64,000 nucleotides of DNA, from assembly GCA_028287235.1 (NCBI GenBank), contig JAQBQB010000019.1, positions 1 through 64,000 on the forward strand, read 5' to 3'. Below, in pieces: positions 1 to 64,000 of the stretch. Positions within the stretch are counted from its first letter, which is position 1, and each line of letters begins with the position of its first letter. The notes under the pieces are model-generated. The model had not been told where the DNA came from. It made no database searches and saw nothing but the letters and a program-made list of their open reading frames with translations. A program made the position numbers and the translations under genes. This stretch comes from Gemmatimonadota bacterium (GTDB lineage Bacteria > Gemmatimonadota > Gemmatimonadetes > Gemmatimonadales > Gemmatimonadaceae).

Positions 1-1
1 C

Positions 2-1204
2 GCGGCCGCCGACCTGCGGCTCGTCGCGGACGCGGTACCTGCCGGCGCCGGCGCGCGCGCGCGGCACGTGCGCATCGACGTGCGCCGCCTCGACACGCTC
101 ATGAACCTCATCGGCGAGCTCGTGATCGCGCGCGGGCGCCTCACGCAGCTCGCCGGTGAGCTCGGCAACGCCGCGCTCGACGAGACGGTGACGCAGTCGT
201 CGCGATTGATCACCGAGCTGCGCAACGAGATCACGGCGAGCCGCATGGTGCCGGTGTCGCAGATGTTCGACCGCTTTCCGCGCATCGTGCGCGACGCCGC
301 CCGCTCGGTCGGCAAGCAGGTGGATTTCGTCGTCGAAGGCAAGGGGATCGAGCTCGATCGCTCGATGCTCGACGAGATCGCCGACTCCATCGTCCACCTG
401 CTGCGCAACGCGATCGATCACGGCGTCGAGATGCCCGAGGCGCGCGAAGCGGCCGGCAAGCCGCCGGCGGGGCGGCTCGTGCTGAGCGCGACGCGTGACC
501 GGTCGGCGATCGTGATCAAGGTGAGCGACGACGGCAAGGGCATCGATCGCGAGCGCGTGCTGGCGCGCGCGAAACGTGACGGACTCGTGGACGCGAACCG
601 GACCGATCTCACGCAGGACGAGCTGCTGCGGCTGCTCGCCCGCCCCGGCTTCTCGACGGTCGAGAAGGTGACCGATCTCTCCGGCCGCGGCGTGGGCGTG
701 GACGCCGTCTACACGCGCGTGCGATCGCTCGGCGGCGCGATGGACATCCGGTCGGTGCCCGGGCAGGGCACGACGATGGTGCTCCGTCTGCCGCTTACGC
801 TCGCGATCGTGCGCGCCGTGCTGGCGCGCGTCGGCGACGAGATCTACGCGATTCCGCTCGCGCACGTCAGCGAAACGATCGAGCTCGTGCCCGACATCCT
901 GCGCAGCGTGCAGGGGCGCGAGGTGTTGCTCGCGCGCGACGAAGTGCTGCCGCTGCTCCGCCTGCGCGAGCTGGTGGGGCTCGGCCCGTTCGTCGCGCCG
1001 AACGCGATCGATCTCGAGCAGGTGATCGTGATCGATCTCGGCGATCGGCGGGCGGCGATCGTGATCGACGAGTTGACGGGGCAGGAAGAGATCGTCGTCA
1101 AGCAGTACGACGCGGTTCGGGACGGGCTCCCGTTCTTCGGCGGTGCCACGCTCCTTGGCGACGGTACGCCGTCGCTCATCGTCGACGTCAGCAGTCTCCT
1201 CTGA
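2..1204 (+). CDS. cheA: Chemotaxis histidine kinase CheA, 5'-truncated by the window edge
   Basis: The frame is open from the first bases, so the histidine phosphotransfer (P1) part lies outside the window. What is visible is the dimerisation helix (RLDTLMNLIGELVIARGRL), the HATPase domain with an N-box (HLLRNAIDHGVE), a DDGKGID G1 box and the GRGVGVD box that forms the ATP lid, then a C-terminal CheW-like (P5) regulatory domain ending near VDVSSLL. CheA is the cytoplasmic kinase that phosphorylates response regulators on receptor input. Its stop is followed 7 bp later by cheC, and it heads the che/mgl operon seen here. A GTG at 68 is internal, not the start. Identity is very secure; the missing N-terminus prevents any statement on the number of Hpt domains. 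Confidence 0.96.
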   Translation, partial: AAADLRLVADAVPAGAGARARHVRIDVRRLDTLMNLIGELVIARGRLTQLAGELGNAALDETVTQSSRLITELRNEITASRMVPVSQMFDRFPRIVRDAARSVGKQVDFVVEGKGIELDRSMLDEIADSIVHLLRNAIDHGVEMPEAREAAGKPPAGRLVLSATRDRSAIVIKVSDDGKGIDRERVLARAKRDGLVDANRTDLTQDELLRLLARPGFSTVEKVTDLSGRGVGVDAVYTRVRSLGGAMDIRSVPGQGTTMVLRLPLTLAIVRAVLARVGDEIYAIPLAHVSETIELVPDILRSVQGREVLLARDEVLPLLRLRELVGLGPFVAPNAIDLEQVIVIDLGDRRAAIVIDELTGQEEIVVKQYDAVRDGLPFFGGATLLGDGTPSLIVDVSSLL

Positions 1205-1211
1205 GGAACGC

Positions 1212-1829
1212 ATGGACGATATACGTACTCTGAAGCCCAACCAACTGGACGCGCTGCGCGAGGTGGCGAACATCGGCGCCGGCCACGCGGCCACGGCGTT
1301 GTCGCAGATGGTCGGACAGACCATCATGATCAGCGTGCCCACGATCAACGTGGCGCGCCTCGAGGAGGTGCCCCCGCAGCTCGCCGAGCCGGAGGAGCCG
1401 GTCGCCGCGGTGCTGATGCACATGATGGGCGACCTTACCGGGCGCACGTTGCTCGTCTTTCCGAAGCGCACCGCGCTGCAGCTCGCGGCCATGCTCTGCC
1501 GGCGCGCGGAGCCGGCCGAGGAGTTCGGAGAGATGGAGCAGTCGGCGATCAAGGAGGCGGGCAACATTCTCAGTTCCGCCTACATGAACGCGTTGAGCGA
1601 CTTCATGGGAATGATGCTCCTGCCGTCGCCGCCGAGCCTCGCCATCGACATGTCGACGGCGGTGCTCACCACGGCGTACCTGCAGTTCGGTTCGGACAAG
1701 GACTACGTGTTCTGCGTCGAGAGCGAGTTCCTGATGAGCGACATCGACGAGAAGCTGCGCGGCTTCTTCCTCCTGCTCCCCGATGCGGCGTCGCTGCAGG
1801 CGATTCTGAAGGCCGTCCGTGTAGCCTGA
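1212..1829 (+). CDS. cheC: CheC-type CheY-phosphate phosphatase
   Basis: 205 aa. The protein has the two-fold repeat of CheC, each half carrying the phosphatase signature (D/S)xxxExxN: D13/E17/N20 in the first helix and S111/E115/N118 in the second, so both active sites look intact. In Bacillus and Thermotoga CheC removes phosphate from CheY and forms a complex with CheD, and cheD is present in this same operon. The ATG at 1212 is preceded by GAGG with 5 bp spacing, only 7 bp after cheA; the same frame is open upstream into cheA, but this start fits the family and has the ribosome-binding site. No partner CheY is visible in the window. Confidence 0.92.
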   Translation: MDDIRTLKPNQLDALREVANIGAGHAATALSQMVGQTIMISVPTINVARLEEVPPQLAEPEEPVAAVLMHMMGDLTGRTLLVFPKRTALQLAAMLCRRAEPAEEFGEMEQSAIKEAGNILSSAYMNALSDFMGMMLLPSPPSLAIDMSTAVLTTAYLQFGSDKDYVFCVESEFLMSDIDEKLRGFFLLLPDAASLQAILKAVRVA

Positions 1830-1832
1830 CGC

Positions 1833-4523
1833 ATGGCCCTCACCTCTGAGCGCGATCGCGAGGTCCTTCGCTCGTTCGCCCGACGGATCGATCCGTCGGA
1901 CGCCGGGGCGCACAACAACCTTGGGGTATTGTACTACAACAAGGGGTTGTACGAGGAGGCCGTCGCCGCGTTCATGAAAGCGCTCGAGCTCGACCAGAAG
2001 ATGGAGGTCGCGCAGCGCAACCTGGAGATCGCCTACTTCAACACCGGCTATTACGATACTCGAATACCAGAACTGAAAGAGCGCCTCCGCTCGCGGCCGG
2101 AGGATCGCGAGGCGCGCTGGGAGCTGGGACGCACGTTCTCGTTGCTCGGCCAGCAGGCCGAGGCGGCCGACGAGTTTCGCGCGCTGCTGCAGTACACGCC
2201 GAGCGACGTCGGCGCCCTGCTGCAGCTCGCGCTCGCGGAAAAGCAGGTGGGCGACATCGAGCGGTCGCAGGAGTGCCTGGAGCGGGCGCTCCAGCTCGAC
2301 CCCGATAGCTCGCTGTTGCACTTCACGTTCGGCGAAGTGCTCTACCACCGCGGCCTGAACGAGGAAGCGCTGCGTTCGCTCGAACGCGCCACCGAGCTGA
2401 ACCCCGAGAACCACGACGCGCTCTATCTCATGGGCTTCGTCCTCGGCGACATTGGCCGCCACGAGGACGCGCAGGCGATCACGCGCCGCGCGATCAAGCT
2501 GAATCCCACGCTCTCCCGCGCGCACGCGAACCTGGCGATCGACCAGCAGCGCATGCCGCGTCCCGAGCCCGGCGACGGCGTGAAGCGGGAGCTACAGGTG
2601 ACGGGCGAGAGCCAACTCGCCCGCTACAACCTCGGTCTCGCCTTCCGCAGCAAGGGGTACTACGCCGAGGCACTGCGCGAGTACACCATCGCGCTCGAGC
2701 GCGGCGAGGAGCGCGATCTCGTGCTGCAAGCGATGGCCGAGATGCAGCTCCTGATGCGCCACCCGAAGGACGCGCTTCTCCTCTACGACGAGTTGCTCCA
2801 GCGACAGCCGTCGAGCCCCAAGCTGTGGAACGAGCGCGGCGTGGCGCTCCACCAGCAGGGACATTTCACCGACGCCGAGGCGAGCTACCGGCGAGCGCTG
2901 GAGGCCGAGCCGGCCTACGCGATCGCGCTCAACAACCTCGGCGTCTCGCTCTACCATCGCGGGGCAGTCGACGACGCGGTGGCGGTGTTTCGCACGGCGC
3001 TCGACCAGCAGCCGACGTTCGTCAAGTCGCGCCTCAACCTCGCGCTGCTGCTCAGCCGCGGCAAACGATTCCCGCTCGCCCTCGACACGTTTCGGCAGGT
3101 GTTGAACACCGACCCGGAACATCACGTCGCGTGGAACGGCATTGGGCTCGTGCTCACCGAGCTGCGCAAGTTCGAGGACGCGCGGAACGCCTATGCGCGC
3201 TCCATTCAGTCGCGCCCCGACTTCGCCGAGGCGCACTACAACATGAGCTTCACGCTGTCGCACCTCGGCGATTTCGAGGGCGCGCTGCGCGAGACGAAGC
3301 GCGCCTTGGAGCTCGACCCGTACTACGTCGCGCAGAAGTTCGAGCTGGCGATGGACGTCGAGTACGAAGATCCCGACCTGTCGATTCAGCCCGATCTCGG
3401 CGGCGAGCGGCCGGCCGACTCGTCCATCGCCGACTTCAGCTTCGATCCGCAATCGCTCGACACCCTGTTCACCGAGCTCACGCCGGCGAATGCGCCTCCG
3501 CCCTCCGCGCCGTCGCGGACGATGGATTCGTCGCCGTTCGCCATGGCGACGGACTACCTGTCGAAGGGGCTGTACGATCGCGCCGCGGCGGAGATCAATC
3601 GCGCCATGGCGCGTGGCAACGTGCGCGCCGACGGGCTCGCGATGCTGGGCGATGTATTCGTGAAGCAGGGATTGTTCGGCGAGGCGCTCGAGCGGTATCG
3701 CGAGGCGTTGCGGCTGGAACCGGGGTTGCGGAGCGCGACGATCGGCGAGGCGTGGTCGCTGGTGCGCATCGGTCGCGCGCAGGAGGCGCGACCCCTCGCG
3801 CAGCGCCTGCTCGCCCAGACGCCGAACGACGTCGACGTGTTGATGCTCACGGCCACGGCGTGCGCCGAATCGGGCGACCCGGCGGCGGCGCTGTCGGTGC
3901 TCGAGGCCGCGCGCCGCTGCGAGCCGATGCGCGCCGACGTGCAGCAGAAGATCGGCGACATCGCACGCTCTCTTGGCGACAACGAAGGGGCGATCTCGGC
4001 GTACCGCCACGCGCTTCAGCTCGACCAGGATTTCGCCGTCGTGCGGCTGCAGCTCGCCAAGTTGCTGCAGGCCAAAGGGCAGAACCGCGAAGCCGAGCAG
4101 GAGCTCGTTGGGGCGCTCGACGCGGTTCCGACCTACGCCGAAGCGACGCTCGAGCTGGCGACGCTGCGCCGCCGGCTCGGCCGTGCGGCGGAAGCGCTCA
4201 CCCTGCTGATCGACCTCCTGCACCGCGATCCCTACCACTTCAACGCGCTCATCGCCCTGGGTGAAACGCTGCTGTCGCTGGGACGCAAACGCGACGCGGT
4301 GCTCGCCTTCGCGCGCGTGCTGCGCTTCGATCCGCACCACGTGGGCGCGCTCTTCCACGAAGGCAGTATTTTGTCCGAGCAGCGCCGCTACCGCGACGCG
4401 ATCGAGCGCTGGCAAAAAGTGGTCGATCTCGGCCCGACGACCGACTACGCGCGCCGCGCCCGCCGCGAGATCCGCACGGCGAGCGATCTGCAGGCCATCC
4501 TCGGTGCGCGGAGAAAGAGCTAA
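1833..4523 (+). CDS. Giant tetratricopeptide-repeat scaffold protein
   Basis: 896 aa. Almost the whole length is TPR helices (repeats of the form NNLGVLYYNKGLYEEAVAAF). An acidic, proline-rich linker at about residues 513-566 divides it into two TPR blocks. No signal peptide or membrane segment is evident, so it is probably a cytoplasmic protein-interaction scaffold. It begins 3 bp after cheC and is followed 3 bp later by the PATAN protein, firmly inside the chemosensory/MglA operon. The specific partners cannot be deduced; by position I infer a hub linking the Che array and the MglA module. Confidence 0.85.
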   Translation: MALTSERDREVLRSFARRIDPSDAGAHNNLGVLYYNKGLYEEAVAAFMKALELDQKMEVAQRNLEIAYFNTGYYDTRIPELKERLRSRPEDREARWELGRTFSLLGQQAEAADEFRALLQYTPSDVGALLQLALAEKQVGDIERSQECLERALQLDPDSSLLHFTFGEVLYHRGLNEEALRSLERATELNPENHDALYLMGFVLGDIGRHEDAQAITRRAIKLNPTLSRAHANLAIDQQRMPRPEPGDGVKRELQVTGESQLARYNLGLAFRSKGYYAEALREYTIALERGEERDLVLQAMAEMQLLMRHPKDALLLYDELLQRQPSSPKLWNERGVALHQQGHFTDAEASYRRALEAEPAYAIALNNLGVSLYHRGAVDDAVAVFRTALDQQPTFVKSRLNLALLLSRGKRFPLALDTFRQVLNTDPEHHVAWNGIGLVLTELRKFEDARNAYARSIQSRPDFAEAHYNMSFTLSHLGDFEGALRETKRALELDPYYVAQKFELAMDVEYEDPDLSIQPDLGGERPADSSIADFSFDPQSLDTLFTELTPANAPPPSAPSRTMDSSPFAMATDYLSKGLYDRAAAEINRAMARGNVRADGLAMLGDVFVKQGLFGEALERYREALRLEPGLRSATIGEAWSLVRIGRAQEARPLAQRLLAQTPNDVDVLMLTATACAESGDPAAALSVLEAARRCEPMRADVQQKIGDIARSLGDNEGAISAYRHALQLDQDFAVVRLQLAKLLQAKGQNREAEQELVGALDAVPTYAEATLELATLRRRLGRAAEALTLLIDLLHRDPYHFNALIALGETLLSLGRKRDAVLAFARVLRFDPHHVGALFHEGSILSEQRRYRDAIERWQKVVDLGPTTDYARRARREIRTASDLQAILGARRKS

Positions 4524-4526
4524 CCC

Positions 4527-5360
4527 ATGGCGATCGAAGGACCACTTCGCGAGCTCGGCATCCACGACGTCTTCCAGCTGCTCGACCTGAGCCGGAAGAC
4601 GGGGATGCTGCGCGTGTCGTCCGAGCTTCGGGAGGATGAAGGCGTCGTGCTCTTCGACGGCGGTCGCGTGGTGCAGGCGTCGATCCGCAGCATGGCGATT
4701 CCCACCGAGAGCGGCGCGATCACGCAAAAGGAGATGGAGCGGCAGGCGCGGCTGCACATCGAGAGCGTGGTCTTCGAGCTGATGTCGTGGCGCGAAGGCT
4801 TCTTCTCGTTCGAGGAGCGGTCGCGCGACGAGATGCCGGGCCAGAGTCGTGTCACCGTATCCACCGAGTCGCTCTTGATGGAAGGCGCGCGGCGGATCGA
4901 CGAGTGGTCGCGCATCGCCGACATCGTGCCGAATCTCACCGTGGTGCCGGAGCTCGCGCCTGTGGAAGCGGACCGCGACGGGGCGATGCTCGATCTGCTG
5001 CCGCACGAATGGCAGGTGTTGACGATGATCGACGGTGCGCGCGACCTACGCGCGATTGCCGCGGCTCTGGCGCGCGACGAGTTCGAGATCGCGAAGATCG
5101 CGTACGGTCTCGCGACCACCGGCGTGATCGTGCTGCAATCGGCGCGACGGCTCACGCCGGAATCGGAGCGCATCACGACGAGCGAGTATCTCGCGGTGGC
5201 GGCCACCATGTCGCTGTCCACGGAGCTCGCGGCCGCGCGCGCCGCGGTCGAGCAGTTCCTGCGTTCCTCGCCGAGTGGTCCGGCTGCACCCGAAGCGCGC
5301 GACGCGCTCGATGCGCTCGCACGACTGCAGCGCGTCTTGGAGGCGCGCGCCAATGGCTGA
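4527..5360 (+). CDS. PATAN/DUF4388-domain protein
   Basis: 277 aa. The N-terminus (IEGPLRELGIHDVFQLLDL then KTGMLRV) is the typical opening of the DUF4388 (PATAN) domain, followed by a linker region and a second segment around residues 150-210 (LPHEWQVLTMIDGARDLRAI) like the winged-helix-like tail common in such proteins. PATAN proteins are known or suspected to bind response regulators and modulate motility or gene regulation; the exact role here is unknown. The ATG at 4527 follows the TPR stop by 3 bp, and its own stop overlaps the next start. A second PATAN protein lies downstream at 9546. Confidence 0.75.
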   Translation: MAIEGPLRELGIHDVFQLLDLSRKTGMLRVSSELREDEGVVLFDGGRVVQASIRSMAIPTESGAITQKEMERQARLHIESVVFELMSWREGFFSFEERSRDEMPGQSRVTVSTESLLMEGARRIDEWSRIADIVPNLTVVPELAPVEADRDGAMLDLLPHEWQVLTMIDGARDLRAIAAALARDEFEIAKIAYGLATTGVIVLQSARRLTPESERITTSEYLAVAATMSLSTELAAARAAVEQFLRSSPSGPAAPEARDALDALARLQRVLEARANG

Positions 5361-6162
5361 CGACATTCACGGCTGGAGCGAGGAGCTCGCGCGCGATCCA
5401 TCGAGCTTGGTGTTTCTTCAACTCGGGGAAGCGCTGCGCCGCCAAGGCCAGCTCGAGGTGGCGCTCAAGATCGCGCTGCGCGGTTTGGAACGACACCCAC
5501 GTCACGCCGAAGCGCACGATCTCGTGGCGCGGATCGCCGTGGATCGCCGCGATTTCGCGCGCGCCGTGGAAGAGTGGGAAACCGTATTGCGCATCTCGCC
5601 GTCTCACCTCGGCGCGATGAAGGGGCTGGGGTACATCTCGTTTCAGCAAGGCCGGTTCAACGACGCCGAACGCTTTCTCAACGAAGCGTCGGCGGGCGGG
5701 GCAGGAACGGACGTGGACGCGGCGTTGGAAACCGTGCGCCGATCGTCCGGAAGCATCCCTGTGCCGCGGGTCGGCGACGACCCGGCGCCGGATCCCCAGC
5801 GGCTCTTCGCCGACATTCTCCTCGACGCGGGCCAGACGGCGCTCTTGCTCGACGCGAACGGCTACGTGATGGGCGGGCTCTACCTCGACGGCGACGGGAA
5901 CGACCTTGGGCAAGAGATCGGAGCCCAATTGAGCGGAATATCGGACGAGGTGGTTCGGGCTACCCGTCACCTCGACATTGGCGAATGGAGGTCCATCCTG
6001 TTCGAGACCCACGCCGCCGTGGTTGCCATGGCTCCGGCGGCCGACGGCAGCCTCCTGGTCGTGGCCGCTTCGAAGGCTACACCGCTGGGCTTGCTACGGC
6101 GCCTGCTCGACCGTTGCGCCCAGCGAGCCGCCGAGTGGCTGGGCGCGGGAGGCTCCCGATGA
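5353..6162 (+). CDS. TPR-Roadblock/LC7 fusion protein
   Basis: 269 aa. Residues about 10-120 are TPR-like helices (SLVFLQLGEALRRQGQLEVA), and residues about 150-265 resemble a Roadblock/LC7 fold (LFADILLDAGQTALLLDANGY, then an alternating hydrophobic strand pattern LLVVAASK). Roadblock domains regulate small Ras-like GTPases such as MglA. The start ATG at 5353 overlaps the previous stop by 8 bp; an in-frame upstream extension to 5275 has no support. Its stop overlaps the next ATG as ATGA. The TPR half could recruit the GTPase regulator to the larger TPR proteins of this operon (inference). Confidence 0.65.
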   Translation: MADDIHGWSEELARDPSSLVFLQLGEALRRQGQLEVALKIALRGLERHPRHAEAHDLVARIAVDRRDFARAVEEWETVLRISPSHLGAMKGLGYISFQQGRFNDAERFLNEASAGGAGTDVDAALETVRRSSGSIPVPRVGDDPAPDPQRLFADILLDAGQTALLLDANGYVMGGLYLDGDGNDLGQEIGAQLSGISDEVVRATRHLDIGEWRSILFETHAAVVAMAPAADGSLLVVAASKATPLGLLRRLLDRCAQRAAEWLGAGGSR

Positions 6163-6509
6163 GCAGTCCCTTTACCGCGCTGCTCGAATCCCTCAGCCGG
6201 CAACGTGGCGTGCGGGCAAGCTTGATCGTCTCGGAGAATGACGGGCTCGTGGTCGATGCCAATTTGCGCTTTGGGCAGGACGGCGACCGCGTTGCCGCCC
6301 TGGCGGCGTCGATGTACCGCAAAGCGCGGATGTCGGCGTCGGCCGCGCGTTTGGGCGCCGTCGGTTTCCTCCAGCTCGACGCCGAGCGGGGCCGGATCTG
6401 CGCCGTTGGAGGGCGCGGGGATCTCGTCATCGTCGTCGTCGCGGAACCGGCGGCCAACGTGGGACTCATTCGCGTGGAACTGCTGAAGGCGCTGGACTCG
6501 CTCACATGA
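6159..6509 (+). CDS. Small Roadblock/LC7-domain protein
   Basis: 116 aa, a stand-alone Roadblock/LC7 domain: N-terminal helix FTALLESLSRQRGV, strand pair with a VSENDGLVVDA turn, central helix of the AALAASMYRKA kind, and C-terminal strands GDLVIVVVAE. Such proteins form dimers that act on, or scaffold, Ras-like GTPases. It overlaps its neighbours on both sides by 4 bp (ATGA), implying translational coupling with mglB and mglA. It lacks the SLGLVR signature seen in the next gene, so it is a second, divergent Roadblock protein rather than MglB itself. Confidence 0.72.
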   Translation: MSSPFTALLESLSRQRGVRASLIVSENDGLVVDANLRFGQDGDRVAALAASMYRKARMSASAARLGAVGFLQLDAERGRICAVGGRGDLVIVVVAEPAANVGLIRVELLKALDSLT

Positions 6510-6979
6510 ACATCGCCACGGTGGAGCCGTGGGTCGAAGCGCCGCTGCGCCGGTACGTCGACGACGCGCGGGCGCGGCTCGCGCTGTTGCTCCACACGTC
6601 GGGGCAGGTGGTGGCGCAGGCGGGATTCACGCGTGCGATCGACGTGATGACGGCATGTGCGCTCGCGTCGGCGGTGCACGCGACGTCGGCAGAGCTGGGG
6701 CGGCAAGTGGACGGCCGTCCGTTTCGCGGATTGCACCACGCAGGACCGCAGCGGCAGCTGTACCTGGCGCCCGCCGAGACGGCGCGCGGGGCCTACATTT
6801 GCCTCACGGTGTTCGACGACGAAAGCTCGCTCGGCCTGGTGCGCATGTACTTCGACGAGCTCTGCAAGGAGCTCATGGTCGCGGCGCCGCCGCTCGCGCC
6901 GCTTCGCGAGCCCGCGCTCGCGGTGGACTTCGAGCGGGACCTGAATGCAAACCTCGCCGCGATGTTTGGACGAAACTAG
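6506..6979 (+). CDS. mglB: MglB-like Roadblock protein, putative GAP/partner of MglA
   Basis: 157 aa, close to the length of Myxococcus MglB. The segment TVFDDESSLGLVRMYFDEL closely follows the MglB pattern (VIFDNRTSLGLVRL), preceded by a strand LYLAP, and the C-terminus ends in a charged helix (DLNANLAAMFGRN), as MglB does. MglB is the homodimeric GTPase-activating partner of the polarity GTPase MglA and sets front-rear polarity in gliding or twitching cells. Here it lies 30 bp before mglA, giving the usual mglBA order. The ATG at 6506 overlaps the preceding stop by 4 bp. Family assignment rests on motif and neighbour evidence. Confidence 0.78.
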   Translation: MNIATVEPWVEAPLRRYVDDARARLALLLHTSGQVVAQAGFTRAIDVMTACALASAVHATSAELGRQVDGRPFRGLHHAGPQRQLYLAPAETARGAYICLTVFDDESSLGLVRMYFDELCKELMVAAPPLAPLREPALAVDFERDLNANLAAMFGRN

Positions 6980-7009
6980 CCGCTACGACCCACCAGCGAT
7001 CAGCCAACA

Positions 7010-7618
7010 GTGTCCCTAGTCAACTACGCCACCCGCGAGATCACATGCAAGATCGTCTATTACGGACCCGGTCGGTCCGGAAAGACGACGAACTTGCATT
7101 ACATCTACGGGCAGGTGCCGGAGGATCGAAAGGGGAAGATGGTGTCGCTGGCGACGCAGACCGATCGCACGCTGTTCTTCGACTTTCTGCCGCTCGACCT
7201 GGGAATGATCTCCGGCTTCACCACCAAGTTTCAGCTCTATACCGTGCCCGGCCAGGTCTACTACCAGACGACGCGGAAGCTCGTCCTCCAAGGGGCGGAC
7301 GGCGTCGTGTTCGTGGCTGACAGTCAGGCGCGGCAGCTCGAGGAGAACATCGAGAGCTTCAGAGACCTCCACGCGAACCTTGCCGAGCAGGGGATCGAGG
7401 CGCGGACGGTGCCGCTCGTGATCCAGTACAACAAGCAGGATCTTCCGCCCGATCTCATCCTCAGCGCGCACGAGCTGTCGGACGCGTTGAACTTTCGCGG
7501 CGTGCCGGAATTCGCCGCGGACGCGCTGCACGGCCCGGGCGTGTTCGAGACGCTGCGCTCGATCTCCGAGGTCGTATTGAAGCGGCTGAGCGCGGGCGCT
7601 ACGGCGGGTTCGAGGTAG
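7010..7618 (+). CDS. mglA: MglA-family Ras-like GTPase
   Basis: 202 aa. The N-terminus (NYATREITCKIVYYGPG) matches MglA closely. The P-loop is GPGRSGKT at residues 19-26, followed by the TDRTLFFDFLPLDLG switch region, the TVPGQVYYQTTRK G3 segment, GADGVVFVADSQ, and the guanine-specificity motif NKQD. MglA-GTP marks the leading pole and directs type IV pilus or gliding machines. The start is GTG at 7010, 30 bp after mglB. The next gene begins 5 bp after its stop. Identity is secure; whether the organism glides or twitches cannot be judged from this window. Confidence 0.94.
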   Translation: MSLVNYATREITCKIVYYGPGRSGKTTNLHYIYGQVPEDRKGKMVSLATQTDRTLFFDFLPLDLGMISGFTTKFQLYTVPGQVYYQTTRKLVLQGADGVVFVADSQARQLEENIESFRDLHANLAEQGIEARTVPLVIQYNKQDLPPDLILSAHELSDALNFRGVPEFAADALHGPGVFETLRSISEVVLKRLSAGATAGSR

Positions 7619-7623
7619 GCCCG

Positions 7624-9546
7624 GTGCTCGTCGACTCGCGGCTTCGCTTCGACAACTTCGTCGTCGGCTCGGCCAACCGCCTTGCCGTGGCGGCCGCGCG
7701 CGCGGTGGCGGATACGCCGGGCACCGTGTACAACCCGCTGTTCATGTACAGCAGCTCGGGGCTGGGAAAGACCCATCTCATGAGCGCCATCGGCAACCAG
7801 GTGGCGCAGAAGCGGAAGGACCTCGTCGTCGACCTGGTGACGCTCGACGATTTCGTGCAGCAGCTGCACGAAGCCATCGCCGCGGGCGAGACGGAGAAGT
7901 TCCAGGAGCGCTATCTGCAGATCGGCGTGCTCCTGATCGACGACATGCAGTTCCTGACCGGGCACCGCGAGACGCAGACGGAGCTGCTGCGCATCTTCAA
8001 CGCGCTCACGGCCGACGGCCGGCAGATCGTCATGACCAGCGACCGTCCGCTGTCGGAGATCGCCGACGTGGACGAGCGGCTGATCACGCGCCTCGCGGGC
8101 GGGTTGATCGTCGACATCGGCGCGCCCGATTATGAAACTCGCATGGCGATCCTCAAGGCCAAGTGCGAGGAGCGCGGCGTGCGCTTTCGCGGCGGGGTGA
8201 TCGACGAAGTCGGTCGCCTCGAGTTCAAGAACGTGCGCGAGCTGCAGGGAGCGCTCAACCGGCTGATCGCGTTTCAGACGCTCGGCGGCGGACAGGTGGA
8301 CCCCGAGGCGGTGGTGTCGATCCTCGGCGACCTCGCGGAGCAGCGCGCGCGCACGAACCCGCCGCGCGCGAGCGGCGAGTTCGCCAACTTCCTCACCGAC
8401 ATCTCGCTGGCCGTGGCGCACCACGTGGAGCAGTGGAAATCGCGGCTCAACGACGGCATCGCATACTGGAGCGGCGAGGGGTATCGCACCGGGATCCTCG
8501 AGCGGGTCCTGCAGGATCCGACGCCGCCCACGAGCGTGGAGTCGGTGCTGCGTGAATTCGAGGGCACGGTGTCCAAGCTGCGCGACCTCGAGCGCCAGCT
8601 GCTGCGCATCGACAAGGCGCTCGCGGCGCACGACGCGTTTCGCGATCCCGATCGCCTCGACGAAGCGGAGCAGCTGCTCGAGCGCGCACTGCGCACGTCG
8701 GCGCCGCCGCCGGGCCCGTCGGCGTCGTTCACGCGCGCGGGCTTCGAGGTGGGTGCGAGCAACCAGCTCGCCGTGCGCGCGGCGGACGCGATCGTGGCGG
8801 TGCCGGGCAGCCGGTACAATCCGTTGTTCATCCACGGCCCGAGCGGCGTCGGCAAGACGCACTTGATGAACGCCATCGGCAACGGGCTCATCGACGCGAC
8901 CGGGGAAACCGGCGGCGTGGCGTGCGTGCCGGCGCAGATGTTCGTGGACGAGCTGATCGGCGCGCTGCAGGAGGGCACGGTGGACCGGTGGCGCGCGCGC
9001 TACCGCCACGCGGGCGCGCTGCTCCTCGACGACGTGCAGTTCGTTGCCGGCAAGGAGCGCACGCAGGAAGAGCTGTTTCACGTCTTCAACGCGCTGTACG
9101 CCGACGGCAGGCAGCTCGTCTTCGCCAGCGACCGTCCGCCGCGCGAGCTGTCCGGCCTCGAGGAGCGGCTGCGGTCGCGCTTCGAGGGCGGGCTCGTGGT
9201 GCAGATGCAGTCGCCCGACCGCGCGCTGCGCGAGCGGCTGTATGACCGTTTCCTCAAGGACCTGGGCGTCGAGCCGACGAGCGAGATGTTGACGTATCTC
9301 GCCGATCGCGCGGTGGCGAGCGTGCGCGAGATCATCGGCACCGCCAATCGCATCGTGGCGTCCGCCGAGGTGAAGGCCGTGGCGGTGACGGCGAGCTTCA
9401 TTCGCGCCGAGCTGCAGCCGGATGACGGCGAAGTGCTGCGCGCGGCGGCCATGCGCACGGCGTCGGACACGTTCTTCCTCGACGGCGAAAAGATCGTGTG
9501 GCAGTGGCCCGACGCGGCGACGCGGCTGGTCGAGGAGCTCCGCTAA
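7624..9546 (+). CDS. Tandem DnaA-like AAA+ ATPase without DnaA domain IV
   Basis: 640 aa with two DnaA domain-III-like AAA+ modules. Module 1 (about residues 5-220) opens with FDNFVVGSANRLAVAAARAV and has a P-loop SSSGLGKT at 43-50, Walker B LLIDD at 103-107, sensor-I-like MTSDRP, an arginine-finger-like RLITR and sensor-II NVRELQGALNRL. Module 2 (about 370-590) has a canonical P-loop GPSGVGKT at 405-412, Walker B LLLDD at 466-470, ASDRP, RLRSRF and a degenerate sensor II. Between them is a helical linker of about 130 residues. The DnaA DNA-binding domain IV is absent, so this is not the replication initiator. GTG start 5 bp after mglA; stop overlaps the next gene (TAATG). The role is unknown; context suggests a nucleotide-driven component of the Che/MglA system. 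Confidence 0.85.
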   Translation: MLVDSRLRFDNFVVGSANRLAVAAARAVADTPGTVYNPLFMYSSSGLGKTHLMSAIGNQVAQKRKDLVVDLVTLDDFVQQLHEAIAAGETEKFQERYLQIGVLLIDDMQFLTGHRETQTELLRIFNALTADGRQIVMTSDRPLSEIADVDERLITRLAGGLIVDIGAPDYETRMAILKAKCEERGVRFRGGVIDEVGRLEFKNVRELQGALNRLIAFQTLGGGQVDPEAVVSILGDLAEQRARTNPPRASGEFANFLTDISLAVAHHVEQWKSRLNDGIAYWSGEGYRTGILERVLQDPTPPTSVESVLREFEGTVSKLRDLERQLLRIDKALAAHDAFRDPDRLDEAEQLLERALRTSAPPPGPSASFTRAGFEVGASNQLAVRAADAIVAVPGSRYNPLFIHGPSGVGKTHLMNAIGNGLIDATGETGGVACVPAQMFVDELIGALQEGTVDRWRARYRHAGALLLDDVQFVAGKERTQEELFHVFNALYADGRQLVFASDRPPRELSGLEERLRSRFEGGLVVQMQSPDRALRERLYDRFLKDLGVEPTSEMLTYLADRAVASVREIIGTANRIVASAEVKAVAVTASFIRAELQPDDGEVLRAAAMRTASDTFFLDGEKIVWQWPDAATRLVEELR

Positions 9547-11168
9547 TGGCCATTCGCGGAAGCCTCAAGGAGGCCAGTCTCCCCGACGTGCTCCAGCTCC
9601 TGGCGATGGGCAAGAAGACCGGCTGCTTGAGCGTCACGCATCGCGCGAGCTTCGGCTACATCTACTTCGACAAGGGCCGCATCTGCTACGCGTCGATCGT
9701 CAACCGGCGCGACCGGCTCGGCGACATGCTCGTCAAGAACGCCATCATCACTCAGGCGCAGATCGACACGGCCGTCGCGATGCAGGACAAGCGGCGCGAC
9801 AAGCGGCTCGGCGAGCTGTTGGTGGAGATCGGCGCCCTGTCGCTCCAGCAGCTGCACGATGCGATCAACGTGCAGATCCAGGAAGCGGTGTATTTCCTCT
9901 TCACCTGGAATCAAGGCACGTTCAACTTCGAGGCGGACGTCGCGCCCGATGCGCACGATCACGTCGTGTCGATCAATCCGGAGTCGCTGCTTCTCGAGGG
10001 CGCGCGTCGCGTCGACGAGTGGGGCCTCGTCGAGAAGAAGATTCCGACGTTCGACATCGTCTTCGAGATGGACCGGGCCAAGGCGATGTCGAGCGAGGTG
10101 GAGCTGACGGAGGAGCAGCGCTCCGTGCTCGAGCTCGTGGACGGCACGCGCGACGTGCAGGGCATCATCGACGCGTCGGGCCTCGTGGAGTTCGAGGTTG
10201 GCAAGGCGCTCTACGGATTGGTGTCGACGGGGTTCATCCACCGGATCGGCAAGAGCGCGGCGGTCGCCGCGCCGGCCCTGTCCGAAGGGCGGGTCGAGGA
10301 GCACCGAAACCTGGGCATCGCCTTCTACAAGACGGGGATGCTCGACGAGGCGCTGCGCGAGTTCCGTCGCGTGCTCGAGCTGCGCGCCAACGATGCGACC
10401 GGACGCTTCTACGTCGGCCTCGTGTTCGCGCGCCAGCACAAATGGGACGATGCCGCCGCGGCGTTCGCCGAGGCGGGCGCGCAACCCGGTGCGAAGATGG
10501 CCGTGTTTCACAATCTCGCATACGCCTACGAGCAGCAGAACCGCTATGACGAGGCGCGTGCCGCGCTCGACGAAGCGATGCGCCGCGGGGGAGCCAGCGA
10601 CGCGCGCGTGCAGACGTCGCTCGGCGCCATCAACCTGCTCGTCGGCGATCTGCCGGCCGCGGCAACGGCGCTCACCGCCGCGCGCCCGCTGTTCGGGAAG
10701 AAGCCGCCGACGGCGGCCTGGTTCCATTACATGGCGTTGACCGCCGCGCTGATGGGCGACACGCGGCGCGCGGTGACGATTCTCAACGAGGGCGCCATCG
10801 CGCATCCACATGCGGCGGTGTTGCTCAACAACCTCGGCGGGGTGCTGGAGCGCAGCGGCGCGTATGACGATGCGCGCGCCGCCGTGGAGCGCGGCATTCA
10901 CGAAGACGCCGCCGTCCCGCAGCTTCACAAAAACCTCGGCGACTTGCTCTATCGCGCCGGCCGATACGACGACGCCCTCGAGTCGTACCTGCGCGCCACG
11001 AAGATGAACGCCGCGCTGGGCGGCGACGTGTACCTGAAGCTCGGCAACATCCGCCTCCGCCGGCAGGAGCGCGACGAAGCCGTGCGCTGCTGGGAGCGCG
11101 CGTTGGAGCTCGATCCGGACAACGCCATCGTGCGCACCAACCTCGAGTCCGTTCGGCAGGTGTATTGA
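9546..11168 (+). CDS. PATAN/DUF4388-TPR protein
   Basis: 540 aa. Residues 1-60 form a PATAN/DUF4388 opening (IRGSLKEASLPDVLQLLAM, KKTGCLSV), and about residues 60-210 hold the associated helical region (ITQAQIDTAVAMQ; SLQQLHDAINVQIQEAVY). From about residue 250 to the end there are TPR units. No signal peptide is seen. It starts inside the stop of the double DnaA-like gene and its own stop overlaps cheR, so the three are translationally coupled. It resembles a fused version of the separate PATAN and TPR proteins upstream, suggesting an adaptor role between the receptor/kinase side and the GTPase/ATPase side (inference). Confidence 0.8.
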   Translation: MAIRGSLKEASLPDVLQLLAMGKKTGCLSVTHRASFGYIYFDKGRICYASIVNRRDRLGDMLVKNAIITQAQIDTAVAMQDKRRDKRLGELLVEIGALSLQQLHDAINVQIQEAVYFLFTWNQGTFNFEADVAPDAHDHVVSINPESLLLEGARRVDEWGLVEKKIPTFDIVFEMDRAKAMSSEVELTEEQRSVLELVDGTRDVQGIIDASGLVEFEVGKALYGLVSTGFIHRIGKSAAVAAPALSEGRVEEHRNLGIAFYKTGMLDEALREFRRVLELRANDATGRFYVGLVFARQHKWDDAAAAFAEAGAQPGAKMAVFHNLAYAYEQQNRYDEARAALDEAMRRGGASDARVQTSLGAINLLVGDLPAAATALTAARPLFGKKPPTAAWFHYMALTAALMGDTRRAVTILNEGAIAHPHAAVLLNNLGGVLERSGAYDDARAAVERGIHEDAAVPQLHKNLGDLLYRAGRYDDALESYLRATKMNAALGGDVYLKLGNIRLRRQERDEAVRCWERALELDPDNAIVRTNLESVRQVY

Positions 11169-11983
11169 TGCTGGAGCAGTCGCAGGGAGATTTTCAGGAG
11201 CTGACGCGGAAGATCTCGGTCGAACGGGGCTTCGGTTGCGCGAGCTACAAGGAGAAGTGCTTGCGCCGCCGGATCGCGGTGCGTATGCGCGCTCGTGGCG
11301 TGCACACGTACACCGACTATGCGCAGATCCTGGACGACGACATCGGCGAGTACGACCGGCTGCTCGACGCCTTGACGATCAACGTCACCAAGCTCTTTCG
11401 CAACTGGGACGTCTACGCGTCGATGGCGGCGAACGTGATTCCCGAGCTCTGGCACCGCGAGACGGCGACGATCGAGGTCTGGAGCGCCGGCTGTTCATCG
11501 GGCGACGAGCCGTACTCGCTCGCGATCCTGTTTCACCGCTATGCGGCCACGAGCGGGATGCTGCCGCAGCTCGGCCGCGTGCGCGTGCTCGGCACCGACA
11601 TCGACCGCCAGTGCCTGCTGGCCGCCGAGCGCGGGGAGTTTGGCGAAGGCGACTTCACCGATACACCGGACGATCTCCGGCGTCGATACTTCAGTGCAAC
11701 GGCGCCGTTCGGCGTCGCCCCGGCGATTCGCCCCATGGTCCGCTTCGAGCGCCGGGACCTGTTGAGCCAGGCGCCGCCGCCCGGACAGCACGACCTCATC
11801 GTCTGTCGGAACGTCATGATCTACTTCGATCGCGAGACGCAGGAGCGTCTGTTCGAGAACTTTTATGACGCGCTCGCGCCGGGCGGCTTTCTCGTGCTCG
11901 GAAAAGTCGAGACGCTGCTTGGACGTGCGCGCGCCCGTTTCGCACCCGTCGACGCGCGCGAGCGCATCTTCCGCCGCCTATGA
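11168..11983 (+). CDS. cheR: CheR chemoreceptor methyltransferase
   Basis: 271 aa. It has the N-terminal CheR helical domain (CLRRRIAVRMRARG) and the SAM-binding methyltransferase domain with VWSAGCSSGDEPYSLAI, the acidic DIDRQCL strand end and CRNVMIYFD. CheR methylates glutamates on chemoreceptors using S-adenosylmethionine for adaptation. The ATG at 11168 overlaps the previous TGA by one base; a TTG one codon earlier is an alternative. Its stop overlaps cheD by 4 bp. No receptor gene is visible within the window, so its substrate is encoded elsewhere or upstream. Confidence 0.95.
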   Translation: MLEQSQGDFQELTRKISVERGFGCASYKEKCLRRRIAVRMRARGVHTYTDYAQILDDDIGEYDRLLDALTINVTKLFRNWDVYASMAANVIPELWHRETATIEVWSAGCSSGDEPYSLAILFHRYAATSGMLPQLGRVRVLGTDIDRQCLLAAERGEFGEGDFTDTPDDLRRRYFSATAPFGVAPAIRPMVRFERRDLLSQAPPPGQHDLIVCRNVMIYFDRETQERLFENFYDALAPGGFLVLGKVETLLGRARARFAPVDARERIFRRL

Positions 11984-12486
11984 GCGATCCCATTCAAGCC
12001 ACGATCGCGCCCGAGATTCGCGTCAAGGTCGCCGACTACGCCGTCGCGGCGTCGGGTACGATCGCGACGATCGGCCTCGGCTCGTGCGTCGCCATCGTGC
12101 TGTACGATCCCGACGTGCGCGTGGGCGGGCTCGCGCACGTGCTGCTGCCGAACGAAGCGATGTCGCGCGACAAGTCGAATCCGGCCAAGTTTCCGACCAC
12201 CGCCGTGCCGCTGGTCCTCGAGGAGATGCGGCGCCTCGGTGCAATCGTGACGCGCGTGCGCGCCAAGATCGTGGGGGGCGCGAGCATGTTCGGGAATCTC
12301 ATTCCGCCCGGCGGGATCAACATCGGCGAGCGAAACGTGACCGCGGTGCGCGAGGTACTGGCGGACGCGAACGTCCCGATCGTGGCCGAGGACACGGGCA
12401 GCGACTACGGGCGAAGCGTGTACCTGTTCTTGGGCGACGGCCGCGTGGAAGTGCGCTCGCTGCGCAAGGGATCGCGTGTCCTCTGA
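11980..12486 (+). CDS. cheD: CheD chemoreceptor glutamine deamidase
   Basis: 168 aa. The catalytic arrangement of CheD is intact: T30, C36 in GLGSC and H53 in LAHVLLP, with the same spacing as the Thermotoga enzyme, followed by the KIVGGASMFG motif. CheD deamidates receptor glutamines and also binds CheC, whose gene is at 1212, so the CheC-CheD adaptation loop is complete in this operon. The ATG overlaps the cheR stop, and the 3' end overlaps cheB by 11 bp. Cytoplasmic, no signal sequence. Confidence 0.95.
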   Translation: MSDPIQATIAPEIRVKVADYAVAASGTIATIGLGSCVAIVLYDPDVRVGGLAHVLLPNEAMSRDKSNPAKFPTTAVPLVLEEMRRLGAIVTRVRAKIVGGASMFGNLIPPGGINIGERNVTAVREVLADANVPIVAEDTGSDYGRSVYLFLGDGRVEVRSLRKGSRVL

Positions 12487-13555
12487 CGGCGCGACTCTCC
12501 CGCGGGTGCTCATCGTCGACGATAGTGCGTTCATGCGCCGCATGGCGTCGCAGATCGTCGAAGGGTCGGGGGAGTTCGCGGTGGCGGGAACGGCGCGCAA
12601 CGGCGTCGATGCGCTGAAGCAGATCGAAGCACTGCAACCCGACATCATCACGCTCGACGTGGACATGCCGGAGATGGACGGTCTCACGGCGCTGGGCCAC
12701 ATCATGAGGGAGTCGCCGCGGCCCGTGGTGATGCTCAGTGCCGGCACGACGCACGGGGGACAGGAAGCCACGTTGCGTGCGCTGGAGCTCGGAGCGGTGG
12801 ACTTCGTGCTCAAGCCGTCCGGATCGATCAGTCTCGATCTCGTGCGCATCGAGGATCGTTTGATCGCGGCGCTGCGCGCAGCCGCGGGCGCGAACCTCGC
12901 GGGGCTGCGCGCGTTGCCGCGCCGCTCGCTCGGCGATCCGACGCGTCCGGTCGCGATGGTGTCGCGCGCCACGCGTGCCGTGGTCATCGCCTGCTCGACA
13001 GGCGGCCCACGCGCGCTCGCGGCGATCGTTCCGCAGCTTTCCGCAACGCTCGCCGCGGCGGTGCTCGTCGTGCAACACATGCCCGCCGGTTTTACGAAAA
13101 GCCTCGCCCTTCGCCTCGATCGCACCAGCCCGCTGGACATCCGTGAGGCGGAGGAGGGGGAGCCGGTGGTCCACGGGCGCATGTACATCGCGCCCGGTGG
13201 ATTTCACATGAGCGTTCGCGACGCCGCGGGTGGTCCGACGATCGCCCTCGACACCACGCCGCCGCTCTGGGGCGTGCGGCCCGCGGCCGACGTACTGTTT
13301 CATTCGGCCGCGACGGTTTTCGGCGCGTCGACCGTGGCTGTCGTGCTCACAGGCATGGGCCGCGACGGCGCCGCTGGCACGCGCGCGATTCGCGACGCCG
13401 GCGGCCTCGCCGTGGTGCAGGATCGCGAGACCGCGACGATTTTCGGTATGCCACACGCTACGCTGCTGCACGCCGGAGCGGATCGGGTCACGCCCCTTGG
13501 CGACGTGGGTGCCACGATCTCCGAGCTGGTCGACGCGGTGCACCATGTTCCGTGA
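12476..13555 (+). CDS. cheB: CheB receptor methylesterase
   Basis: 359 aa. An N-terminal receiver domain has the acidic pair D15/D16 and phosphoacceptor D61 (TLDVDMPEMDG). A C-terminal methylesterase domain has S174 (ACSTGGP), H201 (VQHMPAGFT) and D297 (GMGRDGAAG), the full catalytic triad. CheB, activated by CheA phosphorylation, removes methyl groups from chemoreceptors and opposes CheR. A GTG at 12476 is used, overlapping cheD by 11 bp; the 3' end overlaps the first cheW by 11 bp. Confidence 0.95.
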   Translation: MSSDGATLPRVLIVDDSAFMRRMASQIVEGSGEFAVAGTARNGVDALKQIEALQPDIITLDVDMPEMDGLTALGHIMRESPRPVVMLSAGTTHGGQEATLRALELGAVDFVLKPSGSISLDLVRIEDRLIAALRAAAGANLAGLRALPRRSLGDPTRPVAMVSRATRAVVIACSTGGPRALAAIVPQLSATLAAAVLVVQHMPAGFTKSLALRLDRTSPLDIREAEEGEPVVHGRMYIAPGGFHMSVRDAAGGPTIALDTTPPLWGVRPAADVLFHSAATVFGASTVAVVLTGMGRDGAAGTRAIRDAGGLAVVQDRETATIFGMPHATLLHAGADRVTPLGDVGATISELVDAVHHVP

Positions 13556-14012
13556 CGGGATCGCGCGGCTTCTCGTCTTTCGAGTGGGACCGGAGCGCTT
13601 CGCGGTCGGGCTCGAGAGCGTCGACGAGGTGGTGGACGCGCCCGCGGTGCAGCGTATGCCCGACGCCGCGCCCACGGTACTCGGCATCTCGACGATTCGC
13701 GGCGGACTCGTGACGGTCTACGATCCACGGCCGCTGTTGAACGTGCGGGGATCGGTAGACGGCGCGGCCCTGGTCTTCGTGCGCGACGGACGGCGGCTCG
13801 CCGTCGCGATCGACGACGTCTTCGACGCGATCACGGTTGAAGAAGCGGAGTTGCTGCCCGCGCCGGGCGGCGGCGGTTCGGGAGGCGGAGCAGGTTCGTC
13901 GGAAGGAATCCTCATGGGCGTGGTGCGGCGCGGCTCGGAGCTCATCGCCGTGCTCGACGCCAACGCACTGCTCGACGCGGCAACGGTCGTTGGCGAAGGA
14001 GAACGGACATGA
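13545..14012 (+). CDS. cheW: CheW-like coupling protein with glycine-rich insert
   Basis: 155 aa CheW domain: ARLLVFRVGPERFAVGLESV at the start and the conserved VLGISTIRGGLVTVYDPRPLL segment. CheW couples CheA to receptors. An unusual Gly/Ser-rich stretch at about residues 106-120 (PAPGGGGSGGGAGSS) interrupts the domain where CheW normally has a short loop before the last strands (GVVRRGSELIAVLDANALL). The ATG at 13545 overlaps cheB by 11 bp, and the stop overlaps the second cheW by 4 bp. The insert could alter array packing or be a tolerated loop. Confidence 0.88.
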   Translation: MFRDGIARLLVFRVGPERFAVGLESVDEVVDAPAVQRMPDAAPTVLGISTIRGGLVTVYDPRPLLNVRGSVDGAALVFVRDGRRLAVAIDDVFDAITVEEAELLPAPGGGGSGGGAGSSEGILMGVVRRGSELIAVLDANALLDAATVVGEGERT

Positions 14013-14491
14013 AGGCGGACGTCGTGAAGCTGGTCACCTTTCGGCTCGGACAGGATCTGTTCGCCGCCGACATCTCTTTCGTCGAGCGCGTGCTGCGCTA
14101 CGCCGCGCCGAGCAGCGTGCCCGATGCGCCGCCGTGGGTCGAGGGCGTTCTCGAGCATCGCGGCAAGGTGATTCCCATCGTGGACATGCGCCGCCGCATC
14201 GAGTTGCCCGAGGTGTCGATCACGCCCGAAACACGCATCCTGGTGCTCACCACCTCGGATGGCTGGGTGGGGGCGATCGTCGATGCCGTGCTCGAGGTGG
14301 CGATCGTGCCCACGGCGTCGGTGTCGCCGCCGCCCTCGCTCTTTCGCGGGCTGGCGTCGCACTTCCTGCGCGGCGTCGCCAAGGTTCGCGACCAGCTCAT
14401 CGTGGTGCTCGAGGTGGATCGCGTGCTCACGAGCGCCGATCGCCTCGTCTTCGAGCAAGCCGTGGAGCAGGCGGCGGCAGCTCGTGGCTGA
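14009..14491 (+). CDS. cheW: CheW-like coupling protein (second copy)
   Basis: 160 aa CheW domain: KLVTFRLGQDLFAADISFV, VEGVLEHRGKVIPIVDMRRR, then TRILVLTTSDGWVGAIVDAV and a C-terminal RDQLIVVLEVDRVL strand. It differs clearly from the preceding cheW, so the pair is not a recent duplication. Two CheW proteins can mean two receptor classes, or one may play a structural role in the array. The ATG overlaps the first cheW stop by 4 bp; its stop overlaps a GTG start of the next gene by 8 bp. Confidence 0.9.
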   Translation: MKADVVKLVTFRLGQDLFAADISFVERVLRYAAPSSVPDAPPWVEGVLEHRGKVIPIVDMRRRIELPEVSITPETRILVLTTSDGWVGAIVDAVLEVAIVPTASVSPPPSLFRGLASHFLRGVAKVRDQLIVVLEVDRVLTSADRLVFEQAVEQAAAARG

Positions 14492-15335
14492 CCGACTCGT
14501 CGACGAGCTTCGCGCGCAACGGAGCGCGCTGGCGGCGCGACTCGAGGCACCGAATGGAGCGAAGGAGCTGGACGCGCTGAAAAGTGAGATCGGGTCGCTG
14601 TTCAAGTCGGTCGAGCTGGAGCTGCACGACCTCGCGGCGCTCAAGGACGACGTGCTGCAGCTCGTGGAAAAATGGAAGGCGGTGAAGACGGCGCAGCCGT
14701 CGTTGGCCCCGGCGTTCATCGGCGACAAGCCCGTGGTGCACGCCGACCATCTCGGTGCGTCGACGTTCATCGAGAAGGGCTGGGGAAAGATTTCGGCGGG
14801 CGACTATGACGGCGCCGAAGAGGCCCTGAACAAGGCGCTGCAGCTCTCCCCCAACAATCCGCAGGCCGAGTCGCTGCTCGGCTGGGCGCTGATGCTGCAG
14901 GACAAGTTCGACGACGCGCTGTTGAACTTTCAGAAAGTGCTCGTGCGGGAGCCGCAGAATGCGCTGGCGCGAATCAACGTCGGGTACATCTGCCTCAAGA
15001 AGAAGATCTTCGGCGAGGCGATCGAGCATCTCTCGCGCGCGATTCGCCTCGACAACGACAAGAAGGCCACGCTCTACGCGCACTTCTATCTCGGTCTCGT
15101 GTATCTCGAGCGAGACATGTTCGAGGACGCGCAGACCTTCTTTCAGAAGACGCTGGCGCTCGGCCCGAATTTGATCGAGGCATATTACGAGCTGGGCCGA
15201 ACGTATTGGTTCAATGGCCAGCGGGACGAGGCGATCGCCACGTGGCAGGCTGGATTCGCCGCGAACAAGTTCAACCCGTGGGGAAAGCGCTGCGCGGACG
15301 TCTTGAAGACAGTGGAGGAGGGCGGGGAGCCCTGA
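14484..15335 (+). CDS. Coiled-coil/TPR protein of the che-mgl operon
   Basis: 283 aa starting at GTG 14484, which overlaps the cheW stop by 8 bp; the same frame runs open upstream inside cheW without support. Residues 1-60 form a likely coiled coil (ALKSEIGSLFKSVELELHDL). Residues about 90-275 are TPR repeats (KGWGKISAGDYDGAEEALNK, LGLVYLERDMFEDAQTFFQK). No signal peptide. It is a cytoplasmic interaction module by appearance. It is the fourth TPR-bearing protein of the operon, after those at 1833, 5353 and 9546. Confidence 0.75.
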   Translation: MADRLVDELRAQRSALAARLEAPNGAKELDALKSEIGSLFKSVELELHDLAALKDDVLQLVEKWKAVKTAQPSLAPAFIGDKPVVHADHLGASTFIEKGWGKISAGDYDGAEEALNKALQLSPNNPQAESLLGWALMLQDKFDDALLNFQKVLVREPQNALARINVGYICLKKKIFGEAIEHLSRAIRLDNDKKATLYAHFYLGLVYLERDMFEDAQTFFQKTLALGPNLIEAYYELGRTYWFNGQRDEAIATWQAGFAANKFNPWGKRCADVLKTVEEGGEP

Positions 15336-16333
15336 TCGCTCGACGCTGGGAGCTGGTCGCTCGTAGCTGCCTTGTCGTGCTGCTCGTTCTCGGCGCACGA
15401 TCCGTACGCGCCCAGACCGACGCGCCGGAGCGCATCGACCGCGGTCGCTTCACGGCCGTGTTCTATCCGGCCGAGCGCGCGCTGGCCACCTCGTTGCTCG
15501 ACGACGCGGTGCGCGCCGACAGCTTTCCCGGCCTGCCGCGCCCGCGCGAGCGCGTGCTGCTCGCCGTGGCGCCCGACCGCCGGCGGTTTCGCGAGTGGGT
15601 TGGCCCCGAGGCGCCGGAGTGGGGCGCGGCGATCGCGTTCCCGGAGTCGCACCGCATCGTGATGCAGGGTCGGTCGGCGGGGTCGGACGCCGGCAATCCG
15701 CACGAAGTGTTGCGGCACGAGCTCGCGCATCTGGCGCTGCACGAATATCTGGGCGATCTGCCGCCGCGCTGGTTCGACGAAGGGTACGCGAGCTACGCCG
15801 CGCACGAATGGAATCGCGACGACATGGTATCGGCGAACCTCGCGCTCGCCGTGCGTGGAACGCCGACGTTCGCGCAGCTCGACGAACGATTCGGCGCCGG
15901 GGCAACGAGCGCGCAGAGCGCGTACGCGCTCGCCTACCGCGCCGTCGTGGACCTGGCGGGCCTCGACACGACGCACGGCCTATCACGGTTCTTTGAACGA
16001 TGGCGCGCCGAGGGAACGATGGACCGCGCGATGCGCTCGGCGTATGGACTCACGCTCGCCGGCTTCGAGCAACGTTGGCAGCAGCGCACGCGGCGGCGGT
16101 ATGGCGCACTCGCGTTGATGGGCGACGTCACCATTGGCGGCCTGTTCATCGTGATCGTGATCTTTCCGCTGTTTCTCGCCCGCCGGCATCGGGACCGGGT
16201 GCGCATGGCCGCGCTCGTCGCGGCGGACGAGGCCGCCGAGCGAGCGGCGCGCGCGAGCGCGATCGAGGCATTGCTGCGCGGGGACGATGAGACTGATTTT
16301 GGGGATGGGCCGCCATCGGCGCCCTCATCTTAA
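15332..16333 (+). CDS. Membrane-anchored gluzincin (peptidase MA-like) protein
   Basis: 333 aa if started at CTG 15332. The frame has no ATG, and its only other plausible initiators are a TTG deep inside the previous gene (15206) or a GTG inside the signal peptide. From CTG the protein opens with a complete signal peptide (IARRWELVARSCLVVLLVLG then ARSVRAQ). The CTGA overlap with the previous stop copies the ATGA overlaps used throughout this operon. The mature part has HELAH followed by WFDEGYASY, i.e. HExxH plus a downstream Glu, as in gluzincin zinc peptidases. A transmembrane helix (FIVIVIFPLFLA) near the C-terminus is followed by a basic cytoplasmic tail. Last gene of the operon; substrate unknown. 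Confidence 0.7.
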   Translation: MIARRWELVARSCLVVLLVLGARSVRAQTDAPERIDRGRFTAVFYPAERALATSLLDDAVRADSFPGLPRPRERVLLAVAPDRRRFREWVGPEAPEWGAAIAFPESHRIVMQGRSAGSDAGNPHEVLRHELAHLALHEYLGDLPPRWFDEGYASYAAHEWNRDDMVSANLALAVRGTPTFAQLDERFGAGATSAQSAYALAYRAVVDLAGLDTTHGLSRFFERWRAEGTMDRAMRSAYGLTLAGFEQRWQQRTRRRYGALALMGDVTIGGLFIVIVIFPLFLARRHRDRVRMAALVAADEAAERAARASAIEALLRGDDETDFGDGPPSAPSS

Positions 16334-16385
16334 TCGGTCCGTAATGTGCCGATCATCGTCACGTAACTTCGCGTCAGCACGTTGC

Positions 16386-16414
16386 TTGACAGCTTTCCGG
16401 GGAAGGTCTACACT
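16386..16414 (+). promoter_or_regulatory. Sigma-70-type promoter before small membrane protein and tRNA-Val
   Basis: A perfect TTGACA at 16386-16391, a 17-bp spacer, and TACACT at 16409-16414. The expected transcription start near 16421 lies only a few bases before the ATG at 16424, so the first message would be almost leaderless. This is the best-scoring promoter seen by eye in the window. Confidence 0.7.
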
Positions 16415-16423
16415 ACACCCATT

Positions 16424-16594
16424 ATGGTAGCGAACGAGACGTCGTCCCGAATGCGGGGCTTGATGTGGTGGGGAATTGCGGCGGTGGTGATCCTCGCGGG
16501 CTTCGCCGACCTGGCGCGGGGCGGCGAGACCATCGCGCCGATTCTCCTTGCCGTGGGCTATTGCGTCCTCATTCCACTCGCCATTCTGAAGTAG
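16424..16594 (+). CDS. Small two-helix membrane protein
   Basis: 56 aa. Two hydrophobic segments, about residues 13-30 (LMWWGIAAVVILAGFADL) and 37-55 (IAPILLAVGYCVLIPLAIL), separated by a short polar turn. No recognised family. The ATG at 16424 sits just downstream of a strong promoter and lacks an obvious Shine-Dalgarno; an in-frame TTG at 16382 would start inside the promoter and is unlikely. The tRNA gene begins 21 bp after its stop, so the two may share a transcript. Function unknown. Confidence 0.6.
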   Translation: MVANETSSRMRGLMWWGIAAVVILAGFADLARGGETIAPILLAVGYCVLIPLAILK

Positions 16595-16615
16595 CAGAAC
16601 CGGCGTCGCGGCGTC

Positions 16616-16689
16616 GGGCGAATAGCTCAGTTGGTTAGAGCACCTGCCTTACACGCAGGGTGTCGGGGGTTCGAGTCCCTCTTCGCCCA
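16616..16689 (+). tRNA. tRNA-Val (anticodon TAC)
   Basis: The cloverleaf folds fully: acceptor arms GGGCGAA and TTCGCCC with discriminator A, D-arm GCTC/GAGC, anticodon stem CCTGC/GCAGG around loop CTTACAC giving anticodon TAC, and a T-arm with TTCGAGT. The 3' CCA is not encoded, so it must be added post-transcriptionally. It probably shares the promoter at 16386. Confidence 0.95.
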
Positions 16690-16781
16690 TGTACGAAGAG
16701 CCACGTAGGAAAAGATGTCGAGACCGCGAACCCGAGTGCACGACACGGGGTATGAGAGATCAACGTTTGGGAGGTAGAACC

Positions 16782-18518
16782 GTGAAGTCAACGCAACGCC
16801 ATGTGGCAGCCGCCGCGGGCTTCCTCGCCGTAACCCTGGCGAGCACTCCGCTGCTTGCGCAAATCGCCGCGCAGCGCGGTGGTCCCCCGGGTGCGGACAC
16901 CCCGTACATCCTCGTCTCCACGTTCGCGAGCCCCGACCGGACCCTCGGGGTCACGACGGCGGACGAAGTGCGCAAGCGGATTCAGGACCAGCATGCAGCC
17001 AAGGAGCTGTACGTGGTCCCGAAGACGAGCATCAACAGCACGCTCGAAGCGTCGGGCTATCGCCCCGATTCGGCGCTGAACGCGTCGGATCTCATGGAGC
17101 TCTCCAAGCAGCTCCATGGCGAGTACGTGCTCGACGGCAAGGTTTCCAAGACGGCCACCGGCGTTCGGGCCGAGACGCGTCTCCTGATGCGCACCGGCAC
17201 GCAGACGGTTGCGCAACCGCTTCCGCCGGTCGACGGCAAGGACGCGGGCGACGTGGCAAAGGGCGTCGAGAAGGGAATCGCCGACGCGCTCAAGGGCATG
17301 AAGCCGTACAAGGATTGCACCAACGACCTGCGCGCCGCCAAGTACGACCAGGCCGCGAAGGACGCCAAGCTCGGCATCGTCGCGTATTCCAATTCGTCGC
17401 TCAACCGCCTGTGCCTGTTGTCGGCGTACAGCAACGCCAAGATGTCGCCCGACTCGATCATCACCGCGGCGAACGCCGTGCTGGCGATCGACAAGACGAG
17501 CATGATCTCGCTGGCCAACCTCGCCGCCGCCTATGCGGAAAAGGGCGACACGGCCAAGGCGATCGAAACGAACCTCGCGATCTACCGCAACGATCCGTCG
17601 AACTCGGCGGTCGCGCAGTCGATCGTGCAGCAGCTCGCGCAGTCGGGCGCACCGGACAAAGCGCTGCCGATCATCGACTCGCTGCTCAAGGACAACCCGG
17701 CGGATCCGGGAATGCTGCGCACGAAGTGGCTGTTGCAGCTTCGCGCGAAGCAGTACAAGCAGGCGTTGGCCACGGGTGAAGAGCTGATCAAGGCCGACAC
17801 GGCCCAGGCGACGCTCGACTACTACAACCGTCAGATCGGCGCCGCGCAGTCGGACAGCAACACGGCGGCCGTCCAGCAGCTCGCGGTACGTGCCGGCCAG
17901 AAGTTCCCGACCGACGCCAGCTTCCCGTTGCTGCTCGCGCAGAACTACCGGAAGGCAGGCCAGCTGCAGCAGGCGCTCGCGTCGGCTCGTCGGGCCACCG
18001 AGATCGATCCGAAGAACTCCAACGCGTGGCTGTTCGCCATCGTGACGGCGAGCGACCTGAAGATGGCCGACAGCGCAAGTGCGTGGGCGCAAAAGGCGAT
18101 CGCGGCGGGTGTCGACAAGACGACGCTCGGCTCGGCGCTGCTTGGTCCCGCGAGCGATGCGGTAAAGAAGGCGCAGGCGTCCAAGACGCGCGAGGATTGG
18201 TTGGCCGCGCTGCAGGCCGCTGAGGCAGTCGACGCAATTGCACCGACGCCGAACAGCAAGTTCTTCATCGGCGTGGCGTCGTTCTCGGCGGCGCAGGACG
18301 TCATGAACGAAGTCCAGACGCTCGCGAAGAGCAAGAAGAAAGAAGATCAGGCGCAAGCCTGCAGCAACGCGAAGCAAGCCGAGGATCTGTTGGCCAAGAC
18401 GTCGGTGGCGATGCCCGCCGGCGGAAAGGTGGATGCGGCGATCGCCGGCCAGATTCTCGGCGCCGTCACGCAGTACACCGACTACATCGCTCAGGTCAAG
18501 AAGGCCTTCTGCAGGTAA
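16782..18518 (+). CDS. Exported TPR protein
   Basis: 578 aa from GTG 16782, chosen because GGGAGG lies 7 bp upstream (16769-16774); an ATG at 16752 is less well placed. A signal peptide (VAAAAGFLAVTLASTPLLAQ) directs export. Residues about 30-170 form a domain reminiscent of periplasmic nucleotide-free TolB/FlgO-type N-domains (YILVSTFASPD; LSKQLHGEYVLDGKVSK), followed by TPR repeats to the end, with cysteines near residues 182, 206, 532 and the C-terminus that could pair in the periplasm. The gene ends at a strong terminator. No specific function can be assigned. Confidence 0.75.
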   Translation: MKSTQRHVAAAAGFLAVTLASTPLLAQIAAQRGGPPGADTPYILVSTFASPDRTLGVTTADEVRKRIQDQHAAKELYVVPKTSINSTLEASGYRPDSALNASDLMELSKQLHGEYVLDGKVSKTATGVRAETRLLMRTGTQTVAQPLPPVDGKDAGDVAKGVEKGIADALKGMKPYKDCTNDLRAAKYDQAAKDAKLGIVAYSNSSLNRLCLLSAYSNAKMSPDSIITAANAVLAIDKTSMISLANLAAAYAEKGDTAKAIETNLAIYRNDPSNSAVAQSIVQQLAQSGAPDKALPIIDSLLKDNPADPGMLRTKWLLQLRAKQYKQALATGEELIKADTAQATLDYYNRQIGAAQSDSNTAAVQQLAVRAGQKFPTDASFPLLLAQNYRKAGQLQQALASARRATEIDPKNSNAWLFAIVTASDLKMADSASAWAQKAIAAGVDKTTLGSALLGPASDAVKKAQASKTREDWLAALQAAEAVDAIAPTPNSKFFIGVASFSAAQDVMNEVQTLAKSKKKEDQAQACSNAKQAEDLLAKTSVAMPAGGKVDAAIAGQILGAVTQYTDYIAQVKKAFCR

Positions 18519-18542
18519 TCGCGGGGCAGCTTTCTCGCTGAC

Positions 18543-18580
18543 GAAACGCCCGTCGCATGCGCGACGGGCGTTTCGCTTTT
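18543..18580 (+). terminator. Rho-independent terminator
   Basis: A perfect 14-bp stem (GAAACGCCCGTCGC and its complement) with a 4-base loop ATGC, arms at 18543-18556 and 18561-18574, followed by GCTTTT. It ends the exported TPR gene. The minus-strand lipid kinase stops directly at its edge, so the hairpin may serve both converging transcripts, although the T-run favours the plus strand. Confidence 0.88.
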
Positions 18581-19479
18581 CAGGCCTGTTCTTCTTCGCC
18601 GGGCAAACGCGCCACGTGCACCCAGAGATCGCGCGGCCGCGCGCGGTAGGTGAGCCGCTGCGCGTTCGACGTCTCACCGTCGACGTTCACGGCCATGGGC
18701 TCGCGCGCCTCGATCGTCACCGATCGTACTTGCGCGTAGTGCACGCCTTCCTCGCCGACATGCTCGCCGCGCTTCACCTTGAACACCGTGCGCGCGAAGT
18801 CCTTGCGCGACATTCCCTCGACGACGCACAAGTCGAGCAGGCCGTCGGTGGCCGACGCCATTGGCGTGACCATGGTGCCGCCGCCGGTGGATCGGGTAAG
18901 GCCCACGGCGAACATGAGGAACTCGCCCTCGTATTCGAAACCGTCGGCGGTGAACTTCGCGTACGTGGACTGGAGGTCGGCGAACTTGCGCATGCCGCTG
19001 ATGGCGTACGCCAGCGAGCCGAGGGATTCCTTCGCTTCGGCCGGCGTGTCGGCGGTGGCTTCGGCGCCCACGCCACCGATCGACACGTTCAGAAACCGGC
19101 GCCCGTTCAGCGACGCGGTGTCGAGTCGCCTGGGCTTGCGTTGGAGGATAACATCCATGGCATGATCGGCGTCCGCCGGTATGCCCACCTGTCGCGCAAA
19201 ATCGTTCGCCGTTCCGAGGGGAATGATCCCGAGCGGCACGTCATAGCCATCCAGACCATTCACGACTTCATTGAGCGTTCCGTCGCCGCCGGCGGCGGCA
19301 ACCACGTCCACCCCGCGCCGGGCGAACTCCGTCGCCAGCGCGGCGGCTTCGCCCGCTTCGAACGTGGCTCTCGCCTCGACGAGATGGCCCTTGTCGCGCA
19401 CCCAGCTCACGAGGTGCCGCACGTCGGAGCGGTCGGCGCGCGCGCCGTGGACGATCAGCGCAATGTGCTTGGAAGGCAT
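18580..19479 (-). CDS. YegS/DgkB-family lipid kinase
   Basis: 299 aa. It has the diacylglycerol/sphingosine kinase catalytic motif AAAGGDGTLNEVVNGL, the substrate segment GIIPLGTANDFARQVG and the C-terminal domain with DGLLDLCVVEG and NVDGE. Such soluble enzymes phosphorylate lipids such as diacylglycerol or phosphatidylglycerol with ATP. The start is the ATG read leftward from 19479 (MPSKHIALIVHG); an upstream in-frame extension of 29 codons would run through the start of rsmH and is not supported. Its start codon overlaps that of rsmH on the other strand by 2 bp. Confidence 0.85.
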   Translation of the reverse strand: MPSKHIALIVHGARADRSDVRHLVSWVRDKGHLVEARATFEAGEAAALATEFARRGVDVVAAAGGDGTLNEVVNGLDGYDVPLGIIPLGTANDFARQVGIPADADHAMDVILQRKPRRLDTASLNGRRFLNVSIGGVGAEATADTPAEAKESLGSLAYAISGMRKFADLQSTYAKFTADGFEYEGEFLMFAVGLTRSTGGGTMVTPMASATDGLLDLCVVEGMSRKDFARTVFKVKRGEHVGEEGVHYAQVRSVTIEAREPMAVNVDGETSNAQRLTYRARPRDLWVHVARLPGEEEQA

Positions 19480-20413
19480 GTCGCTAAATAACGCATACCA
19501 CGCGCCTGTGCTCGCCAGCGAGGTCACCGAGCTGCTGCGGGGGTGCGAACGCGTGCTCGACGGCACCCTCGGCGGCGGCGGCCATAGCGCGGCGCTGTTG
19601 CACGCCGGCGTGCGAACGGTGATCGGCGTGGATCGCGATCCCGACGCCTTGGTCGCCGCGTCCGCGCGGCTGCACGACTTTACCGAGGCAGGCCGCTTCT
19701 CGGCGGTGGAATCGAACTACGCGGCGATCGACGAGCTTCCGTCGCTCGAGGGGATGTCGTTCGACGGCATCCTTCTCGACCTCGGAATCTCGTCGCACCA
19801 GATCGACGACGAGCAGCGTGGATTTACATTCCGTCTCGGCGCGCGGCTCGACATGCGCATGGGCGGCGAGAACGACGTCGCGGCCGACGCCGCCGGAATT
19901 CTCAACCACGAAGACGAAGCGACCCTGACGAACATCTTCAAGGACTACGGTGACGAGCCCAAGGCGGGCCGGCTCGCGCGCGAGATCGTACGCCGCCGCG
20001 GGAACCGACCGTTCGAGACGAGCGACGATCTCGTCGGCGCGATCCGCGCGGTGCTCGGCGCGCGCAGCGGGTCGGGGGACTTCGCGCGGCTCTTTCAGGC
20101 AGTGCGCATCGCCGTCAACGACGAGCTGTCCGGCCTCGTTCGCGCGCTGCCGGCGCTTCGCGACCGACTGACGCCGGGCGGCACGCTCGTCGTCATCGCC
20201 TACCACTCGGGAGAGGACCGCATCGTCAAGAACGCCTTCCGCGACTGGAGCTCGGCGTGCGTCTGTCCGCCCAAGCACCCGTTCTGCACCTGCCGCGGCG
20301 TGGCGCTCGGTACGACGGTCACGCGCCGCGCGCGCATCGCCTCGGAAGACGAAGTCATTCAGAACCCGCGCGCTCGCAGCGCCAGGCTCCGCGCATGGCG
20401 AAGCGCGCCGTGA
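19478..20413 (+). CDS. rsmH: 16S rRNA (cytosine1402-N4)-methyltransferase RsmH (MraW)
   Basis: 311 aa. Conserved N-terminus YHAPVLASEVTELL, SAM-binding DGTLGGGGHSAALL, DLGISSHQIDD, FRLGARLDMRM and the characteristic AYHSGEDRIVKNAF, plus the late cysteine cluster CVCPPKHPFC. RsmH methylates C1402 in the ribosomal decoding site. It opens the division/cell-wall cluster as is usual, but no mraZ precedes it. The ATG at 19478 shares two bases with the divergent lipid-kinase start; an ATG 5 codons upstream (19463) is the alternative. The 3' end overlaps ftsL by 19 bp. Confidence 0.95.
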   Translation: MSLNNAYHAPVLASEVTELLRGCERVLDGTLGGGGHSAALLHAGVRTVIGVDRDPDALVAASARLHDFTEAGRFSAVESNYAAIDELPSLEGMSFDGILLDLGISSHQIDDEQRGFTFRLGARLDMRMGGENDVAADAAGILNHEDEATLTNIFKDYGDEPKAGRLAREIVRRRGNRPFETSDDLVGAIRAVLGARSGSGDFARLFQAVRIAVNDELSGLVRALPALRDRLTPGGTLVVIAYHSGEDRIVKNAFRDWSSACVCPPKHPFCTCRGVALGTTVTRRARIASEDEVIQNPRARSARLRAWRSAP

Positions 20414-20727
20414 GCTCGGGCCGCCGCGGGCGGTCGCTCATCGCCGTGCTGCTTGTTGGTTTCGTCCTGGTGACCACGGGCGTCATTGCTCGCAGAGTGC
20501 GAGGTCTCCAACAGCAGCGGGAGATTCGCGATTTGCAGCGGACGCGCGATGCCCTCGACGCGGAGCGTATGCGGCTCGACGGCGCGATTCGCGACGCGTC
20601 GAGCCGCAACCGGCTGCAGCCGATCGCCGAGCAACGTTTGAACATGCACATTCCCAAGCCGGAAGAGCAGGTGTTTCTGAAACGCAGTCCGGTCCCCGCA
20701 GCCCGGCCGCCGCATGATTCGCTCTAG
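20395..20727 (+). CDS. ftsL: FtsL-like division protein
   Basis: 110 aa: short basic cytoplasmic tail, one membrane helix (SLIAVLLVGFVLVTTGVIA), then a coiled coil rich in Arg/Leu (LQQQREIRDLQRTRDALDAE) and a tail ending at PPHDSL. The topology, length and position between rsmH and ftsI are those of FtsL, which links FtsQ/FtsB to FtsI-FtsW. Sequence conservation in this family is low, so the assignment rests on topology and synteny. It overlaps rsmH by 19 bp and ftsI by 14 bp. Confidence 0.82.
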   Translation: MAKRAVSSGRRGRSLIAVLLVGFVLVTTGVIARRVRGLQQQREIRDLQRTRDALDAERMRLDGAIRDASSRNRLQPIAEQRLNMHIPKPEEQVFLKRSPVPAARPPHDSL

Positions 20728-22702
20728 ACGGATCAAGCTCGCGCACACGGTGCTCGCGCTCTTCGCCATCGCCATCCTCGGGAAGGCAGCGAGCGTGCAG
20801 CTCGTGCATGGCAGCAAGTGGCTCGCGCAGGCGGAGCGGCAACAGACCACGGCGCGCAACATTCCGGCGCCACGCGGCGAGATTCTCGACGCCACGCGAC
20901 GGGTGCTCGCGCAGAGCCGCGAGATGGTGCGGCTGGAGATTGCGCCGCGCGAAGTCACCGAGCCCGCGAAGCTGCGGGCGGCGCTGGCCAAGCTCGACAT
21001 CGACAAGGCGCTGATCGCCCGCGCGCTCGATACGTCGGCGAAGTATCTAACGATCCCCGGGCGCTTTCTCGCGGTCGATGCCGCGGATGCAACGTCGCTG
21101 CGCGGCGTCCACTCGTACGCCACGGTCATGCGCGCACTGGCCGCGTCGCAGGGCGCGGAAGGGATCGTGGGCCACGTGGACGCCGACAACAAAGCCGTGG
21201 ACGGACTCGAGCTCTCGCTCGACTCCATCCTTCGCGGCATCGCCGGCACCACCACGGTATACAAGGACTCGAAAGGCCAGGTGCGCGAGTCGCCGATCGC
21301 GCCGGGCACCGCGCCGACGAAGGGAAATAGTGTCGTTCTGACAATAAATGCCGACCTACAGGAGATCGCGGAAAAGGCGCTCGCCGACGCCGTGGTCCGC
21401 ATGGGTGCGGAAGGCGGCGACATCGTCATTCTCGATCCGCACGACGGCGAGGTGCTCGCCATGGCGAGCCGGCGTCTCGACCGCCAGACGTCCGCCGCGG
21501 TGCTCACCGAGCCGTTCGAGCCGGGATCCACGATGAAGCCCTTTCTCGCCGCGGGCCTGCTCCAGCGCGGCCTCGTGCGCGACGAAGACTCCGTCGACAC
21601 CGGCAACGGCGTGCTGCAGGTGAAGGGACGGTCGCAGCCCATCCACGACGATCACCTCATCGGGCGTGCGCCGTTGGCCAAGGTGCTCCAATGGTCGAGC
21701 AACATCGGCATCGTGAAGTTCTCCGAGCGATTGTCGCCGCAGCAGGAATTCGAAACGCTGCGTGATTTCGGGTTCGGTACTCCGACCGGGCTGCCGTACC
21801 CCACGGAATCGTCGGGCAGCCTGCGTCCGCCCAAGACGTGGTCGCTGGCATCGGCGAACTCGATGGCGATGGGCTACGAGATCGCCGTCACCCCGTTGCA
21901 GCTCGCCGTGGCATACGCGCCGTTCGCGAACGGCGGAGAGCTGGTGGAGCCGGCGCTCGTGAAGGAGATCATCGGGCCCGATGGTGCCGTGCGGTATCGG
22001 CATTCCAGGCGCGTGGTGCGCCGGGTGATGTCGAAAGCGGTGGCTGAAAAACTCCGCCACATGCTGCTCGACGTCGTCGATGAGGGGACAGCGCTCCAAG
22101 CCGCGCTCGACAACTATCTGCTGGCCGGCAAGACCGGTACGCCCCGCGTGTCGGTGCGCGGCCGCTACGTCGAGGGCCGGTACAACCCGAACTTCGTCAG
22201 CCTCTTTCCCGGCGACGCTCCGCAATACGTCATGATCGTCAAGCTCACCGCACCGACGAGCTCGATCTACGCCGCGTCGACGGCGGCGCCGGTGACGAAG
22301 GCGATCCTCCAAGCCGCGATCGCCGCGCGGGACGCCGCCCTCGATCGCTCCAAGCTCGCGTCGAGCGTGGTGCCGATGCGGCGCGACACCACGAAGCGCC
22401 TGGCCTCTCGCCTTACCAGGCCCGCTGTTCCGACCCACGCCGCCGGCGACGATGCGCCGGACCAGGGAGGCAGCATTCCCTTCGTCGTGAACCTTCCGGC
22501 GCCGCCCGAAGAGCCGATTCCGCGTCTCATCAAGCCGATTCCCGAAGTCCGGGGGCTCAACCTCCGCGACGCGGTGCGTTCGTTGCACAGTGCTGGCTTT
22601 CGCGTTCAGCTCGCCCGGGGAGGAGGCGCTCCCAGCACCGAACCCGCCGCCGGCGCGCTGATACCCACTGGAGCGTTGGTTCGATTGCACTTCGATTACT
22701 AA
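20714..22702 (+). CDS. ftsI: Division transpeptidase FtsI (PBP3-type) with PASTA domain
   Basis: 662 aa. N-terminal membrane helix (TVLALFAIAILGKAASVQL), class-B PBP dimerisation domain (PRGEILDATRRVLAQS), and a transpeptidase with S272-T-M-K275, S328-S-N330 and K473-T-G-T476. The last 60 residues are a PASTA domain (IPEVRGLNLRDAVRSLHSAG). FtsI cross-links septal peptidoglycan in the periplasm together with FtsW. It overlaps ftsL by 14 bp and abuts murE without a gap. A PASTA domain on the division PBP is common in Gram-positives and some other phyla and absent from E. coli PBP3. Confidence 0.95.
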   Translation: MIRSRRIKLAHTVLALFAIAILGKAASVQLVHGSKWLAQAERQQTTARNIPAPRGEILDATRRVLAQSREMVRLEIAPREVTEPAKLRAALAKLDIDKALIARALDTSAKYLTIPGRFLAVDAADATSLRGVHSYATVMRALAASQGAEGIVGHVDADNKAVDGLELSLDSILRGIAGTTTVYKDSKGQVRESPIAPGTAPTKGNSVVLTINADLQEIAEKALADAVVRMGAEGGDIVILDPHDGEVLAMASRRLDRQTSAAVLTEPFEPGSTMKPFLAAGLLQRGLVRDEDSVDTGNGVLQVKGRSQPIHDDHLIGRAPLAKVLQWSSNIGIVKFSERLSPQQEFETLRDFGFGTPTGLPYPTESSGSLRPPKTWSLASANSMAMGYEIAVTPLQLAVAYAPFANGGELVEPALVKEIIGPDGAVRYRHSRRVVRRVMSKAVAEKLRHMLLDVVDEGTALQAALDNYLLAGKTGTPRVSVRGRYVEGRYNPNFVSLFPGDAPQYVMIVKLTAPTSSIYAASTAAPVTKAILQAAIAARDAALDRSKLASSVVPMRRDTTKRLASRLTRPAVPTHAAGDDAPDQGGSIPFVVNLPAPPEEPIPRLIKPIPEVRGLNLRDAVRSLHSAGFRVQLARGGGAPSTEPAAGALIPTGALVRLHFDY

Positions 22703-24178
22703 ATGCACGCTGACATAGAAACGATCGCCAAGGCGCTCGATGAGGCAGGCCTCCTCGTCGAGCGCCGCGGAGCGTTACCGCCGGTGCTGTCCGGGATCAC
22801 CGACGATAGCCGCGCAGTGAGCCCCGGCGGACTGTTCGTCGCCGTGCGCGGTACGGAGCGCGATGGGCACGACTACCTCGATGCGGCCGCGACGGCCGGA
22901 GCCTCGGCCGCCATCGTTCAGGACCCGGCCCGAACGACGCTTCCGTCGCTCGTCGTCAAGGACGGACGCCGCGCGGCCGCCGTCGCCGCGGCGGCGGCGT
23001 TCGGCTTCCCGGGGCGCGACCTGCAGCTGGTCGGCGTCACGGGCACGAACGGCAAGACGACCACGGTGAACATGCTCCGCCATCTCCTCGACGAGAGCGC
23101 GGTGCGGAGCGCATCGATCGGCACGCTCGGCGTGTTGGTCGGAAGCGAAGGCACGCCGCTCGACGGCGGCGGTGGTTTGACGACCCCCGGACCGATCGAG
23201 CTGCAGCGACTCTTTCGCGCTCTGCTCGACGCGGGCATCGGGCGCGTGGCGATGGAGGTCTCGTCGCACTCGCTCGACCAGGGCCGCGTGGAAGGCGTGT
23301 TCTTCGACGTCGTGACGTTCACCAACTTCACGCGCGACCATCTCGACTACCACGGCACGATGGAGAGCTACTTCGCCGCCAAGGCGAAGCTGCTCGACCA
23401 TCTGGTGCCCCACGGCACGGTCGTCTACAACGTGGACGACAAAGCGTGGACCGCTCTCAAAACCGACCGCCGGCGCGTCGGCTTCAGCGAGCGCGTGGCA
23501 TCGGCCGAGGTGCATGCGGAGAATGTGCGCTACAGCTCGCGCGGCAGCGACTGGACGGTGCGACTCAATCAGGAACGCGCACCGGTACACCTTCCATTGA
23601 TCGGCGACTTCAACGTCATCAACGCCCTCGGTGCCGCGGCCACGGCCTACGCGCTGGGGCTGCCCTCGACGCGGGTCGCCGAACGGCTGTCGTCGATGCC
23701 GCAGATCCCTGGCCGCCTCGAGGTGCTGCGCGACGCGCCGACGGTGCTGCGCGACTATGCACACACGCCCGACGCGTTGGCGCGCGCGCTCGACGCCGTG
23801 CGTCCCTTTACGCCCGACCGGCTGATCGTCGTGTTCGGATGCGGCGGAGATCGCGACCGCGGCAAGCGTCCCGAGATGGGGGCGATCGCCGAAGACAAGG
23901 CCGACATCGCCATCGTGACGAGCGACAATCCGCGCACCGAGGATCCCGAAGCGATCCTCGACGACATCGAGAAGGGAATGAAGAAGGACAACCACGAGCG
24001 CATCGAAGATCGGAGGGCGGCGATCGCGCGCGCCTTGAAGCTCGCCACGCCTCGCGATGTGATCGTGCTCGCAGGAAAAGGCCACGAGACGTACCAGGTT
24101 CGTGGAACCACCAAGCTGCCCTTCGACGAGAAGATCATCGTGAACGAACTGTCGCACGACCTCGGTCCCGACCGATGA
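22703..24178 (+). CDS. murE: UDP-MurNAc-tripeptide synthetase MurE, meso-DAP type
   Basis: 491 aa. ATP-binding GTNGKTTT, the MurE-type THF-like AMEVSSHSLDQGRV and DHLDYHGT segments, DYAHTPDAL and the late DNPR motif (SDNPRTEDP) that goes with meso-diaminopimelate rather than lysine, then AGKGHETYQ. It adds the third amino acid to UDP-MurNAc-dipeptide in the cytoplasm. The ATG begins right after the ftsI TAA; the stop overlaps murF by 4 bp. Confidence 0.96.
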   Translation: MHADIETIAKALDEAGLLVERRGALPPVLSGITDDSRAVSPGGLFVAVRGTERDGHDYLDAAATAGASAAIVQDPARTTLPSLVVKDGRRAAAVAAAAAFGFPGRDLQLVGVTGTNGKTTTVNMLRHLLDESAVRSASIGTLGVLVGSEGTPLDGGGGLTTPGPIELQRLFRALLDAGIGRVAMEVSSHSLDQGRVEGVFFDVVTFTNFTRDHLDYHGTMESYFAAKAKLLDHLVPHGTVVYNVDDKAWTALKTDRRRVGFSERVASAEVHAENVRYSSRGSDWTVRLNQERAPVHLPLIGDFNVINALGAAATAYALGLPSTRVAERLSSMPQIPGRLEVLRDAPTVLRDYAHTPDALARALDAVRPFTPDRLIVVFGCGGDRDRGKRPEMGAIAEDKADIAIVTSDNPRTEDPEAILDDIEKGMKKDNHERIEDRRAAIARALKLATPRDVIVLAGKGHETYQVRGTTKLPFDEKIIVNELSHDLGPDR

Positions 24179-25581
24179 GCACGACGCCGCCAGCCGTCGC
24201 GCCGTCGGATTTCTGGACCATGAACCGCGCCGCCGACGCGCTCGGGCCGTTGTCGCCGGTGAACGTGCCGCGCGGGTCGAGCGTGTTTGGCCGCGTGTGG
24301 ACCGATACACGCACGATTCAGCCCGGCGACCTGTTCGTGGCGCTCGTCGGCGAGAAATTCGACGCCCACGATTTCCTGAAGGACGCGGTCGCGCAGGGCG
24401 CGAGTGGCGTCGTCGTCTCGAAGGTCGAGACGACGCGCGATCTCGGTGTGCCCGTCTATCAGGTGAGCGATACGCTCGTGGCGCTCGGCGCACTCGGGAC
24501 CTTTCGGCGGCGCGCCTGGAACAAGCCCGTCGTGGGAGTCGTGGGTACGAACGGAAAGACGAGCACCAAGGAGCTCATCAAGGCGGCGCTGGGCAGCGTC
24601 CTCGAAGTGCATGCGACCACGGGCAATCTGAACAATCTCATCGGCGTTCCGCTCACGCTGCTCGCGATTCCCGACGCGGCCGACGTGGCGGTGGTGGAGA
24701 TGGGGACGAACCAGCCCGGCGAGGTGCCGCGGCTGCGCGCCATCGTCGAGCCGAACGTGACCGTGGTCACCTCGGTGGCCGAGGAACATCTCGAGGGACT
24801 TGGCGACCTCGCCGGAGTGCTGAAGGAGGAGCTGTCCGCGGCCGAAGGCGTTCCGGTCGCGATCGTCCCGTCGTCGCAACCGGAAGTCGTGGACGCCGCG
24901 CGCATCCGCGCCAAGCGTACCGTAGCGGCGGGCCTCGCCGACGGTGACCTGAAGCCGACGGCGTGGAGTGTCGATCCCGACGGCCGCGGACGGATGACGG
25001 TCGACGGCGTGGACATCACGCTGCCACTCCGCGGTGTTCACAATCTCCGTAATGCGATGCTCGCGCTGGCCGTGGCTCGCGAGCTCGGTGTGTCGATCGC
25101 GGACGCGGGACGGGGCATTGGCGCGATGCCGGTGCCGCCCATGCGCGTGAACGTCGAGCAGCACGGCTCGGCGACGTTGATCAACGACGCCTACAACTCC
25201 AATCCCGGCTCGGCGCGGGCGGCGCTCGAGCTGTTGCAGCACGCCGGGGCGGGGCGCCAGCGCGTCGCGGTGCTCGGCACGATGCTGGAGCTCGGGCCGC
25301 AGACGCCGCGCCTCCACGACGAGGTGGCGGGCGACGCGCTCGCCGGCGGCGTGGAGGTCGTGGCGGCGATCGGCGAGTTCGCCTCGGCGCTGGGGCGTAT
25401 CGCGCCAGGGGATTCGCGCGTCATTGTTGCCGACGACGTCGACGCGCTCTGGGCGAAGCTGTCGTCGCGTCTCGCACCGGACGCCGTTATTCTCCTCAAA
25501 GGCTCGCGCGGCATGCGTCTCGAGCGCCTCGTGGCTCCGATCTCCGAATGGGCGAAGCAGACCCTAGATCCTCAACCCTAG
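24175..25581 (+). CDS. murF: UDP-MurNAc-pentapeptide synthetase MurF
   Basis: 468 aa. GVVGTNGKTSTKEL P-loop, NLNNLIGVPLTLL, VVEMGTNQPGE and INDAYNSNPGSARAAL are the standard MurF signatures. It adds D-Ala-D-Ala to the UDP-MurNAc-tripeptide. The ATG at 24175 overlaps the murE stop as ATGA; the frame is open further upstream but only inside murE. The last codons (TLDPQP) and the stop lie in a small ACCCTAGA direct repeat. No ddl gene is present in this cluster to supply D-Ala-D-Ala. Confidence 0.96.
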   Translation: MSTTPPAVAPSDFWTMNRAADALGPLSPVNVPRGSSVFGRVWTDTRTIQPGDLFVALVGEKFDAHDFLKDAVAQGASGVVVSKVETTRDLGVPVYQVSDTLVALGALGTFRRRAWNKPVVGVVGTNGKTSTKELIKAALGSVLEVHATTGNLNNLIGVPLTLLAIPDAADVAVVEMGTNQPGEVPRLRAIVEPNVTVVTSVAEEHLEGLGDLAGVLKEELSAAEGVPVAIVPSSQPEVVDAARIRAKRTVAAGLADGDLKPTAWSVDPDGRGRMTVDGVDITLPLRGVHNLRNAMLALAVARELGVSIADAGRGIGAMPVPPMRVNVEQHGSATLINDAYNSNPGSARAALELLQHAGAGRQRVAVLGTMLELGPQTPRLHDEVAGDALAGGVEVVAAIGEFASALGRIAPGDSRVIVADDVDALWAKLSSRLAPDAVILLKGSRGMRLERLVAPISEWAKQTLDPQP

Positions 25582-25594
25582 ACCCTGCTTCTCC

Positions 25595-26737
25595 GTGCTC
25601 TATCATTTCCTCTACCCGCTCGCCAAACAATTCCGGGTTCTGAACGTGCTGTCGTACATCTCGCTGCGCGCGGTTGGCGCGGCGGTGACGGCGTTGCTGC
25701 TGTCGTTCATCTTCGGCCCCATCATCTTACGGGCGCTGAAGAACCAATCCGTGAATCAGGTCGTGCGCGAAGGCACGCCGTTGTCGCACGCCGGCAAGGG
25801 CACCACGCCGACGATGGGCGGCTTGATCATCCTCAACAGCGCGCTGGTGTCGGTGCTGTTGTGGGGACGATTCAGCCTCAGCCACCCCTATCTGTTCATC
25901 GCCATCCTCGTCACCCTGTGGATGGGCGCGATCGGCTTTCTTGACGATTTTCTCAAGATGCAGCAGAAGAAGCGCGGGGAGAAAAACCGCGGACTCGTCG
26001 AGCGCTACAAGCTCGTGGGGCAGCTCACGGCCGGCTTGGCGCTCGGGTTCTACCTCTGGCACGTGCCCCTCTCGCCGAATCTGCCCGGGGCGTCGACGAC
26101 GCTGCCGTTCTTCAAGTACATCATCGTGATCTTCACGGTGCCGTGGCTGTACGTGGCGTTCACGACGTTCATCCTCGTGGGCACCAGCAACGCCGTGAAC
26201 ATTACCGACGGTCTCGACGGACTGGCGGCCGGGTTGTCGGCGATCGCATTCGGCACGTTCGCGATCTTTTCGTACATCATCGGCCGCGTGGACTACAGCC
26301 GATATCTCCAGCTCTTCTATCTCCAGGACTCCGGCGAGCTGACGGTGTTCTGCCTCGCGATCGTCGGCGCGCTGATCGGTTTTCTCTGGTATAACGCCCA
26401 CCCGGCGCAGATTTTCATGGGCGACACCGGGTCGCTCGCGCTCGGCGGCGCGCTGGGCGCGGTGGCGATCCTGCTCAAGTCGGAGTTTGTCCTCGCCTTC
26501 GTCGGCGCGGTGTTCGTCGCCGAGATGATGTCGGTGATCCTGCAGCGCTTCGTTTTCAAATACCGCAAGAAGCGACACGGGCTGGAGTACGCCCAGGCGC
26601 ACCGGGTGTTCAAACGAGCGCCGCTGCACCATCATTTCGAGGAGACCGGTTGGCAGGAGACCCAGGTGGTCGTCCGGTTTTGGATTCTTGGAATTCTCTG
26701 CGCGTTCTTTGCCTTGAGCACCCTCAAGCTTCGTTAG
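25595..26737 (+). CDS. mraY: Phospho-MurNAc-pentapeptide transferase MraY
   Basis: 380 aa polytopic membrane enzyme. Signatures: GTPTMGG-like TTPTMGGLIIL, FLDDFLKMQQKK, NAVNITDGLDGLA, FMGDTGSLALGG and the HHHFE motif near the C-terminus. MraY makes lipid I on undecaprenyl phosphate at the inner membrane. The start is GTG 25595, 13 bp after murF, with no clear Shine-Dalgarno. The length is about 20 residues longer than E. coli MraY, mostly between the first helices. Confidence 0.96.
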   Translation: MLYHFLYPLAKQFRVLNVLSYISLRAVGAAVTALLLSFIFGPIILRALKNQSVNQVVREGTPLSHAGKGTTPTMGGLIILNSALVSVLLWGRFSLSHPYLFIAILVTLWMGAIGFLDDFLKMQQKKRGEKNRGLVERYKLVGQLTAGLALGFYLWHVPLSPNLPGASTTLPFFKYIIVIFTVPWLYVAFTTFILVGTSNAVNITDGLDGLAAGLSAIAFGTFAIFSYIIGRVDYSRYLQLFYLQDSGELTVFCLAIVGALIGFLWYNAHPAQIFMGDTGSLALGGALGAVAILLKSEFVLAFVGAVFVAEMMSVILQRFVFKYRKKRHGLEYAQAHRVFKRAPLHHHFEETGWQETQVVVRFWILGILCAFFALSTLKLR

Positions 26738-26746
26738 AATAGAGTC

Positions 26747-28138
26747 ATGGCACGTAATTCAGATCCGGCGATGCGGTCGGAATGGCTGCGCGGCGAGATT
26801 GCCGTCGTGGGCCTGGCGAGAAGTGGCCGAGCGGCCGCGCAGTTGCTGAGCCGGGCCGGCTCGGATGTGTATGCGTCCGATGCGGGCAGGTCGCCCGAGC
26901 TCGAGGCCACGGCCGTCGAGCTCCACCACGACCAAGTCGACGTCCAGCTGGGGGGACACGACCTGGAGCGCATCGCGCGGGCATCGCTCGTCGTCGCGAG
27001 TCCCGGCGTTCCACCGAATGCGCCGCCGTTCGTCGCCGCGCGAAACGCGGGCGTCGAGATCGTGAGCGAGGTCGAGATTGGGCTGCGTTTTCTGCCGCGC
27101 CTGAGCTACGTCGCGATCACTGGCACGAACGGAAAGACGACGACCACGGCGCTCGTCAGCCATCTGCTCGAGGCGATCGGGCGGCGCACGGCGGCGGCGG
27201 GCAACATCGGCACGCCGCTCACCGAGCTGGCGATGCAGCAGTCGCCCCCCGACTGGGTGGCGCTCGAAGTCTCGTCGTTCCAGCTGCACGATACGCCGAG
27301 CATCAAGCCGAACGTGGGCGTGCTGACGAACCTGTCCGCGAACCACCTCGACCGGTACGACAGCGTCGACGAGTACTTCGCCGACAAGGCGCAGCTCTTT
27401 CGGAATGCCACGGCCGAGTCGCACTGGGTGACCAACGCCGACGACGCCGACGTGCAGTCGATGACGGAGCACGTGGCCGGAATGCAGTGCCGCTTTTCCG
27501 TCCGCGGCAAGAGCGACGCCTACTTCGATCGTGCGGCCGCGCAGCTCGTGGTGCTCGGCCACCCGCTGATTCACCGCGATCAGCTGCCGCTCCTCGGCGA
27601 CCACAACGTTGCCAACGCCCTTGCCGCCTGCCTGGCGGTGATGATCGCCGACCGCGAGCATCGGACTCCTCGCGCGCTCGAGCAGATGGGGAGCGCGATG
27701 AAAACGTTCAATGCCCTCGAGCATCGTATCGAGACGGTGGGCGAGTTCGACGGTGTGAGCTGGATCAACGACTCCAAGTCGACCAACGTGGCGTCGACGC
27801 TGGTGGCGTTGCGCGGCATGTCCAGGCCGACGGTACTGCTGTTGGGTGGCAAGCACAAAGGCGAGCCCTACACTGATCTAATCCCCGAGCTCCGGCGCAC
27901 GGGCCGATCGGTCGTCGCCTATGGCGAGGCGGCGCCGCTGATCGAGAAAGATCTCGGCGGCGCGGTGCCGTTGACGCGCCTCGGATCGTCGTTCGAGGAA
28001 GTCGTCGCCACGGCGCGGCGGCTCGCGCAGCGGGGCGACGTCGTACTGTTGTCGCCCGCCTGCTCGAGCTACGACATGTTCGACAATTACGAGCAGCGGG
28101 GCAGCGTGTTCAAGCAGATGGCGCCGGGAGCCCGCTGA
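26747..28138 (+). CDS. murD: UDP-MurNAc-L-alanine:D-glutamate ligase MurD
   Basis: 463 aa. Rossmann N-domain (GEIAVVGLARSGRAAAQLL), GTNGKTTTT P-loop, ALEVSSFQL, NLSANHLDRY and WINDSKSTN, with the C-terminal LLLGGKHKG segment. MurD adds D-glutamate to UDP-MurNAc-L-Ala. The ATG is 9 bp after mraY. The usual order mraY-murD-ftsW-murG-murC is preserved. Confidence 0.96.
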   Translation: MARNSDPAMRSEWLRGEIAVVGLARSGRAAAQLLSRAGSDVYASDAGRSPELEATAVELHHDQVDVQLGGHDLERIARASLVVASPGVPPNAPPFVAARNAGVEIVSEVEIGLRFLPRLSYVAITGTNGKTTTTALVSHLLEAIGRRTAAAGNIGTPLTELAMQQSPPDWVALEVSSFQLHDTPSIKPNVGVLTNLSANHLDRYDSVDEYFADKAQLFRNATAESHWVTNADDADVQSMTEHVAGMQCRFSVRGKSDAYFDRAAAQLVVLGHPLIHRDQLPLLGDHNVANALAACLAVMIADREHRTPRALEQMGSAMKTFNALEHRIETVGEFDGVSWINDSKSTNVASTLVALRGMSRPTVLLLGGKHKGEPYTDLIPELRRTGRSVVAYGEAAPLIEKDLGGAVPLTRLGSSFEEVVATARRLAQRGDVVLLSPACSSYDMFDNYEQRGSVFKQMAPGAR

Positions 28139-28152
28139 GCATCTCGAATACG

Positions 28153-29379
28153 ATGAGCAGGAACCCTTCGAAGCAGTCGCGAACGCAATCGCGGGCGCAG
28201 TCGCGGGCCGCCGCGATCACGGCCGACGTGCGCGAGCGCTGGCGCATGGGCCCGGAAGCGCGCGGCCTGATGCTCGTGAGTGCCGTGCTCATCGCATTCG
28301 GGCTCGCGGTGCTGTACAGCGCGAGCGCCTTCGTGGCGATGAACGAGCGCGGCAACAGCGCGTACTTTCTGACGAAGCAGCTCACCGGCGTCGCGGCGGG
28401 GATGGTCGCGTTCGCGGTCGCCGCGAAGTTCGACGCGGAAAAGCTGCGCGAATGGGCCTGGCCGATCATGTGGTTCACGATCGTGACGATGGCTGCCGTG
28501 CTCTTTCTTCCGGAAAGGATTGCCCCCACGATCCACGGCTCGCGCCGGTTTCTCTTCGGCGCCTCGTTCCAGCCGTCGGAGTTCGGCAAGCTCGCGGTGG
28601 TCGTCTGGGTTGCGATGCTCGTCGTCAAGAAGGGCGACAGCCTGCGCCGGCTGACGAAGGGGCTCGTGCCCTTTCTCGTCATCATCGGCCTGCTCGACGT
28701 GCTCGCGGCGCTCGAGCCCGACCTGTCGGTCGCCATGCTTTACACTTTGCTCATGGCGCTGCTGCTCTTCGTCGGCGGGGCGCGGATGAGCCATTTCGTC
28801 GCGCTGGCCGCCATGTGCCTGCCAATGGCGTTGACCAAGATCGAGAAGTGGCGGTACGCGGTCGCGCGCATCACGGCGTTTCTGCACCCCGGCAACGCGC
28901 CGGCAACCGTGAGCTTCCAGCTTCAGCAATCGTTGATCGCCGTGGGCTCGGGGGAGCTCACGGGGCGGGGCTTCGGCAAGGGCATGCAGCAGGCGTCGTT
29001 CGTGCCTTTTCCGTACAGCGACTTCGTGGCGAGCGTGGTCGGGGAGGAATGGGGCTTCATCGGGATCGCGGGCATCACGATTGCCTTTGCTCTCTACGCC
29101 CTGCTCGGCTTCCGGATCGCGCGGCAGGCGCGGAGCCCGTTCCTCCAACTCGTGGCGGTCGGACTGACCTTCACCACCGTGCTCACGGCCTTCTTGCACA
29201 TCGGCGTCGTGATCGGCCTGTTGCCGACCACGGGGCTGACGCTCCCGTTCGTGTCGTTCGGGCGCTCCAACCTCGTGCTCACGATGCTCTTTACCGGAAT
29301 TCTCGTGAACATCGGGAGCAACAAGGAGCGCGTCATCGGAAGTGGTGCGACTGATCCCTTGGCGCTTGCCACGGCATAG
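28153..29379 (+). CDS. ftsW: SEDS peptidoglycan polymerase FtsW
   Basis: 408 aa with about ten membrane helices. A basic, Gln/Arg-rich cytoplasmic tail (SKQSRTQSRAQSRAAA) precedes the first helix. SEDS landmarks: FQPSEFGKLAVVVW, LEPDLSVAM, the FVPFPYSDFVASVVGEEWG loop and the GLLPTTGLTLPFVSFG C-terminal signature. FtsW polymerises septal glycan strands with FtsI. ATG 14 bp after murD. RodA is the related alternative, but location within the cluster favours FtsW. Confidence 0.94.
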   Translation: MSRNPSKQSRTQSRAQSRAAAITADVRERWRMGPEARGLMLVSAVLIAFGLAVLYSASAFVAMNERGNSAYFLTKQLTGVAAGMVAFAVAAKFDAEKLREWAWPIMWFTIVTMAAVLFLPERIAPTIHGSRRFLFGASFQPSEFGKLAVVVWVAMLVVKKGDSLRRLTKGLVPFLVIIGLLDVLAALEPDLSVAMLYTLLMALLLFVGGARMSHFVALAAMCLPMALTKIEKWRYAVARITAFLHPGNAPATVSFQLQQSLIAVGSGELTGRGFGKGMQQASFVPFPYSDFVASVVGEEWGFIGIAGITIAFALYALLGFRIARQARSPFLQLVAVGLTFTTVLTAFLHIGVVIGLLPTTGLTLPFVSFGRSNLVLTMLFTGILVNIGSNKERVIGSGATDPLALATA

Positions 29380-29403
29380 CGCCGGCGCGGAGCGGGCGGC
29401 AGC

Positions 29404-30504
29404 GTGACGCGCATCGTCTTCGCGGGCGGCGGCACGGGCGGCCACCTGTATCCGGGCATCGCGATCGCGCGCGCGCTCGTGCGCCAACGTTCGTCGATCG
29501 AGCCGTTCTTCGTCGGCGCGCTCCGCGGCATCGAGCGCGAGGTGCTGCCGAAGACCGAATTTCCGCACCTGCTGCTCGACCTGCATCCGCTTTACCGGCC
29601 GGCGGTGTGGCACAACTGGAAGACCGTTGCCGGAGCTGCCGGCGCGTGGCGGCGGATTGGCGCCATGGTCGCCGAGGACCGGCCGGCGGTCGTCGTGGGA
29701 ACGGGAGGCTACGCCGCGGGGATCATGCTGGCGTACAGCGTCGTACACCGGCTACCGATCGTCCAGCAGGCGGGCGACAGCGTTCCGGGTCTCACCGCGC
29801 GCGCCTTCAGCCGCTGGTCGCGTGAGATATACCTGAATTTTCCCGAGGCGGCGCGGGTGCTCCAGGCGCATCACGAGGGCTCGCTCGTCGATACGGGCGC
29901 GCCGATCGAGCCGCCGCCTGCTCCGCTGCCGGACAAGCACCTCGCCCGGGAGCGCTGGGGATTTCCGCGATCGGGCGGGCACGTGCTCTTGATCTACGGC
30001 GGAAGTCAGGGGTCGCTGGCGATCAATCGCGCGGTGGGTGAGTGGATCGACCGCGGCCTGCCGGACAATCTGTACGTGATCTGGGGCACGGGCCGCGCGA
30101 CGTACGAGCAGTTCAAGCACTTCGAGAGTCCGCAGGTGCGCGTGCGCGACTACCTGGCGCCGATCGGCGACGCCTACGCGGCGACGGACGTCGCGTTGGC
30201 GCGCGCCGGCGCGATGACGACCGCCGAGCTGTTCGCGTGGGGCATTCCCGGCGTGCTCATTCCACTGCCGACCGCCGCCGCCGATCACCAGGCGACGAAC
30301 GCGGTGACGCTCGAGCGCGCCGGCGCGGCAATTCACATTCCGCAGACGCAGCTCACCGTGGAACGGCTCGATGGAACGCTGGGCCGGCTCATGCACGATC
30401 CGGCCGAGCTCGCGCGCCTCGCCGCGGGCGCGCGGGCACGGGCACGGCCGCAGGCAGCGGTGGAGATCGCGAAGCGGATTGTAGCGATCGTGGACGGCGT
30501 CTAA
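29404..30504 (+). CDS. murG: Lipid II synthase MurG
   Basis: 366 aa. GT-B glycosyltransferase with the N-terminal GGGTGGHLYPGIAIA loop, LLIYGGSQGSLAINRAV opening the second domain and the UDP-GlcNAc site RAGAMTTAELFAWG then the Gln-containing DHQATNA. It transfers GlcNAc to lipid I on the inner face of the membrane. The start is GTG 29404, 24 bp after ftsW; the preceding GGAGCGGGCGGCAGC is purine-rich and may serve as ribosome-binding site. Confidence 0.95.
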   Translation: MTRIVFAGGGTGGHLYPGIAIARALVRQRSSIEPFFVGALRGIEREVLPKTEFPHLLLDLHPLYRPAVWHNWKTVAGAAGAWRRIGAMVAEDRPAVVVGTGGYAAGIMLAYSVVHRLPIVQQAGDSVPGLTARAFSRWSREIYLNFPEAARVLQAHHEGSLVDTGAPIEPPPAPLPDKHLARERWGFPRSGGHVLLIYGGSQGSLAINRAVGEWIDRGLPDNLYVIWGTGRATYEQFKHFESPQVRVRDYLAPIGDAYAATDVALARAGAMTTAELFAWGIPGVLIPLPTAAADHQATNAVTLERAGAAIHIPQTQLTVERLDGTLGRLMHDPAELARLAAGARARARPQAAVEIAKRIVAIVDGV

Positions 30505-30538
30505 GCGTTGTTCCACTCGCCGACGTAATTTCATTCAC

Positions 30539-31909
30539 ATGCCGCTTCTCGACTCCACCGACGCGCGTCCAATTCATTTTGTGGGAATTGCCGGCGCCGG
30601 CATGAGCGCATTGGCGCAGCTGTTTCTGCGCCGCGGCGTGCCGATCACCGGCTGCGACGCGAACCCCGGTGCCGCCGACGACCTGCGACGGTTGGGTGTC
30701 ATCGTCGGACCGCACGATCCCGCGCACGTCGACGGCGCGCGTGCGCTCGTCGTGACGTCGGCAATGGCGAAGGACCATCCGGAGCTCGTGCGGGCGCGCG
30801 AGCTGGGCGTGCCGGTGGTGCGCCGCGCCGAGGCGCTCGGCGAAGTCACCGCCAATCGAGAGCTCGTCGGCATCGCGGGCACGCACGGCAAGACGACGAC
30901 GACGGTGATGACGGCCACCGCGCTCGCCGCGGCGGGGGGCGACCCCACGGTGCTCGTGGGCGGACGCGTCGCCACATGGGAAGGGAATCTCCTCGCCGGC
31001 GGCGATCGACTCTACGTCGTAGAGGCCGACGAGTACGATCGCTCCTTTCTCGCGCTCACGCCCACTGTCGCCGTGGTGAATAACATCGAGGCCGACCACC
31101 TCGACATCTACACCGACCTGGCCGACATCAAGGACGCGTTCGCGCAGTTCGTGCGCGGCGCGCGCACCATCGTGCTCTGCGCCGACGACGCCGGTGCCAA
31201 TTCGCTCAAGACGCCAACGGGCCGGGAGGTCATCCGCTTCGGCATCGACTCCGGCGATGCGCGCGTCGTGGCGAAGGGCTTGACGCTCACGCCAAACGGC
31301 TCGTCGTTTCGCGTGCTGTTCGACGACGAGGACCTCGGCGCGGTCGAGCTGCGAATTCCCGGTCGTCACAATGTGCTCAACGCGCTCGCCGCGCTATCGG
31401 GCGGACTCGCCCTCGGCGCGACGGTGCCCGACATGGCGCGTGGGCTCGCGACGTACGCGGGCGTCGAGCGCCGCTTTCAACGCCTGGGCGAAGCGCGCGG
31501 CGTGGCGGTCGTCGACGACTATGCGCACAATCCGGGCAAGGTGGCCGCGGTGGTCGCCACGGCGCGCCTCGCCTATCCGGGACGCCGGCTCGTCGTCGCC
31601 TTTCAGCCGCATCTCTACACCCGCACGCGCGATTTCGCCAAGGAGTTCGGCGCATCGCTGGCCGGCGCCGACACGGTGTTTCTCACGGAGATCTACCCGG
31701 CGCGCGAGCAGCCAATCGAAGGCGTGACGTCGCAGCTCGTCGCCGACGCATTGACGTCGTCCGGCGGGTCCGTGGCGTGGCGCGGTGAGCGCCGCGATCT
31801 CGCGGACGCCCTGGCCTCCTCGGTGCGGGATGGCGACATCGTGCTGGTGGTGGGCGCGGGCGACATCACGAAGACGGGGCCCGAGTTGTTGGAACGGCTC
31901 GCGCAATGA
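30539..31909 (+). CDS. murC: UDP-MurNAc:L-alanine ligase MurC
   Basis: 456 aa. FVGIAGAGMSALAQL dinucleotide-like loop, AGTHGKTTTTVM P-loop, EADEYDRSFL, NIEADHLDIY and DDYAHNPGKV are all MurC signatures. It attaches the first amino acid of the stem peptide. ATG 30539, 34 bp after murG; the stop overlaps ftsQ by 4 bp. murB, which normally lies between murC and ftsQ in many genomes, is not here. Confidence 0.96.
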   Translation: MPLLDSTDARPIHFVGIAGAGMSALAQLFLRRGVPITGCDANPGAADDLRRLGVIVGPHDPAHVDGARALVVTSAMAKDHPELVRARELGVPVVRRAEALGEVTANRELVGIAGTHGKTTTTVMTATALAAAGGDPTVLVGGRVATWEGNLLAGGDRLYVVEADEYDRSFLALTPTVAVVNNIEADHLDIYTDLADIKDAFAQFVRGARTIVLCADDAGANSLKTPTGREVIRFGIDSGDARVVAKGLTLTPNGSSFRVLFDDEDLGAVELRIPGRHNVLNALAALSGGLALGATVPDMARGLATYAGVERRFQRLGEARGVAVVDDYAHNPGKVAAVVATARLAYPGRRLVVAFQPHLYTRTRDFAKEFGASLAGADTVFLTEIYPAREQPIEGVTSQLVADALTSSGGSVAWRGERRDLADALASSVRDGDIVLVVGAGDITKTGPELLERLAQ

Positions 31910-32589
31910 GAATGAAGCGCGTCAAGCTGGCCCTCGTCGGCATCGCCGCGCTCCTCTTCGTCGCCTCGCCCCTGTGGGCGCCGCTCTTCCTACGGCGGAT
32001 CGCGTTCTTCCACGTCCGCCGCATCGAGATTCTCGGAACTCGTTATCTTGCCCCGAGTGACATTCTCGCTCGGTTGCACGTCGATACCACGGCGTCGGTC
32101 TGGGATCCCATGGCGCCGCTCGAGCTGCGTGTGGCGGGCCATCCGGAGATCGAACGAGCCGTGGTTCGCCGAAAGATGCCGGGTACCCTCGTCATCGAGG
32201 TCACCGAGCGGATCCCGGTGGCGCTGGTGCAGGCGAACGGAGGCTTTCGCGTGTATGATGCACGTGGAATCCCACTGCCGCTCGACCCGGCGCGGGTTCC
32301 GATCGACGCGCCGGTGCTGATGCAGCGCGATACCGCGCTGCTTCGGCTGCTCGGATCGATGCGGGACCGGATGCCGGCGATGTACGCCAGAGTGATTGCC
32401 GTGAGCCGCGTGGCGAACGGCGAGTTGATGTTCCAGTTCCCGCTGCAACCCGTGCGGGCGTTGCAGGATGTGACGTTGGACCGCCTTGCCGAAATCGAGC
32501 CCGTCGAAGCCGATCTGCTGCACAAACAGCTTCGCGTGGCCGAGATCGATCTTCGCTACCGTGACCAGGTAATCGCCAGACTGCAATGA
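31906..32589 (+). CDS. ftsQ: FtsQ/DivIB-type division protein
   Basis: 227 aa, shorter than E. coli FtsQ. One N-terminal membrane helix (VKLALVGIAALLFVASPLWA), then a POTRA domain (HVRRIEILGTRYLAPSDIL ... HPEIERAVVRRKMPGTLVIE) and a beta domain. FtsQ recruits FtsL/FtsB and later division proteins. It is coupled on both sides by ATGA overlaps with murC and ftsA. The assignment rests on POTRA pattern and synteny. Confidence 0.88.
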   Translation: MRMKRVKLALVGIAALLFVASPLWAPLFLRRIAFFHVRRIEILGTRYLAPSDILARLHVDTTASVWDPMAPLELRVAGHPEIERAVVRRKMPGTLVIEVTERIPVALVQANGGFRVYDARGIPLPLDPARVPIDAPVLMQRDTALLRLLGSMRDRMPAMYARVIAVSRVANGELMFQFPLQPVRALQDVTLDRLAEIEPVEADLLHKQLRVAEIDLRYRDQVIARLQ

Positions 32590-33851
32590 CTCCGCCGCCA
32601 CAACGCCTCGTCGCTGGACTCGACATCGGCTCCGCGAAGACCACCGCCATCATTGCCGAAGTGGTCGGCGACCTCCCGAAGCACCCGACCATCAAGGTCC
32701 TGGGTGTCGGCCAGGCGCGCACGACGGGTATGCGCCGCGGCGTCGTCTCCGACATCGAGGAGACCACCCGCTCGATCAAGAAGGCGATGCAGGACGCCGA
32801 GCGCATGGCGGGAGCCGAGGTGCAGGAAGTGTACGCCGGCATCGCGGGCGAGCACGTGCAGGCGATGACGAGCAAGGGCATCGTCGCGGTGAGCCACGAC
32901 GAGATCAACAAGTCGGACGTGGACCGCGCGAACGAAGTGGCGCGCGCGCAGTCGATTCCGCAGGACCGCGAGCTGCTGCACGCCATTCCGCAGGAGTACA
33001 CGGTCGACAAGGACACGGGCATCCGCGATCCGATCGGCATGAGCGGCACGCGTCTCGAGACGGAGATGTATCTCGTGACGATCGGCAGCTCGCCGGCCAT
33101 CAACCTGCGCAAGTCGGTGGAGCGCGCGGGCTACAAGGTGCGCGAGCTGGTGCTCGAGCCGCTCGCCAGCGCGCTCGCCGTGCTCACCGAAGACGAGAAG
33201 GAGCTCGGCGTCGCGCTGGTCGAGATGGGCGCCGGCACGACGGACCTCGCCGTCTTTCACGAAGGAAAGATTCGCCACCTCGGCACCGTGAACTTCGGCG
33301 GTAACAACGTGACGAGCGACATCGTCCACGGGCTGGGCGTGACGCAGGTGGACTCCGAGCGCCTCAAGGAGCGTTACGGCTGCGCGCACGAGGGGCTCGT
33401 CGACCCATCCGACGTCATCCAGCTGCCGAGCACCGTGGCCCAGGGCGACCGGCAGATTCCTCGCGAGCTGTTGGCGCACATCATCCACCAGCGCATGGAC
33501 GAGATCTTCGACCTCGTGCAGCGCGACATCTCCTCGGCGGGCTTCGCCGGAAAGCTGAGCGCCGGCGTGGTGCTCACGGGCGGCGCCGCGGCCATGCAAG
33601 GGGTGGCCGAGCTGGCGAGCGACGTCTTTGGAACCGGAGTGCGCGTCGGGATTCCGTCGGAAAATATTTCCGGTCTCGTGGATTCGGTCGAGGCGCCCCG
33701 GTTTGCGACGGTCGCGGGCCTGGCGCAGTACGGCGCCAACCGCATCGCGCTGGGCGGCGTGACGTCGAGCGCTCGCCGGATGAAGATCGGCGGCGGCGGA
33801 ATGGACAAGATCGTGGCGCAGGTGAAGTTCTGGCTCCAGGATTTCTTTTGA
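32586..33851 (+). CDS. ftsA: Actin-like division protein FtsA
   Basis: 421 aa. Actin-fold phosphate loops GLDIGSAKTTAIIAEV and VEMGAGTTDLAVFHEGK, the 1C-domain region with PQEYTVD, GGNNVTSDIVHGLGV and GVVLTGGAAAMQG, and a C-terminal amphipathic helix (KIVAQVKFWLQDFF) that anchors FtsZ filaments to the membrane. It overlaps ftsQ by 4 bp. Unlike the rest of the cluster, ftsA is followed by a 298-bp gap before ftsZ. Confidence 0.95.
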   Translation: MTPPPQRLVAGLDIGSAKTTAIIAEVVGDLPKHPTIKVLGVGQARTTGMRRGVVSDIEETTRSIKKAMQDAERMAGAEVQEVYAGIAGEHVQAMTSKGIVAVSHDEINKSDVDRANEVARAQSIPQDRELLHAIPQEYTVDKDTGIRDPIGMSGTRLETEMYLVTIGSSPAINLRKSVERAGYKVRELVLEPLASALAVLTEDEKELGVALVEMGAGTTDLAVFHEGKIRHLGTVNFGGNNVTSDIVHGLGVTQVDSERLKERYGCAHEGLVDPSDVIQLPSTVAQGDRQIPRELLAHIIHQRMDEIFDLVQRDISSAGFAGKLSAGVVLTGGAAAMQGVAELASDVFGTGVRVGIPSENISGLVDSVEAPRFATVAGLAQYGANRIALGGVTSSARRMKIGGGGMDKIVAQVKFWLQDFF

Positions 33852-34149
33852 CCGCACGAACGCGGATACGGCGGATACGAATGGACATGCGCGAACGAAG
33901 CGCCTGCTGCGCGGTCCGCGCGTGTCGCCGTTCGTCCGCGCCGGCTGCAGTATCAAAAACGTGATCCCAGCCCGGCGCCTGTGGAAAACTTTCGGCGTAC
34001 GACAGTGTGATTTTTTCTAAGCTCCGTCGTCTGAAAAACGGGTAGCTTGGAATACGGAAAGCGTTATATTCCCCGAGCGTTTTTCCCGCCGTCGCAGCAC
34101 TCCTTCCCGCTGTTCCGGTTCACACCACTTCGATGTCCGGACGTTCTCA
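33852..34149 (+). other. ftsA-ftsZ intergenic region
   Basis: 298 bp without a gene, the largest gap in the window. It starts with a direct repeat GCGGATACGGCGGATACGAA-like, is GC-rich to about 33960 and then becomes AT-richer. It contains a T-run (34011-34016) and an AT-rich TATATT at 34065-34070 that could be a -10 element for ftsZ. A single DnaA-box-like TGTGGAAAA sits at 33980-33988. No terminator hairpin or RNA gene is evident. Confidence 0.6.
34065..34070 (+). promoter_or_regulatory. Possible -10 element upstream of ftsZ
   Basis: TATATT in an AT-richer pocket about 80 bp before the ftsZ ATG. A matching -35 at 16-18 bp spacing is not evident (a TTGGAA at 34047 is only 12 bp away), so an activator or alternative sigma factor would be needed. 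The location in the unusual ftsA-ftsZ gap is the main argument. Confidence 0.3.
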
Positions 34150-35343
34150 ATGATCTTCGAGTTCGAAGAGAGCGCGACCCAGAACGCCCGCATGAAGGTC
34201 GTGGGCGTCGGCGGTGGCGGCGGCAATGCCGTCAACCGAATGATCGACGAGCACCTGGAAGGGGTGGAGTTCATCTCGGTGAACACCGACGCGCAGGCGT
34301 TGCTCACGTCGAAGTCGGACGTGAAGGTGCAGATCGGGAAGAAGCTCACGCGCGGCCTCGGCGCCGGCGCGCGTCCCGACATCGGCCGTCAGGCGATCGA
34401 AGAGAACCGCGACGAAGTGTCGCGCGCACTCTCGAGCGCCGACCTGGTGTTCATCACCTGCGGCATGGGCGGCGGCACCGGCACCGGTGCGGCTCCGGTG
34501 ATCGCGGAGCTGGCGCGCGAAGCCGGCGCGCTCACCGTGGGCATCGTCACCAAGCCGTTCCTCTTCGAGGGACGGAAGCGCATGCGTCAGGCGGAGCAGG
34601 GCATCGCCGACATGCGGAAGAACGTCGACACGATGATCGTGGTGCCGAACGAGCGCCTGCTCGCCGTTGTCGGCAAGGGCATTCCGTTCCAGGATGCGCT
34701 CAAGAAGGCCGACGAAGTGCTGCTGCACGCCACGCAGGGCATCTCGTCGTTGATCAGCGTCACGGGTCTCGTGAACGTCGACTTTGCCGACGTGCGCACC
34801 GTCATGCAGGCCGGCGGCTCGGCGCTCATGGGCACCGGCGTCGGCCGCGGCGAGAACCGCGCGATGGAAGCCGCGCAGCAGGCGATCGCGTCGCCGCTCC
34901 TCGACAACGTCAGCATCTCGGGCGCGAGCGGCGTGCTGGTGAACATCACCGGCGGCGCAGACCTCACGCTCGGTGAAGTGCACCAGATCAACGAGATCAT
35001 TCACGACGCCGTGGGCGACGACGCGGAGATCATCTTCGGCGCCGTTCACGAGCCGGCGATGCAGGGCGAGATTCGCGTCACCGTCATCGCGACCGGATTC
35101 GATCGCGCACTCGCGGTCGGCGGCAGCTCGCCCTCCGCATACGACGGCAAGCCGAACGGCACCGCGTTGCCGAGCAAGGGCTCGCCGGTCATTCCGTTCC
35201 CGGGCAATCGCCCGGCGCGCGTGACGGGCTCAGCTGCTCGCCCGAATGAAACGCCGAGGACCCCTCGGCAGTCCACTGAGAAAGGGTCTCAGGATCTCAG
35301 CGACATGGAGATCCCGACCTTCATTCGGAGACAGATGGATTGA
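34150..35343 (+). CDS. ftsZ: Tubulin-like division GTPase FtsZ
   Basis: 397 aa. [17 protein letters not shown], the tubulin signature GGGTGTG at residues 107-113, the T7-loop region ([12 protein letters not shown]) and a C-terminal conserved peptide ([12 protein letters not shown]) after a variable linker. FtsZ forms the Z-ring and binds FtsA through that peptide. The ATG at 34150 follows a 298-bp intergenic region that probably holds its own promoter. Its stop overlaps the TTG start of an M23 peptidase by 4 bp. Confidence 0.97.
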
Positions 35344-36605
35344 AGCTGGGCGTCGTACGGATCGGATTGTATTGCCTTGTCGCGCTGGCTCTCGCCGGCG
35401 CGCTTCGCTTTACCCCTCAGCTTCCCGAGCCAGAAGCCAAAGCCGCCGACGTTCTCGTCGAGCAGGCCGGCACGCCAACGTGGAAGCTCCGCTTCGACAC
35501 GCTCGGCCGCGGTGAATCGCTTGGCTCGCTCCTACGCCGCGGCGGTCTGACCGACGTCGCAGCGACGCGCGCGCTCCAGGCGGCAACGTCGCTCGACCAG
35601 CGGCGCATTCCCGCCGGCATGCCGGTGACGATCAAGTCTGAGGCGGCGGATTCCACGCCGTCTGAAGTAACCCTTCAATTGGCAATTGACAGGTTACTCC
35701 ATCTTCGCCGCTCGGGCGACACCTGGCAGGGGACTGAAGAGCGTCTGCCGTGGACCACCGACACCATCGTCGTCGGCGGAACCATTGCGTCGAATCTCTA
35801 CGACGCGATGAACACGAGCGCCAAGGAAGACCTGCCGACCGGCGCGCGCCAACAGCTCGCCTGGTCGCTCGCCGACGTGTACGAGTACCGCGTCGACATG
35901 AGCCGCGACCTGCAGGCCGGCGACGAGTTCAAGGTCGTGGCCGAGCGCTCGGTCGCTCCGACTGGGGCGGTGCGCATCGGCAAGGTGATCGCCGCGACCT
36001 TCAAGCTCTCGGGCAGCTTCATCGACGCCGTGCGCTTCGCGAGCGAGTCGGTGAGCGGACAGTACTTCGACCAGAACGGCAAGTCGATGCGCGCCGCCTT
36101 CCTTCGCGCGCCGCTCGAGTTTCGCCGCATCTCCAGCGTATTCGGTGCACGCGAGCATCCGATCCTCGGCGGATGGCGGCAGCACAAGGGAACCGACTAC
36201 GCCGCATCGACGGGCACTCCGGTGCGCGCGATCGGCGACGGCGTCGTGGTTCGCGCCGGCTGGGGAAACGGTTACGGCAACTTGCTCGAGATTCGCCACC
36301 GCAACGGATTCGTCACGCGCTACGGGCATCTGAGCCGCTACGCATCGGGCATTCGCGTCGGCACGCACGTGGGTATCGGCCAGACGGTGGCGTTTGTCGG
36401 CAGCACCGGCTTGGCCACCGGGCCACACCTCCACTTCGAGGTGATCGTCAACGGGCAGCAGCGCGATCCGCGCGTGGCGCTCAAGCAGACCGGCGGCGAT
36501 CCCGTTCCCGACTCCGAGCGCGCCGCCTTCCAGCAGCTGCGCGATAGATTGCTTGCGTCGATCGAGCCGCCCGTGGCCGGCGTGACGAAGCTCGGGCTGC
36601 ACTAG
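35340..36605 (+). CDS. Envelope M23 metallopeptidase coupled to ftsZ
   Basis: 421 aa. An N-terminal membrane helix/signal ([17 protein letters not shown]) is followed by a LysM/OapA-like region ([15 protein letters not shown]) and a middle domain, then a C-terminal M23 (LytM) domain from about residue 265 with HKGTDYA and HLHFE zinc/catalytic motifs intact. The layout is like MepM-type peptidoglycan endopeptidases or division LytM factors. Intact zinc ligands imply an active enzyme rather than an EnvC-type activator. The start TTG 35340 overlaps the ftsZ TGA (TTGA), tying its translation to ftsZ. Confidence 0.85.
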
Positions 36606-36609
36606 CCGC

Positions 36610-36666
36610 TGTCATCCCGCGCGAGCGTGGCGAGTCGAGAGATGACAACCGCCGCTCGAGATGACA
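36610..36666 (+). repeat. Short REP-like inverted repeat
   Basis: TGTCATC at 36610-36616 is inverted as GATGACA at 36641-36647, and a second GATGACA occurs at 36660-36666, with GCGAGCG/CGAGTCGAG motifs between. It fills most of the gap between the M23 peptidase and the next gene. The TGTCATCCCG...GATGACA layout resembles dispersed intergenic repeats known from several phyla; copy number cannot be seen in one window. Confidence 0.45.
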
Positions 36667-36699
36667 CGGGTTTCCTGACGACAGATTAGCTTACGCGCC

Positions 36700-38496
36700 A
36701 TGTCGCCATGGCTGCTCGCGCTCATCGTGGGACTCGTCGTTGCGTTCATCCAATACGGATGGCGCGAATTGCGTAGTGGATGGGCCGCGTTTCCCGCGGT
36801 GCTGCTGCGCGTGGGCGCCGTGACGCTCATCGTCGCGCTGCTCCTCGACGCACCCGCGTCGCGTGCGCGCCCGGTGTCGAGTTGGGCGGCGCTCGACGGA
36901 TCGCTCAGCATGGCGCGCGGCGATAGCACGCTCTGGCGCGCCGCGCGAGATTCGGCGCGGGCGACGCATGCCGAGTCGCTCTTCGTCTTCGGCGACTCGG
37001 TGCGCCGAGGCGACACCGCGAGCGCACCGCACGACGAGGCCACGCTGCTACGGCCAATGATCGAGCGCGCGTTGGGCGCGGGCCATCCGCTCACGGTCGT
37101 CACCGACGGTGAGCTCGACGATCCCGACGCGGCGCGCACGCTCCCCGCGGGATCGCGCATCATCGTGCTGCCGCATGCCGCGCGGCGCGATCTCGCCGTT
37201 GCGTCGATCGACGTGCCGCGCGCCGTCGTGAGCGGCGACACGGTGGAGATGCGCATCGGCGTCGTGGCAGGTGGCGGCGGCGCGCGGCCCGGTACGCTCT
37301 CGCTGTCGCTCGACGGGCTGCCGGTCGCCGCGACGCCGGTCGATTCGCTGCCGCCCTTCGGCGAGCGTACGATCGTCGTGAAGGCAAAGCTCGAGGGCAC
37401 TGCGGGCCCGGTGGTGCTTCGCGCCGTCGCGAGCTCGCCGGGCGACGCCGAGCCGCGCAACGATACGCTCGCGGCGGCAATCGATCTGTCGCGCGCGGCG
37501 AGCGCCGTGTTCGTCTCGACGTCGCCCGACTTCGACGCGCGCTACTCGCTCGCCGTGCTGCGCGGCGCGCTCGGCATTCCGACGCGCGGATTTTTTCGAG
37601 TCGCTCCGGGGGAGTGGCGCGTGGAAGGCGCCCTCACGCCCATTCCGGAGGCGCAGGTTCGGCAGGCGCTCCGCGACGCGCCCGTCGCGATCATTCACGG
37701 AGACACCGCGGCGTTCGGTGCGCCCCGCACGGTCACGCTCGGGCCCCTCGCGCTGATCATCACGTCGCCGACCGACGGCGAGTGGTATCCCTCCGCCGCG
37801 CCGGCATCGCCGCTCGCGCCCGCGTTGTCCGGACTGATATGGGACAGCCTGCCTCCCGTCGGCGTGGCGACGACGGAGCCCAAGGGCGACTGGCAAGGCG
37901 TGGAAGCGCGCCGCGGGCGCGGCGACGAGCGGCGGCCCATCGTGGTGGGCAGCGACCAGCCGCGGCGCGTGGTGATCGTTGCGGCCTCGGGCTTGTGGCG
38001 CTGGCGCTTCCGCGGCGGAGTGGCGTCCGACGCGTTCACGGCGTTGTGGGGGAGTATATTTGACTGGTTGGCCGCGGAGCGGGCGGATCGTCGCGCCGCC
38101 GTGCCCGACGAGCGCCTCCTGCGCGCCGGCGATCCCGTTCGCTGGCGGCGGGGATCGGCCGCCGACTCGGTCGTCTCGGTCACGCTGAAGCCGCGCGGTG
38201 GCACGCGCGTGGATACGGTGACGCTCCGTTTCTCGAGTGCGGCAACCATCGTGGAGTCGCGCCCGCTGCCGGAGGGGATCTACGACGTGGGTACGCGCGG
38301 CGGCACCGCGCTGCTCGCCGTGAATCCGTCGCGCGAGTGGTTGCCGCGCGCTCCTCGCGTCACGACGGCCGGCATTCGCGGCGCGGTATCGGCCGACGCG
38401 GCACCGCGGTTGCGCGGTGCGGGGTGGGCGTACGCGCTCGCGATACTGATGCTCTGCGCCGAGTGGATCTTGCGGCGCCGGCGGGGAATGCGATGA
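36700..38496 (+). CDS. Membrane protein with a VWA-like domain
   Basis: 598 aa. Two N-terminal membrane helices (residues about 3-17 and 31-48) and one near the C-terminus (AYALAILMLCAEWIL). Between them, residues about 60-150 resemble a von Willebrand A fold: AALDGSLSM supplies a MIDAS-like DxSxS and VVTDGELDD a second acidic edge. The later part (residues 170-560) is Ig-like/GATase-like and unassigned. Such BatA-like or glutamine-amidotransferase-like membrane proteins are of unknown function. It ends 39 bp before ftsY. Confidence 0.6.
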   Translation: MSPWLLALIVGLVVAFIQYGWRELRSGWAAFPAVLLRVGAVTLIVALLLDAPASRARPVSSWAALDGSLSMARGDSTLWRAARDSARATHAESLFVFGDSVRRGDTASAPHDEATLLRPMIERALGAGHPLTVVTDGELDDPDAARTLPAGSRIIVLPHAARRDLAVASIDVPRAVVSGDTVEMRIGVVAGGGGARPGTLSLSLDGLPVAATPVDSLPPFGERTIVVKAKLEGTAGPVVLRAVASSPGDAEPRNDTLAAAIDLSRAASAVFVSTSPDFDARYSLAVLRGALGIPTRGFFRVAPGEWRVEGALTPIPEAQVRQALRDAPVAIIHGDTAAFGAPRTVTLGPLALIITSPTDGEWYPSAAPASPLAPALSGLIWDSLPPVGVATTEPKGDWQGVEARRGRGDERRPIVVGSDQPRRVVIVAASGLWRWRFRGGVASDAFTALWGSIFDWLAAERADRRAAVPDERLLRAGDPVRWRRGSAADSVVSVTLKPRGGTRVDTVTLRFSSAATIVESRPLPEGIYDVGTRGGTALLAVNPSREWLPRAPRVTTAGIRGAVSADAAPRLRGAGWAYALAILMLCAEWILRRRRGMR

Positions 38497-38535
38497 GGAC
38501 TGTGAAGGTGGAGATGGTGAATCAGGCTGAGGGTC

Positions 38536-39465
38536 ATGCGGTTACTGCGTAAATCCGGCGACGTTCCGAAGCGCTCGCTCTGGCAGCGCATCAAGGACGT
38601 CGCGTTGATGGACGTCGCCGTGCTGGCGAAGGGCGGCGTGTCGGCGGGGTCGCTGGAGCAGCTCGAGCAGTTGCTGCTCGAGGCGGACTTCGGCGTGCCC
38701 GTGACGCTGCGGCTCATCGAAGAAGTGGAGCGGCGCGCCAAGCGGGGATTAGTAAAGACTCAAGACGAGTTCCAGGCGGCGCTTGCCGACGGCATCGAGG
38801 CGGCGTTGCGCGGCGGCTCGAGCGACACCGGGCTCGCTACGGCCGCGTCGGGCCCCACGGTGATTCTCGTCGTCGGCGTGAACGGGGCGGGGAAGACGAC
38901 GTTCATCGGCAAGCTCGCGGCGCGCTTTCGCGACGAGCACAAGCGGGTGATGGTCGCGGCGGGCGACACGTTCCGCGCCGGCGCCATCGATCAGTTGCGC
39001 GTGTGGTCGGAGCGCACCGGCGCCGAGTTCGTCGGCGCCAGCGCGGGCACCGATCCCGCCTCGGTCGCGTTCGACGCCATCGACGCGGCGGTGACCCGCG
39101 GCGTCGACGTGCTGATCGTCGACACCGCCGGCCGGCTGCACACCAGCGAAGGCCTCATGGAGGAGCTCAAGAAGGTGGCGCGCGTCATCACGAAGCGGCT
39201 GCCGGGCGCGCCGCATGAGACATTGCTCGTCCTCGACGGCACGATCGGCCAGAACGCCGTGCAGCAGGCAAAGATTTTCGCCGCAGCCGTCCCGATCTCG
39301 GGACTGGTCGTGACGAAGCTCGACGGCACGGCGCGCGGCGGCGTCGTGGTCGCCGTGCACGAGGCGATCGACGCGCCGGTCAAGTTCCTCGGCGTGGGCG
39401 AGAGCGCGGACGACCTCGTTCCTTTCGACGCGGCGGACTTCGCGCGGGAACTGTTGGAGGGATGA
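38536..39465 (+). CDS. ftsY: Signal-recognition-particle receptor FtsY
   Basis: 309 aa NG-domain protein: helical N domain (LEQLEQLLLEADFGV), GVNGAGKTTFIGKLA P-loop, AGDTFRAGAIDQL, DTAGRLHTSEGLMEEL, TKLDGTARGG and GVGESADDLVPFD. FtsY is the SRP receptor GTPase that delivers membrane proteins to SecYEG. It lacks a long acidic A domain, as in many non-enteric species. ATG 38536; the stop overlaps recG by 4 bp. Confidence 0.95.
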   Translation: MRLLRKSGDVPKRSLWQRIKDVALMDVAVLAKGGVSAGSLEQLEQLLLEADFGVPVTLRLIEEVERRAKRGLVKTQDEFQAALADGIEAALRGGSSDTGLATAASGPTVILVVGVNGAGKTTFIGKLAARFRDEHKRVMVAAGDTFRAGAIDQLRVWSERTGAEFVGASAGTDPASVAFDAIDAAVTRGVDVLIVDTAGRLHTSEGLMEELKKVARVITKRLPGAPHETLLVLDGTIGQNAVQQAKIFAAAVPISGLVVTKLDGTARGGVVVAVHEAIDAPVKFLGVGESADDLVPFDAADFARELLEG

Positions 39466-41549
39466 CGGCGCCGGGGAAGCAGCGACTCTTCCTCGACACG
39501 CCGGTCACGTATCTCAAGGGTGTCGGGCCGGTGCGCGCCGATGCGCTGCGACGGCTCGGTATCGTCACCGCGGGCGATCTGGTCTTTCACGTGCCGCACC
39601 GGTACGAGGACGCGAGCACCGTGACGCCCATCCGCGCCCTCGAGCCGGGGATGCAGGGCACCATTGTCGGCACGGTCATCTCCAAGGGCGTCATTCCCAC
39701 GCGCAAGGGCCTGCGAATCTTCCAGGCCGTGCTTCGTGATGAAACTGGAATGATGGAAGTCTCATGGCCCGGCCAGCCCTTCCTCGACCGGACCATCGCC
39801 AAGGGCGACGTGCTGCTCGTCACCGGCAACGTGCGCTTCTTCCACGGCCGCCAGCTCCAGCCGCGCGAGTTCATCAACCTCGGCGACGAGGAAGACGGGG
39901 CGATGGCGCAGGGGCGCGTGCTGTCGGTGTACCCGGCCACGGACGGGCTGTCGTTCAAGCTGATCCGGTCCATCGTCGATGCGCACCTCGATGCGCTGCT
40001 GCCGCTCGTGAAGGAGTATCTGCCGGCCGACGTCCTGAAAAAAGCCGGCGTCCCCGGCGTCGCCGACGCGCTGCGCATGGTCCACCGCCCGTCGTCGATC
40101 GCCGAGGCGATGACGGGACGGTCGCGGCTGGCGTTCGAAGAGTTGTTTTTCGTCCAGCTGCTGCACCAGCGCGCCAAGGAGCTGGCGCGCGATCGCCGCG
40201 CCGGCATCCGGTTCGTCAGCAAGCGCACGCTCACCACGACGCTGCGCGAGGGTTTGCCCTTCCAGCTCACCGGCGCGCAGGTGCGGGCGATTCGCGAGAT
40301 CTTCGCCGACATGACGAGCGACCGCCGCATGCAGCGGCTGCTTCAGGGCGACGTCGGCAGCGGCAAGACGATCGTCGCCCTCTTCGCCGCGCTGCTGGCC
40401 ATCGAGAACGGCTACCAGGCGGCTATCATGGCGCCCACGGAGCTGCTCGCCGAGCAGCACACGCGCACCATGACGCGCATGCTCGCGCCCCTCGGCATCG
40501 AGCCCATTCTCCTCACCGGCAGCCTGCCGGCGCGCGAGCGAAAGGCCATCGCCAAACGACTCGCGACGGGCGAGCCGGTGCTCGTCGTCGGCACCCACGC
40601 GCTGGTGCAGGACGCGACGTCGTTCGCCAACCTCGGCTTCGCGGCGATCGACGAGCAGCACCGCTTCGGCGTGGAGCAGCGCAAAGCACTCGGCGCCAAG
40701 GGCGAATCGCCCGACGTGCTGCTGATGTCGGCGACACCCATCCCGCGGTCGCTCGCGCTGACGCTGTACGGTGACCTCGATCTCAGTATGCTCGACGAGC
40801 GTCCGCCCGGGCGGAAGCCGATCACCACGGCGCTCCGCCGCGAGTCGGGACGCGCGCGCGTGCTGCAGTTCGTCGACCGGCAGGTGGAGCAGGGGCGTCA
40901 GGGATACATCGTGTATCCGGTGATCGAGGAGTCGGAGAAGACTGACCTGAAGGCCGCCACGACGATGTTCGAGCTGCTCACCGCCGGCCCGTTCGCCGAG
41001 CGGCGCGTCGCGCTGCTGCATGGCCGAATTCCGGGCGACGAGCGCGACGACATCATGCGCCGCTTCCGAGACCGCGAGCTCGATCTTCTCGTCGCGACGA
41101 CGGTGATCGAAGTCGGCATCGACGTGCCGAATGCCACGGTGATGTTGATCGAGCACCCGGAGCGGTTCGGGCTGTCGCAGTTGCACCAGCTGCGCGGACG
41201 GGTGGGGCGCGGCGCCGACGAGGCGTACTGCATTTTGTTGGGCGACGTGAGCCCCGACGTCGCCGACCGTTTGCAGATCTTCACCGGCACCGAGGATGGC
41301 TTCGAGATCGCGCGTGAGGATTTGCGCATGCGAGGCATGGGCGATCTGTTCGGCGAGCGTCAGAGCGGCGTACCGACGTTCAAGATCGCCGATCCCATTC
41401 GCGACGAAGAGCTCAACGAGCGCGCGCGCGAAGCAGCCGAAGCGCTGCTGGCGCGCGACGCCGGACTCGAACGCGCCGAGCATGCCGGCCTGCGCCGCGT
41501 GCTGGGCGAGCGCTACGCGCGCTCGCTGGAGTTGTTCCGGGTAGGCTAG
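39462..41549 (+). CDS. recG: ATP-dependent DNA helicase RecG
   Basis: 695 aa. N-terminal wedge/OB domain (TPVTYLKGVGPVRADALRRL), then superfamily-2 helicase motifs: GDVGSGKTIVA, MAPTELLAEQH, DEQHRFG (motif II), MSATPIPRSLAL, TTVIEVGIDVPNA and QLRGRVGRG. RecG remodels stalled replication forks and Holliday junctions. ATG overlaps the ftsY stop. Its TAG stop is directly adjacent to the minus-strand lipoprotein stop, with no spacer. Confidence 0.96.
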   Translation: MTAPGKQRLFLDTPVTYLKGVGPVRADALRRLGIVTAGDLVFHVPHRYEDASTVTPIRALEPGMQGTIVGTVISKGVIPTRKGLRIFQAVLRDETGMMEVSWPGQPFLDRTIAKGDVLLVTGNVRFFHGRQLQPREFINLGDEEDGAMAQGRVLSVYPATDGLSFKLIRSIVDAHLDALLPLVKEYLPADVLKKAGVPGVADALRMVHRPSSIAEAMTGRSRLAFEELFFVQLLHQRAKELARDRRAGIRFVSKRTLTTTLREGLPFQLTGAQVRAIREIFADMTSDRRMQRLLQGDVGSGKTIVALFAALLAIENGYQAAIMAPTELLAEQHTRTMTRMLAPLGIEPILLTGSLPARERKAIAKRLATGEPVLVVGTHALVQDATSFANLGFAAIDEQHRFGVEQRKALGAKGESPDVLLMSATPIPRSLALTLYGDLDLSMLDERPPGRKPITTALRRESGRARVLQFVDRQVEQGRQGYIVYPVIEESEKTDLKAATTMFELLTAGPFAERRVALLHGRIPGDERDDIMRRFRDRELDLLVATTVIEVGIDVPNATVMLIEHPERFGLSQLHQLRGRVGRGADEAYCILLGDVSPDVADRLQIFTGTEDGFEIAREDLRMRGMGDLFGERQSGVPTFKIADPIRDEELNERAREAAEALLARDAGLERAEHAGLRRVLGERYARSLELFRVG

Positions 41550-42191
41550 CTAGGGCGACTTCGGCGGCGGCTGCGCGAGTCGCTTCCGAATGCGATCCAA
41601 CTCGGCGTTCGCCTTCGCCAACTCGTCCTTGAGCCGCTTGATCTCGGCGTCCGCCGAGGGAGGAACGTCGGTTGCCTTCGCCGTAGCTGCAGCCGCGGCG
41701 GCCGCGGCGTCTGCCGCCTGCGCCTTGGCGTCTTTCGCCGTGGAGGTGGCGTCCTTCGCCTGCGCCATCGCGTTGGCGGCCAGCTTGTTCAGGCCATCGA
41801 GCTGACCGGCCACCCTGCGAATGATGGTGGCCTCGGCGACATGATGGCGCGGGCGCTGGTCGGCGAGGTACCCATCCAGCGACGCCATCGCGGTCGTGAG
41901 CGACTGGCGCGGATTGTTCGGGTCCATGCGCAGGAGCGCGCGCCAGTACGTCGTCTCGACGGCCTCCGGCGTGCCCGGGTAGCGCGTAGCAAAATCGGCG
42001 AGCACGCTGTCGGCGGTGTCGTATCTGCCGTCGGCAACGTCCTTCTGCGCCGCCGACAACGCAGTGGGCCACGCCCGTTCGGGGGCGACCGTCGTGCGGG
42101 CGTTGAGCGCGGAGCAGCCGCCCGCGAGCATCGCCGCGACCGCGGCACCCGCGACGATTGCGTACCGCCGAAGCGTTGCGGTCTTCGTCAT
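41550..42191 (-). CDS. Lipoprotein with helical repeats and coiled coil
   Basis: 213 aa from the ATG at 42191; the frame is open upstream but the lipobox fits this start. Signal peptide with lipobox LAGGC (Cys24-26 region), then TPR-like helices (ALSAAQKDVADGRYDTADSV), an Ala-rich stretch and a C-terminal coiled coil (IKRLKDELAKANAELDRIRK). The acylated, helical protein probably sits in the envelope. Its ATG overlaps the histidine-kinase stop, so the two are coupled; it might be an accessory sensor or output of that kinase (inference). Confidence 0.7.
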   Translation of the reverse strand: MTKTATLRRYAIVAGAAVAAMLAGGCSALNARTTVAPERAWPTALSAAQKDVADGRYDTADSVLADFATRYPGTPEAVETTYWRALLRMDPNNPRQSLTTAMASLDGYLADQRPRHHVAEATIIRRVAGQLDGLNKLAANAMAQAKDATSTAKDAKAQAADAAAAAAAATAKATDVPPSADAEIKRLKDELAKANAELDRIRKRLAQPPPKSP

Positions 42192-43684
42192 CCTGCGGTT
42201 TCCGATAGCGCGCGTTGCATGGACGACCGCCGAGCAACGCGCGTTGGCAATGTGATCTTGAATGTGGTACCGACTCCGAGAGTGCTCTCGCACGAGATCG
42301 TGCCTCCATGCGCGTCGACGATCTGTTTTGCGATGGCAAGTCCCAAGCCCGTCCCTTTCGCGTGGGCGGATCCTTGGTTGTCGGCTTGGTAAAACTTGTC
42401 GAAGATCCGATGGAGCTGCTCGGGTGGAATGCCGGCGCCCGTGTCGCGCACCTCCATGAGCAAGCGGCCGCCGCCGTCGACCTGCTCGAGACTCAACTCG
42501 ATCGTCCCGCCCCGCGGCGTGAACTTGAACGCGTTCGACAGCAGGTTGCCGAGCACCTCGTTGATCCGGTCCTGATCCCAGACGACTTCTCGCGGCAGGT
42601 CGCCGTTTCGGCGAATGCAGAACTGCACCTCGCGCTGCACGGCGAGCACGTGGAACGCGTCCTCGAGCTCCGCGAGCATGTTCTCGAGGTTGATGTGTCT
42701 GGGTTCCACGCGTCCGCCGCCCGCTTCGAAGCGGCTCACGTCGAGGAGTTGTTTGACGAGGCGAAGCAGAGTGTTCGCCTGCAGGCCGAGTGTCTTGTGG
42801 ACGTCCTGCTGCTTCGGCGTGAGCGGGCCGTAGATGCCCTCCTCCATCAGCTGCAGGTAGCCGAGCATGACGTTGATCGGCGTCTTGAGCTCGTGCGAGG
42901 CAACGGAGACGAACTCCGCCTTGAGCTTGTCCAACTCGCCGAGCTGTCGCGTCATCTCGAGGAAGCTCTGGGCGAGCTGGCCGAACTCGTCCGACCGATC
43001 GGGCGGAATCCGGAGCTTGTACTCCAGATCACCGTCGGCCACGGCTTGCATGCCCGATTTCAAGTCGTGGATGGGTTGGTTGATCGAGCGAGTGAGCCAG
43101 AACGCGACGGCGCCCGCCACCAGCAGGGCGAGCATCAGGGCGATCATCGACACGCTGGCGGTTCGCGAGATCGTCGTCGCTTGGGCCGCCACCCGTGCCG
43201 TCGTTCGATTCTGCAGCTCGTGCTCGGCCACGATCACCGTGGAGTCGGCGTGGCTCAGCGCCGGCACGAAGACGCGCGCCGACAGGGAATCGGCCACCTT
43301 GGGGTTGTTGGCCAGCGCGGCCTCATACTCCGCCGGCGCCGCCTCGGCGACCTGCCGGATCGAACTCCCGATGTCTCGCGCGTAGGCGGGCAACTGATAG
43401 TGACTCATCGAGTCCGCCATCGCCGCGACGTGGCGCACCTGCTTGTCCATGGCGTCGCGCGCGGCGACGTCCTTGGAAAACAGGAGCGCAAGCTCCTGGC
43501 GGCGAAGGTCGTTGAGTCCTTCTCGCAGGCGGCCGATCAGGAGCGACGCGGCGAATTCCTGGTCGCGCAACGCCTTCGCGTCGTCATGCAGCCGATAGAG
43601 CGACTGAATGGCGAAGAGGAGTGGACCAACGAGGATGATCGCGATGGTGACGAGGCCAATCGCGAGCCTCGAACGTAAGGTCAT
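42188..43684 (-). CDS. Membrane sensor histidine kinase
   Basis: 498 aa from ATG 43684. Two membrane helices (LAIGLVTIAIILVGPLLFA and MIALMLALLVAGAVAFWLT) flank a periplasmic all-helical sensor of about 150 residues. HAMP follows, then HisKA with the phosphoacceptor His in SVASHELKTPINVM, then HATPase with NLLSNAFKFTP, DTGAGIP and GTGLGLAI. No receiver domain; no response regulator adjacent. An upstream in-frame stretch passes through a 10-bp tandem repeat and is unlikely to be coding. Signal unknown. Confidence 0.9.
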   Translation of the reverse strand: MTLRSRLAIGLVTIAIILVGPLLFAIQSLYRLHDDAKALRDQEFAASLLIGRLREGLNDLRRQELALLFSKDVAARDAMDKQVRHVAAMADSMSHYQLPAYARDIGSSIRQVAEAAPAEYEAALANNPKVADSLSARVFVPALSHADSTVIVAEHELQNRTTARVAAQATTISRTASVSMIALMLALLVAGAVAFWLTRSINQPIHDLKSGMQAVADGDLEYKLRIPPDRSDEFGQLAQSFLEMTRQLGELDKLKAEFVSVASHELKTPINVMLGYLQLMEEGIYGPLTPKQQDVHKTLGLQANTLLRLVKQLLDVSRFEAGGGRVEPRHINLENMLAELEDAFHVLAVQREVQFCIRRNGDLPREVVWDQDRINEVLGNLLSNAFKFTPRGGTIELSLEQVDGGGRLLMEVRDTGAGIPPEQLHRIFDKFYQADNQGSAHAKGTGLGLAIAKQIVDAHGGTISCESTLGVGTTFKITLPTRVARRSSMQRALSETAG

Positions 43685-43696
43685 TTCGGTGCGGAG

Positions 43697-43731
43697 AGCG
43701 GTCGGAAGCGGTCGGAAGCGGTCGGGAGCGG
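43697..43731 (+). repeat. 10-bp tandem repeat upstream of the histidine kinase
   Basis: About 3.5 copies of AGCGGTCGGA (43697-43706, 43707-43716, 43717-43726 with one change, then a partial copy). It lies in the leader of the minus-strand kinase, 13 bp from its start codon. Confidence 0.7.
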
Positions 43732-43848
43732 AAGGCGTATGACAACGTGGACACCGCAAGGACGACGCCGCTAGCAGGGGTACCGTCGTCCGAATGAGAA
43801 GTGTAGCGTTATACCTCGCCCCGCCAAATGCTTAGCCCGTTTTTCCTC

Positions 43849-45153
43849 ATGGCCGACACCAGCACTCCTCGCATCGCCGAGCTCCACGATTACGCCGGTC
43901 AAACCGTGACCGTCCGCGGGTGGGTCACCCACGTCCGGTCGTCCGGCAAGGTCGCGTTCGCCGTCATTCGCGACGGCACGGGGATCATGCAGGCCGTCTT
44001 CGTGAAGACACAGTTGCCGCCGGAGGTCTGGGAGCGGTTCAAGGAGCTGACGCTCGAAACGTCGGTCCACGTGACGGGCGAAGTGCGCGCCGAGGCCCGT
44101 GCGCCCGGCGGGTTCGAGATGGGGGTAACGGGGCTGACCGTCATCGGGGCGAGCCCGATCGACTACCCCATTCAGCCGAAAGAGCACGGGATCGACTTTC
44201 TGCTCGACCACCGGCATTTCTGGCTTCGCAGCAACCGCCAGCGCGCGATCTTCGTGATCCGCAACGAGATCGAGCAGGCGATTCACGATTTCTACTACGA
44301 GCGCGGCTTCCTCCGGCTCGACACGCCGATCCTCACGGCGGCCATCGGCGAGCGGAGCGGCCTGTTCTCGACCGAGTATTTCGAGGAAGGGAACGCCTAT
44401 CTTGCGCAGACGGGCCAGCTCTATGGCGAGGCCGCGGCAGCCGCATTCGGCAAGATCTACACGTTCGGCCCCACGTTCCGCGCGGAAAAGTCGAAGACGC
44501 GCCGCCATCTCACCGAGTTCTGGATGATCGAGCCGGAGGTGGCGTGGAATGACTCCGAGGACAACATGCGCCTCCAGGAGGACTTCGTTTCATACCTGGT
44601 TCAGCGGGTGTTGGTGCGCTGCGCGGCGGCGCTCGCGGAGCTGGAGCGCGACACCACTGCGTTGGAACGCGTGAAGGCGCCCTTTCATCGCGTGAGCTAC
44701 ACCGACGCGGTCGAGATTCTCCAGAAAAAGGGAAGCGCCGTGAAGTGGGGCGACGATCTCGGAGCGGAGGACGAGTCGCTGCTCGTCGCCGACTACGACC
44801 GTCCGGTCTTCGTGATGAACTATCCGAAGGAAGCCAAGGCGTTCTACATGAAGGAGAACCCGGCGGACCCGCGCACCGTGCTGTGCGACGACTGCCTCGC
44901 GCCCGAGGGGTACGGCGAGATCATCGGCGGGTCACAGCGCGAGGACGACTACGACAAGCTCCTCCACCGCATTCAGGAGGAAGGGCTGCCGCTCGACGCG
45001 TACGGGTGGTATCTCGACCTGCGGAAGTACGGCACCTTCACGCATTCCGGCTTCGGCCTGGGACTCGAGCGCACGGTGGCGTGGATCTGTGGTTTGCCGC
45101 ACATCCGCGAGGCGAGCGCGTTCCCGCGGATGATGCACCGGCTACGGCCGTAG
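43849..45153 (+). CDS. asnS: Asparaginyl-tRNA synthetase
   Basis: 434 aa. N-terminal OB anticodon-binding domain (TVRGWVTHVRSSGKVAF), then class-II catalytic core: motif 2 FRAEKSKTRRHLTEFWMIEP, IIGGSQREDDYDKL and the motif 3 GFGLGLERTVAWICG followed by LPHIREASAFPR, the AsnRS version. Charges tRNA-Asn. ATG 43849; a frame extension to 43828 has a second ATG but poor spacing. A TTATAC at 43809 is a weak -10 candidate upstream. Its 3' end faces mazG with 20 bp between. Confidence 0.95.
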   Translation: MADTSTPRIAELHDYAGQTVTVRGWVTHVRSSGKVAFAVIRDGTGIMQAVFVKTQLPPEVWERFKELTLETSVHVTGEVRAEARAPGGFEMGVTGLTVIGASPIDYPIQPKEHGIDFLLDHRHFWLRSNRQRAIFVIRNEIEQAIHDFYYERGFLRLDTPILTAAIGERSGLFSTEYFEEGNAYLAQTGQLYGEAAAAAFGKIYTFGPTFRAEKSKTRRHLTEFWMIEPEVAWNDSEDNMRLQEDFVSYLVQRVLVRCAAALAELERDTTALERVKAPFHRVSYTDAVEILQKKGSAVKWGDDLGAEDESLLVADYDRPVFVMNYPKEAKAFYMKENPADPRTVLCDDCLAPEGYGEIIGGSQREDDYDKLLHRIQEEGLPLDAYGWYLDLRKYGTFTHSGFGLGLERTVAWICGLPHIREASAFPRMMHRLRP

Positions 45154-45173
45154 GGCACGCCGCCGAGTAGGTG

Positions 45174-45926
45174 TCATCCTAGCCGTTCCCGCGCCTTCAC
45201 TTCGTCCCAGATCTCGTCGAGCTGCTCGAGCGACGCCTTGCCCACCTCGAGGCCGCGCTTCTTGGCGATCGACTCCACCAGCCCGAACCGGCGCGCGAAC
45301 TTCACGTTCGCCTTGTCGAGCGCCAGCGCGGGGTGCACGCCGGCTTTGCGCGACAGGTTCACGACGGCGAACAACAGGTCGCCCATCTCCTCCTCGAGTC
45401 GCTCGGACGACGGCCCGGCGACCAGCTCGTCCCGGACTTCCTGAAGCTCTTCTTCGACTTTCTGAATCGGGCCCTCCACATCGGGCCAGTCGAATCCCAC
45501 GCCGGCCGCGCGATCCTGCAGCCGAAACGCTCGGTGCAGGGCGGGGAGATCGACGGGAAGTCCGTCCACGATACTCTCTCGCCGCTTCGCCTTCATCTCC
45601 TCCCACGACTGTTTGACGCCGTCGCCGTACAGATGGGGATGCCGGCCGCGCATCTTCGCGATGAAGCCCTGCGCCACGTCGTACATCGTAAAGGCGCCGC
45701 GCTCCTCAGCGACGACTGAGTGAAAGAGGACCTGCAACAGGAGGTCGCCCAACTCCTCGCGGAGCTTTGCGTCGTCGCCGGCGCGGATCGCGTCGTCTAC
45801 TTCGTACGCTTCCTCGATGAGGTACGGTCGCAGCGATTCATGTGTTTGCGCCGCGTCCCAGTCGCAGCGCGCACGTAAATCGCGCATCAGCGCGAGCGTA
45901 TCTTCAAGTGTTGGTTTCGGTTGCAT
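45174..45926 (-). CDS. mazG: Nucleoside triphosphate pyrophosphohydrolase MazG
   Basis: 250 aa. Two MazG repeats: the first with IEEAYEVDDAIRAGDDAKL and REELGDLLLQVLFH, the second with KVEEELQEVRDEL and RLEEEMGDLLFAVVNL, giving two EExxE...ExxD metal sites. It hydrolyses NTPs/dNTPs to NMP and PPi for nucleotide-pool cleaning. Start ATG 45926, close behind a predicted TTGACC-N18-TAGTAT promoter shared head-to-head with alr. Confidence 0.93.
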   Translation of the reverse strand: MQPKPTLEDTLALMRDLRARCDWDAAQTHESLRPYLIEEAYEVDDAIRAGDDAKLREELGDLLLQVLFHSVVAEERGAFTMYDVAQGFIAKMRGRHPHLYGDGVKQSWEEMKAKRRESIVDGLPVDLPALHRAFRLQDRAAGVGFDWPDVEGPIQKVEEELQEVRDELVAGPSSERLEEEMGDLLFAVVNLSRKAGVHPALALDKANVKFARRFGLVESIAKKRGLEVGKASLEQLDEIWDEVKARERLG

Positions 45927-45949
45927 AGCCTCCTCGGCTCCGGTATACT
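45921..45949 (+). promoter_or_regulatory. Promoter for alr-deoB-cdd
   Basis: TTGCAT at 45921-45926, 17-bp spacer, TATACT at 45944-45949, with a start expected near 45956 and an 18-base leader to the alr ATG. The -35 overlaps the mazG start codon, and the -10 overlaps the minus-strand -10. Confidence 0.5.
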
Positions 45950-45974
45950 ACCCGACCTGCGAATCATGGGTCAA
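45945..45974 (-). promoter_or_regulatory. Promoter for mazG, overlapping the alr promoter
   Basis: Reading leftward: TTGACC (45974-45969), 18-bp spacer, TAGTAT (45950-45945). Start expected near 45938, about 12 bases before the mazG ATG. It shares five bases with the -10 of the alr promoter, so both cannot be occupied at once. Confidence 0.5.
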
Positions 45975-47053
45975 TGCATAGCTTGATGAGACGCGCCTGG
46001 GTCGATATCGACCTCGGCGCGTTGTTACGCAACGGGACTACCGTCGCGGCGCACGCCGGCGTTCCGCTTTTGCCAATGGTCAAGGCGGATGCGTACGGGC
46101 TGGGCGCCGTGCGCGTCGCGCGAACGCTCGAGCAGTTGAACCCGTGGGGATTCGGTGTCGCGACGATCGGCGAAGGCGAAGAGCTGCGTCGCGCCGCGAT
46201 CGCGCGGCCGGTCCTCGTCTTTACGCCGCTCCTCGTCGAAGAGTTCGACGCCGCCATTCGAGCCGACCTCACGCCCACCCTTGGCGACGTCCATTCCATC
46301 ACGCGTTGGAGTGAGACGGGCCGCCCCTGGCAGCTCGCCGTCGATACCGGAATGAGTCGCGCAGGTGTGCAGTGGAACGAGATCGACGCGTTGCTCGCCG
46401 TCGTTCGCGACGTTCCGCCGCAGGGCGTGTTCACGCACTTCCATTCCGCCGAGCGCAACGACGCAACGCGCGCCGTTCAGGAAAAACGGTTTGCCGAAGC
46501 GGTGGCGCGCCTGCCCGTTCGGCCGCCGATGGTGCATGCCGAGAACAGTCCGGCGGTGGAGCATGGCGGCGCGTCGGAATGGAGCGTCGTGCGGCCAGGC
46601 GTCTTCCTTTACGGGGTGAGCAGCGGTAATTCGCCGCAGATTCGCCCCGAGCAGGTGGCATCGTTGCGCGCGCGCGTCGTCGATCTGCGCACGATCGACG
46701 ACGGCGAAACGGTGAGCTACGGCGGCACCTATCGCGCCGCCGGCACACGCCGCATCGCGACGCTCGCGATCGGCTACGCCGACGGCTACCGCCGAGTGCT
46801 CGGGAATCGCGCGAGCGTGCTGCTGCGCGGAAAGCGCGCGCCGGTCGCCGGCGTCGTCACCATGGACATGACGATGGTCGACGTCACCGACGTCGAATGC
46901 GAGGTGGGCGATGTGGCCACGCTGATCGGTGCCGACGGCGACGAGCGGATCGACGTGACCGACGTTGCCGCGCTGGGCGACCTGAGCCCGTACGAAGTGC
47001 TCACCGGCCTGCGCGGCCGTTTGCCGCGGCGGTACGTGGGAGGCGAGGGTTGA
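45974..47053 (+). CDS. alr: Alanine racemase
   Basis: 359 aa. N-terminal PLP barrel with the Schiff-base lysine K37 in PMVKADAYGLG and the C-terminal domain with the SYGGTYRA motif carrying the second catalytic base (Y249), then LAIGYADGYRR and TMDMTMVDV. Produces D-alanine for peptidoglycan. It supplies the pathway whose MurF lies at 24175. ATG 45974 is preferred; ATG 45986 would drop four residues. The stop overlaps deoB by one base (TGATG). Confidence 0.93.
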   Translation: MHSLMRRAWVDIDLGALLRNGTTVAAHAGVPLLPMVKADAYGLGAVRVARTLEQLNPWGFGVATIGEGEELRRAAIARPVLVFTPLLVEEFDAAIRADLTPTLGDVHSITRWSETGRPWQLAVDTGMSRAGVQWNEIDALLAVVRDVPPQGVFTHFHSAERNDATRAVQEKRFAEAVARLPVRPPMVHAENSPAVEHGGASEWSVVRPGVFLYGVSSGNSPQIRPEQVASLRARVVDLRTIDDGETVSYGGTYRAAGTRRIATLAIGYADGYRRVLGNRASVLLRGKRAPVAGVVTMDMTMVDVTDVECEVGDVATLIGADGDERIDVTDVAALGDLSPYEVLTGLRGRLPRRYVGGEG

Positions 47054-48219
47054 TGCGGCGCGCGGCGATCATCGTTCTCGACGGCGTCGGCATCGGCGCC
47101 GCACCAGACGCATCGAGCTACGGCGACGTGGGCAGCGACACGCTCGGCAACGTGGCGCGCGCGGTGGGCGGCATGGATCTGCCCAACCTCGCGGCGGCCG
47201 GCCTCGGGAACATCGCGGCGCTCGATGGGGTCGAGCCCGCATTCGCTCCCACCGGCGCTTGGGGCCTCATGGTGCCGCAGTCGGCGGGGAAGGACAGCAC
47301 CGCCGGGCATTGGGAAATTGCCGGCGTGCACCTGGGCAAGGCGTTTCCTACCTATCCGCACGGCTTTCCGGCCGATGTGGTCGCCGAATTCGCACGGCGA
47401 ACCGGGCGTGGCGTGATTGGAAATGTGGTGGGCAGCGGTACGGCCGTGATCGACCGGTTCGGACCGGAGCAGATGCGAACGGGCGACTGGATTCTCTACA
47501 CGTCCGCCGATTCGGTCTTTCAGATCGCGGCCCACGAAGCGGTGGTTCCACTCGACGAGCTGTATCGCGCCTGCCAGACCGCGCGCGAGATGCTCGTTGC
47601 ACCGCACGACGTGTCGCGCGTCATCGCCCGGCCATACGTCGGGCAGCCGGGGGCATTCACTCGAACAAAGAATCGTCGCGACTTTTCCATCGCCCCCACC
47701 GGCGAGACGCTGCTCGACGCGCTGAAGTCCGCGGGTGTTTCACGGGCTGGGGTGGGAAAGGTGGACGACCTGTTCGCCGGCCGGGCCATCGAGTCGACCC
47801 ACACGGCGAACAACGCCGAGGGCATCGAGGCCATCCGGAAGTGGATCTCGGAGGCACCAAGTGGGTTACTGTTCGCCAACCTAGTAGATTTCGATCAAGC
47901 CTTCGGGCACCGAAACGACGTTCCGGGGTTCTATGGAGCGTTGCGGCAGTTCGACGCCGCCCTTCCGGGGCTGCTGGCTCTTTTACGCGAGGACGATCTG
48001 CTTTTCCTGACCGCCGACCACGGGAACGATCCGACGACCCCGTCGACCGATCACGCACGGGAGTGCGTGCCGCTCCTGGCGCTCGGCCGGCCGGTGCGAC
48101 CGGCCCCACTCGGGGCTCGCTCGACCTTTTCGGATCTCGGCGCGACGGTCGGGGAATGGCTTGACGTCCCATTTCGGGGCAGAGGAACGTCGTTTCTTCC
48201 CCAGCTGGTCGCTCGCTAG
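47053..48219 (+). CDS. deoB: Phosphopentomutase DeoB
   Basis: 388 aa, alkaline-phosphatase superfamily. Opening LDGVGIGAAPDASSYGDVGS with metal-binding Asp, SAGKDSTAGHWEIAG with the catalytic Thr, and FLTADHGNDPT with the late metal ligands. Interconverts (deoxy)ribose-1-phosphate and -5-phosphate in nucleoside salvage, and fits with cdd directly downstream. ATG 47053 overlaps the alr TGA. Confidence 0.94.
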   Translation: MRRAAIIVLDGVGIGAAPDASSYGDVGSDTLGNVARAVGGMDLPNLAAAGLGNIAALDGVEPAFAPTGAWGLMVPQSAGKDSTAGHWEIAGVHLGKAFPTYPHGFPADVVAEFARRTGRGVIGNVVGSGTAVIDRFGPEQMRTGDWILYTSADSVFQIAAHEAVVPLDELYRACQTAREMLVAPHDVSRVIARPYVGQPGAFTRTKNRRDFSIAPTGETLLDALKSAGVSRAGVGKVDDLFAGRAIESTHTANNAEGIEAIRKWISEAPSGLLFANLVDFDQAFGHRNDVPGFYGALRQFDAALPGLLALLREDDLLFLTADHGNDPTTPSTDHARECVPLLALGRPVRPAPLGARSTFSDLGATVGEWLDVPFRGRGTSFLPQLVAR

Positions 48220-48220
48220 C

Positions 48221-48664
48221 ATGGCAGTCGACGAGCGGCCGGGGACGCAGCTTCCCGGCGACGATCGGACGTTGACCGTACTTCGCGAGCGCGCGTTTGC
48301 CGCCATGGAGCGCGCGTACGCCCCGTACTCGAACTTTCGCGTCGGTGCCGCGATTCTCGCGTCGGACGGCAGCGTGGCCGAAGGATGCAACGTCGAGAAC
48401 GCCGCATTTCCCGCCGGGATCTGCGCCGAGCGCGTGGCGCTTTCGTCGGCGGTGGCGCGCGGCAATCGAAGCTTCGACGCGGTCCTCATCGCGACCGAGG
48501 CGGACGAGCCGACTCCACCGTGTGGAATCTGCCGGCAGGTACTCGAGGAGTTTGCGCCGCATCTCCTCGTCGTGAGCGTCACGCGCGGTGGTCGCGAGGC
48601 GCGTTGGACGCTGGACGAATTGCTCCCGAAGGCGTTTACCCCGCATTCACTGGACCGGCGATGA
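48221..48664 (+). CDS. cdd: Cytidine deaminase
   Basis: 147 aa. Zinc motif CAE in AAFPAGICAERVAL and PCGICRQ, the arrangement of the small tetrameric class, with YSNFRVGAAI substrate segment. Deaminates cytidine and deoxycytidine to uridine derivatives. The ATG at 48221, 1 bp after the deoB stop, is preferred to an in-frame ATG inside deoB at 48161. With deoB it forms a pyrimidine-nucleoside salvage pair. Confidence 0.93.
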   Translation: MAVDERPGTQLPGDDRTLTVLRERAFAAMERAYAPYSNFRVGAAILASDGSVAEGCNVENAAFPAGICAERVALSSAVARGNRSFDAVLIATEADEPTPPCGICRQVLEEFAPHLLVVSVTRGGREARWTLDELLPKAFTPHSLDRR

Positions 48665-48679
48665 ACCGGAGAGATCGTT

Positions 48680-49945
48680 TTGCTTAAGAAGGTTGTGAAA
48701 TTGCTGACGGCCGTCGCGGCCGTCGTGTCCATCGCGGCGTGCAGCGAAAAGCTCGAGGCCGGAAAATCGTGCCCGTTGCTCTGCCCCACGCAGGCGGTGA
48801 CCCTGTTGGACACGACGATCGACGCGGTGGTCGTCGATACCACGGTCCTCGGTCTGCCGCCGATCGGCACCGAGACGTACTTGATGCTCGCTTCGCACGG
48901 CGACACGCTCGAGACGCGCGCGATCGTTCGCTTCGACACGCTGCCTCAGACGTACACGAAGAGCGGCACGGATAGCACCATCGTGTCGATCGACAGCGCG
49001 ACGCTCGTCACGCCCATCGTGAAGCCGGATTCGGCGCACCGTCCAACGTCGCCGGTGACGATCGAAGTCTACGACGTCGATACCGCGGCGACGGACACGG
49101 TGTCGTCGATCCTCGGGTCGCTCTTCCGACCCGACCGGTTCCTCGGATCCAAGACCTTCGCGCCGGAATCGCTGCTCGATACGCTGCGAATCCCGATCTC
49201 CACCGACTCCGTGCTCGACCGGGTGAAGAACGGCAAGCGGCTTCGCGTCGGCTACCGGTTGCGCAGCACGCCGGGATACGACATCCGCATCGGCACGACG
49301 CAGAACGGCCAGGCAGTGTCGCTGCGCATCAAAGCGTCCAAGGACACGACGGCAACGCCGGTCGTCGTCACGCCGCTGTCGAATACGCCGACGGACCAGC
49401 CGTTCATCGCCGGCCCGCTCGCTGACTACACGATCGTGCTCAAAGGATTGACGACGACGCCTCCGACGCTGTTGTCGGTGGGCGGCGTACCGTCGCGGCG
49501 CGCCTTTTTGCACTTCAACGTTCCGTCGCACATCGTGGACTCCACGACGATCGTGCGAGCGTCGCTGCTCCTCACCCAGGTGCCGAATCGCCGGGTGGAT
49601 CAGCGCGATTCGGTGTACGTATTTCCGCTCGCCGTGCTTGCCGCGCCGGTCGTGACCGATATCGCGAGCGCACTGCAGTTTCTCGGGGGGAACGGACAGT
49701 TCGGGCTCGACTCGGTACGCATGGCTCCCTCGGACAGCGGCCTCCGCTCGTTCGAGATCGCGGGGCTGGTGCGGACCTGGCGGAGCCAGCCGCTCACGGT
49801 GAGCCCGCGCAGCATCGCGTTGCGAAGCGGAGCGGAGGCGCAGCTTCCGGCGCAGTTCGATTTCTTTTCGACGAAGGGCCCGGCCGGGCTGAGGCCTCGC
49901 CTTCGAATCACGTACGTGCCGCAAACAAGCTACGGGTTGCCATGA
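48680..49945 (+). CDS. Secreted lipoprotein of unknown function
   Basis: 421 aa from TTG 48680, with GGAGAG 6 bp upstream. Lipoprotein signal peptide with lipobox IAAC (residues 18-21). The mature part is rich in Thr, Asp, Val and beta-strand pattern, with two spaced cysteines near the N-terminus (CPLLC) and repeated Ig-like strands (FLHFNVPSHIVDSTTIVRAS), suggesting a DNRLRE-like or other beta-sandwich surface protein. It overlaps the outer-membrane protein gene by 4 bp. Confidence 0.6.
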   Translation: MLKKVVKLLTAVAAVVSIAACSEKLEAGKSCPLLCPTQAVTLLDTTIDAVVVDTTVLGLPPIGTETYLMLASHGDTLETRAIVRFDTLPQTYTKSGTDSTIVSIDSATLVTPIVKPDSAHRPTSPVTIEVYDVDTAATDTVSSILGSLFRPDRFLGSKTFAPESLLDTLRIPISTDSVLDRVKNGKRLRVGYRLRSTPGYDIRIGTTQNGQAVSLRIKASKDTTATPVVVTPLSNTPTDQPFIAGPLADYTIVLKGLTTTPPTLLSVGGVPSRRAFLHFNVPSHIVDSTTIVRASLLLTQVPNRRVDQRDSVYVFPLAVLAAPVVTDIASALQFLGGNGQFGLDSVRMAPSDSGLRSFEIAGLVRTWRSQPLTVSPRSIALRSGAEAQLPAQFDFFSTKGPAGLRPRLRITYVPQTSYGLP

Positions 49946-51114
49946 CCATGCGACGGATACTTCGACTCGCGCGCGCCGTTCGCGGTCGCACGGTACTTTC
50001 TTTCGCGTTGATCGCCGCGCCGGCGGTTGGGCTTCATGCGCAGTCGAATCTGAGCACGCAGGGATTTGGCTATCCGGTCGGCCAGCAGAGCGCGCGCTCG
50101 CTGGGTGCCGGTGGCGCGCTGAGCGAGATCGATCCGCTGTCGCCCGTCAACCCGGCCAGCCTCGCGTTGATCGGGTCGCGGATGCTGTACTTCCAGATCG
50201 AGCCGGAGTACCGCACCGTCACGACTGCCGCGGGCACCGAGCGCACGACCACGGCGCGCTACCCGAACGTCTTCGGCGCGTTGCCGATCGGCAGCAACTT
50301 TGTGGTGAGCCTCGGCGCGTCCACGCTGCTCGATCGGACGGCCACGACCTCGTTCAACTCGACGCAATTCCTGTCGGGCCACGATAGCGTGCCGATGACG
50401 ACGACGTTCCACATCGACGGCGCCATGGACGACGTCCGCCTCGCCGGTGCGTGGGCGCCGGTGAGCTGGTTGCGCGTCGGCCTCGGAGTGCACGCCATCA
50501 CGGGGCACAACCTGATCAACCTGTCGCAGAAGTTCGCCGATTCGGTCACGTTCGCGGCGTTCACGCAATCGCGCGTGCTCGGCTTCAGCGGCTCCGCGCT
50601 GTCGGCGGGTGTTCAGTTCGTGTCGCAGGCGTGGCTGGCGTCGGTATCGGCGCGCAAAGGCGGGTCGCTCAGCCTCAATGCCGAAGACACTGTGGTCTCG
50701 CGGGCGAGGGTTCCGGACCGGTTCGGTGGATCGATCGCCTACACCGGCATTGCCGGCTCGGCCATCTCTGTTCGAGCTGACCGTGACAGCTGGTCGGCGC
50801 TGGGCAACCTCGGATCGCCAGGGCTCATCGGCGTGGACGCATGGGACACCAGCATCGGCGCCGACATCGCTGGCCCGCGGTTCGGACAGCAGTCGCTGTA
50901 TTTGCGCGGCGGCTTTCGCGATCGCACGCTGCCGTTCGAGGCCGCGAACCAGATCGTCCGTGAGAAGAGCTTCAGCGGCGGGTTGGGCGCCGCGTTCGCG
51001 AACGCGCACATCCTCGCCGATCTCGCCGTGGTTCACGCCAACCGCACTGCGGTCAACGTGCCCGCCACGGAGCACGCGTGGACGATCAGCATTGGACTCA
51101 GCGTTCGTCCGTGA
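49942..51114 (+). CDS. PorV/UPF0164-like outer-membrane beta-barrel protein
   Basis: 390 aa. Signal peptide (VLSFALIAAPAVGLHAQ). The N-terminal SARSLGAGGALSEIDPLSPV followed by NPASLALIG is the pattern of PorV/UPF0164 and FadL-like barrels. The remainder alternates hydrophobic strands and ends at SIGLSVRP, with a typical C-terminal barrel strand. Its role could be an outer-membrane channel or a secretion shuttle. It overlaps the upstream lipoprotein gene and lies 7 bp before the kinase. Confidence 0.68.
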   Translation: MTMRRILRLARAVRGRTVLSFALIAAPAVGLHAQSNLSTQGFGYPVGQQSARSLGAGGALSEIDPLSPVNPASLALIGSRMLYFQIEPEYRTVTTAAGTERTTTARYPNVFGALPIGSNFVVSLGASTLLDRTATTSFNSTQFLSGHDSVPMTTTFHIDGAMDDVRLAGAWAPVSWLRVGLGVHAITGHNLINLSQKFADSVTFAAFTQSRVLGFSGSALSAGVQFVSQAWLASVSARKGGSLSLNAEDTVVSRARVPDRFGGSIAYTGIAGSAISVRADRDSWSALGNLGSPGLIGVDAWDTSIGADIAGPRFGQQSLYLRGGFRDRTLPFEAANQIVREKSFSGGLGAAFANAHILADLAVVHANRTAVNVPATEHAWTISIGLSVRP

Positions 51115-51121
51115 GCCGGCC

Positions 51122-52327
51122 GTGGAACTCGACGCCCCGCTGCTCGCCACCGCACCGCTGATCCTCGTCGCGGACGACGTCGCGGCCAACGTGGAGCTGC
51201 TGTTCGACCAGCTCCACGTGCTGGGCTTCCGCGCGATCGCGGCGTCGGACGGGCCGAGCGCCCTGGCGGCCTGCTTCGAGCATCGTCCCGATCTGTGCAT
51301 TCTCGACGTGTCGATGCCGGCGGGAGACCTGGGTGTCGACGACCGGTCCACCGGGTTCGAGGTCTGCCGCCGGATCAAGCGCGATCCGCGCACGAAGAGC
51401 ATTCCGATCATCTTCGTCACGGCGCTAAACGACACGACCGATCGCGTGAAGGCGATCGAGGCAGGCGGCGACGACTTCCTCACGAAGCCGCACAACCGGT
51501 TGGTGCTCGGCGCGCGCGTGCGCAGCCTGCTCAAGCTCAAGGCGGCGACGGATTCGCTCGAGGACACGCTCCGCAAGCTGCGCGAAGTCGAAAAGATGCG
51601 CGACGATCTCATGAAGATGATCGTGCACGATCTCAAGACCCCGCTCACCGCGGTGCTCGCGACCACGGAGATGCTGATCGACGGCGACTTCGGCCCGCTC
51701 AACGACGAGCAGCGAAAGATGCTCGCCGACGCGGAGGGGAAGGCCGAAGATCTGCTGGCGCTCATCGGCGACCTGCTCGAGGTGTCGCGGATCGAAGAGG
51801 CCACGATGTCGCTCGACCTGCAGCCGATCGCGCCCGCGGCGCTCCTGAACGAAGTCGTCAATGAGTGGTCGATCCGCTTTCAGCAGGAGAAGGCGACGGC
51901 CACGGTCGACGTTGCCGACGACGCGCCGGTCTTCGAGGCGGACAAGGCGCTGCTCAAGCGCGTGCTCGGCAACCTCGTGCAGAACGCCGTGACGCATTCG
52001 GCGAACGACATCACGCTGCACCTGTCGGCGCGCGGGGAGGGCGATGGGATTTTGTTCACCATTGCCGACAACGGACCGGGCATTCCGCCGGAATACCACG
52101 AAGTGATCTTCCGCAAGTTCGAGCGCGTGAAGAACCCGAACATCCCGCGCACGCGCAGCTCCGGGCTCGGCCTGGCCTTCTGCAAGCTGGTGATCGACGC
52201 GCACGGAGGCCGCATCTGGGTGCAGAGCGGCGGCGACGGCGAGGGAAGCGCCTTTCACTTCACGCTCCCCATCCATCCGCCGCACCGCGAAGTGCGCGTC
52301 ACGGCCGGCGGAGTGGTGCCGGCGTGA
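51122..52327 (+). CDS. Hybrid receiver-histidine kinase
   Basis: 401 aa from GTG 51122. Receiver domain first (VADDVAANVELL, phosphoacceptor Asp in LCILDVSMPAG, TALNDTTDRVKA, FLTKPHN), then a coiled linker, HisKA with His in MIVHDLKTPLTAVLATTEML, and HATPase with NLVQNAVTHS, DNGPGIPP and SSGLGLAF. No membrane helix, so cytoplasmic. The receiver may gate the kinase. Overlaps mtaB by 4 bp. Confidence 0.88.
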   Translation: MELDAPLLATAPLILVADDVAANVELLFDQLHVLGFRAIAASDGPSALAACFEHRPDLCILDVSMPAGDLGVDDRSTGFEVCRRIKRDPRTKSIPIIFVTALNDTTDRVKAIEAGGDDFLTKPHNRLVLGARVRSLLKLKAATDSLEDTLRKLREVEKMRDDLMKMIVHDLKTPLTAVLATTEMLIDGDFGPLNDEQRKMLADAEGKAEDLLALIGDLLEVSRIEEATMSLDLQPIAPAALLNEVVNEWSIRFQQEKATATVDVADDAPVFEADKALLKRVLGNLVQNAVTHSANDITLHLSARGEGDGILFTIADNGPGIPPEYHEVIFRKFERVKNPNIPRTRSSGLGLAFCKLVIDAHGGRIWVQSGGDGEGSAFHFTLPIHPPHREVRVTAGGVVPA

Positions 52328-53577
52328 GGGTGTACCTGCGCACCTTCGGGTGTCGCGCGAACCAGTACGACACCGAAGCGGTTCGCACGATGCTCGAGGA
52401 GAGCGGCCACGCCATCGTGTCTTCGGCGGCCGACGCGGACGTTGCGGTGTTCAACAGCTGCGCGGTGACGTCGGACGCCGAGGCGGAGCTGCGAAAGGTC
52501 GTGCGGCGCGCGGCGCGGGAGCAGCCGGCGCTTCGGAGCGTCGTCATGGGCTGCGCCGCCGCGCTCGACGACGATCGGCCTGTGGCGCTCCAACTGCGCG
52601 GCCTGCCGTCGGTGGAGCAGGTCGTCGCCGGCGCGGACATGCCGGCGATCGCCGCGGCGCTCGCCCTGCCGCCGGGTTCGGCCAACGTCGTCACGCGCAC
52701 GCAGAGTGGCACGCGTGCGCTGCTCCGCATCCAGGACGGCTGCGACGAGCACTGCACCTTCTGCGCGACGACGATGGCGCGCGGCGCGAGTCGCAGCCGC
52801 TCGCTCGACGACGTCGTGCGCGAAGCGGCCGGACTGGCCGAACGCCATCCGGAGATCGTGATCACCGGCATTCACATCGGCAGCTACGGCGCCGACATCG
52901 GCTCGTCGCTCGGCGCGTTGCTGACGCGCCTCGTGCGCGAGGTGCCGCAGGCGCGCTTTCGGCTGTCGTCGATCGAGGCGACGGAGCTCGACGACACGCT
53001 CGTCGATCTGCTCGCCGGTGCGCCGCGACAGCTCGTTCCTCACGTGCACGCGCCGCTCCAGAGCGGTTCCGATCCGTTGCTTCGGCGCATGGGGCGGAAT
53101 TGGTATACAAGTGCTACTTATTCATCCGCCGTCGAGGCCCTGGCCGGCCGAATGAGCATTCTTGGATTGGGCGCCGACGTCATTGCCGGCTTTCCCGGCG
53201 AGACAGATGCCGACCATCGGGCAACAGTTGACTTAGTCAACTATTTGCCGTTCACGTACCTGCACGTGTTTCCGTACTCCGTGCGTCCAGGTACCGCGGC
53301 GGTCCGGCTGCCGAACCACGTAGCACCGCCGGTGGCGCAGCAGCGCGCGGCGGAGCTGCGCGAGATTGGTGCGCGGAAGGCCGCCGGCTACGCCGCCAGC
53401 CGCTCGGGCGGCACCGCGGACGTCGTCGTGCTCGGGTCGCGCGGGGAGCGCGAAGGGCTGACCGGAGATTATCTTACGGTCACCCCAGCCGACCCGTCGC
53501 TTCCGCGTGGAGCTCGCTTCACGGGCCGGCTCGCCATGGAGCGCGACCGCCTGCTCGCGCTGACCGCCGATTGCTGA
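52324..53577 (+). CDS. mtaB: tRNA t6A37 methylthiotransferase MtaB-like
   Basis: 417 aa from GTG 52324. UPF0004 N-domain with three cysteines (TFGCRANQ, FNSCAVT, MGCAA), radical-SAM CxxxCxxC in DGCDEHCTFC, and a C-terminal TRAM-like domain. It converts t6A37 to ms2t6A37 in tRNA. Two [4Fe-4S] clusters are expected. The upstream frame is inside the kinase gene and not coding. MiaB, the paralogue for i6A37, follows 16 bp later; RimO is a third family and is less likely by motif and length. Confidence 0.82.
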   Translation: MRVYLRTFGCRANQYDTEAVRTMLEESGHAIVSSAADADVAVFNSCAVTSDAEAELRKVVRRAAREQPALRSVVMGCAAALDDDRPVALQLRGLPSVEQVVAGADMPAIAAALALPPGSANVVTRTQSGTRALLRIQDGCDEHCTFCATTMARGASRSRSLDDVVREAAGLAERHPEIVITGIHIGSYGADIGSSLGALLTRLVREVPQARFRLSSIEATELDDTLVDLLAGAPRQLVPHVHAPLQSGSDPLLRRMGRNWYTSATYSSAVEALAGRMSILGLGADVIAGFPGETDADHRATVDLVNYLPFTYLHVFPYSVRPGTAAVRLPNHVAPPVAQQRAAELREIGARKAAGYAASRSGGTADVVVLGSRGEREGLTGDYLTVTPADPSLPRGARFTGRLAMERDRLLALTADC

Positions 53578-53587
53578 CCGCTGACCG
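53560..53587 (+). repeat. CTGACCG repeat at the mtaB-miaB junction
   Basis: Three exact CTGACCG copies (53560-53566, 53574-53580, 53581-53587), the last two adjacent. The second contains the mtaB stop codon and the third sits before the miaB start. Confidence 0.6.
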
Positions 53588-53593
53588 CTGCTC

Positions 53594-54934
53594 ATGACCG
53601 ACCCTCGTCCCACCGTCTACGTCGAGACGTACGGCTGCCAGATGAACGTCAGCGACTCCGAGCTGATGCTCGGCAAGCTCGCGGCGCATGGCTATGACGC
53701 CGTCGATCATCCCGACGGTGCGGACGTCATCCTGGTCAATACCTGCGCCATTCGCGAGCACGCTGAAACGCGCGTCATCGGCCGGTTGGGTGAGCTCAGG
53801 CGCAACATGAAGCCGGGCGCGATCGTCGGCGTGACGGGGTGCATGGCACAACGGCTCGGCCCAGTGCTGCTCGAGAAGGCGAAGCACGTGAGCCTCGTCA
53901 TCGGACCCGACGGCTATCGCGCGCTGCCCGCGCTGATCGACGGCGCGCGTCGCGGCCAGCGCGCCAGCGCCACCACCTTCGACCTCGAAGAGCACTACGA
54001 GGATTTCCAACCTCGGCGCTTCGACAACGTGAAGGCGTGGATTCCGGTGCAGCGCGGGTGCGACTATCGCTGCACCTACTGTATCGTGCCCACGACCCGC
54101 GGTCCCGAGCGCAGCCGCAAGCTCGCCGACGTCGTGCGCGAGACGGAGACCGTCGTCGCGGAGGGCATGTCGGAAGTCGTGCTGCTCGGACAGACGGTCA
54201 ACTCGTACCACGACGGCGAGAGCGACTTCGCCGACTTGCTGCGGGCGGTGGGCGCGGTGCCCGGTGTGCGGCGCCTGCGCTTCACCAGCCCGCATCCGAA
54301 CGACTTCAGCACCCGCGTGATCGCCGCCATGGCGACCGTCGACGCGGTGTGCGAGCACGTGCATCTCCCCATGCAATCCGGCTCGACGAAGATCCTCAAG
54401 CGCATGCTGCGCCGGTACACGCGCGAAGGCTACGTGGAGTGCGTCGACCGGCTGCGCAGCGCGATCCCCGGGCTGTCGGTGACGACGGACATCATCGTCG
54501 GCTTTCCCGGCGAGACCGACGAAGACTTCGAGGAGACGCTGTCCGTCGTGCGAGCGGTTGGATTCTCCGAAGGCTTCACCTTCAAGTTCTCGCCGCGCGA
54601 CGGCACGCCGGCCACACGCATGCCCGCCGAGCTCACCGTGCCCGACGAGGTGGCGAGCGAGCGACTGGCCACCCTCGTCGCGACGATGCGGGCCCACTCG
54701 CGCGTCGAGAACATGGGACTGCTCGGCCGCCGCTGCGAGGTGCTCGTGGAAAAAGAAGCGCGCCGCGGCGGCGATCTCGTGCAGACGCGCACGCGTGACT
54801 TCAAGACTGTGCTCGTGCCGGGCGACGCGAGCATGATCGGCCAGTACTTGAACGTCGAGCTCACGGGCACCACCGGCTCGACGTTCACCGGACAGATCGT
54901 GAGCGAGCGCCGGCCGCTCCCGATGGCCGGGTGA
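53594..54934 (+). CDS. miaB: tRNA-i6A37 methylthiotransferase MiaB
   Basis: 446 aa. UPF0004 cysteines (VETYGCQMNVSDSE, VNTCAIREHAE, GCMAQR), radical-SAM GCDYRCTYCIVP, GQTVNSYHDGE, MQSGSTKILKRM, GFPGETDEDFE and a C-terminal TRAM domain (RCEVLVEKEAR). Adds the 2-methylthio group to i6A37. Start ATG 53594, 16 bp after mtaB, inside a small CTGACCG repeat. Confidence 0.94.
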   Translation: MTDPRPTVYVETYGCQMNVSDSELMLGKLAAHGYDAVDHPDGADVILVNTCAIREHAETRVIGRLGELRRNMKPGAIVGVTGCMAQRLGPVLLEKAKHVSLVIGPDGYRALPALIDGARRGQRASATTFDLEEHYEDFQPRRFDNVKAWIPVQRGCDYRCTYCIVPTTRGPERSRKLADVVRETETVVAEGMSEVVLLGQTVNSYHDGESDFADLLRAVGAVPGVRRLRFTSPHPNDFSTRVIAAMATVDAVCEHVHLPMQSGSTKILKRMLRRYTREGYVECVDRLRSAIPGLSVTTDIIVGFPGETDEDFEETLSVVRAVGFSEGFTFKFSPRDGTPATRMPAELTVPDEVASERLATLVATMRAHSRVENMGLLGRRCEVLVEKEARRGGDLVQTRTRDFKTVLVPGDASMIGQYLNVELTGTTGSTFTGQIVSERRPLPMAG

Positions 54935-54962
54935 TTCCACTCGCAACGCAATGATGAGAGGC

Positions 54963-54994
54963 GTGGCGGCGCCGGAGCCGACACTCCGCGCCAC
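54963..54994 (+). promoter_or_regulatory. Leader hairpin abutting the comEC start codon
   Basis: GTGGCG (54963-54968) pairs with CGCCAC (54989-54994), and CGGAG (54973-54977) pairs with CTCCG (54984-54988): an 11-bp stem with a 4-base bulge and a 6-base loop that ends exactly at the ATG. No free Shine-Dalgarno is visible, so the fold may limit translation. Confidence 0.45.
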
Positions 54995-57214
54995 ATGCCT
55001 CTCGTCGCAATCGCACTCGCCGCATATGTCGCCGGCCTGCTGGCCGGCTTTGCCCATTCGGTAGTTCTCGCAATCGGCGGCCTCACGGCCGCCGTGGCGA
55101 TCGGCATGCGGCGCGGCCGAGACGGAGGGCGGGCGTTTGCGCTCGGCGCGCTGGTCGTCGCCGGCGGGTTGGTGGCCGCGACCGCGACGGCGACCGACGA
55201 GCGCTGTCTCGCCACGGCGGCGCATCGAGTCGTGTTGACGCTCGTGCTCGACGACAGCGTTGGACCGGGCACCAACGGCCGCGCGCGTCTCGACGGGTGC
55301 GAGGGCTCGGCATGGCTCGCGGTGGAGCAGGGCGAGGCGAGCGCGGGCAGTACCATCACGGCGCGCGGCGAGATCTTCGCGTCGCAGCGTGGGCTCCTCG
55401 TGCAACACGCGGCGATCGTCGTGGTGCGAGGTCCGCCGCTGCTGGGCCGATTGCGCACGGCCGCGGGCCACGCCATCGATCGAACGTTTCGCGGCGACGC
55501 ACCCCTCGTACGCGCCTTGCTGATTGCCGACCGCCGAGAGCTGACTCCTGAAGTGCGCGACAGCTTCGCCGCGGCCGGTCTCGCGCACATTCTCGCCATC
55601 GCCGGGCTGCACATCGGGATCATCGCCGCGGCGTTGGCATTGGCGCTCGAGCTCTCCGGCGTGCCGCGCCGCCGCGCCGCGGTGGTCACGATCGTCGTCG
55701 TGATCGCCTACGTCGCAATGATCGGCGCACCCATTCCCGCGCTTCGTTCGGCGACGATGTTGACGACGCTTCTCCTCAGCCGTCTCGTGCAGCGTCCCAC
55801 GTCGCGGTGGGCCATCGTGGCGCTCGGCGCGTCGCAGCCCGTGCTCGCGCCGCGCGTCGTGCTCGATGCCGGGTATCAGTTGAGCGTCGTCGGCGTCGCG
55901 GCGATGATCGCCGGCGCGCGGCTGAGCAAGCGGCTCGGTGCGCACCGGCGGTCCGAGATCGTGAAGGCCATTCTCGTGACGTTGATCGGCACGACGGTCG
56001 CGACGATTGCCTCGGCGCCAATCGTGGCGTGGGTGTTTGGGCGGGTCAGCGTGATCGCGCCGCTGAGCAATCTCGCGGCGGCGCCGCTCATCGCGCTGGC
56101 GCAGCCAATGATCTTTTGCGGGTTGGTGCTTTCGCCGATCCATCCGCTCGCCGCGCTCATCGCCGACGCGGCGCATCCGATCCTCGCCGGCCTCACGTTC
56201 GTCGCGACGACGAGCGCGTCGATCCCGAACGCCTCGATCACCGTGGCCCCCACGGCGATCGCCGCGCTCATCGCGTGTGCGATGTCAGCGGGAGTGCTCG
56301 TCGCCTGTCTGTTAGCGGAGTGGACGCGTCCCGCGATCGTGGCGTCGCTCGCGGCGATGTTGCTCGTGTGGCTGCCCGTCGCGCCGGCCGAAGAAGGGCT
56401 CGTCGAGCTGCACATGATCGACGTGGGGCAGGGCGACGCGATCGCGCTGCGTACGCCGCACGCCCACTGGATTCTCTTCGACGCGGGCGGCGCCTGGCGC
56501 GGTGGCGACGCCGGACGCTCCACCGTGATTCCATACCTCGGGCGGCGCGGCGGCACGCTCGATCTGTTCGTGCTGTCGCATCCGCACACGGACCACGTGG
56601 GAGGCGCGCCGAGCATTTTGCGAGCGCTGCATCCCGCCGCGTACGTGGATGCGGGCTTTCCCGGACCCGCGGAGTCGTATCGTGCGTCGCTGGACGCAGC
56701 CCGTGACGCGCACGTGCGCTGGGTGCGCGCACATCCCGGCGATACGCTCACCATCGATGGCGTCGCGCTCTCCTTTCTCGCGCCCGATTCGGCGTGGACC
56801 GCGGGGCTGGTCGATCCCAACCTCGCCAGTGTGGTCGCGCTCGTTCGGGTCGGCAACGTTCGGATGCTCCTCATGGGCGACGCCGAGCGGCCCGAGGAAG
56901 ACTGGCTCCTCGCGCACGACTCGGCCGCACTGTCGGCCGATGTACTGAAGGTGGGACACCACGGCAGCGCGACCAGCAGTACGCCGCGCTTCCTCCGCGC
57001 CGTGCGCCCGCGGCTCGCGCTCGTCTCGGTGGGGGCGGGGAATAGCTACCACCTGCCGTCGCCCGACATCATGCGTGCCCTCGCCGCGCAGGGGGCGCAA
57101 GTATTGCGCACCGACCGCCTGGGAACGATCGTCGCCCGCACCGATGGACACCGGATCTTCGTGGAGACCGCAGGAGACGCATGGGAATTGCCGCCGCGCT
57201 CACAACGGCCCTGA
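54995..57214 (+). CDS. comEC: ComEC/Rec2-family DNA-uptake membrane protein
   Basis: 739 aa. N-terminal helices, an OB-like external domain (DEGARL-type DSVGPGTNGRARLDGC), the competence core (FAAAGLAHILAIAGLHIGII, then many helices), and a C-terminal metallo-beta-lactamase-like domain with SHPHTDHVGG and GHHGS. ComEC carries transforming single-stranded DNA across the inner membrane. ATG 54995 sits next to a leader hairpin. The 3' end overlaps the next gene by 34 bp. No other competence gene is visible here. Confidence 0.92.
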   Translation: MPLVAIALAAYVAGLLAGFAHSVVLAIGGLTAAVAIGMRRGRDGGRAFALGALVVAGGLVAATATATDERCLATAAHRVVLTLVLDDSVGPGTNGRARLDGCEGSAWLAVEQGEASAGSTITARGEIFASQRGLLVQHAAIVVVRGPPLLGRLRTAAGHAIDRTFRGDAPLVRALLIADRRELTPEVRDSFAAAGLAHILAIAGLHIGIIAAALALALELSGVPRRRAAVVTIVVVIAYVAMIGAPIPALRSATMLTTLLLSRLVQRPTSRWAIVALGASQPVLAPRVVLDAGYQLSVVGVAAMIAGARLSKRLGAHRRSEIVKAILVTLIGTTVATIASAPIVAWVFGRVSVIAPLSNLAAAPLIALAQPMIFCGLVLSPIHPLAALIADAAHPILAGLTFVATTSASIPNASITVAPTAIAALIACAMSAGVLVACLLAEWTRPAIVASLAAMLLVWLPVAPAEEGLVELHMIDVGQGDAIALRTPHAHWILFDAGGAWRGGDAGRSTVIPYLGRRGGTLDLFVLSHPHTDHVGGAPSILRALHPAAYVDAGFPGPAESYRASLDAARDAHVRWVRAHPGDTLTIDGVALSFLAPDSAWTAGLVDPNLASVVALVRVGNVRMLLMGDAERPEEDWLLAHDSAALSADVLKVGHHGSATSSTPRFLRAVRPRLALVSVGAGNSYHLPSPDIMRALAAQGAQVLRTDRLGTIVARTDGHRIFVETAGDAWELPPRSQRP

Positions 57215-57555
57215 TCGGCCGGCCGACGGAGCTTCCCGCGGATCTTCTCGAGCGGTATCCCGAGCTCGCGCGGGCCACCTGGCGGCGCGGCGGATTGCCG
57301 GTGCGCGTCGGAGGGTGGTGCCTCGGGCGGGCGTCGGTGTCGGCGATCACGCTGTGGCACACGATCTGGCTCGCGCCGAACGTCTCGCCGTCGGACGAAT
57401 TGCTCTTGCACGAGCTCCGACACGTCGACCAGTTTGAAGCGAGTGCGCTGTTCCCGCTGGCGTACCTATGGCAGTCGCTACGCCACGGCTATGTTAGGAA
57501 TCGCTTCGAGGTCGACGCGCGCCAGTACGCCGCGCGACGTGTTCGAGAACCGTAA
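57181..57555 (+). CDS. Small protein with HELRH motif
   Basis: 124 aa. The central segment ELLLHELRHVDQFE has an HExxH arrangement as in zinc-binding DUF4157-type or minigluzincin proteins, followed by a hydrophobic helix (ALFPLAYLWQSL) and the FEVDARQYA helix. No signal peptide. The overlap of 34 bp with comEC and its own stop 20 bp before fbp indicate a common transcript. Whether it is an active peptidase is unknown; a third zinc ligand could be the Glu in FEVDA. Confidence 0.65.
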   Translation: MGIAAALTTALIGRPTELPADLLERYPELARATWRRGGLPVRVGGWCLGRASVSAITLWHTIWLAPNVSPSDELLLHELRHVDQFEASALFPLAYLWQSLRHGYVRNRFEVDARQYAARRVREP

Positions 57556-57574
57556 TAACTCTTCTTCCGAGAGG

Positions 57575-58612
<1,038 letters not shown>

Positions 58613-58636
58613 CATCGAGGGTTCCGGGCCAGCTGG

Positions 58637-58733
58637 GCGAATCACTCTAGCGCGAAGGTCGCTGAAAAGCCTCCACGAAGTCCCCTTTTCTCCGTGTGAG
58701 GCTTTTCAGCGCGCGTCAGGATAGAGTGATTCG
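58637..58733. repeat. Nested inverted repeat between convergent genes
   Basis: Outer arms CGAATCACTCTA (58638-58649) and TAGAGTGATTCG (58722-58733) are perfect 12-mers. Inner arms CGCTGAAAAGCCTC (58660-58673) and GAGGCTTTTCAGCG (58698-58711) are perfect 14-mers, with CACG/CGTG extending the inner stem. The intervening 10-base parts do not pair. It lies between fbp and the S9 peptidase, both pointing into it. It may act as a two-way terminator or be a small mobile-element remnant; no T-run follows either arm. Confidence 0.75.
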
Positions 58734-58744
58734 TCGCAAGCGTG

Positions 58745-60835
58745 TTACGGCAACAACGCACTCTGCTTGCCGTTCCCACCCAGCGTGTACTTCGTGATCC
58801 ACTCGTACTCGCGGCGCATCTTGTCGAGCTGGTGGTAGTACTCGCCGAAGCCGTGCCCCTCGCGCGGATAGAACACCAGCTGCACCGTTTTGCCGCGGTC
58901 TTTCAGCGCACGGTAGTACTCCATCGCCTGGCCCGTCGGCACGCGTTCGTCGCTGCCGCCGTGGAGAATCAACAGCGGCGTCGTGACCTGATCGGAGAAC
59001 GTGATCGCCGAGCGCGCGCGGTAGAAGTCGAGCGTCTTCTGCGTGGGAACGCCGCTGAAGAAGGTGCCGATGTAGCCCGGGATGTCGGTCGTGCCGTACA
59101 TGCTCTGCAGGTCCGACAGGCCGGCGCCCATGCGCGCCGCCTTGAAGCGGCTCGTCTGGCTCACCGTCCACGCGGTCATGTACCCGCCGTAGCTCCATCC
59201 TTCGAACGCGAGCTTGGTCGAGTCGGCGACGCCGCGGCGCACCAGCTCGTCCACGCCGGTCATGATGTCGCGGTAGTCGCCGCCGCCCCAGTCCATGATG
59301 TTCGCGCGCGTGAACTTCTCGCCGTAGCCCGTACTGCCGCGCGGGTTCGGGTAGAGCGTCGCCCAGCCCGCGCCAGCCCACACCTGTCCAGGCGATCCCC
59401 AATTCGCCTTGAAGCCGGCGTTCGAGGCGCCCGTGGGGCCGCCGTGCGCTTCGACGAGCAACGGATACCGCTGGCCCTGCACGTACCCCACCGGCTTGAC
59501 CAGGATGCCCTCGACCGGCGTGCCGTCGGTGCTCTTCCACGTCACGATCTCGGTCTCACCGAGCGCGATGTCGCGCAGCTGCGGGTTGACGTCGGTGAGC
59601 TTCTGCTCGCCGGAGAAGGGCGCCTTGGAGACGTAGACGTCGGCCGATGCCATCGGCGAGTCCATCGCGAACGCCACCGTTTGTCCATCGGCGGAGAATG
59701 AGAGTCCTCGAAGGAGCGTTTTATCAATGACCCGGGTGAGGGCCGCCGACGCGACGTTGTAGGTGTACACCGCGTTGTAGGCGCGTTCGCCGGTCGTGAA
59801 GATCAGCGCCTTGCCGTTGGGCAGCCAGGTCGGCGCGCCCTCGGAGATATCCGCCTTCGGGTCGTACACGTCCTTCGTCGTGCGCGCCGCCACGTCGTAG
59901 AGCAGGAGGTGGTTGTTCCCGATCTGCACGTCCGAGATGCTGTCGGCGCGCGCCTTGTGGCTCTGCGGGAGAATCGTGTAGGCGAGCGTCTGCCCATCGG
60001 GAGACCAGGCGGGCGTCGACGCCACGTCGGACGTTCCCGAAATCTTCTCGTTGCGACGGTCGGCAACATTCACGATGTACGCGTTCGTCCGCGTCTCGCG
60101 GAGCAGCGTCGTGGGCGACGCCTGGTAGGCCAAGCGCTGCCCGTCGGGCGACCAGGTTGGCGCACCCTTTACCGTGAAGTCGCCGTGCACGAGCTCCGTC
60201 GACTTCTTCGTGCCCACGTCGACCATCCATACATGTGAGAGGCGCAGCCCGCCTTCGTACACCTGCGGATCGTCGCGGCGCTTCCGCTTTGCGTCGTCTT
60301 CCTTGGCCAGCGAGTCGACCGCGAGGAAGGCGATGCGGCTGCCGTCCTTCGACCACGCGAATCCGCTGATCGGCTCGTGGGAGCTCGTGAGCTGATACGC
60401 TTCGCCGCCGCTCATCGGAAGAATCCAGACCTGCGTCTTCACGTCCTCACCGGTGCCGCGCGCCGTGAGGAACGCGAGCGAGCGTCCGTCGGGCGACCAG
60501 GCCGGCGACGACTCGCCGCGCTCGCCGAAGGTGAGCTGCCGCGGAGCACCGCCGTTCGTCGGCACCACCCAGACGTGCGAGCGCACGTCGTGCTTGTCGC
60601 CCTTGGCGGTATCCGGCTTGGTCGGATCGCTCGAGGCGCGCGCATTCGGGTGCTCCCATCCACTCACCGCGTACGCGACCTGCGAGGCATCGGGAGACAG
60701 CGCGACTGCGCCGACGTTCTTGAGCTCCATGATGTCGTTGAACGTCATCGGACGCTTGCCTGCCTGGGCGTGCGTCACGGAGGCGCCGAGCGACACGAGC
60801 AGAGAGCCCGTGGTGAAAATGCGGAGACCGGTCAT
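58745..60835 (-). CDS. S9 family prolyl-oligopeptidase-like serine peptidase, exported
   Basis: 696 aa. Signal peptide (MTGLRIFTTGSLLVSLGASVT region, cleaved near AHAQ). Beta-propeller with WD40-like/TolB-like PAWSPDG and LAFLTARG repeats, then an alpha/beta hydrolase domain: Ser in FEGWSYGGYM, Asp in GGSDERVP and His in PREGHGF. It is a dipeptidyl/acylaminoacyl-type peptidase likely located in the periplasm. ATG 60835. Its 5' leader contains a small ACGGCG/CGCCGT hairpin (60872-60887). Confidence 0.9.
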   Translation of the reverse strand: MTGLRIFTTGSLLVSLGASVTHAQAGKRPMTFNDIMELKNVGAVALSPDASQVAYAVSGWEHPNARASSDPTKPDTAKGDKHDVRSHVWVVPTNGGAPRQLTFGERGESSPAWSPDGRSLAFLTARGTGEDVKTQVWILPMSGGEAYQLTSSHEPISGFAWSKDGSRIAFLAVDSLAKEDDAKRKRRDDPQVYEGGLRLSHVWMVDVGTKKSTELVHGDFTVKGAPTWSPDGQRLAYQASPTTLLRETRTNAYIVNVADRRNEKISGTSDVASTPAWSPDGQTLAYTILPQSHKARADSISDVQIGNNHLLLYDVAARTTKDVYDPKADISEGAPTWLPNGKALIFTTGERAYNAVYTYNVASAALTRVIDKTLLRGLSFSADGQTVAFAMDSPMASADVYVSKAPFSGEQKLTDVNPQLRDIALGETEIVTWKSTDGTPVEGILVKPVGYVQGQRYPLLVEAHGGPTGASNAGFKANWGSPGQVWAGAGWATLYPNPRGSTGYGEKFTRANIMDWGGGDYRDIMTGVDELVRRGVADSTKLAFEGWSYGGYMTAWTVSQTSRFKAARMGAGLSDLQSMYGTTDIPGYIGTFFSGVPTQKTLDFYRARSAITFSDQVTTPLLILHGGSDERVPTGQAMEYYRALKDRGKTVQLVFYPREGHGFGEYYHQLDKMRREYEWITKYTLGGNGKQSALLP

Positions 60836-60892
60836 CGAAAGCTCTCGCCAGTGGAGGGATGCATGGGCGTAACGGCGTCTGCGCCGTGCTTG

Positions 60893-60921
60893 ATGCTACG
60901 GTCCGGATCGAAACACGGCAA
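60893..60921 (-). promoter_or_regulatory. Promoter for the S9 peptidase gene
   Basis: Reading leftward: TTGCCG (60921-60916), 17-bp spacer, TAGCAT (60898-60893), about 58 bp before the ATG at 60835. Match to the sigma-70 consensus is moderate (4 of 6 at both boxes). Confidence 0.4.
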
Positions 60922-60956
60922 CCGCCGTCGAGACCGGCACTCGTTACTTTCTATGC

Positions 60957-62564
60957 ATGTCGGAGCGCGAATTCACCACGCCGTCGGGCTTTCCCGTTCG
61001 ACCGGTCTATCGGCCGGACGACGATCCCGTTGACTATGCCGGGGACCTGGGCGACCCCGGCCAGTTCCCGTATACCCGCGGCGTTCAGCCGACGATGTAT
61101 CGTGGACGGCTCTGGACCATGCGGCAGTACGCCGGCTTCGGCACGGCGGCCGAGACCAACCGGCGCTTCCGCATGCTGCTCGACGCCGGCCAGACCGGGC
61201 TGAGCGTCGCGTTCGACTTGCCCACCCAGATGGGCATCGACTCCGACTCGCCGCGCGCGTTGGGCGAGGTGGGGCGCGTGGGTGTCGCGATCGATACCGT
61301 CGAAGACATGCACGTCCTGCTCGAGGGCATCCCGCTCGAGAAAGTCTCGACGTCGATGACGATCAACGCCACGGCGTCGACGCTGTTGGCCATGTACATC
61401 GTCGTCGCCGAAGAGCGCGGAATTCCGCGCGATCGCGTGAGCGGAACGATCCAGAACGACATTCTGAAGGAGTACATCGCGCGCGGCACGTACATCTACC
61501 CGCCGGAGCCGAGCCTCGCGCTGATCTCCGAGATCTTCCGCTTCTGTGCGGCCGACGTGCCGAACTGGAACCCCATCTCGATCTCGGGCTATCACATTCG
61601 CGAGGCGGGGGCGACGGCGGTACAGGAGCTGGCCTTCACGTTCGCGAACGCGATCGAGTACGTGACGCGCGCGATCGACACGGGGCTCGGCGTGGACACG
61701 TTCGCTCCGCGGCTGTCCTTTTTCTTCGCCGCGCACAATGACCTGTTCGAGGAAGTGGCGAAGTTCCGCGCCGCGCGCCGGCTCTACGCGCGCATCATGC
61801 GCGATCGCTTTCAATCGAGCGAGGCCAGCGCGCGACTGCGCTTTCACACCCAGACGGGCGGCGTCACGTTGCAGGCGCAGCAACCGCTGAACAACGTCGT
61901 GCGCGTCACGGTGCAGGCCCTCGCCGCCGTGCTCGGCGGCACGCAGTCGCTCCACACCAACGGTTACGACGAAGCGCTGTCGCTTCCCACCGAAGAGGCG
62001 GCGACGCTGGCGCTGCGCACGCAGCAGATCGTCGCCAACGAATCGGGCGCGGCGCTCACGGCCGACCCGCTCGCAGGCAGCTACTACGTCGAGCATCTCA
62101 CGAATGAGCTGGAGCGGAAAGCGGTCGAGCTGCTGCAGAAGGTCGACGAGCTGGGCGGCGCGGCGAAGGCGATCGGCGCGTCGTTCTTTCAGGAAGAGAT
62201 CGCGCGGAGCGCGTACGAGTACCAGCTCAGCGTCGAAAGCGGCAGAACGGTGATCGTCGGCGTGAACAAGTACGCAGACGCCAACGACCCGCCGGTGATC
62301 GCGACGCCTGACTATTCGGCGCTGGAACGCGACCAGGTGCAGCGCCTGGCCGCGGTGCGCGCGGCGCGCGATCCGCAGCGCGTTGCCGCCGCGATGGCGG
62401 CCCTGCGCGAGGGGAGCCGAGCGTACGCGGCGCCGTCGTCGGCGTCGCGCGTGCCGCGCGCGCCGCTCATGGCGCTCATCATCGACGCCGTCCGCGCTCG
62501 CGCGAGCGTCGGCGAGATTGCCGACACGCTGCGTGACGAGTGGGGAACGTACCATCCGGCATAG
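60957..62564 (+). CDS. Methylmalonyl-CoA mutase-type large subunit, without B12 domain
   Basis: 535 aa, the TIM-barrel half of a coenzyme-B12 acyl-CoA mutase. Counting against the Propionibacterium enzyme, the carboxylate-binding Tyr (Y58 in WTMRQYAGF) and Arg (R176 in [13 protein letters not shown]) and the catalytic His (H213 in [10 protein letters not shown]) are all kept, which predicts methylmalonyl-CoA rather than isobutyryl-CoA specificity. The C-terminal B12-binding domain is absent, so a separate small subunit must exist elsewhere, as in two-subunit forms. ATG 60957; no clear Shine-Dalgarno. Divergent from the S9 peptidase by 121 bp. Confidence 0.85.
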
Positions 62565-62640
62565 GGCGGTCACCCTTGTACGACCCACGCCGCGGGGCTA
62601 ATTTTGGACACTCCCGCACGCCCGCCTAAGTCATAGCCGA

Positions 62641-63099
62641 ATGCCGACTTACGAGTATCGCTGCCCTAACGGACACAAGTTCGATCGCATGGCCAAAATG
62701 AGCGAATCCGCGGCCGAGCTCCCCTGTCCGGAATGCGGGGAAATCGCCGCGCGGCAACTCTCGGGCGGCGCGGGACTGGTCTTCAAGGGCTCTGGCTTCT
62801 ACCTCACCGACTACGGCAAGAATGCGCACCGCGCCGGCGGCGGCGAGACCGTAGCAGCCGCGGAAAAGAAGAGCGGTGAGTCGGGCGGCGGCGAGAAGAG
62901 CGACAAGGGTGGCGAGTCCAAGCCTTCGGAGTCGAAGTCCGAGAGTAAGTCCGCCGAATCGAAGCCGAGCGAATCGAAATCGAGCGAATCGAAATCGAGC
63001 GAATCGAAGTCGAGCGAATCGAAGTCGACCGAGTCCAAGTCCAAGCCCAGCGCGTCGCCGGGAACGTCGAGCTCCTCCAGCACCAAGTCCGACAAGTAA
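62641..63099 (+). CDS. FmdB-type zinc-ribbon protein with repeat-coded Glu/Ser/Lys tail
   Basis: 152 aa. Residues 1-45 are an FmdB-family zinc ribbon (PTYEYRCPNGHKFD ... LPCPECGE, though the first knuckle shows a single Cys) with GSGFYLTDYG after it. Residues about 75-150 are low complexity, mostly ESKSS pentads from a 15-bp tandem repeat. The tail is polar and probably disordered. FmdB proteins are putative transcription regulators or small zinc proteins of unknown role. The stop overlaps argS as TAATG. Confidence 0.75.
   Translation: MPTYEYRCPNGHKFDRMAKMSESAAELPCPECGEIAARQLSGGAGLVFKGSGFYLTDYGKNAHRAGGGETVAAAEKKSGESGGGEKSDKGGESKPSESKSESKSAESKPSESKSSESKSSESKSSESKSTESKSKPSASPGTSSSSSTKSDK
62956..63045 (+). 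repeat. 15-bp tandem repeat in the FmdB-like tail
   Basis: Units GAATCGAAGCCGAGC, GAATCGAAATCGAGC (twice), GAATCGAAGTCGAGC and GAATCGAAGTCGACC at 62956-63030, then a decayed unit to 63045. Each encodes an ESK(S/P)(S/T) pentad and keeps the frame. Confidence 0.9.
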
Positions 63100-64000
63100 T
63101 GGACGGTACGGATCTTCTCCGCGCGGAGCTGAGACGCGCCGCGCAGTCGCTCGGCGCGCCTGACGACGTCGACCCGGTGATCGAACGGCCGCGCGACCCG
63201 TCGTTCGGCGACTGGGCGACGAGCCTCGCGATGGTGCTCGCCAAGCGCCTCGGCACGAAGCCGCGCGACCTTGCGCAGGCAATCATCGAGCGGCTGGATT
63301 TCGCGCGCGCCGGCATCAGCGCGGCCGACATCGCCGGCCCGGGGTTCATCAACTTCCGCGTCGCGGCCGACGTCTTCGCCGAGGGACTCCGTGCGTTGAT
63401 CGCCGCCGGCGACCAGTACGGCCGGTCGAATGCCGGCAACGCCTGCCCGGTGAACATCGAGTTCGTGTCGGCGAATCCCACCGGCCCGCTGCACGTGGGC
63501 CACGGACGCCAGGCGGCGATCGGCGACGCGATCTCGTCGCTGCTCGGCGTCACGGGCTGGCGGGTGACGCGAGAGTTCTACTACAACGACGCCGGCGCGC
63601 AGATCATGAATCTCGCGCTCAGCGTCCAAGCGCGCGTGCGCCAGTTGGGCGGCGTGGACGCGGCGATGCCGGAGAGCGGCTACCACGGCGAATACATTCG
63701 CGATCTCGCGCAGTGGTACATCGACGAGCACTCGTCCGACCCGAACGCCGACGACCTCGACGCCGTGCGCCAGTTCGCCGTTCGCGAGCTGCGCAGGGAA
63801 CAGGATCTCGATCTGCAGGCGTTCGGCGTGAAGTTCGACGTGTACTTCCTCGAGTCGTCGTTGTACTCGGACGGGCGCGTCGACGACGCGATCAAGCGGT
63901 TGATCGCCGCCGGCCACACGTACGAGAAAGACGGCGCACTCTGGCTCCGCACCACCGATTTCGGCGACGACAAGGATCGCGTCATGCGCCGCAGCGCCGA
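63099..64000 (+). CDS. argS: Arginyl-tRNA synthetase, 3'-truncated by the window edge
   Basis: The ATG at 63099 overlaps the FmdB-like TAA stop, and the frame stays open to the window end (300 codons). The N-terminal Add-1 domain of ArgRS is visible (PGFINFRVAADVFAEGL), followed by the HIGH-type motif in VSANPTGPLHVGHGRQAAIGD and the EFYYNDAGAQI segment, all typical of ArgS. It charges tRNA-Arg. The catalytic core continues and the anticodon-binding domain is beyond the window. Confidence 0.94.
   Translation, partial: MDGTDLLRAELRRAAQSLGAPDDVDPVIERPRDPSFGDWATSLAMVLAKRLGTKPRDLAQAIIERLDFARAGISAADIAGPGFINFRVAADVFAEGLRALIAAGDQYGRSNAGNACPVNIEFVSANPTGPLHVGHGRQAAIGDAISSLLGVTGWRVTREFYYNDAGAQIMNLALSVQARVRQLGGVDAAMPESGYHGEYIRDLAQWYIDEHSSDPNADDLDAVRQFAVRELRREQDLDLQAFGVKFDVYFLESSLYSDGRVDDAIKRLIAAGHTYEKDGALWLRTTDFGDDKDRVMRRSA

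Follow-up and report, generated by a model that had tools for sequence, protein, structure and literature searches.

The stretch of DNA analysed here (the window) is 64,000 nucleotides from a Gemmatimonadota genome, G000, and near its start it carries a chemosensory operon whose genes all lie on the forward strand. The operon opens with cheA, truncated by the contig start (68..1204), and a CheC/CheX phosphatase gene (1215..1829), both recognised by Pfam. The protein encoded at 1833-4523 within the operon, 896 aa and nearly all TPR repeats, keeps its position class-wide. There follow genes for a DUF4388 (PATAN) protein (4527..5360; PF14332, 93 bits), a TPR and Roadblock/LC7 protein (5350..6162; PF03259, 26.3 bits), a small roadblock-like protein annotated by reading, whose position is conserved in relatives (6159..6509), and an MglB-like Roadblock/LC7 protein (6506..6979) whose matches to PF03259 (19.2 bits) and to the MglB model both fall below cut-off. 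Next come mglA, encoding a Ras-like GTPase of the che-type paralogue (7010..7618; an Arf family match and small_GTP), the gene that is the subject of this report (7624..9546), and a gene for a DUF4388 (PATAN)-TPR protein (9546..11168; PF14332, 127 bits, plus TPRs). After these come cheR (11165..11983; Pfam), cheD (11980..12486) and cheB (12476..13555), the last two identified by curated family models. Further downstream, by reading, a cell-wall and division cluster of mra-mur-fts type with an rsmH-like ORF first occupies 19271-36605. The DUF4388-TPR protein has a helical insertion in its PATAN domain (aa 57-110; 9714-9875) that holds a twin RLGxxLV repeat matching NF053729, the NCBIfam MshE-related cyclic-di-GMP-binding motif (44.6 bits, cut-off 38); the repeat is kept class-wide and is absent in G009 and G011, two genomes that also lack the ATPase modules described below.

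The gene of interest encodes 640 aa from a GTG start codon at 7624, and the third-position GC of its reading frame is 0.93. Its TAA stop (9544-9546) overlaps the ATG of the DUF4388-TPR gene (9546-9548) in the sequence TAATG; mglA ends in TAG at 7616-7618, leaving a gap of 5 nt. Coupling by overlapping codons, proposed in an earlier sequence-only reading of the locus, therefore holds downstream but not upstream. A whole-genome Pfam scan finds Bac_DnaA twice in the frame, at 7633-8115 (184.4 bits) and 8728-9201 (176.1 bits), and the full protein scores 353.8 bits against the same family. Bac_DnaA_C, the domain IV model, is absent from the Pfam matches of the protein, and in the AlphaFold model a linker-like segment and a short tail form the C-terminus in place of domain IV. 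These results bear out the original description of two DnaA domain III-like modules in one chain that lacks domain IV. AlphaFold predicts two AAA+ modules (pLDDT mostly 80-95) with a helical segment between them and a disordered-looking tail; linker and tail are low-confidence predictions, and at a pTM of 0.42 the modules are predicted well singly while the model does not fix their mutual arrangement. In a fold search the top match was domain III of Bacillus DnaA (8bv3; E 2.5e-22, about 40% identity over 234 columns). Matches to p97-type double-AAA folds, from rank 12 onward, had an rmsd of 17-22 Å and were set aside as reflecting two generic AAA+ folds, not kinship.

Module 1 (aa 4-238; 7633..8337) was delimited by Pfam, AlphaFold, fold match and residue alignment, and module 2 (aa 366-600; 8719..9423) by Pfam, AlphaFold and residue alignment. 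The motifs of module 1 are a P-loop SSSGLGKTH, Walker B LLIDD, sensor 1 SDR, Arg finger R156 and sensor 2 R205; those of module 2 are a P-loop GPSGVGKTH, Walker B LLLDD, Arg finger R519 and sensor 2 R568. In the module 1 P-loop, Ser replaces the first Gly in the window protein, and Ser or Ala is often found there among 43 proteins of families f1-f3 (f1-f6 and f9 denote families of the window's class). Both modules show a dN/dS of about 0.1-0.3 within the window's genus, and this low ratio, together with close homologues in most of 59 related genomes, places the ORF far beyond chance.

Two further parts of the protein had been overlooked. The modules are not consecutive, as first described: a conserved helical domain of about 115 aa lies between them (aa ~250-362; 8371..8709), with four predicted helices and profile matches across Gemmatimonadota. 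Searches for relatives of the linker gave nothing credible in Pfam (best E about 0.01, matches scattered), among PDB sequences (best E 0.3) or among PDB folds (best E 3). After module 2 comes a conserved C-terminal tail, FFLDGEKIVWQWPDAATRLVEELR (the last ~22 aa, aa 619-640; 9478..9543). In an alignment of 79 homologues from seven families its consensus is EKxVxxWPxxxxRLIEExR, with the Trp present in 78/79 proteins, the Pro in 69/79 and a Glu of the final EE pair in 73/79.

How does this protein relate to DnaA and its kin? It shares with DnaA (PF00308, TIGR00362) the domain III AAA+ fold, here present twice, and with it Walker A and B, the Arg finger, sensor 2 and the spacing of the initiator-specific region. 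It differs in having two modules, a unique linker and tail, and neither domain I nor domain IV, and in sitting in an mglA/PATAN/che operon alongside a separate dnaA: the true, single-domain dnaA of this genome lies on another contig (G000:C9:54242-54724, 232 bits). A maximum-likelihood tree of AAA+ domains confines module 1 (28 rows, 79/99), module 2 (24, 97/100) and DnaA (13, 100/94) each to one side of a branch, so the modules are old lineages in their own right, not recently copied from the genome's dnaA. Against the DnaA equivalog model the protein does exceed the cut-off of 344, with 515 bits, but only because two modules add up; annotation pipelines may consequently label it "replication initiator DnaA". 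Hda/HdaA is likewise DnaA-domain-III-like and lacks domain IV, but the window protein has two modules, the extra linker and tail and no replication context, and it falls short of the Hda cut-off (TIGR03420, 162.3 vs 194.8). An N-terminal sliding-clamp-binding motif was not recognised by reading alone; the AAA+ domain begins at about residue 4. The DnaC/DnaI loaders and IstB belong to a related AAA+ subfamily and give weak HMM matches, all far below cut-off (for example DnaI, 60.9 vs 228, and IstB, 98.6 vs 200), and their helicase- or transposase-binding N-terminal domains are not seen here. Loss of a DnaA ssDNA-contact residue in module 1 was dropped as a distinguishing feature, since the same position varies among true DnaA proteins. 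By its sequence, then, this is a DnaA-domain-III protein, but it is not DnaA, Hda, DnaC or IstB.

The family is conserved class-wide. Of 298 Gemmatimonadota genomes, 176 match the linker profile (A1); they represent 86 of 119 genera and belong to families f1-f6 and f9. The same profile has no match in 199 genomes from the phylum of an Acidobacteria record. Full-length searches recover homologues in most of the 59 genomes of the order; the nearest named record with one is a Gemmatimonadaceae genome, and the best rows from a plasmid collection held only ordinary-looking DnaA matches. Gene order is almost fixed in f1-f4 and f9: cheA, cheC, TPR, DUF4388, TPR-roadblock, roadblocks, mglA, the tandem gene, DUF4388-TPR, cheR, cheD, cheB, cheW. 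In these families mglA is immediately upstream in nearly all judgeable loci, with G008 and G258 (no adjacent mglA) as the exceptions; in f6 it lies 47-1353 bp upstream of a single-module gene. The DUF4388-TPR gene, by comparison, is immediately downstream in every judgeable locus, including all 12 from f5, where the pair stands alone, without che genes or che-type mglA. Linkage to both mglA and PATAN is thus conserved across genomes, f5 being the exception in which only PATAN-TPR remains. Because f5 keeps the pair without che or che-type mglA, DUF4388-TPR is the constant partner, and not MglA or the chemoreceptor array. In one genome (G231, locus L217) the tandem-type protein and DUF4388-TPR form a single ORF of 1051 aa, in a metagenome-assembled genome in which the fusion may be an assembly effect. 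A 1002-aa frame at L213 resembled a frameshifted contig and does not enter the fusion count. The placement of a tandem form in a polarity and chemosensory operon is therefore a class-wide conserved feature, but the linkage to mglA and che is not universal.

In the one f5 locus that was fully read (L211), the pair comes after ileS- and rluD-like genes. Also by reading, similar-looking peptidase-like membrane proteins are encoded after the window operon (15206-16333) and after this f5 pair (L211:12090-13202), and this shared neighbour suggests that the f5 arrangement is the window operon minus its che and mgl genes. The MglA of f5 genomes is always the other paralogue. In the window's genome that second mglA (G000:C28:39763-40239, locus L157) adjoins a roadblock-like gene; by reading, genes resembling pgsA and cinA lie downstream. 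MglA of its type occurs in all f5 genomes searched and in most relatives without che-type mglA. An apparent TGA inside the f5 MglA proved to be the normal gene stop, past which the alignment merely extends.

The ATPase modules themselves form a natural series. Most of the 43 f1-f3 proteins keep the motifs of both modules intact: the Walker A Lys occurs in 43/43 (module 1) and 42/43 (module 2), the first Asp of Walker B in module 1 in 43/43, and the Arg finger in 41/43 and 42/43; for the sensor 2 Arg the counts are 41/43 and 30/43. The residues expected for ATP-dependent self-assembly are thus present in both modules, in line with the switch-, filament- or ring-like action first envisaged, with Walker A and the Arg finger nearly invariant. 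Beyond this core, module 2 has lost its lid in several f1 proteins and in the f4 proteins, and its P-loop is gone in 11 of 11 readable f5 proteins, leaving a pseudo-ATPase. Families f6 and f9 have a single module that groups with module 1, and the module 1 P-loop is retained wherever module 1 is intact, f5, f6 and f9 included. G021 is without module 2 and G020 is reduced; G019 and G258 retain linker and tail only. In G009, G011 and G012 the slot between mglA and DUF4388-TPR is filled by a peptide of ~60-90 aa that combines EFxxFLxDI, from the first linker helix, with the tail. The tandem arrangement, which had seemed the essential feature, is accordingly dispensable, given that single, pseudo and no-ATPase forms fill the same slot. 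Because the peptide-only forms keep the tail without the modules, the tail is the part retained longest and the ATPases are optional. Among f1-f3 proteins only that of G008 has an altered module 2 P-loop Lys (Arg), and G008 also lacks the upstream mglA. The module 2 P-loop may therefore be tied to che-type MglA, with two independent co-losses (G008 and f5); these two cases alone, set against one f4 counterexample (L192, where the P-loop is lost and MglA kept), make the link suggestive only.

DnaA domain III assembles with ATP through its Arg finger, and the known roles of DnaA-type AAA+ domains are those of replication initiators and their helpers. A literature search on DnaA-like proteins in MglA operons and on MglA in Gemmatimonadetes yielded no description of the tandem protein, which agrees with the sequence-only reading that such a form is undescribed in a polarity or chemosensory context. 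It is a real, conserved family without a description in the literature searched, and a known kind of AAA+ protein in an unexpected pathway.

Work in other systems offers a possible frame. The PATAN protein PixE binds PilB1 (PMC7690835), MglA-GTP binds a TPR effector that positions PilB (PMC7519303), and PATAN genes are at times found near MglA genes (PMC4316618). The Myxococcus MglA effectors SgmX, FrzS and SopA and the cyanobacterial PixE occupy the pathway place proposed here for the tandem protein: upstream a polarity GTPase or a chemosensory system, downstream the motor of the pilus, and as partners TPR and PATAN proteins. None of them is described as a DnaA-type ATPase; the tandem protein would be an extra AAA+ component. 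The window's genome encodes a PilB over its family cut-off. There are 13 matches to TIGR02538 (PilB/GspE-type ATPases) in this genome, one of them, on contig C23, over cut-off.

Given that the modules vary, that peptide forms exist and that G231 carries a fusion, the core of the protein appears to be an adaptor tied to PATAN-TPR, with the ATPases as a regulatory layer. The reading we favour, tentatively and at slightly less than an even chance, is that the gene encodes an ATP-gated adaptor of the MglA/PATAN-TPR branch that clusters its effector to steer surface motility; the always-downstream PATAN-TPR gene, the G231 fusion and the tail-bearing peptides in the same slot are among the points in its favour. 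The helical linker and C-terminal tail would be the core that docks onto the DUF4388(PATAN)-TPR protein encoded downstream, and the two AAA+ modules would self-assemble with ATP through an Arg-finger interface, as in DnaA domain III but without DNA. The assembly would cluster or release the PATAN-TPR effector and, through module 2, MglA-GTP, and by this route Che output and MglA polarity could reach the machine that drives surface motility, probably PilB, the ATPase of the type IV pilus. We infer from these patterns that the protein binds PATAN-TPR and MglA, forms ATP-driven oligomers and acts on pili; the type IV pilus as target is a best guess, borrowed from other phyla. A more specific version, which we consider rather doubtful, is that a duplicated DnaA AAA+ engine was put to new use, independently of DNA, as an ATP switch with two sites that governs cell polarity and surface motility, module 1 running PATAN-TPR effector assembly and module 2 reading MglA, and was later trimmed in some lineages to a docking peptide of ~60-90 residues.

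Three other explanations were considered. The protein could instead be an ATP-driven remodeller or exchange factor of MglA (acting in loading, GDP/GTP exchange or recruitment), with PATAN-TPR merely its operon neighbour. That proposal fits the near-constant upstream mglA in f1-f4 and f9 and the finding that module 2 loses its P-loop in the absence of che-type MglA. It is at odds with f5, which keeps the protein although che-type MglA is missing, with G008 and G258, where the gene has no mglA beside it, and with G009, G011 and G012, which retain che-type MglA without any ATPase; we judge it unlikely. An Hda-like role, in which the modules bind the AAA+ domain of DnaA and link the start of replication with polarity or surface contact, is very unlikely. 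Since each module has a true DnaA domain-III fold and an Arg finger, a mixed assembly with DnaA is chemically possible; the missing domains I and IV, the sub-threshold Hda score, the separate grouping from DnaA in the tree, the constant context of PATAN-TPR, mglA and che without replication genes, and the lineages that dispense with the ATPases all point the other way.

It is also improbable that the protein is a non-catalytic scaffold in which the DnaA-like folds act purely as structural spacers or as surfaces that bind partners, with ATP hydrolysis irrelevant. The decay of module 2 (a pseudo-ATPase in f5, without its lid in several proteins of f1 and f4, missing altogether from f6, f9 and G021) would be expected of such a scaffold; the nearly invariant catalytic residues of both modules in f1-f3, purifying selection on both in the window's genus and the module 1 P-loop kept even in f5, f6 and f9 would not.

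If the ATP-gated adaptor reading is true, the filament chemistry of DnaA would be re-usable in signalling, here on an MglA/PATAN chemosensory adaptor across a class of soil bacteria, and bacterial polarity control would gain an ATP-driven step. The natural series, in which proteins carry two active modules, one active and one pseudo, one only or none, offers a ready-made experiment on what each ATPase contributes.

Follow-up and report, generated by a model that had tools for sequence, protein, structure and literature searches.

Overlaps between the 5' ends of genes on opposite strands are rare, as there has to be space for promoters and ribosome binding sites. In a comparison of 58 species, divergent overlaps formed the rarest class with 331 of 14,958 overlaps (12737 + 1890 + 331), a scarcity that is attributed there to the control elements that genes require upstream (PMC2174442). 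In one survey, the long divergent overlaps considered were all judged to be mis-annotations (PMC2478687). Bidirectional promoters have been reported as established in bacteria (Warman et al., PMC12825309), and leaderless bacterial genes are described as carrying the motif TANNNT ~12 nt before their start (PMC3160421). For the dcw cluster of Rhodobacter sphaeroides, the published account gives a leader of 268 nt that contains a terminator and gives rise to an sRNA (PMC5089854). Among the papers listed by searches on dcw, rsmH or mraZ in Gemmatimonadota and on divergent overlapping start codons, none described a fitting case, judged by titles and abstract openings.

Here, we analysed a 64,000-nt stretch of a Gemmatimonadota genome (the window; contig JAQBQB010000019.1, positions 1 to 64,000), in which rsmH and a lipid kinase gene overlap at their starts (Table 1). 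This is a rare divergent overlap of a known kind, and the kinase-rsmH pair is a well-conserved new example of it. As in other prokaryotic divergent (head-to-head, 5'-5') overlaps, the two genes lie on opposite strands, their 5' ends overlap and both starts are supported by conservation. Unlike those, the pair heads an essential operon and can be compared to relatives that carry a spacer and a promoter-like site. The locus would resemble the bidirectional promoters described by Warman et al. (PMC12825309) in that two divergent transcripts would arise from one short stretch of DNA. It differs in that no symmetric -10 element was found and in that the elements would sit inside two coding sequences. 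Compared to R. sphaeroides (PMC5089854), the first promoter would likewise lie unusually far upstream, here as a candidate only, but while the leader there contains a terminator and gives rise to an sRNA, any long leader here would run antisense to the kinase gene, and the cluster lacks mraZ.

Table 1. Features at the start of the division cluster in the window.
Feature	Position	Strand	Remarks
TPR-repeat protein gene	16689..18518	+	co-directional with rsmH, convergent with kinase gene
15-bp GC-rich hairpin, then CTTTTC	18542..18575	+	between TPR gene and kinase gene; likely terminator
YegS/Rv2252/BmrU-family lipid kinase gene	18580..19479	-	DAGK_cat and YegS_C domains; profile match
GGATAACATCCATGGCATGATC element	19146..19167	+	inside kinase gene, ~320 nt before rsmH
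Shared start CATG	19477..19480	both	rsmH ATG + 19478-19480; kinase ATG - 19479-19477
rsmH, 16S rRNA m4C1402 methyltransferase	19478..20413	+	first dcw gene; profile match
rsmH codons 4-12	19487..19513		synonymous sites conserved in genus; 8-34 nt upstream of kinase ATG
ftsL-like gene	20398..20727	+	follows rsmH
Continuation of cluster	to 35343	+	PBP transpeptidase, Mur ligases, MraY-like, FtsW, MurG-like, FtsA, FtsZ

The identity of both genes is supported by profile scores. The RsmH product exceeds the TIGR00006 equivalog cut-off (247.9 vs 154.3 bits) and the kinase exceeds that of TIGR00147, the YegS/Rv2252/BmrU subfamily (214.8 vs 118.65 bits). The kinase falls below the stricter YegS equivalog TIGR03702 (218.9 bits vs a cut-off of 387.45) and is thus not YegS proper. 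Further along the cluster, ftsZ follows ftsA after a gap of ~300 nt. For 58 of 59 genomes, a Pfam search gave no match to mraZ, the usual first gene of the dcw cluster.

The sequence GGAAGGCATGTCGC (19471-19484) contains the CATG from which rsmH is read rightward (MSLNNAYHAPVL) and the kinase gene leftward (MPSKHIALIVHG). Both genes start with ATG and overlap by 2 nt (19478-19479). The first-pass annotation had proposed that this CATG serves as a start codon on both strands, with the kinase starting from 19479 and rsmH from 19478, and that the division cluster has no intergenic region upstream. Both proposals were borne out, and in the genus members with the kinase the overlap is forced. We enumerated every in-frame start for both genes in 23 divergent kinase-rsmH pairs. 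In each of the five genus members that carry the kinase, even the most downstream start of either gene leaves an overlap of 2 nt in this CATG; a downstream start that would open a gap was found in none of them, and in four of the five no alternative in-frame start is available to the kinase. Upstream in-frame starts of rsmH (TTG, ATG) are present, and using them would only make the overlap longer. Downstream, rsmH could next start from a GTG at codon 11, whose use would delete the YHAP block that all 23 pair loci encode (one of them as YHSP). Furthermore, the start sharing persists at a protein identity of 79-83% for the kinase and 70-74% for RsmH and thus does not reflect chance in a single genome. 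It could be argued that the overlap is an illusion of annotation and that one of the genes truly starts further downstream, which would leave an ordinary gap for a promoter, as long divergent overlaps are reported to be mostly mis-called starts (PMC2478687). However, the overlap here is 2 nt and not long, both genes use ATG and no downstream start preserves the conserved N-termini. We consider this explanation very improbable and rejected mis-called starts on the basis of the enumeration across the 23 pairs.

The overlap also stands out within the genome. In a sample of 424 kb, which comprises the window and 18 of 19 further stretches (one of <3 kb was left out), we called 336 genes with 43 divergent pairs and a median gap of 265 nt. 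Only one of the 43 has a gap of 0 or less, and this is the kinase-rsmH pair. Genes were called with a simple codon-usage script that picked an upstream GTG (19527) for the kinase of the window, a call that we overruled from the relatives.

To compare relatives, we used 59 genomes, of which 58, including that of the window, have a match to rsmH, and gathered loci from the 57 relatives. Together with 80 loci from a contig search and the window itself, this resulted in 138 loci, or 122 distinct ones after dropping 16 repeats. Named records among these rsmH loci are almost all Gemmatimonadota, and three genus members match records titled Gemmatimonadaceae. A divergent kinase lies next to rsmH in 23 of the 122 distinct loci (some of the other 99 are cut short upstream); thus, the pairing is not required for the division cluster. 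The genus is sampled with six genomes: five carry the kinase (the window, L032, L033, L034 and L036), and the sixth (G004, locus L035) has no close kinase. In L044, which belongs to another genus, the overlap is likewise forced. A spacer of 29-155 nt between the starts is possible in 17 of the 23 pairs, all from Gemmatimonadaceae and their kin. Four of these gapped pairs (L126, L102, L054 and L104) could share a CATG if upstream starts were used for both genes; they were not counted as shared-start pairs because later starts exist. In a tree built from both proteins after concatenation (23 rows), the five genus members, all collapsed, form one clade with a support of 100/100, and L044 is placed elsewhere with a lower support of 87/87. 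The spacer may therefore have collapsed twice, once in the genus and once in L044.

From the overlap, its conservation and the fact that the genus lacks the promoter-like site of its gapped relatives, we propose that the divergent pair probably lost its spacer in the ancestor of the genus and that each gene would now be transcribed from a promoter embedded in the coding sequence of the other. The loss would have left both ATG codons in one CATG, and this pair would stay fixed since only an insertion could part both starts again. The kinase promoter would most likely lie within codons 1-13 of rsmH and result in a very short leader. The promoter of rsmH and the dcw cluster would lie somewhere in the kinase gene, either near its start or ~320 nt inside; in the latter case, the leader of rsmH would be antisense to the kinase mRNA. 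A conserved overlap at the head of an essential operon, together with relatives that bear a spacer and a promoter-like site, provides a clean natural series for the movement of promoters into coding sequence, a question that is small but directly testable.

Several gapped relatives have a recognizable promoter-like site before rsmH. A sigma70-type site (TTGNNN-N16..18-TAGNNT) ends 39-40 nt before the conserved Tyr codon of RsmH in ten loci (L113, L046, L136, L128, L135, L060, L063, L162, L049 and L050), four of which are kinase pairs (L136, L128, L135 and L049). The kinase pairs L054 and L106 have such a site 46 nt before this codon. In the genus, no comparable site was found at the position used by the gapped relatives, with promoter scan scores of 3.9-6.1 compared to 9.5-16.8 in the ten loci. 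Many gapped pairs and kinase-less loci likewise have no site at that position, and the absence in the genus is thus weak evidence, so that the contrast between the genus and its gapped relatives is suggestive only. A scan of 18400-20800 for a consensus sigma70 promoter found none, and the search for an internal promoter later in the cluster (20400-38000) gave one weak match at 25579-25606, where shuffles expect 1.4.

The first-pass annotation had stated that the promoters must lie inside the opposite genes. This follows from the anatomy unless the cluster is read through from an upstream gene, which we deem unlikely. On the kinase side, the statement gains indirect support from codons 4-12 of rsmH, whose synonymous sites are conserved to an unusual degree. 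On the rsmH side it does not, since the searches in the genus revealed no consensus promoter within the kinase gene and its first codons are ordinary; here, we infer the location.

The block in rsmH is a candidate for the kinase promoter or for another non-coding signal. Among the five genus members, the identity of synonymous codons is 0.91 in codons 5-13 and 0.52 in the remainder of the gene, the largest excess among 33 genes tested (21 with five genomes, 12 with three). The 9-codon window at codon 4 ranks 2 of 5415 among all windows of 23 genes with five genomes, the top 8-codon window has P(max) 0.010 in the genus, and none of 5000 random draws was as high as the first 15 codons. The strength depends on the measure, as a max-window test gave P 0.053 and a run test 0.094. 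Eight loci of the sister clade have no such conservation at that place of rsmH. The same block, with 27 of 27 bases identical, occurs in L054 and L106, although the starts can lie 91-94 nt apart there. Thus, it may serve rsmH itself, for instance in translation initiation. At the 5' end of the kinase gene, codon conservation in the genus is unremarkable (0.66 vs 0.58).

Within the kinase gene, the best lead is the 22-nt element GGATAACATCCATGGCATGATC, which covers about codons 105-111 and contains the inverted repeat GGAT-AAC-ATCC. Allowing up to 3 mismatches, the genome has a single copy of it. The five genus members and G018 share the identical sequence, and G014 has one base changed. A search of 40 genomes with up to 2 mismatches recovered the element in 7, always at the divergent kinase, and it is common to pairs with and without a spacer. 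The statistics are mixed. Codons 104-114 have an excess of A/T at third positions (P 0.001-0.006) and a run of unchanged codons (P 0.04). Against this, the max-window tests of synonymous identity do not single the element out (0.59; 0.14-0.20 in the genus, a 15-locus set and cross-pairs), and windows at codons 104-107 rank only 32-46 of 5415. These data hint at a promoter or control element for rsmH. A fuller version of embedded control, in which the kinase promoter would lie in rsmH codons 1-13, GGATAACATCC ~320 nt inside the kinase gene would be the rsmH promoter, and the leader, antisense to the 5' part of the kinase mRNA, would couple kinase and division expression inversely, appears rather unlikely to us.

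Another possibility is that both mRNAs are leaderless or nearly so and arise from one compact bidirectional promoter centred on the CATG, with a symmetric -10 element. By eye, neither gene has a clear Shine-Dalgarno sequence at a usable distance in the window, and TA-rich hexamers (TATTTA, TAGAAC, TATCGA) lie ~12 nt before the kinase ATG. Bidirectional promoters whose start sites are separated by 10, 18 or 23 bp have been described (PMC12825309), which would fit such an arrangement. On the rsmH side, TATGCT was seen by eye 8 nt before the ATG in L032, L034 and L036, but it is absent in the window and in L033. Moreover, TANNNT at -15..-4 is not enriched before operon-leading genes of this genome (7 of 139 compared to 6.3 in shuffles, with crude start calls). 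We thus regard a single compact promoter as unlikely and retain promoters embedded in the two coding sequences as our preferred reading.

A promoter near rsmH would not be needed if transcription of the TPR gene ran on into the cluster, passing through the kinase gene in antisense. The TPR gene, whose start is uncertain (the gene caller chose 16803), has the right orientation, and by eye it lies directly before rsmH in the kinase-less loci L035 and L059. However, it is followed by a strong hairpin with a short T-run (fold of 18525-18585: -35.9 kcal/mol, z -5.96). Similar hairpins were seen by eye before rsmH in L035, L037, L039, L046 and L060, and in L046 and L060 a promoter-like site of their own follows the hairpin. 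The hairpin behind the TPR gene thus makes read-through into the cluster unlikely.

Lastly, we made some additional observations. An Rfam match over the hairpin (18523-18578) reached 23.4 bits compared to a gathering threshold of 50; it is sub-threshold and was taken as chance. In the window genes at 5353 and 16382, the synonymous sites of codons 5-13 are likewise conserved to an unusual degree among genus members, and the gene at 5353 overlaps the end of its upstream neighbour. The sole mraZ match is on a 3.2-kb contig of G015, which may be a stray contig; the adjoining rsmH is 38% identical to that of the window. In the sixth genus member (L035), the TPR gene and a hairpin directly precede rsmH, which has an apparent TTG start, and the short gap before rsmH holds repeats of GGTGGACC (all by eye). 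A scan of six loci from the same family as the window showed tRNA-Val but no tRNA-Asp upstream of rsmH. In other families of the order (L065-L088), a tRNA-Asp(GTC) gene lies upstream of rsmH in all 24 loci, and tRNA-Val(TAC) lies ~2 kb before it in 23 of the 24, the remaining stretch being short.
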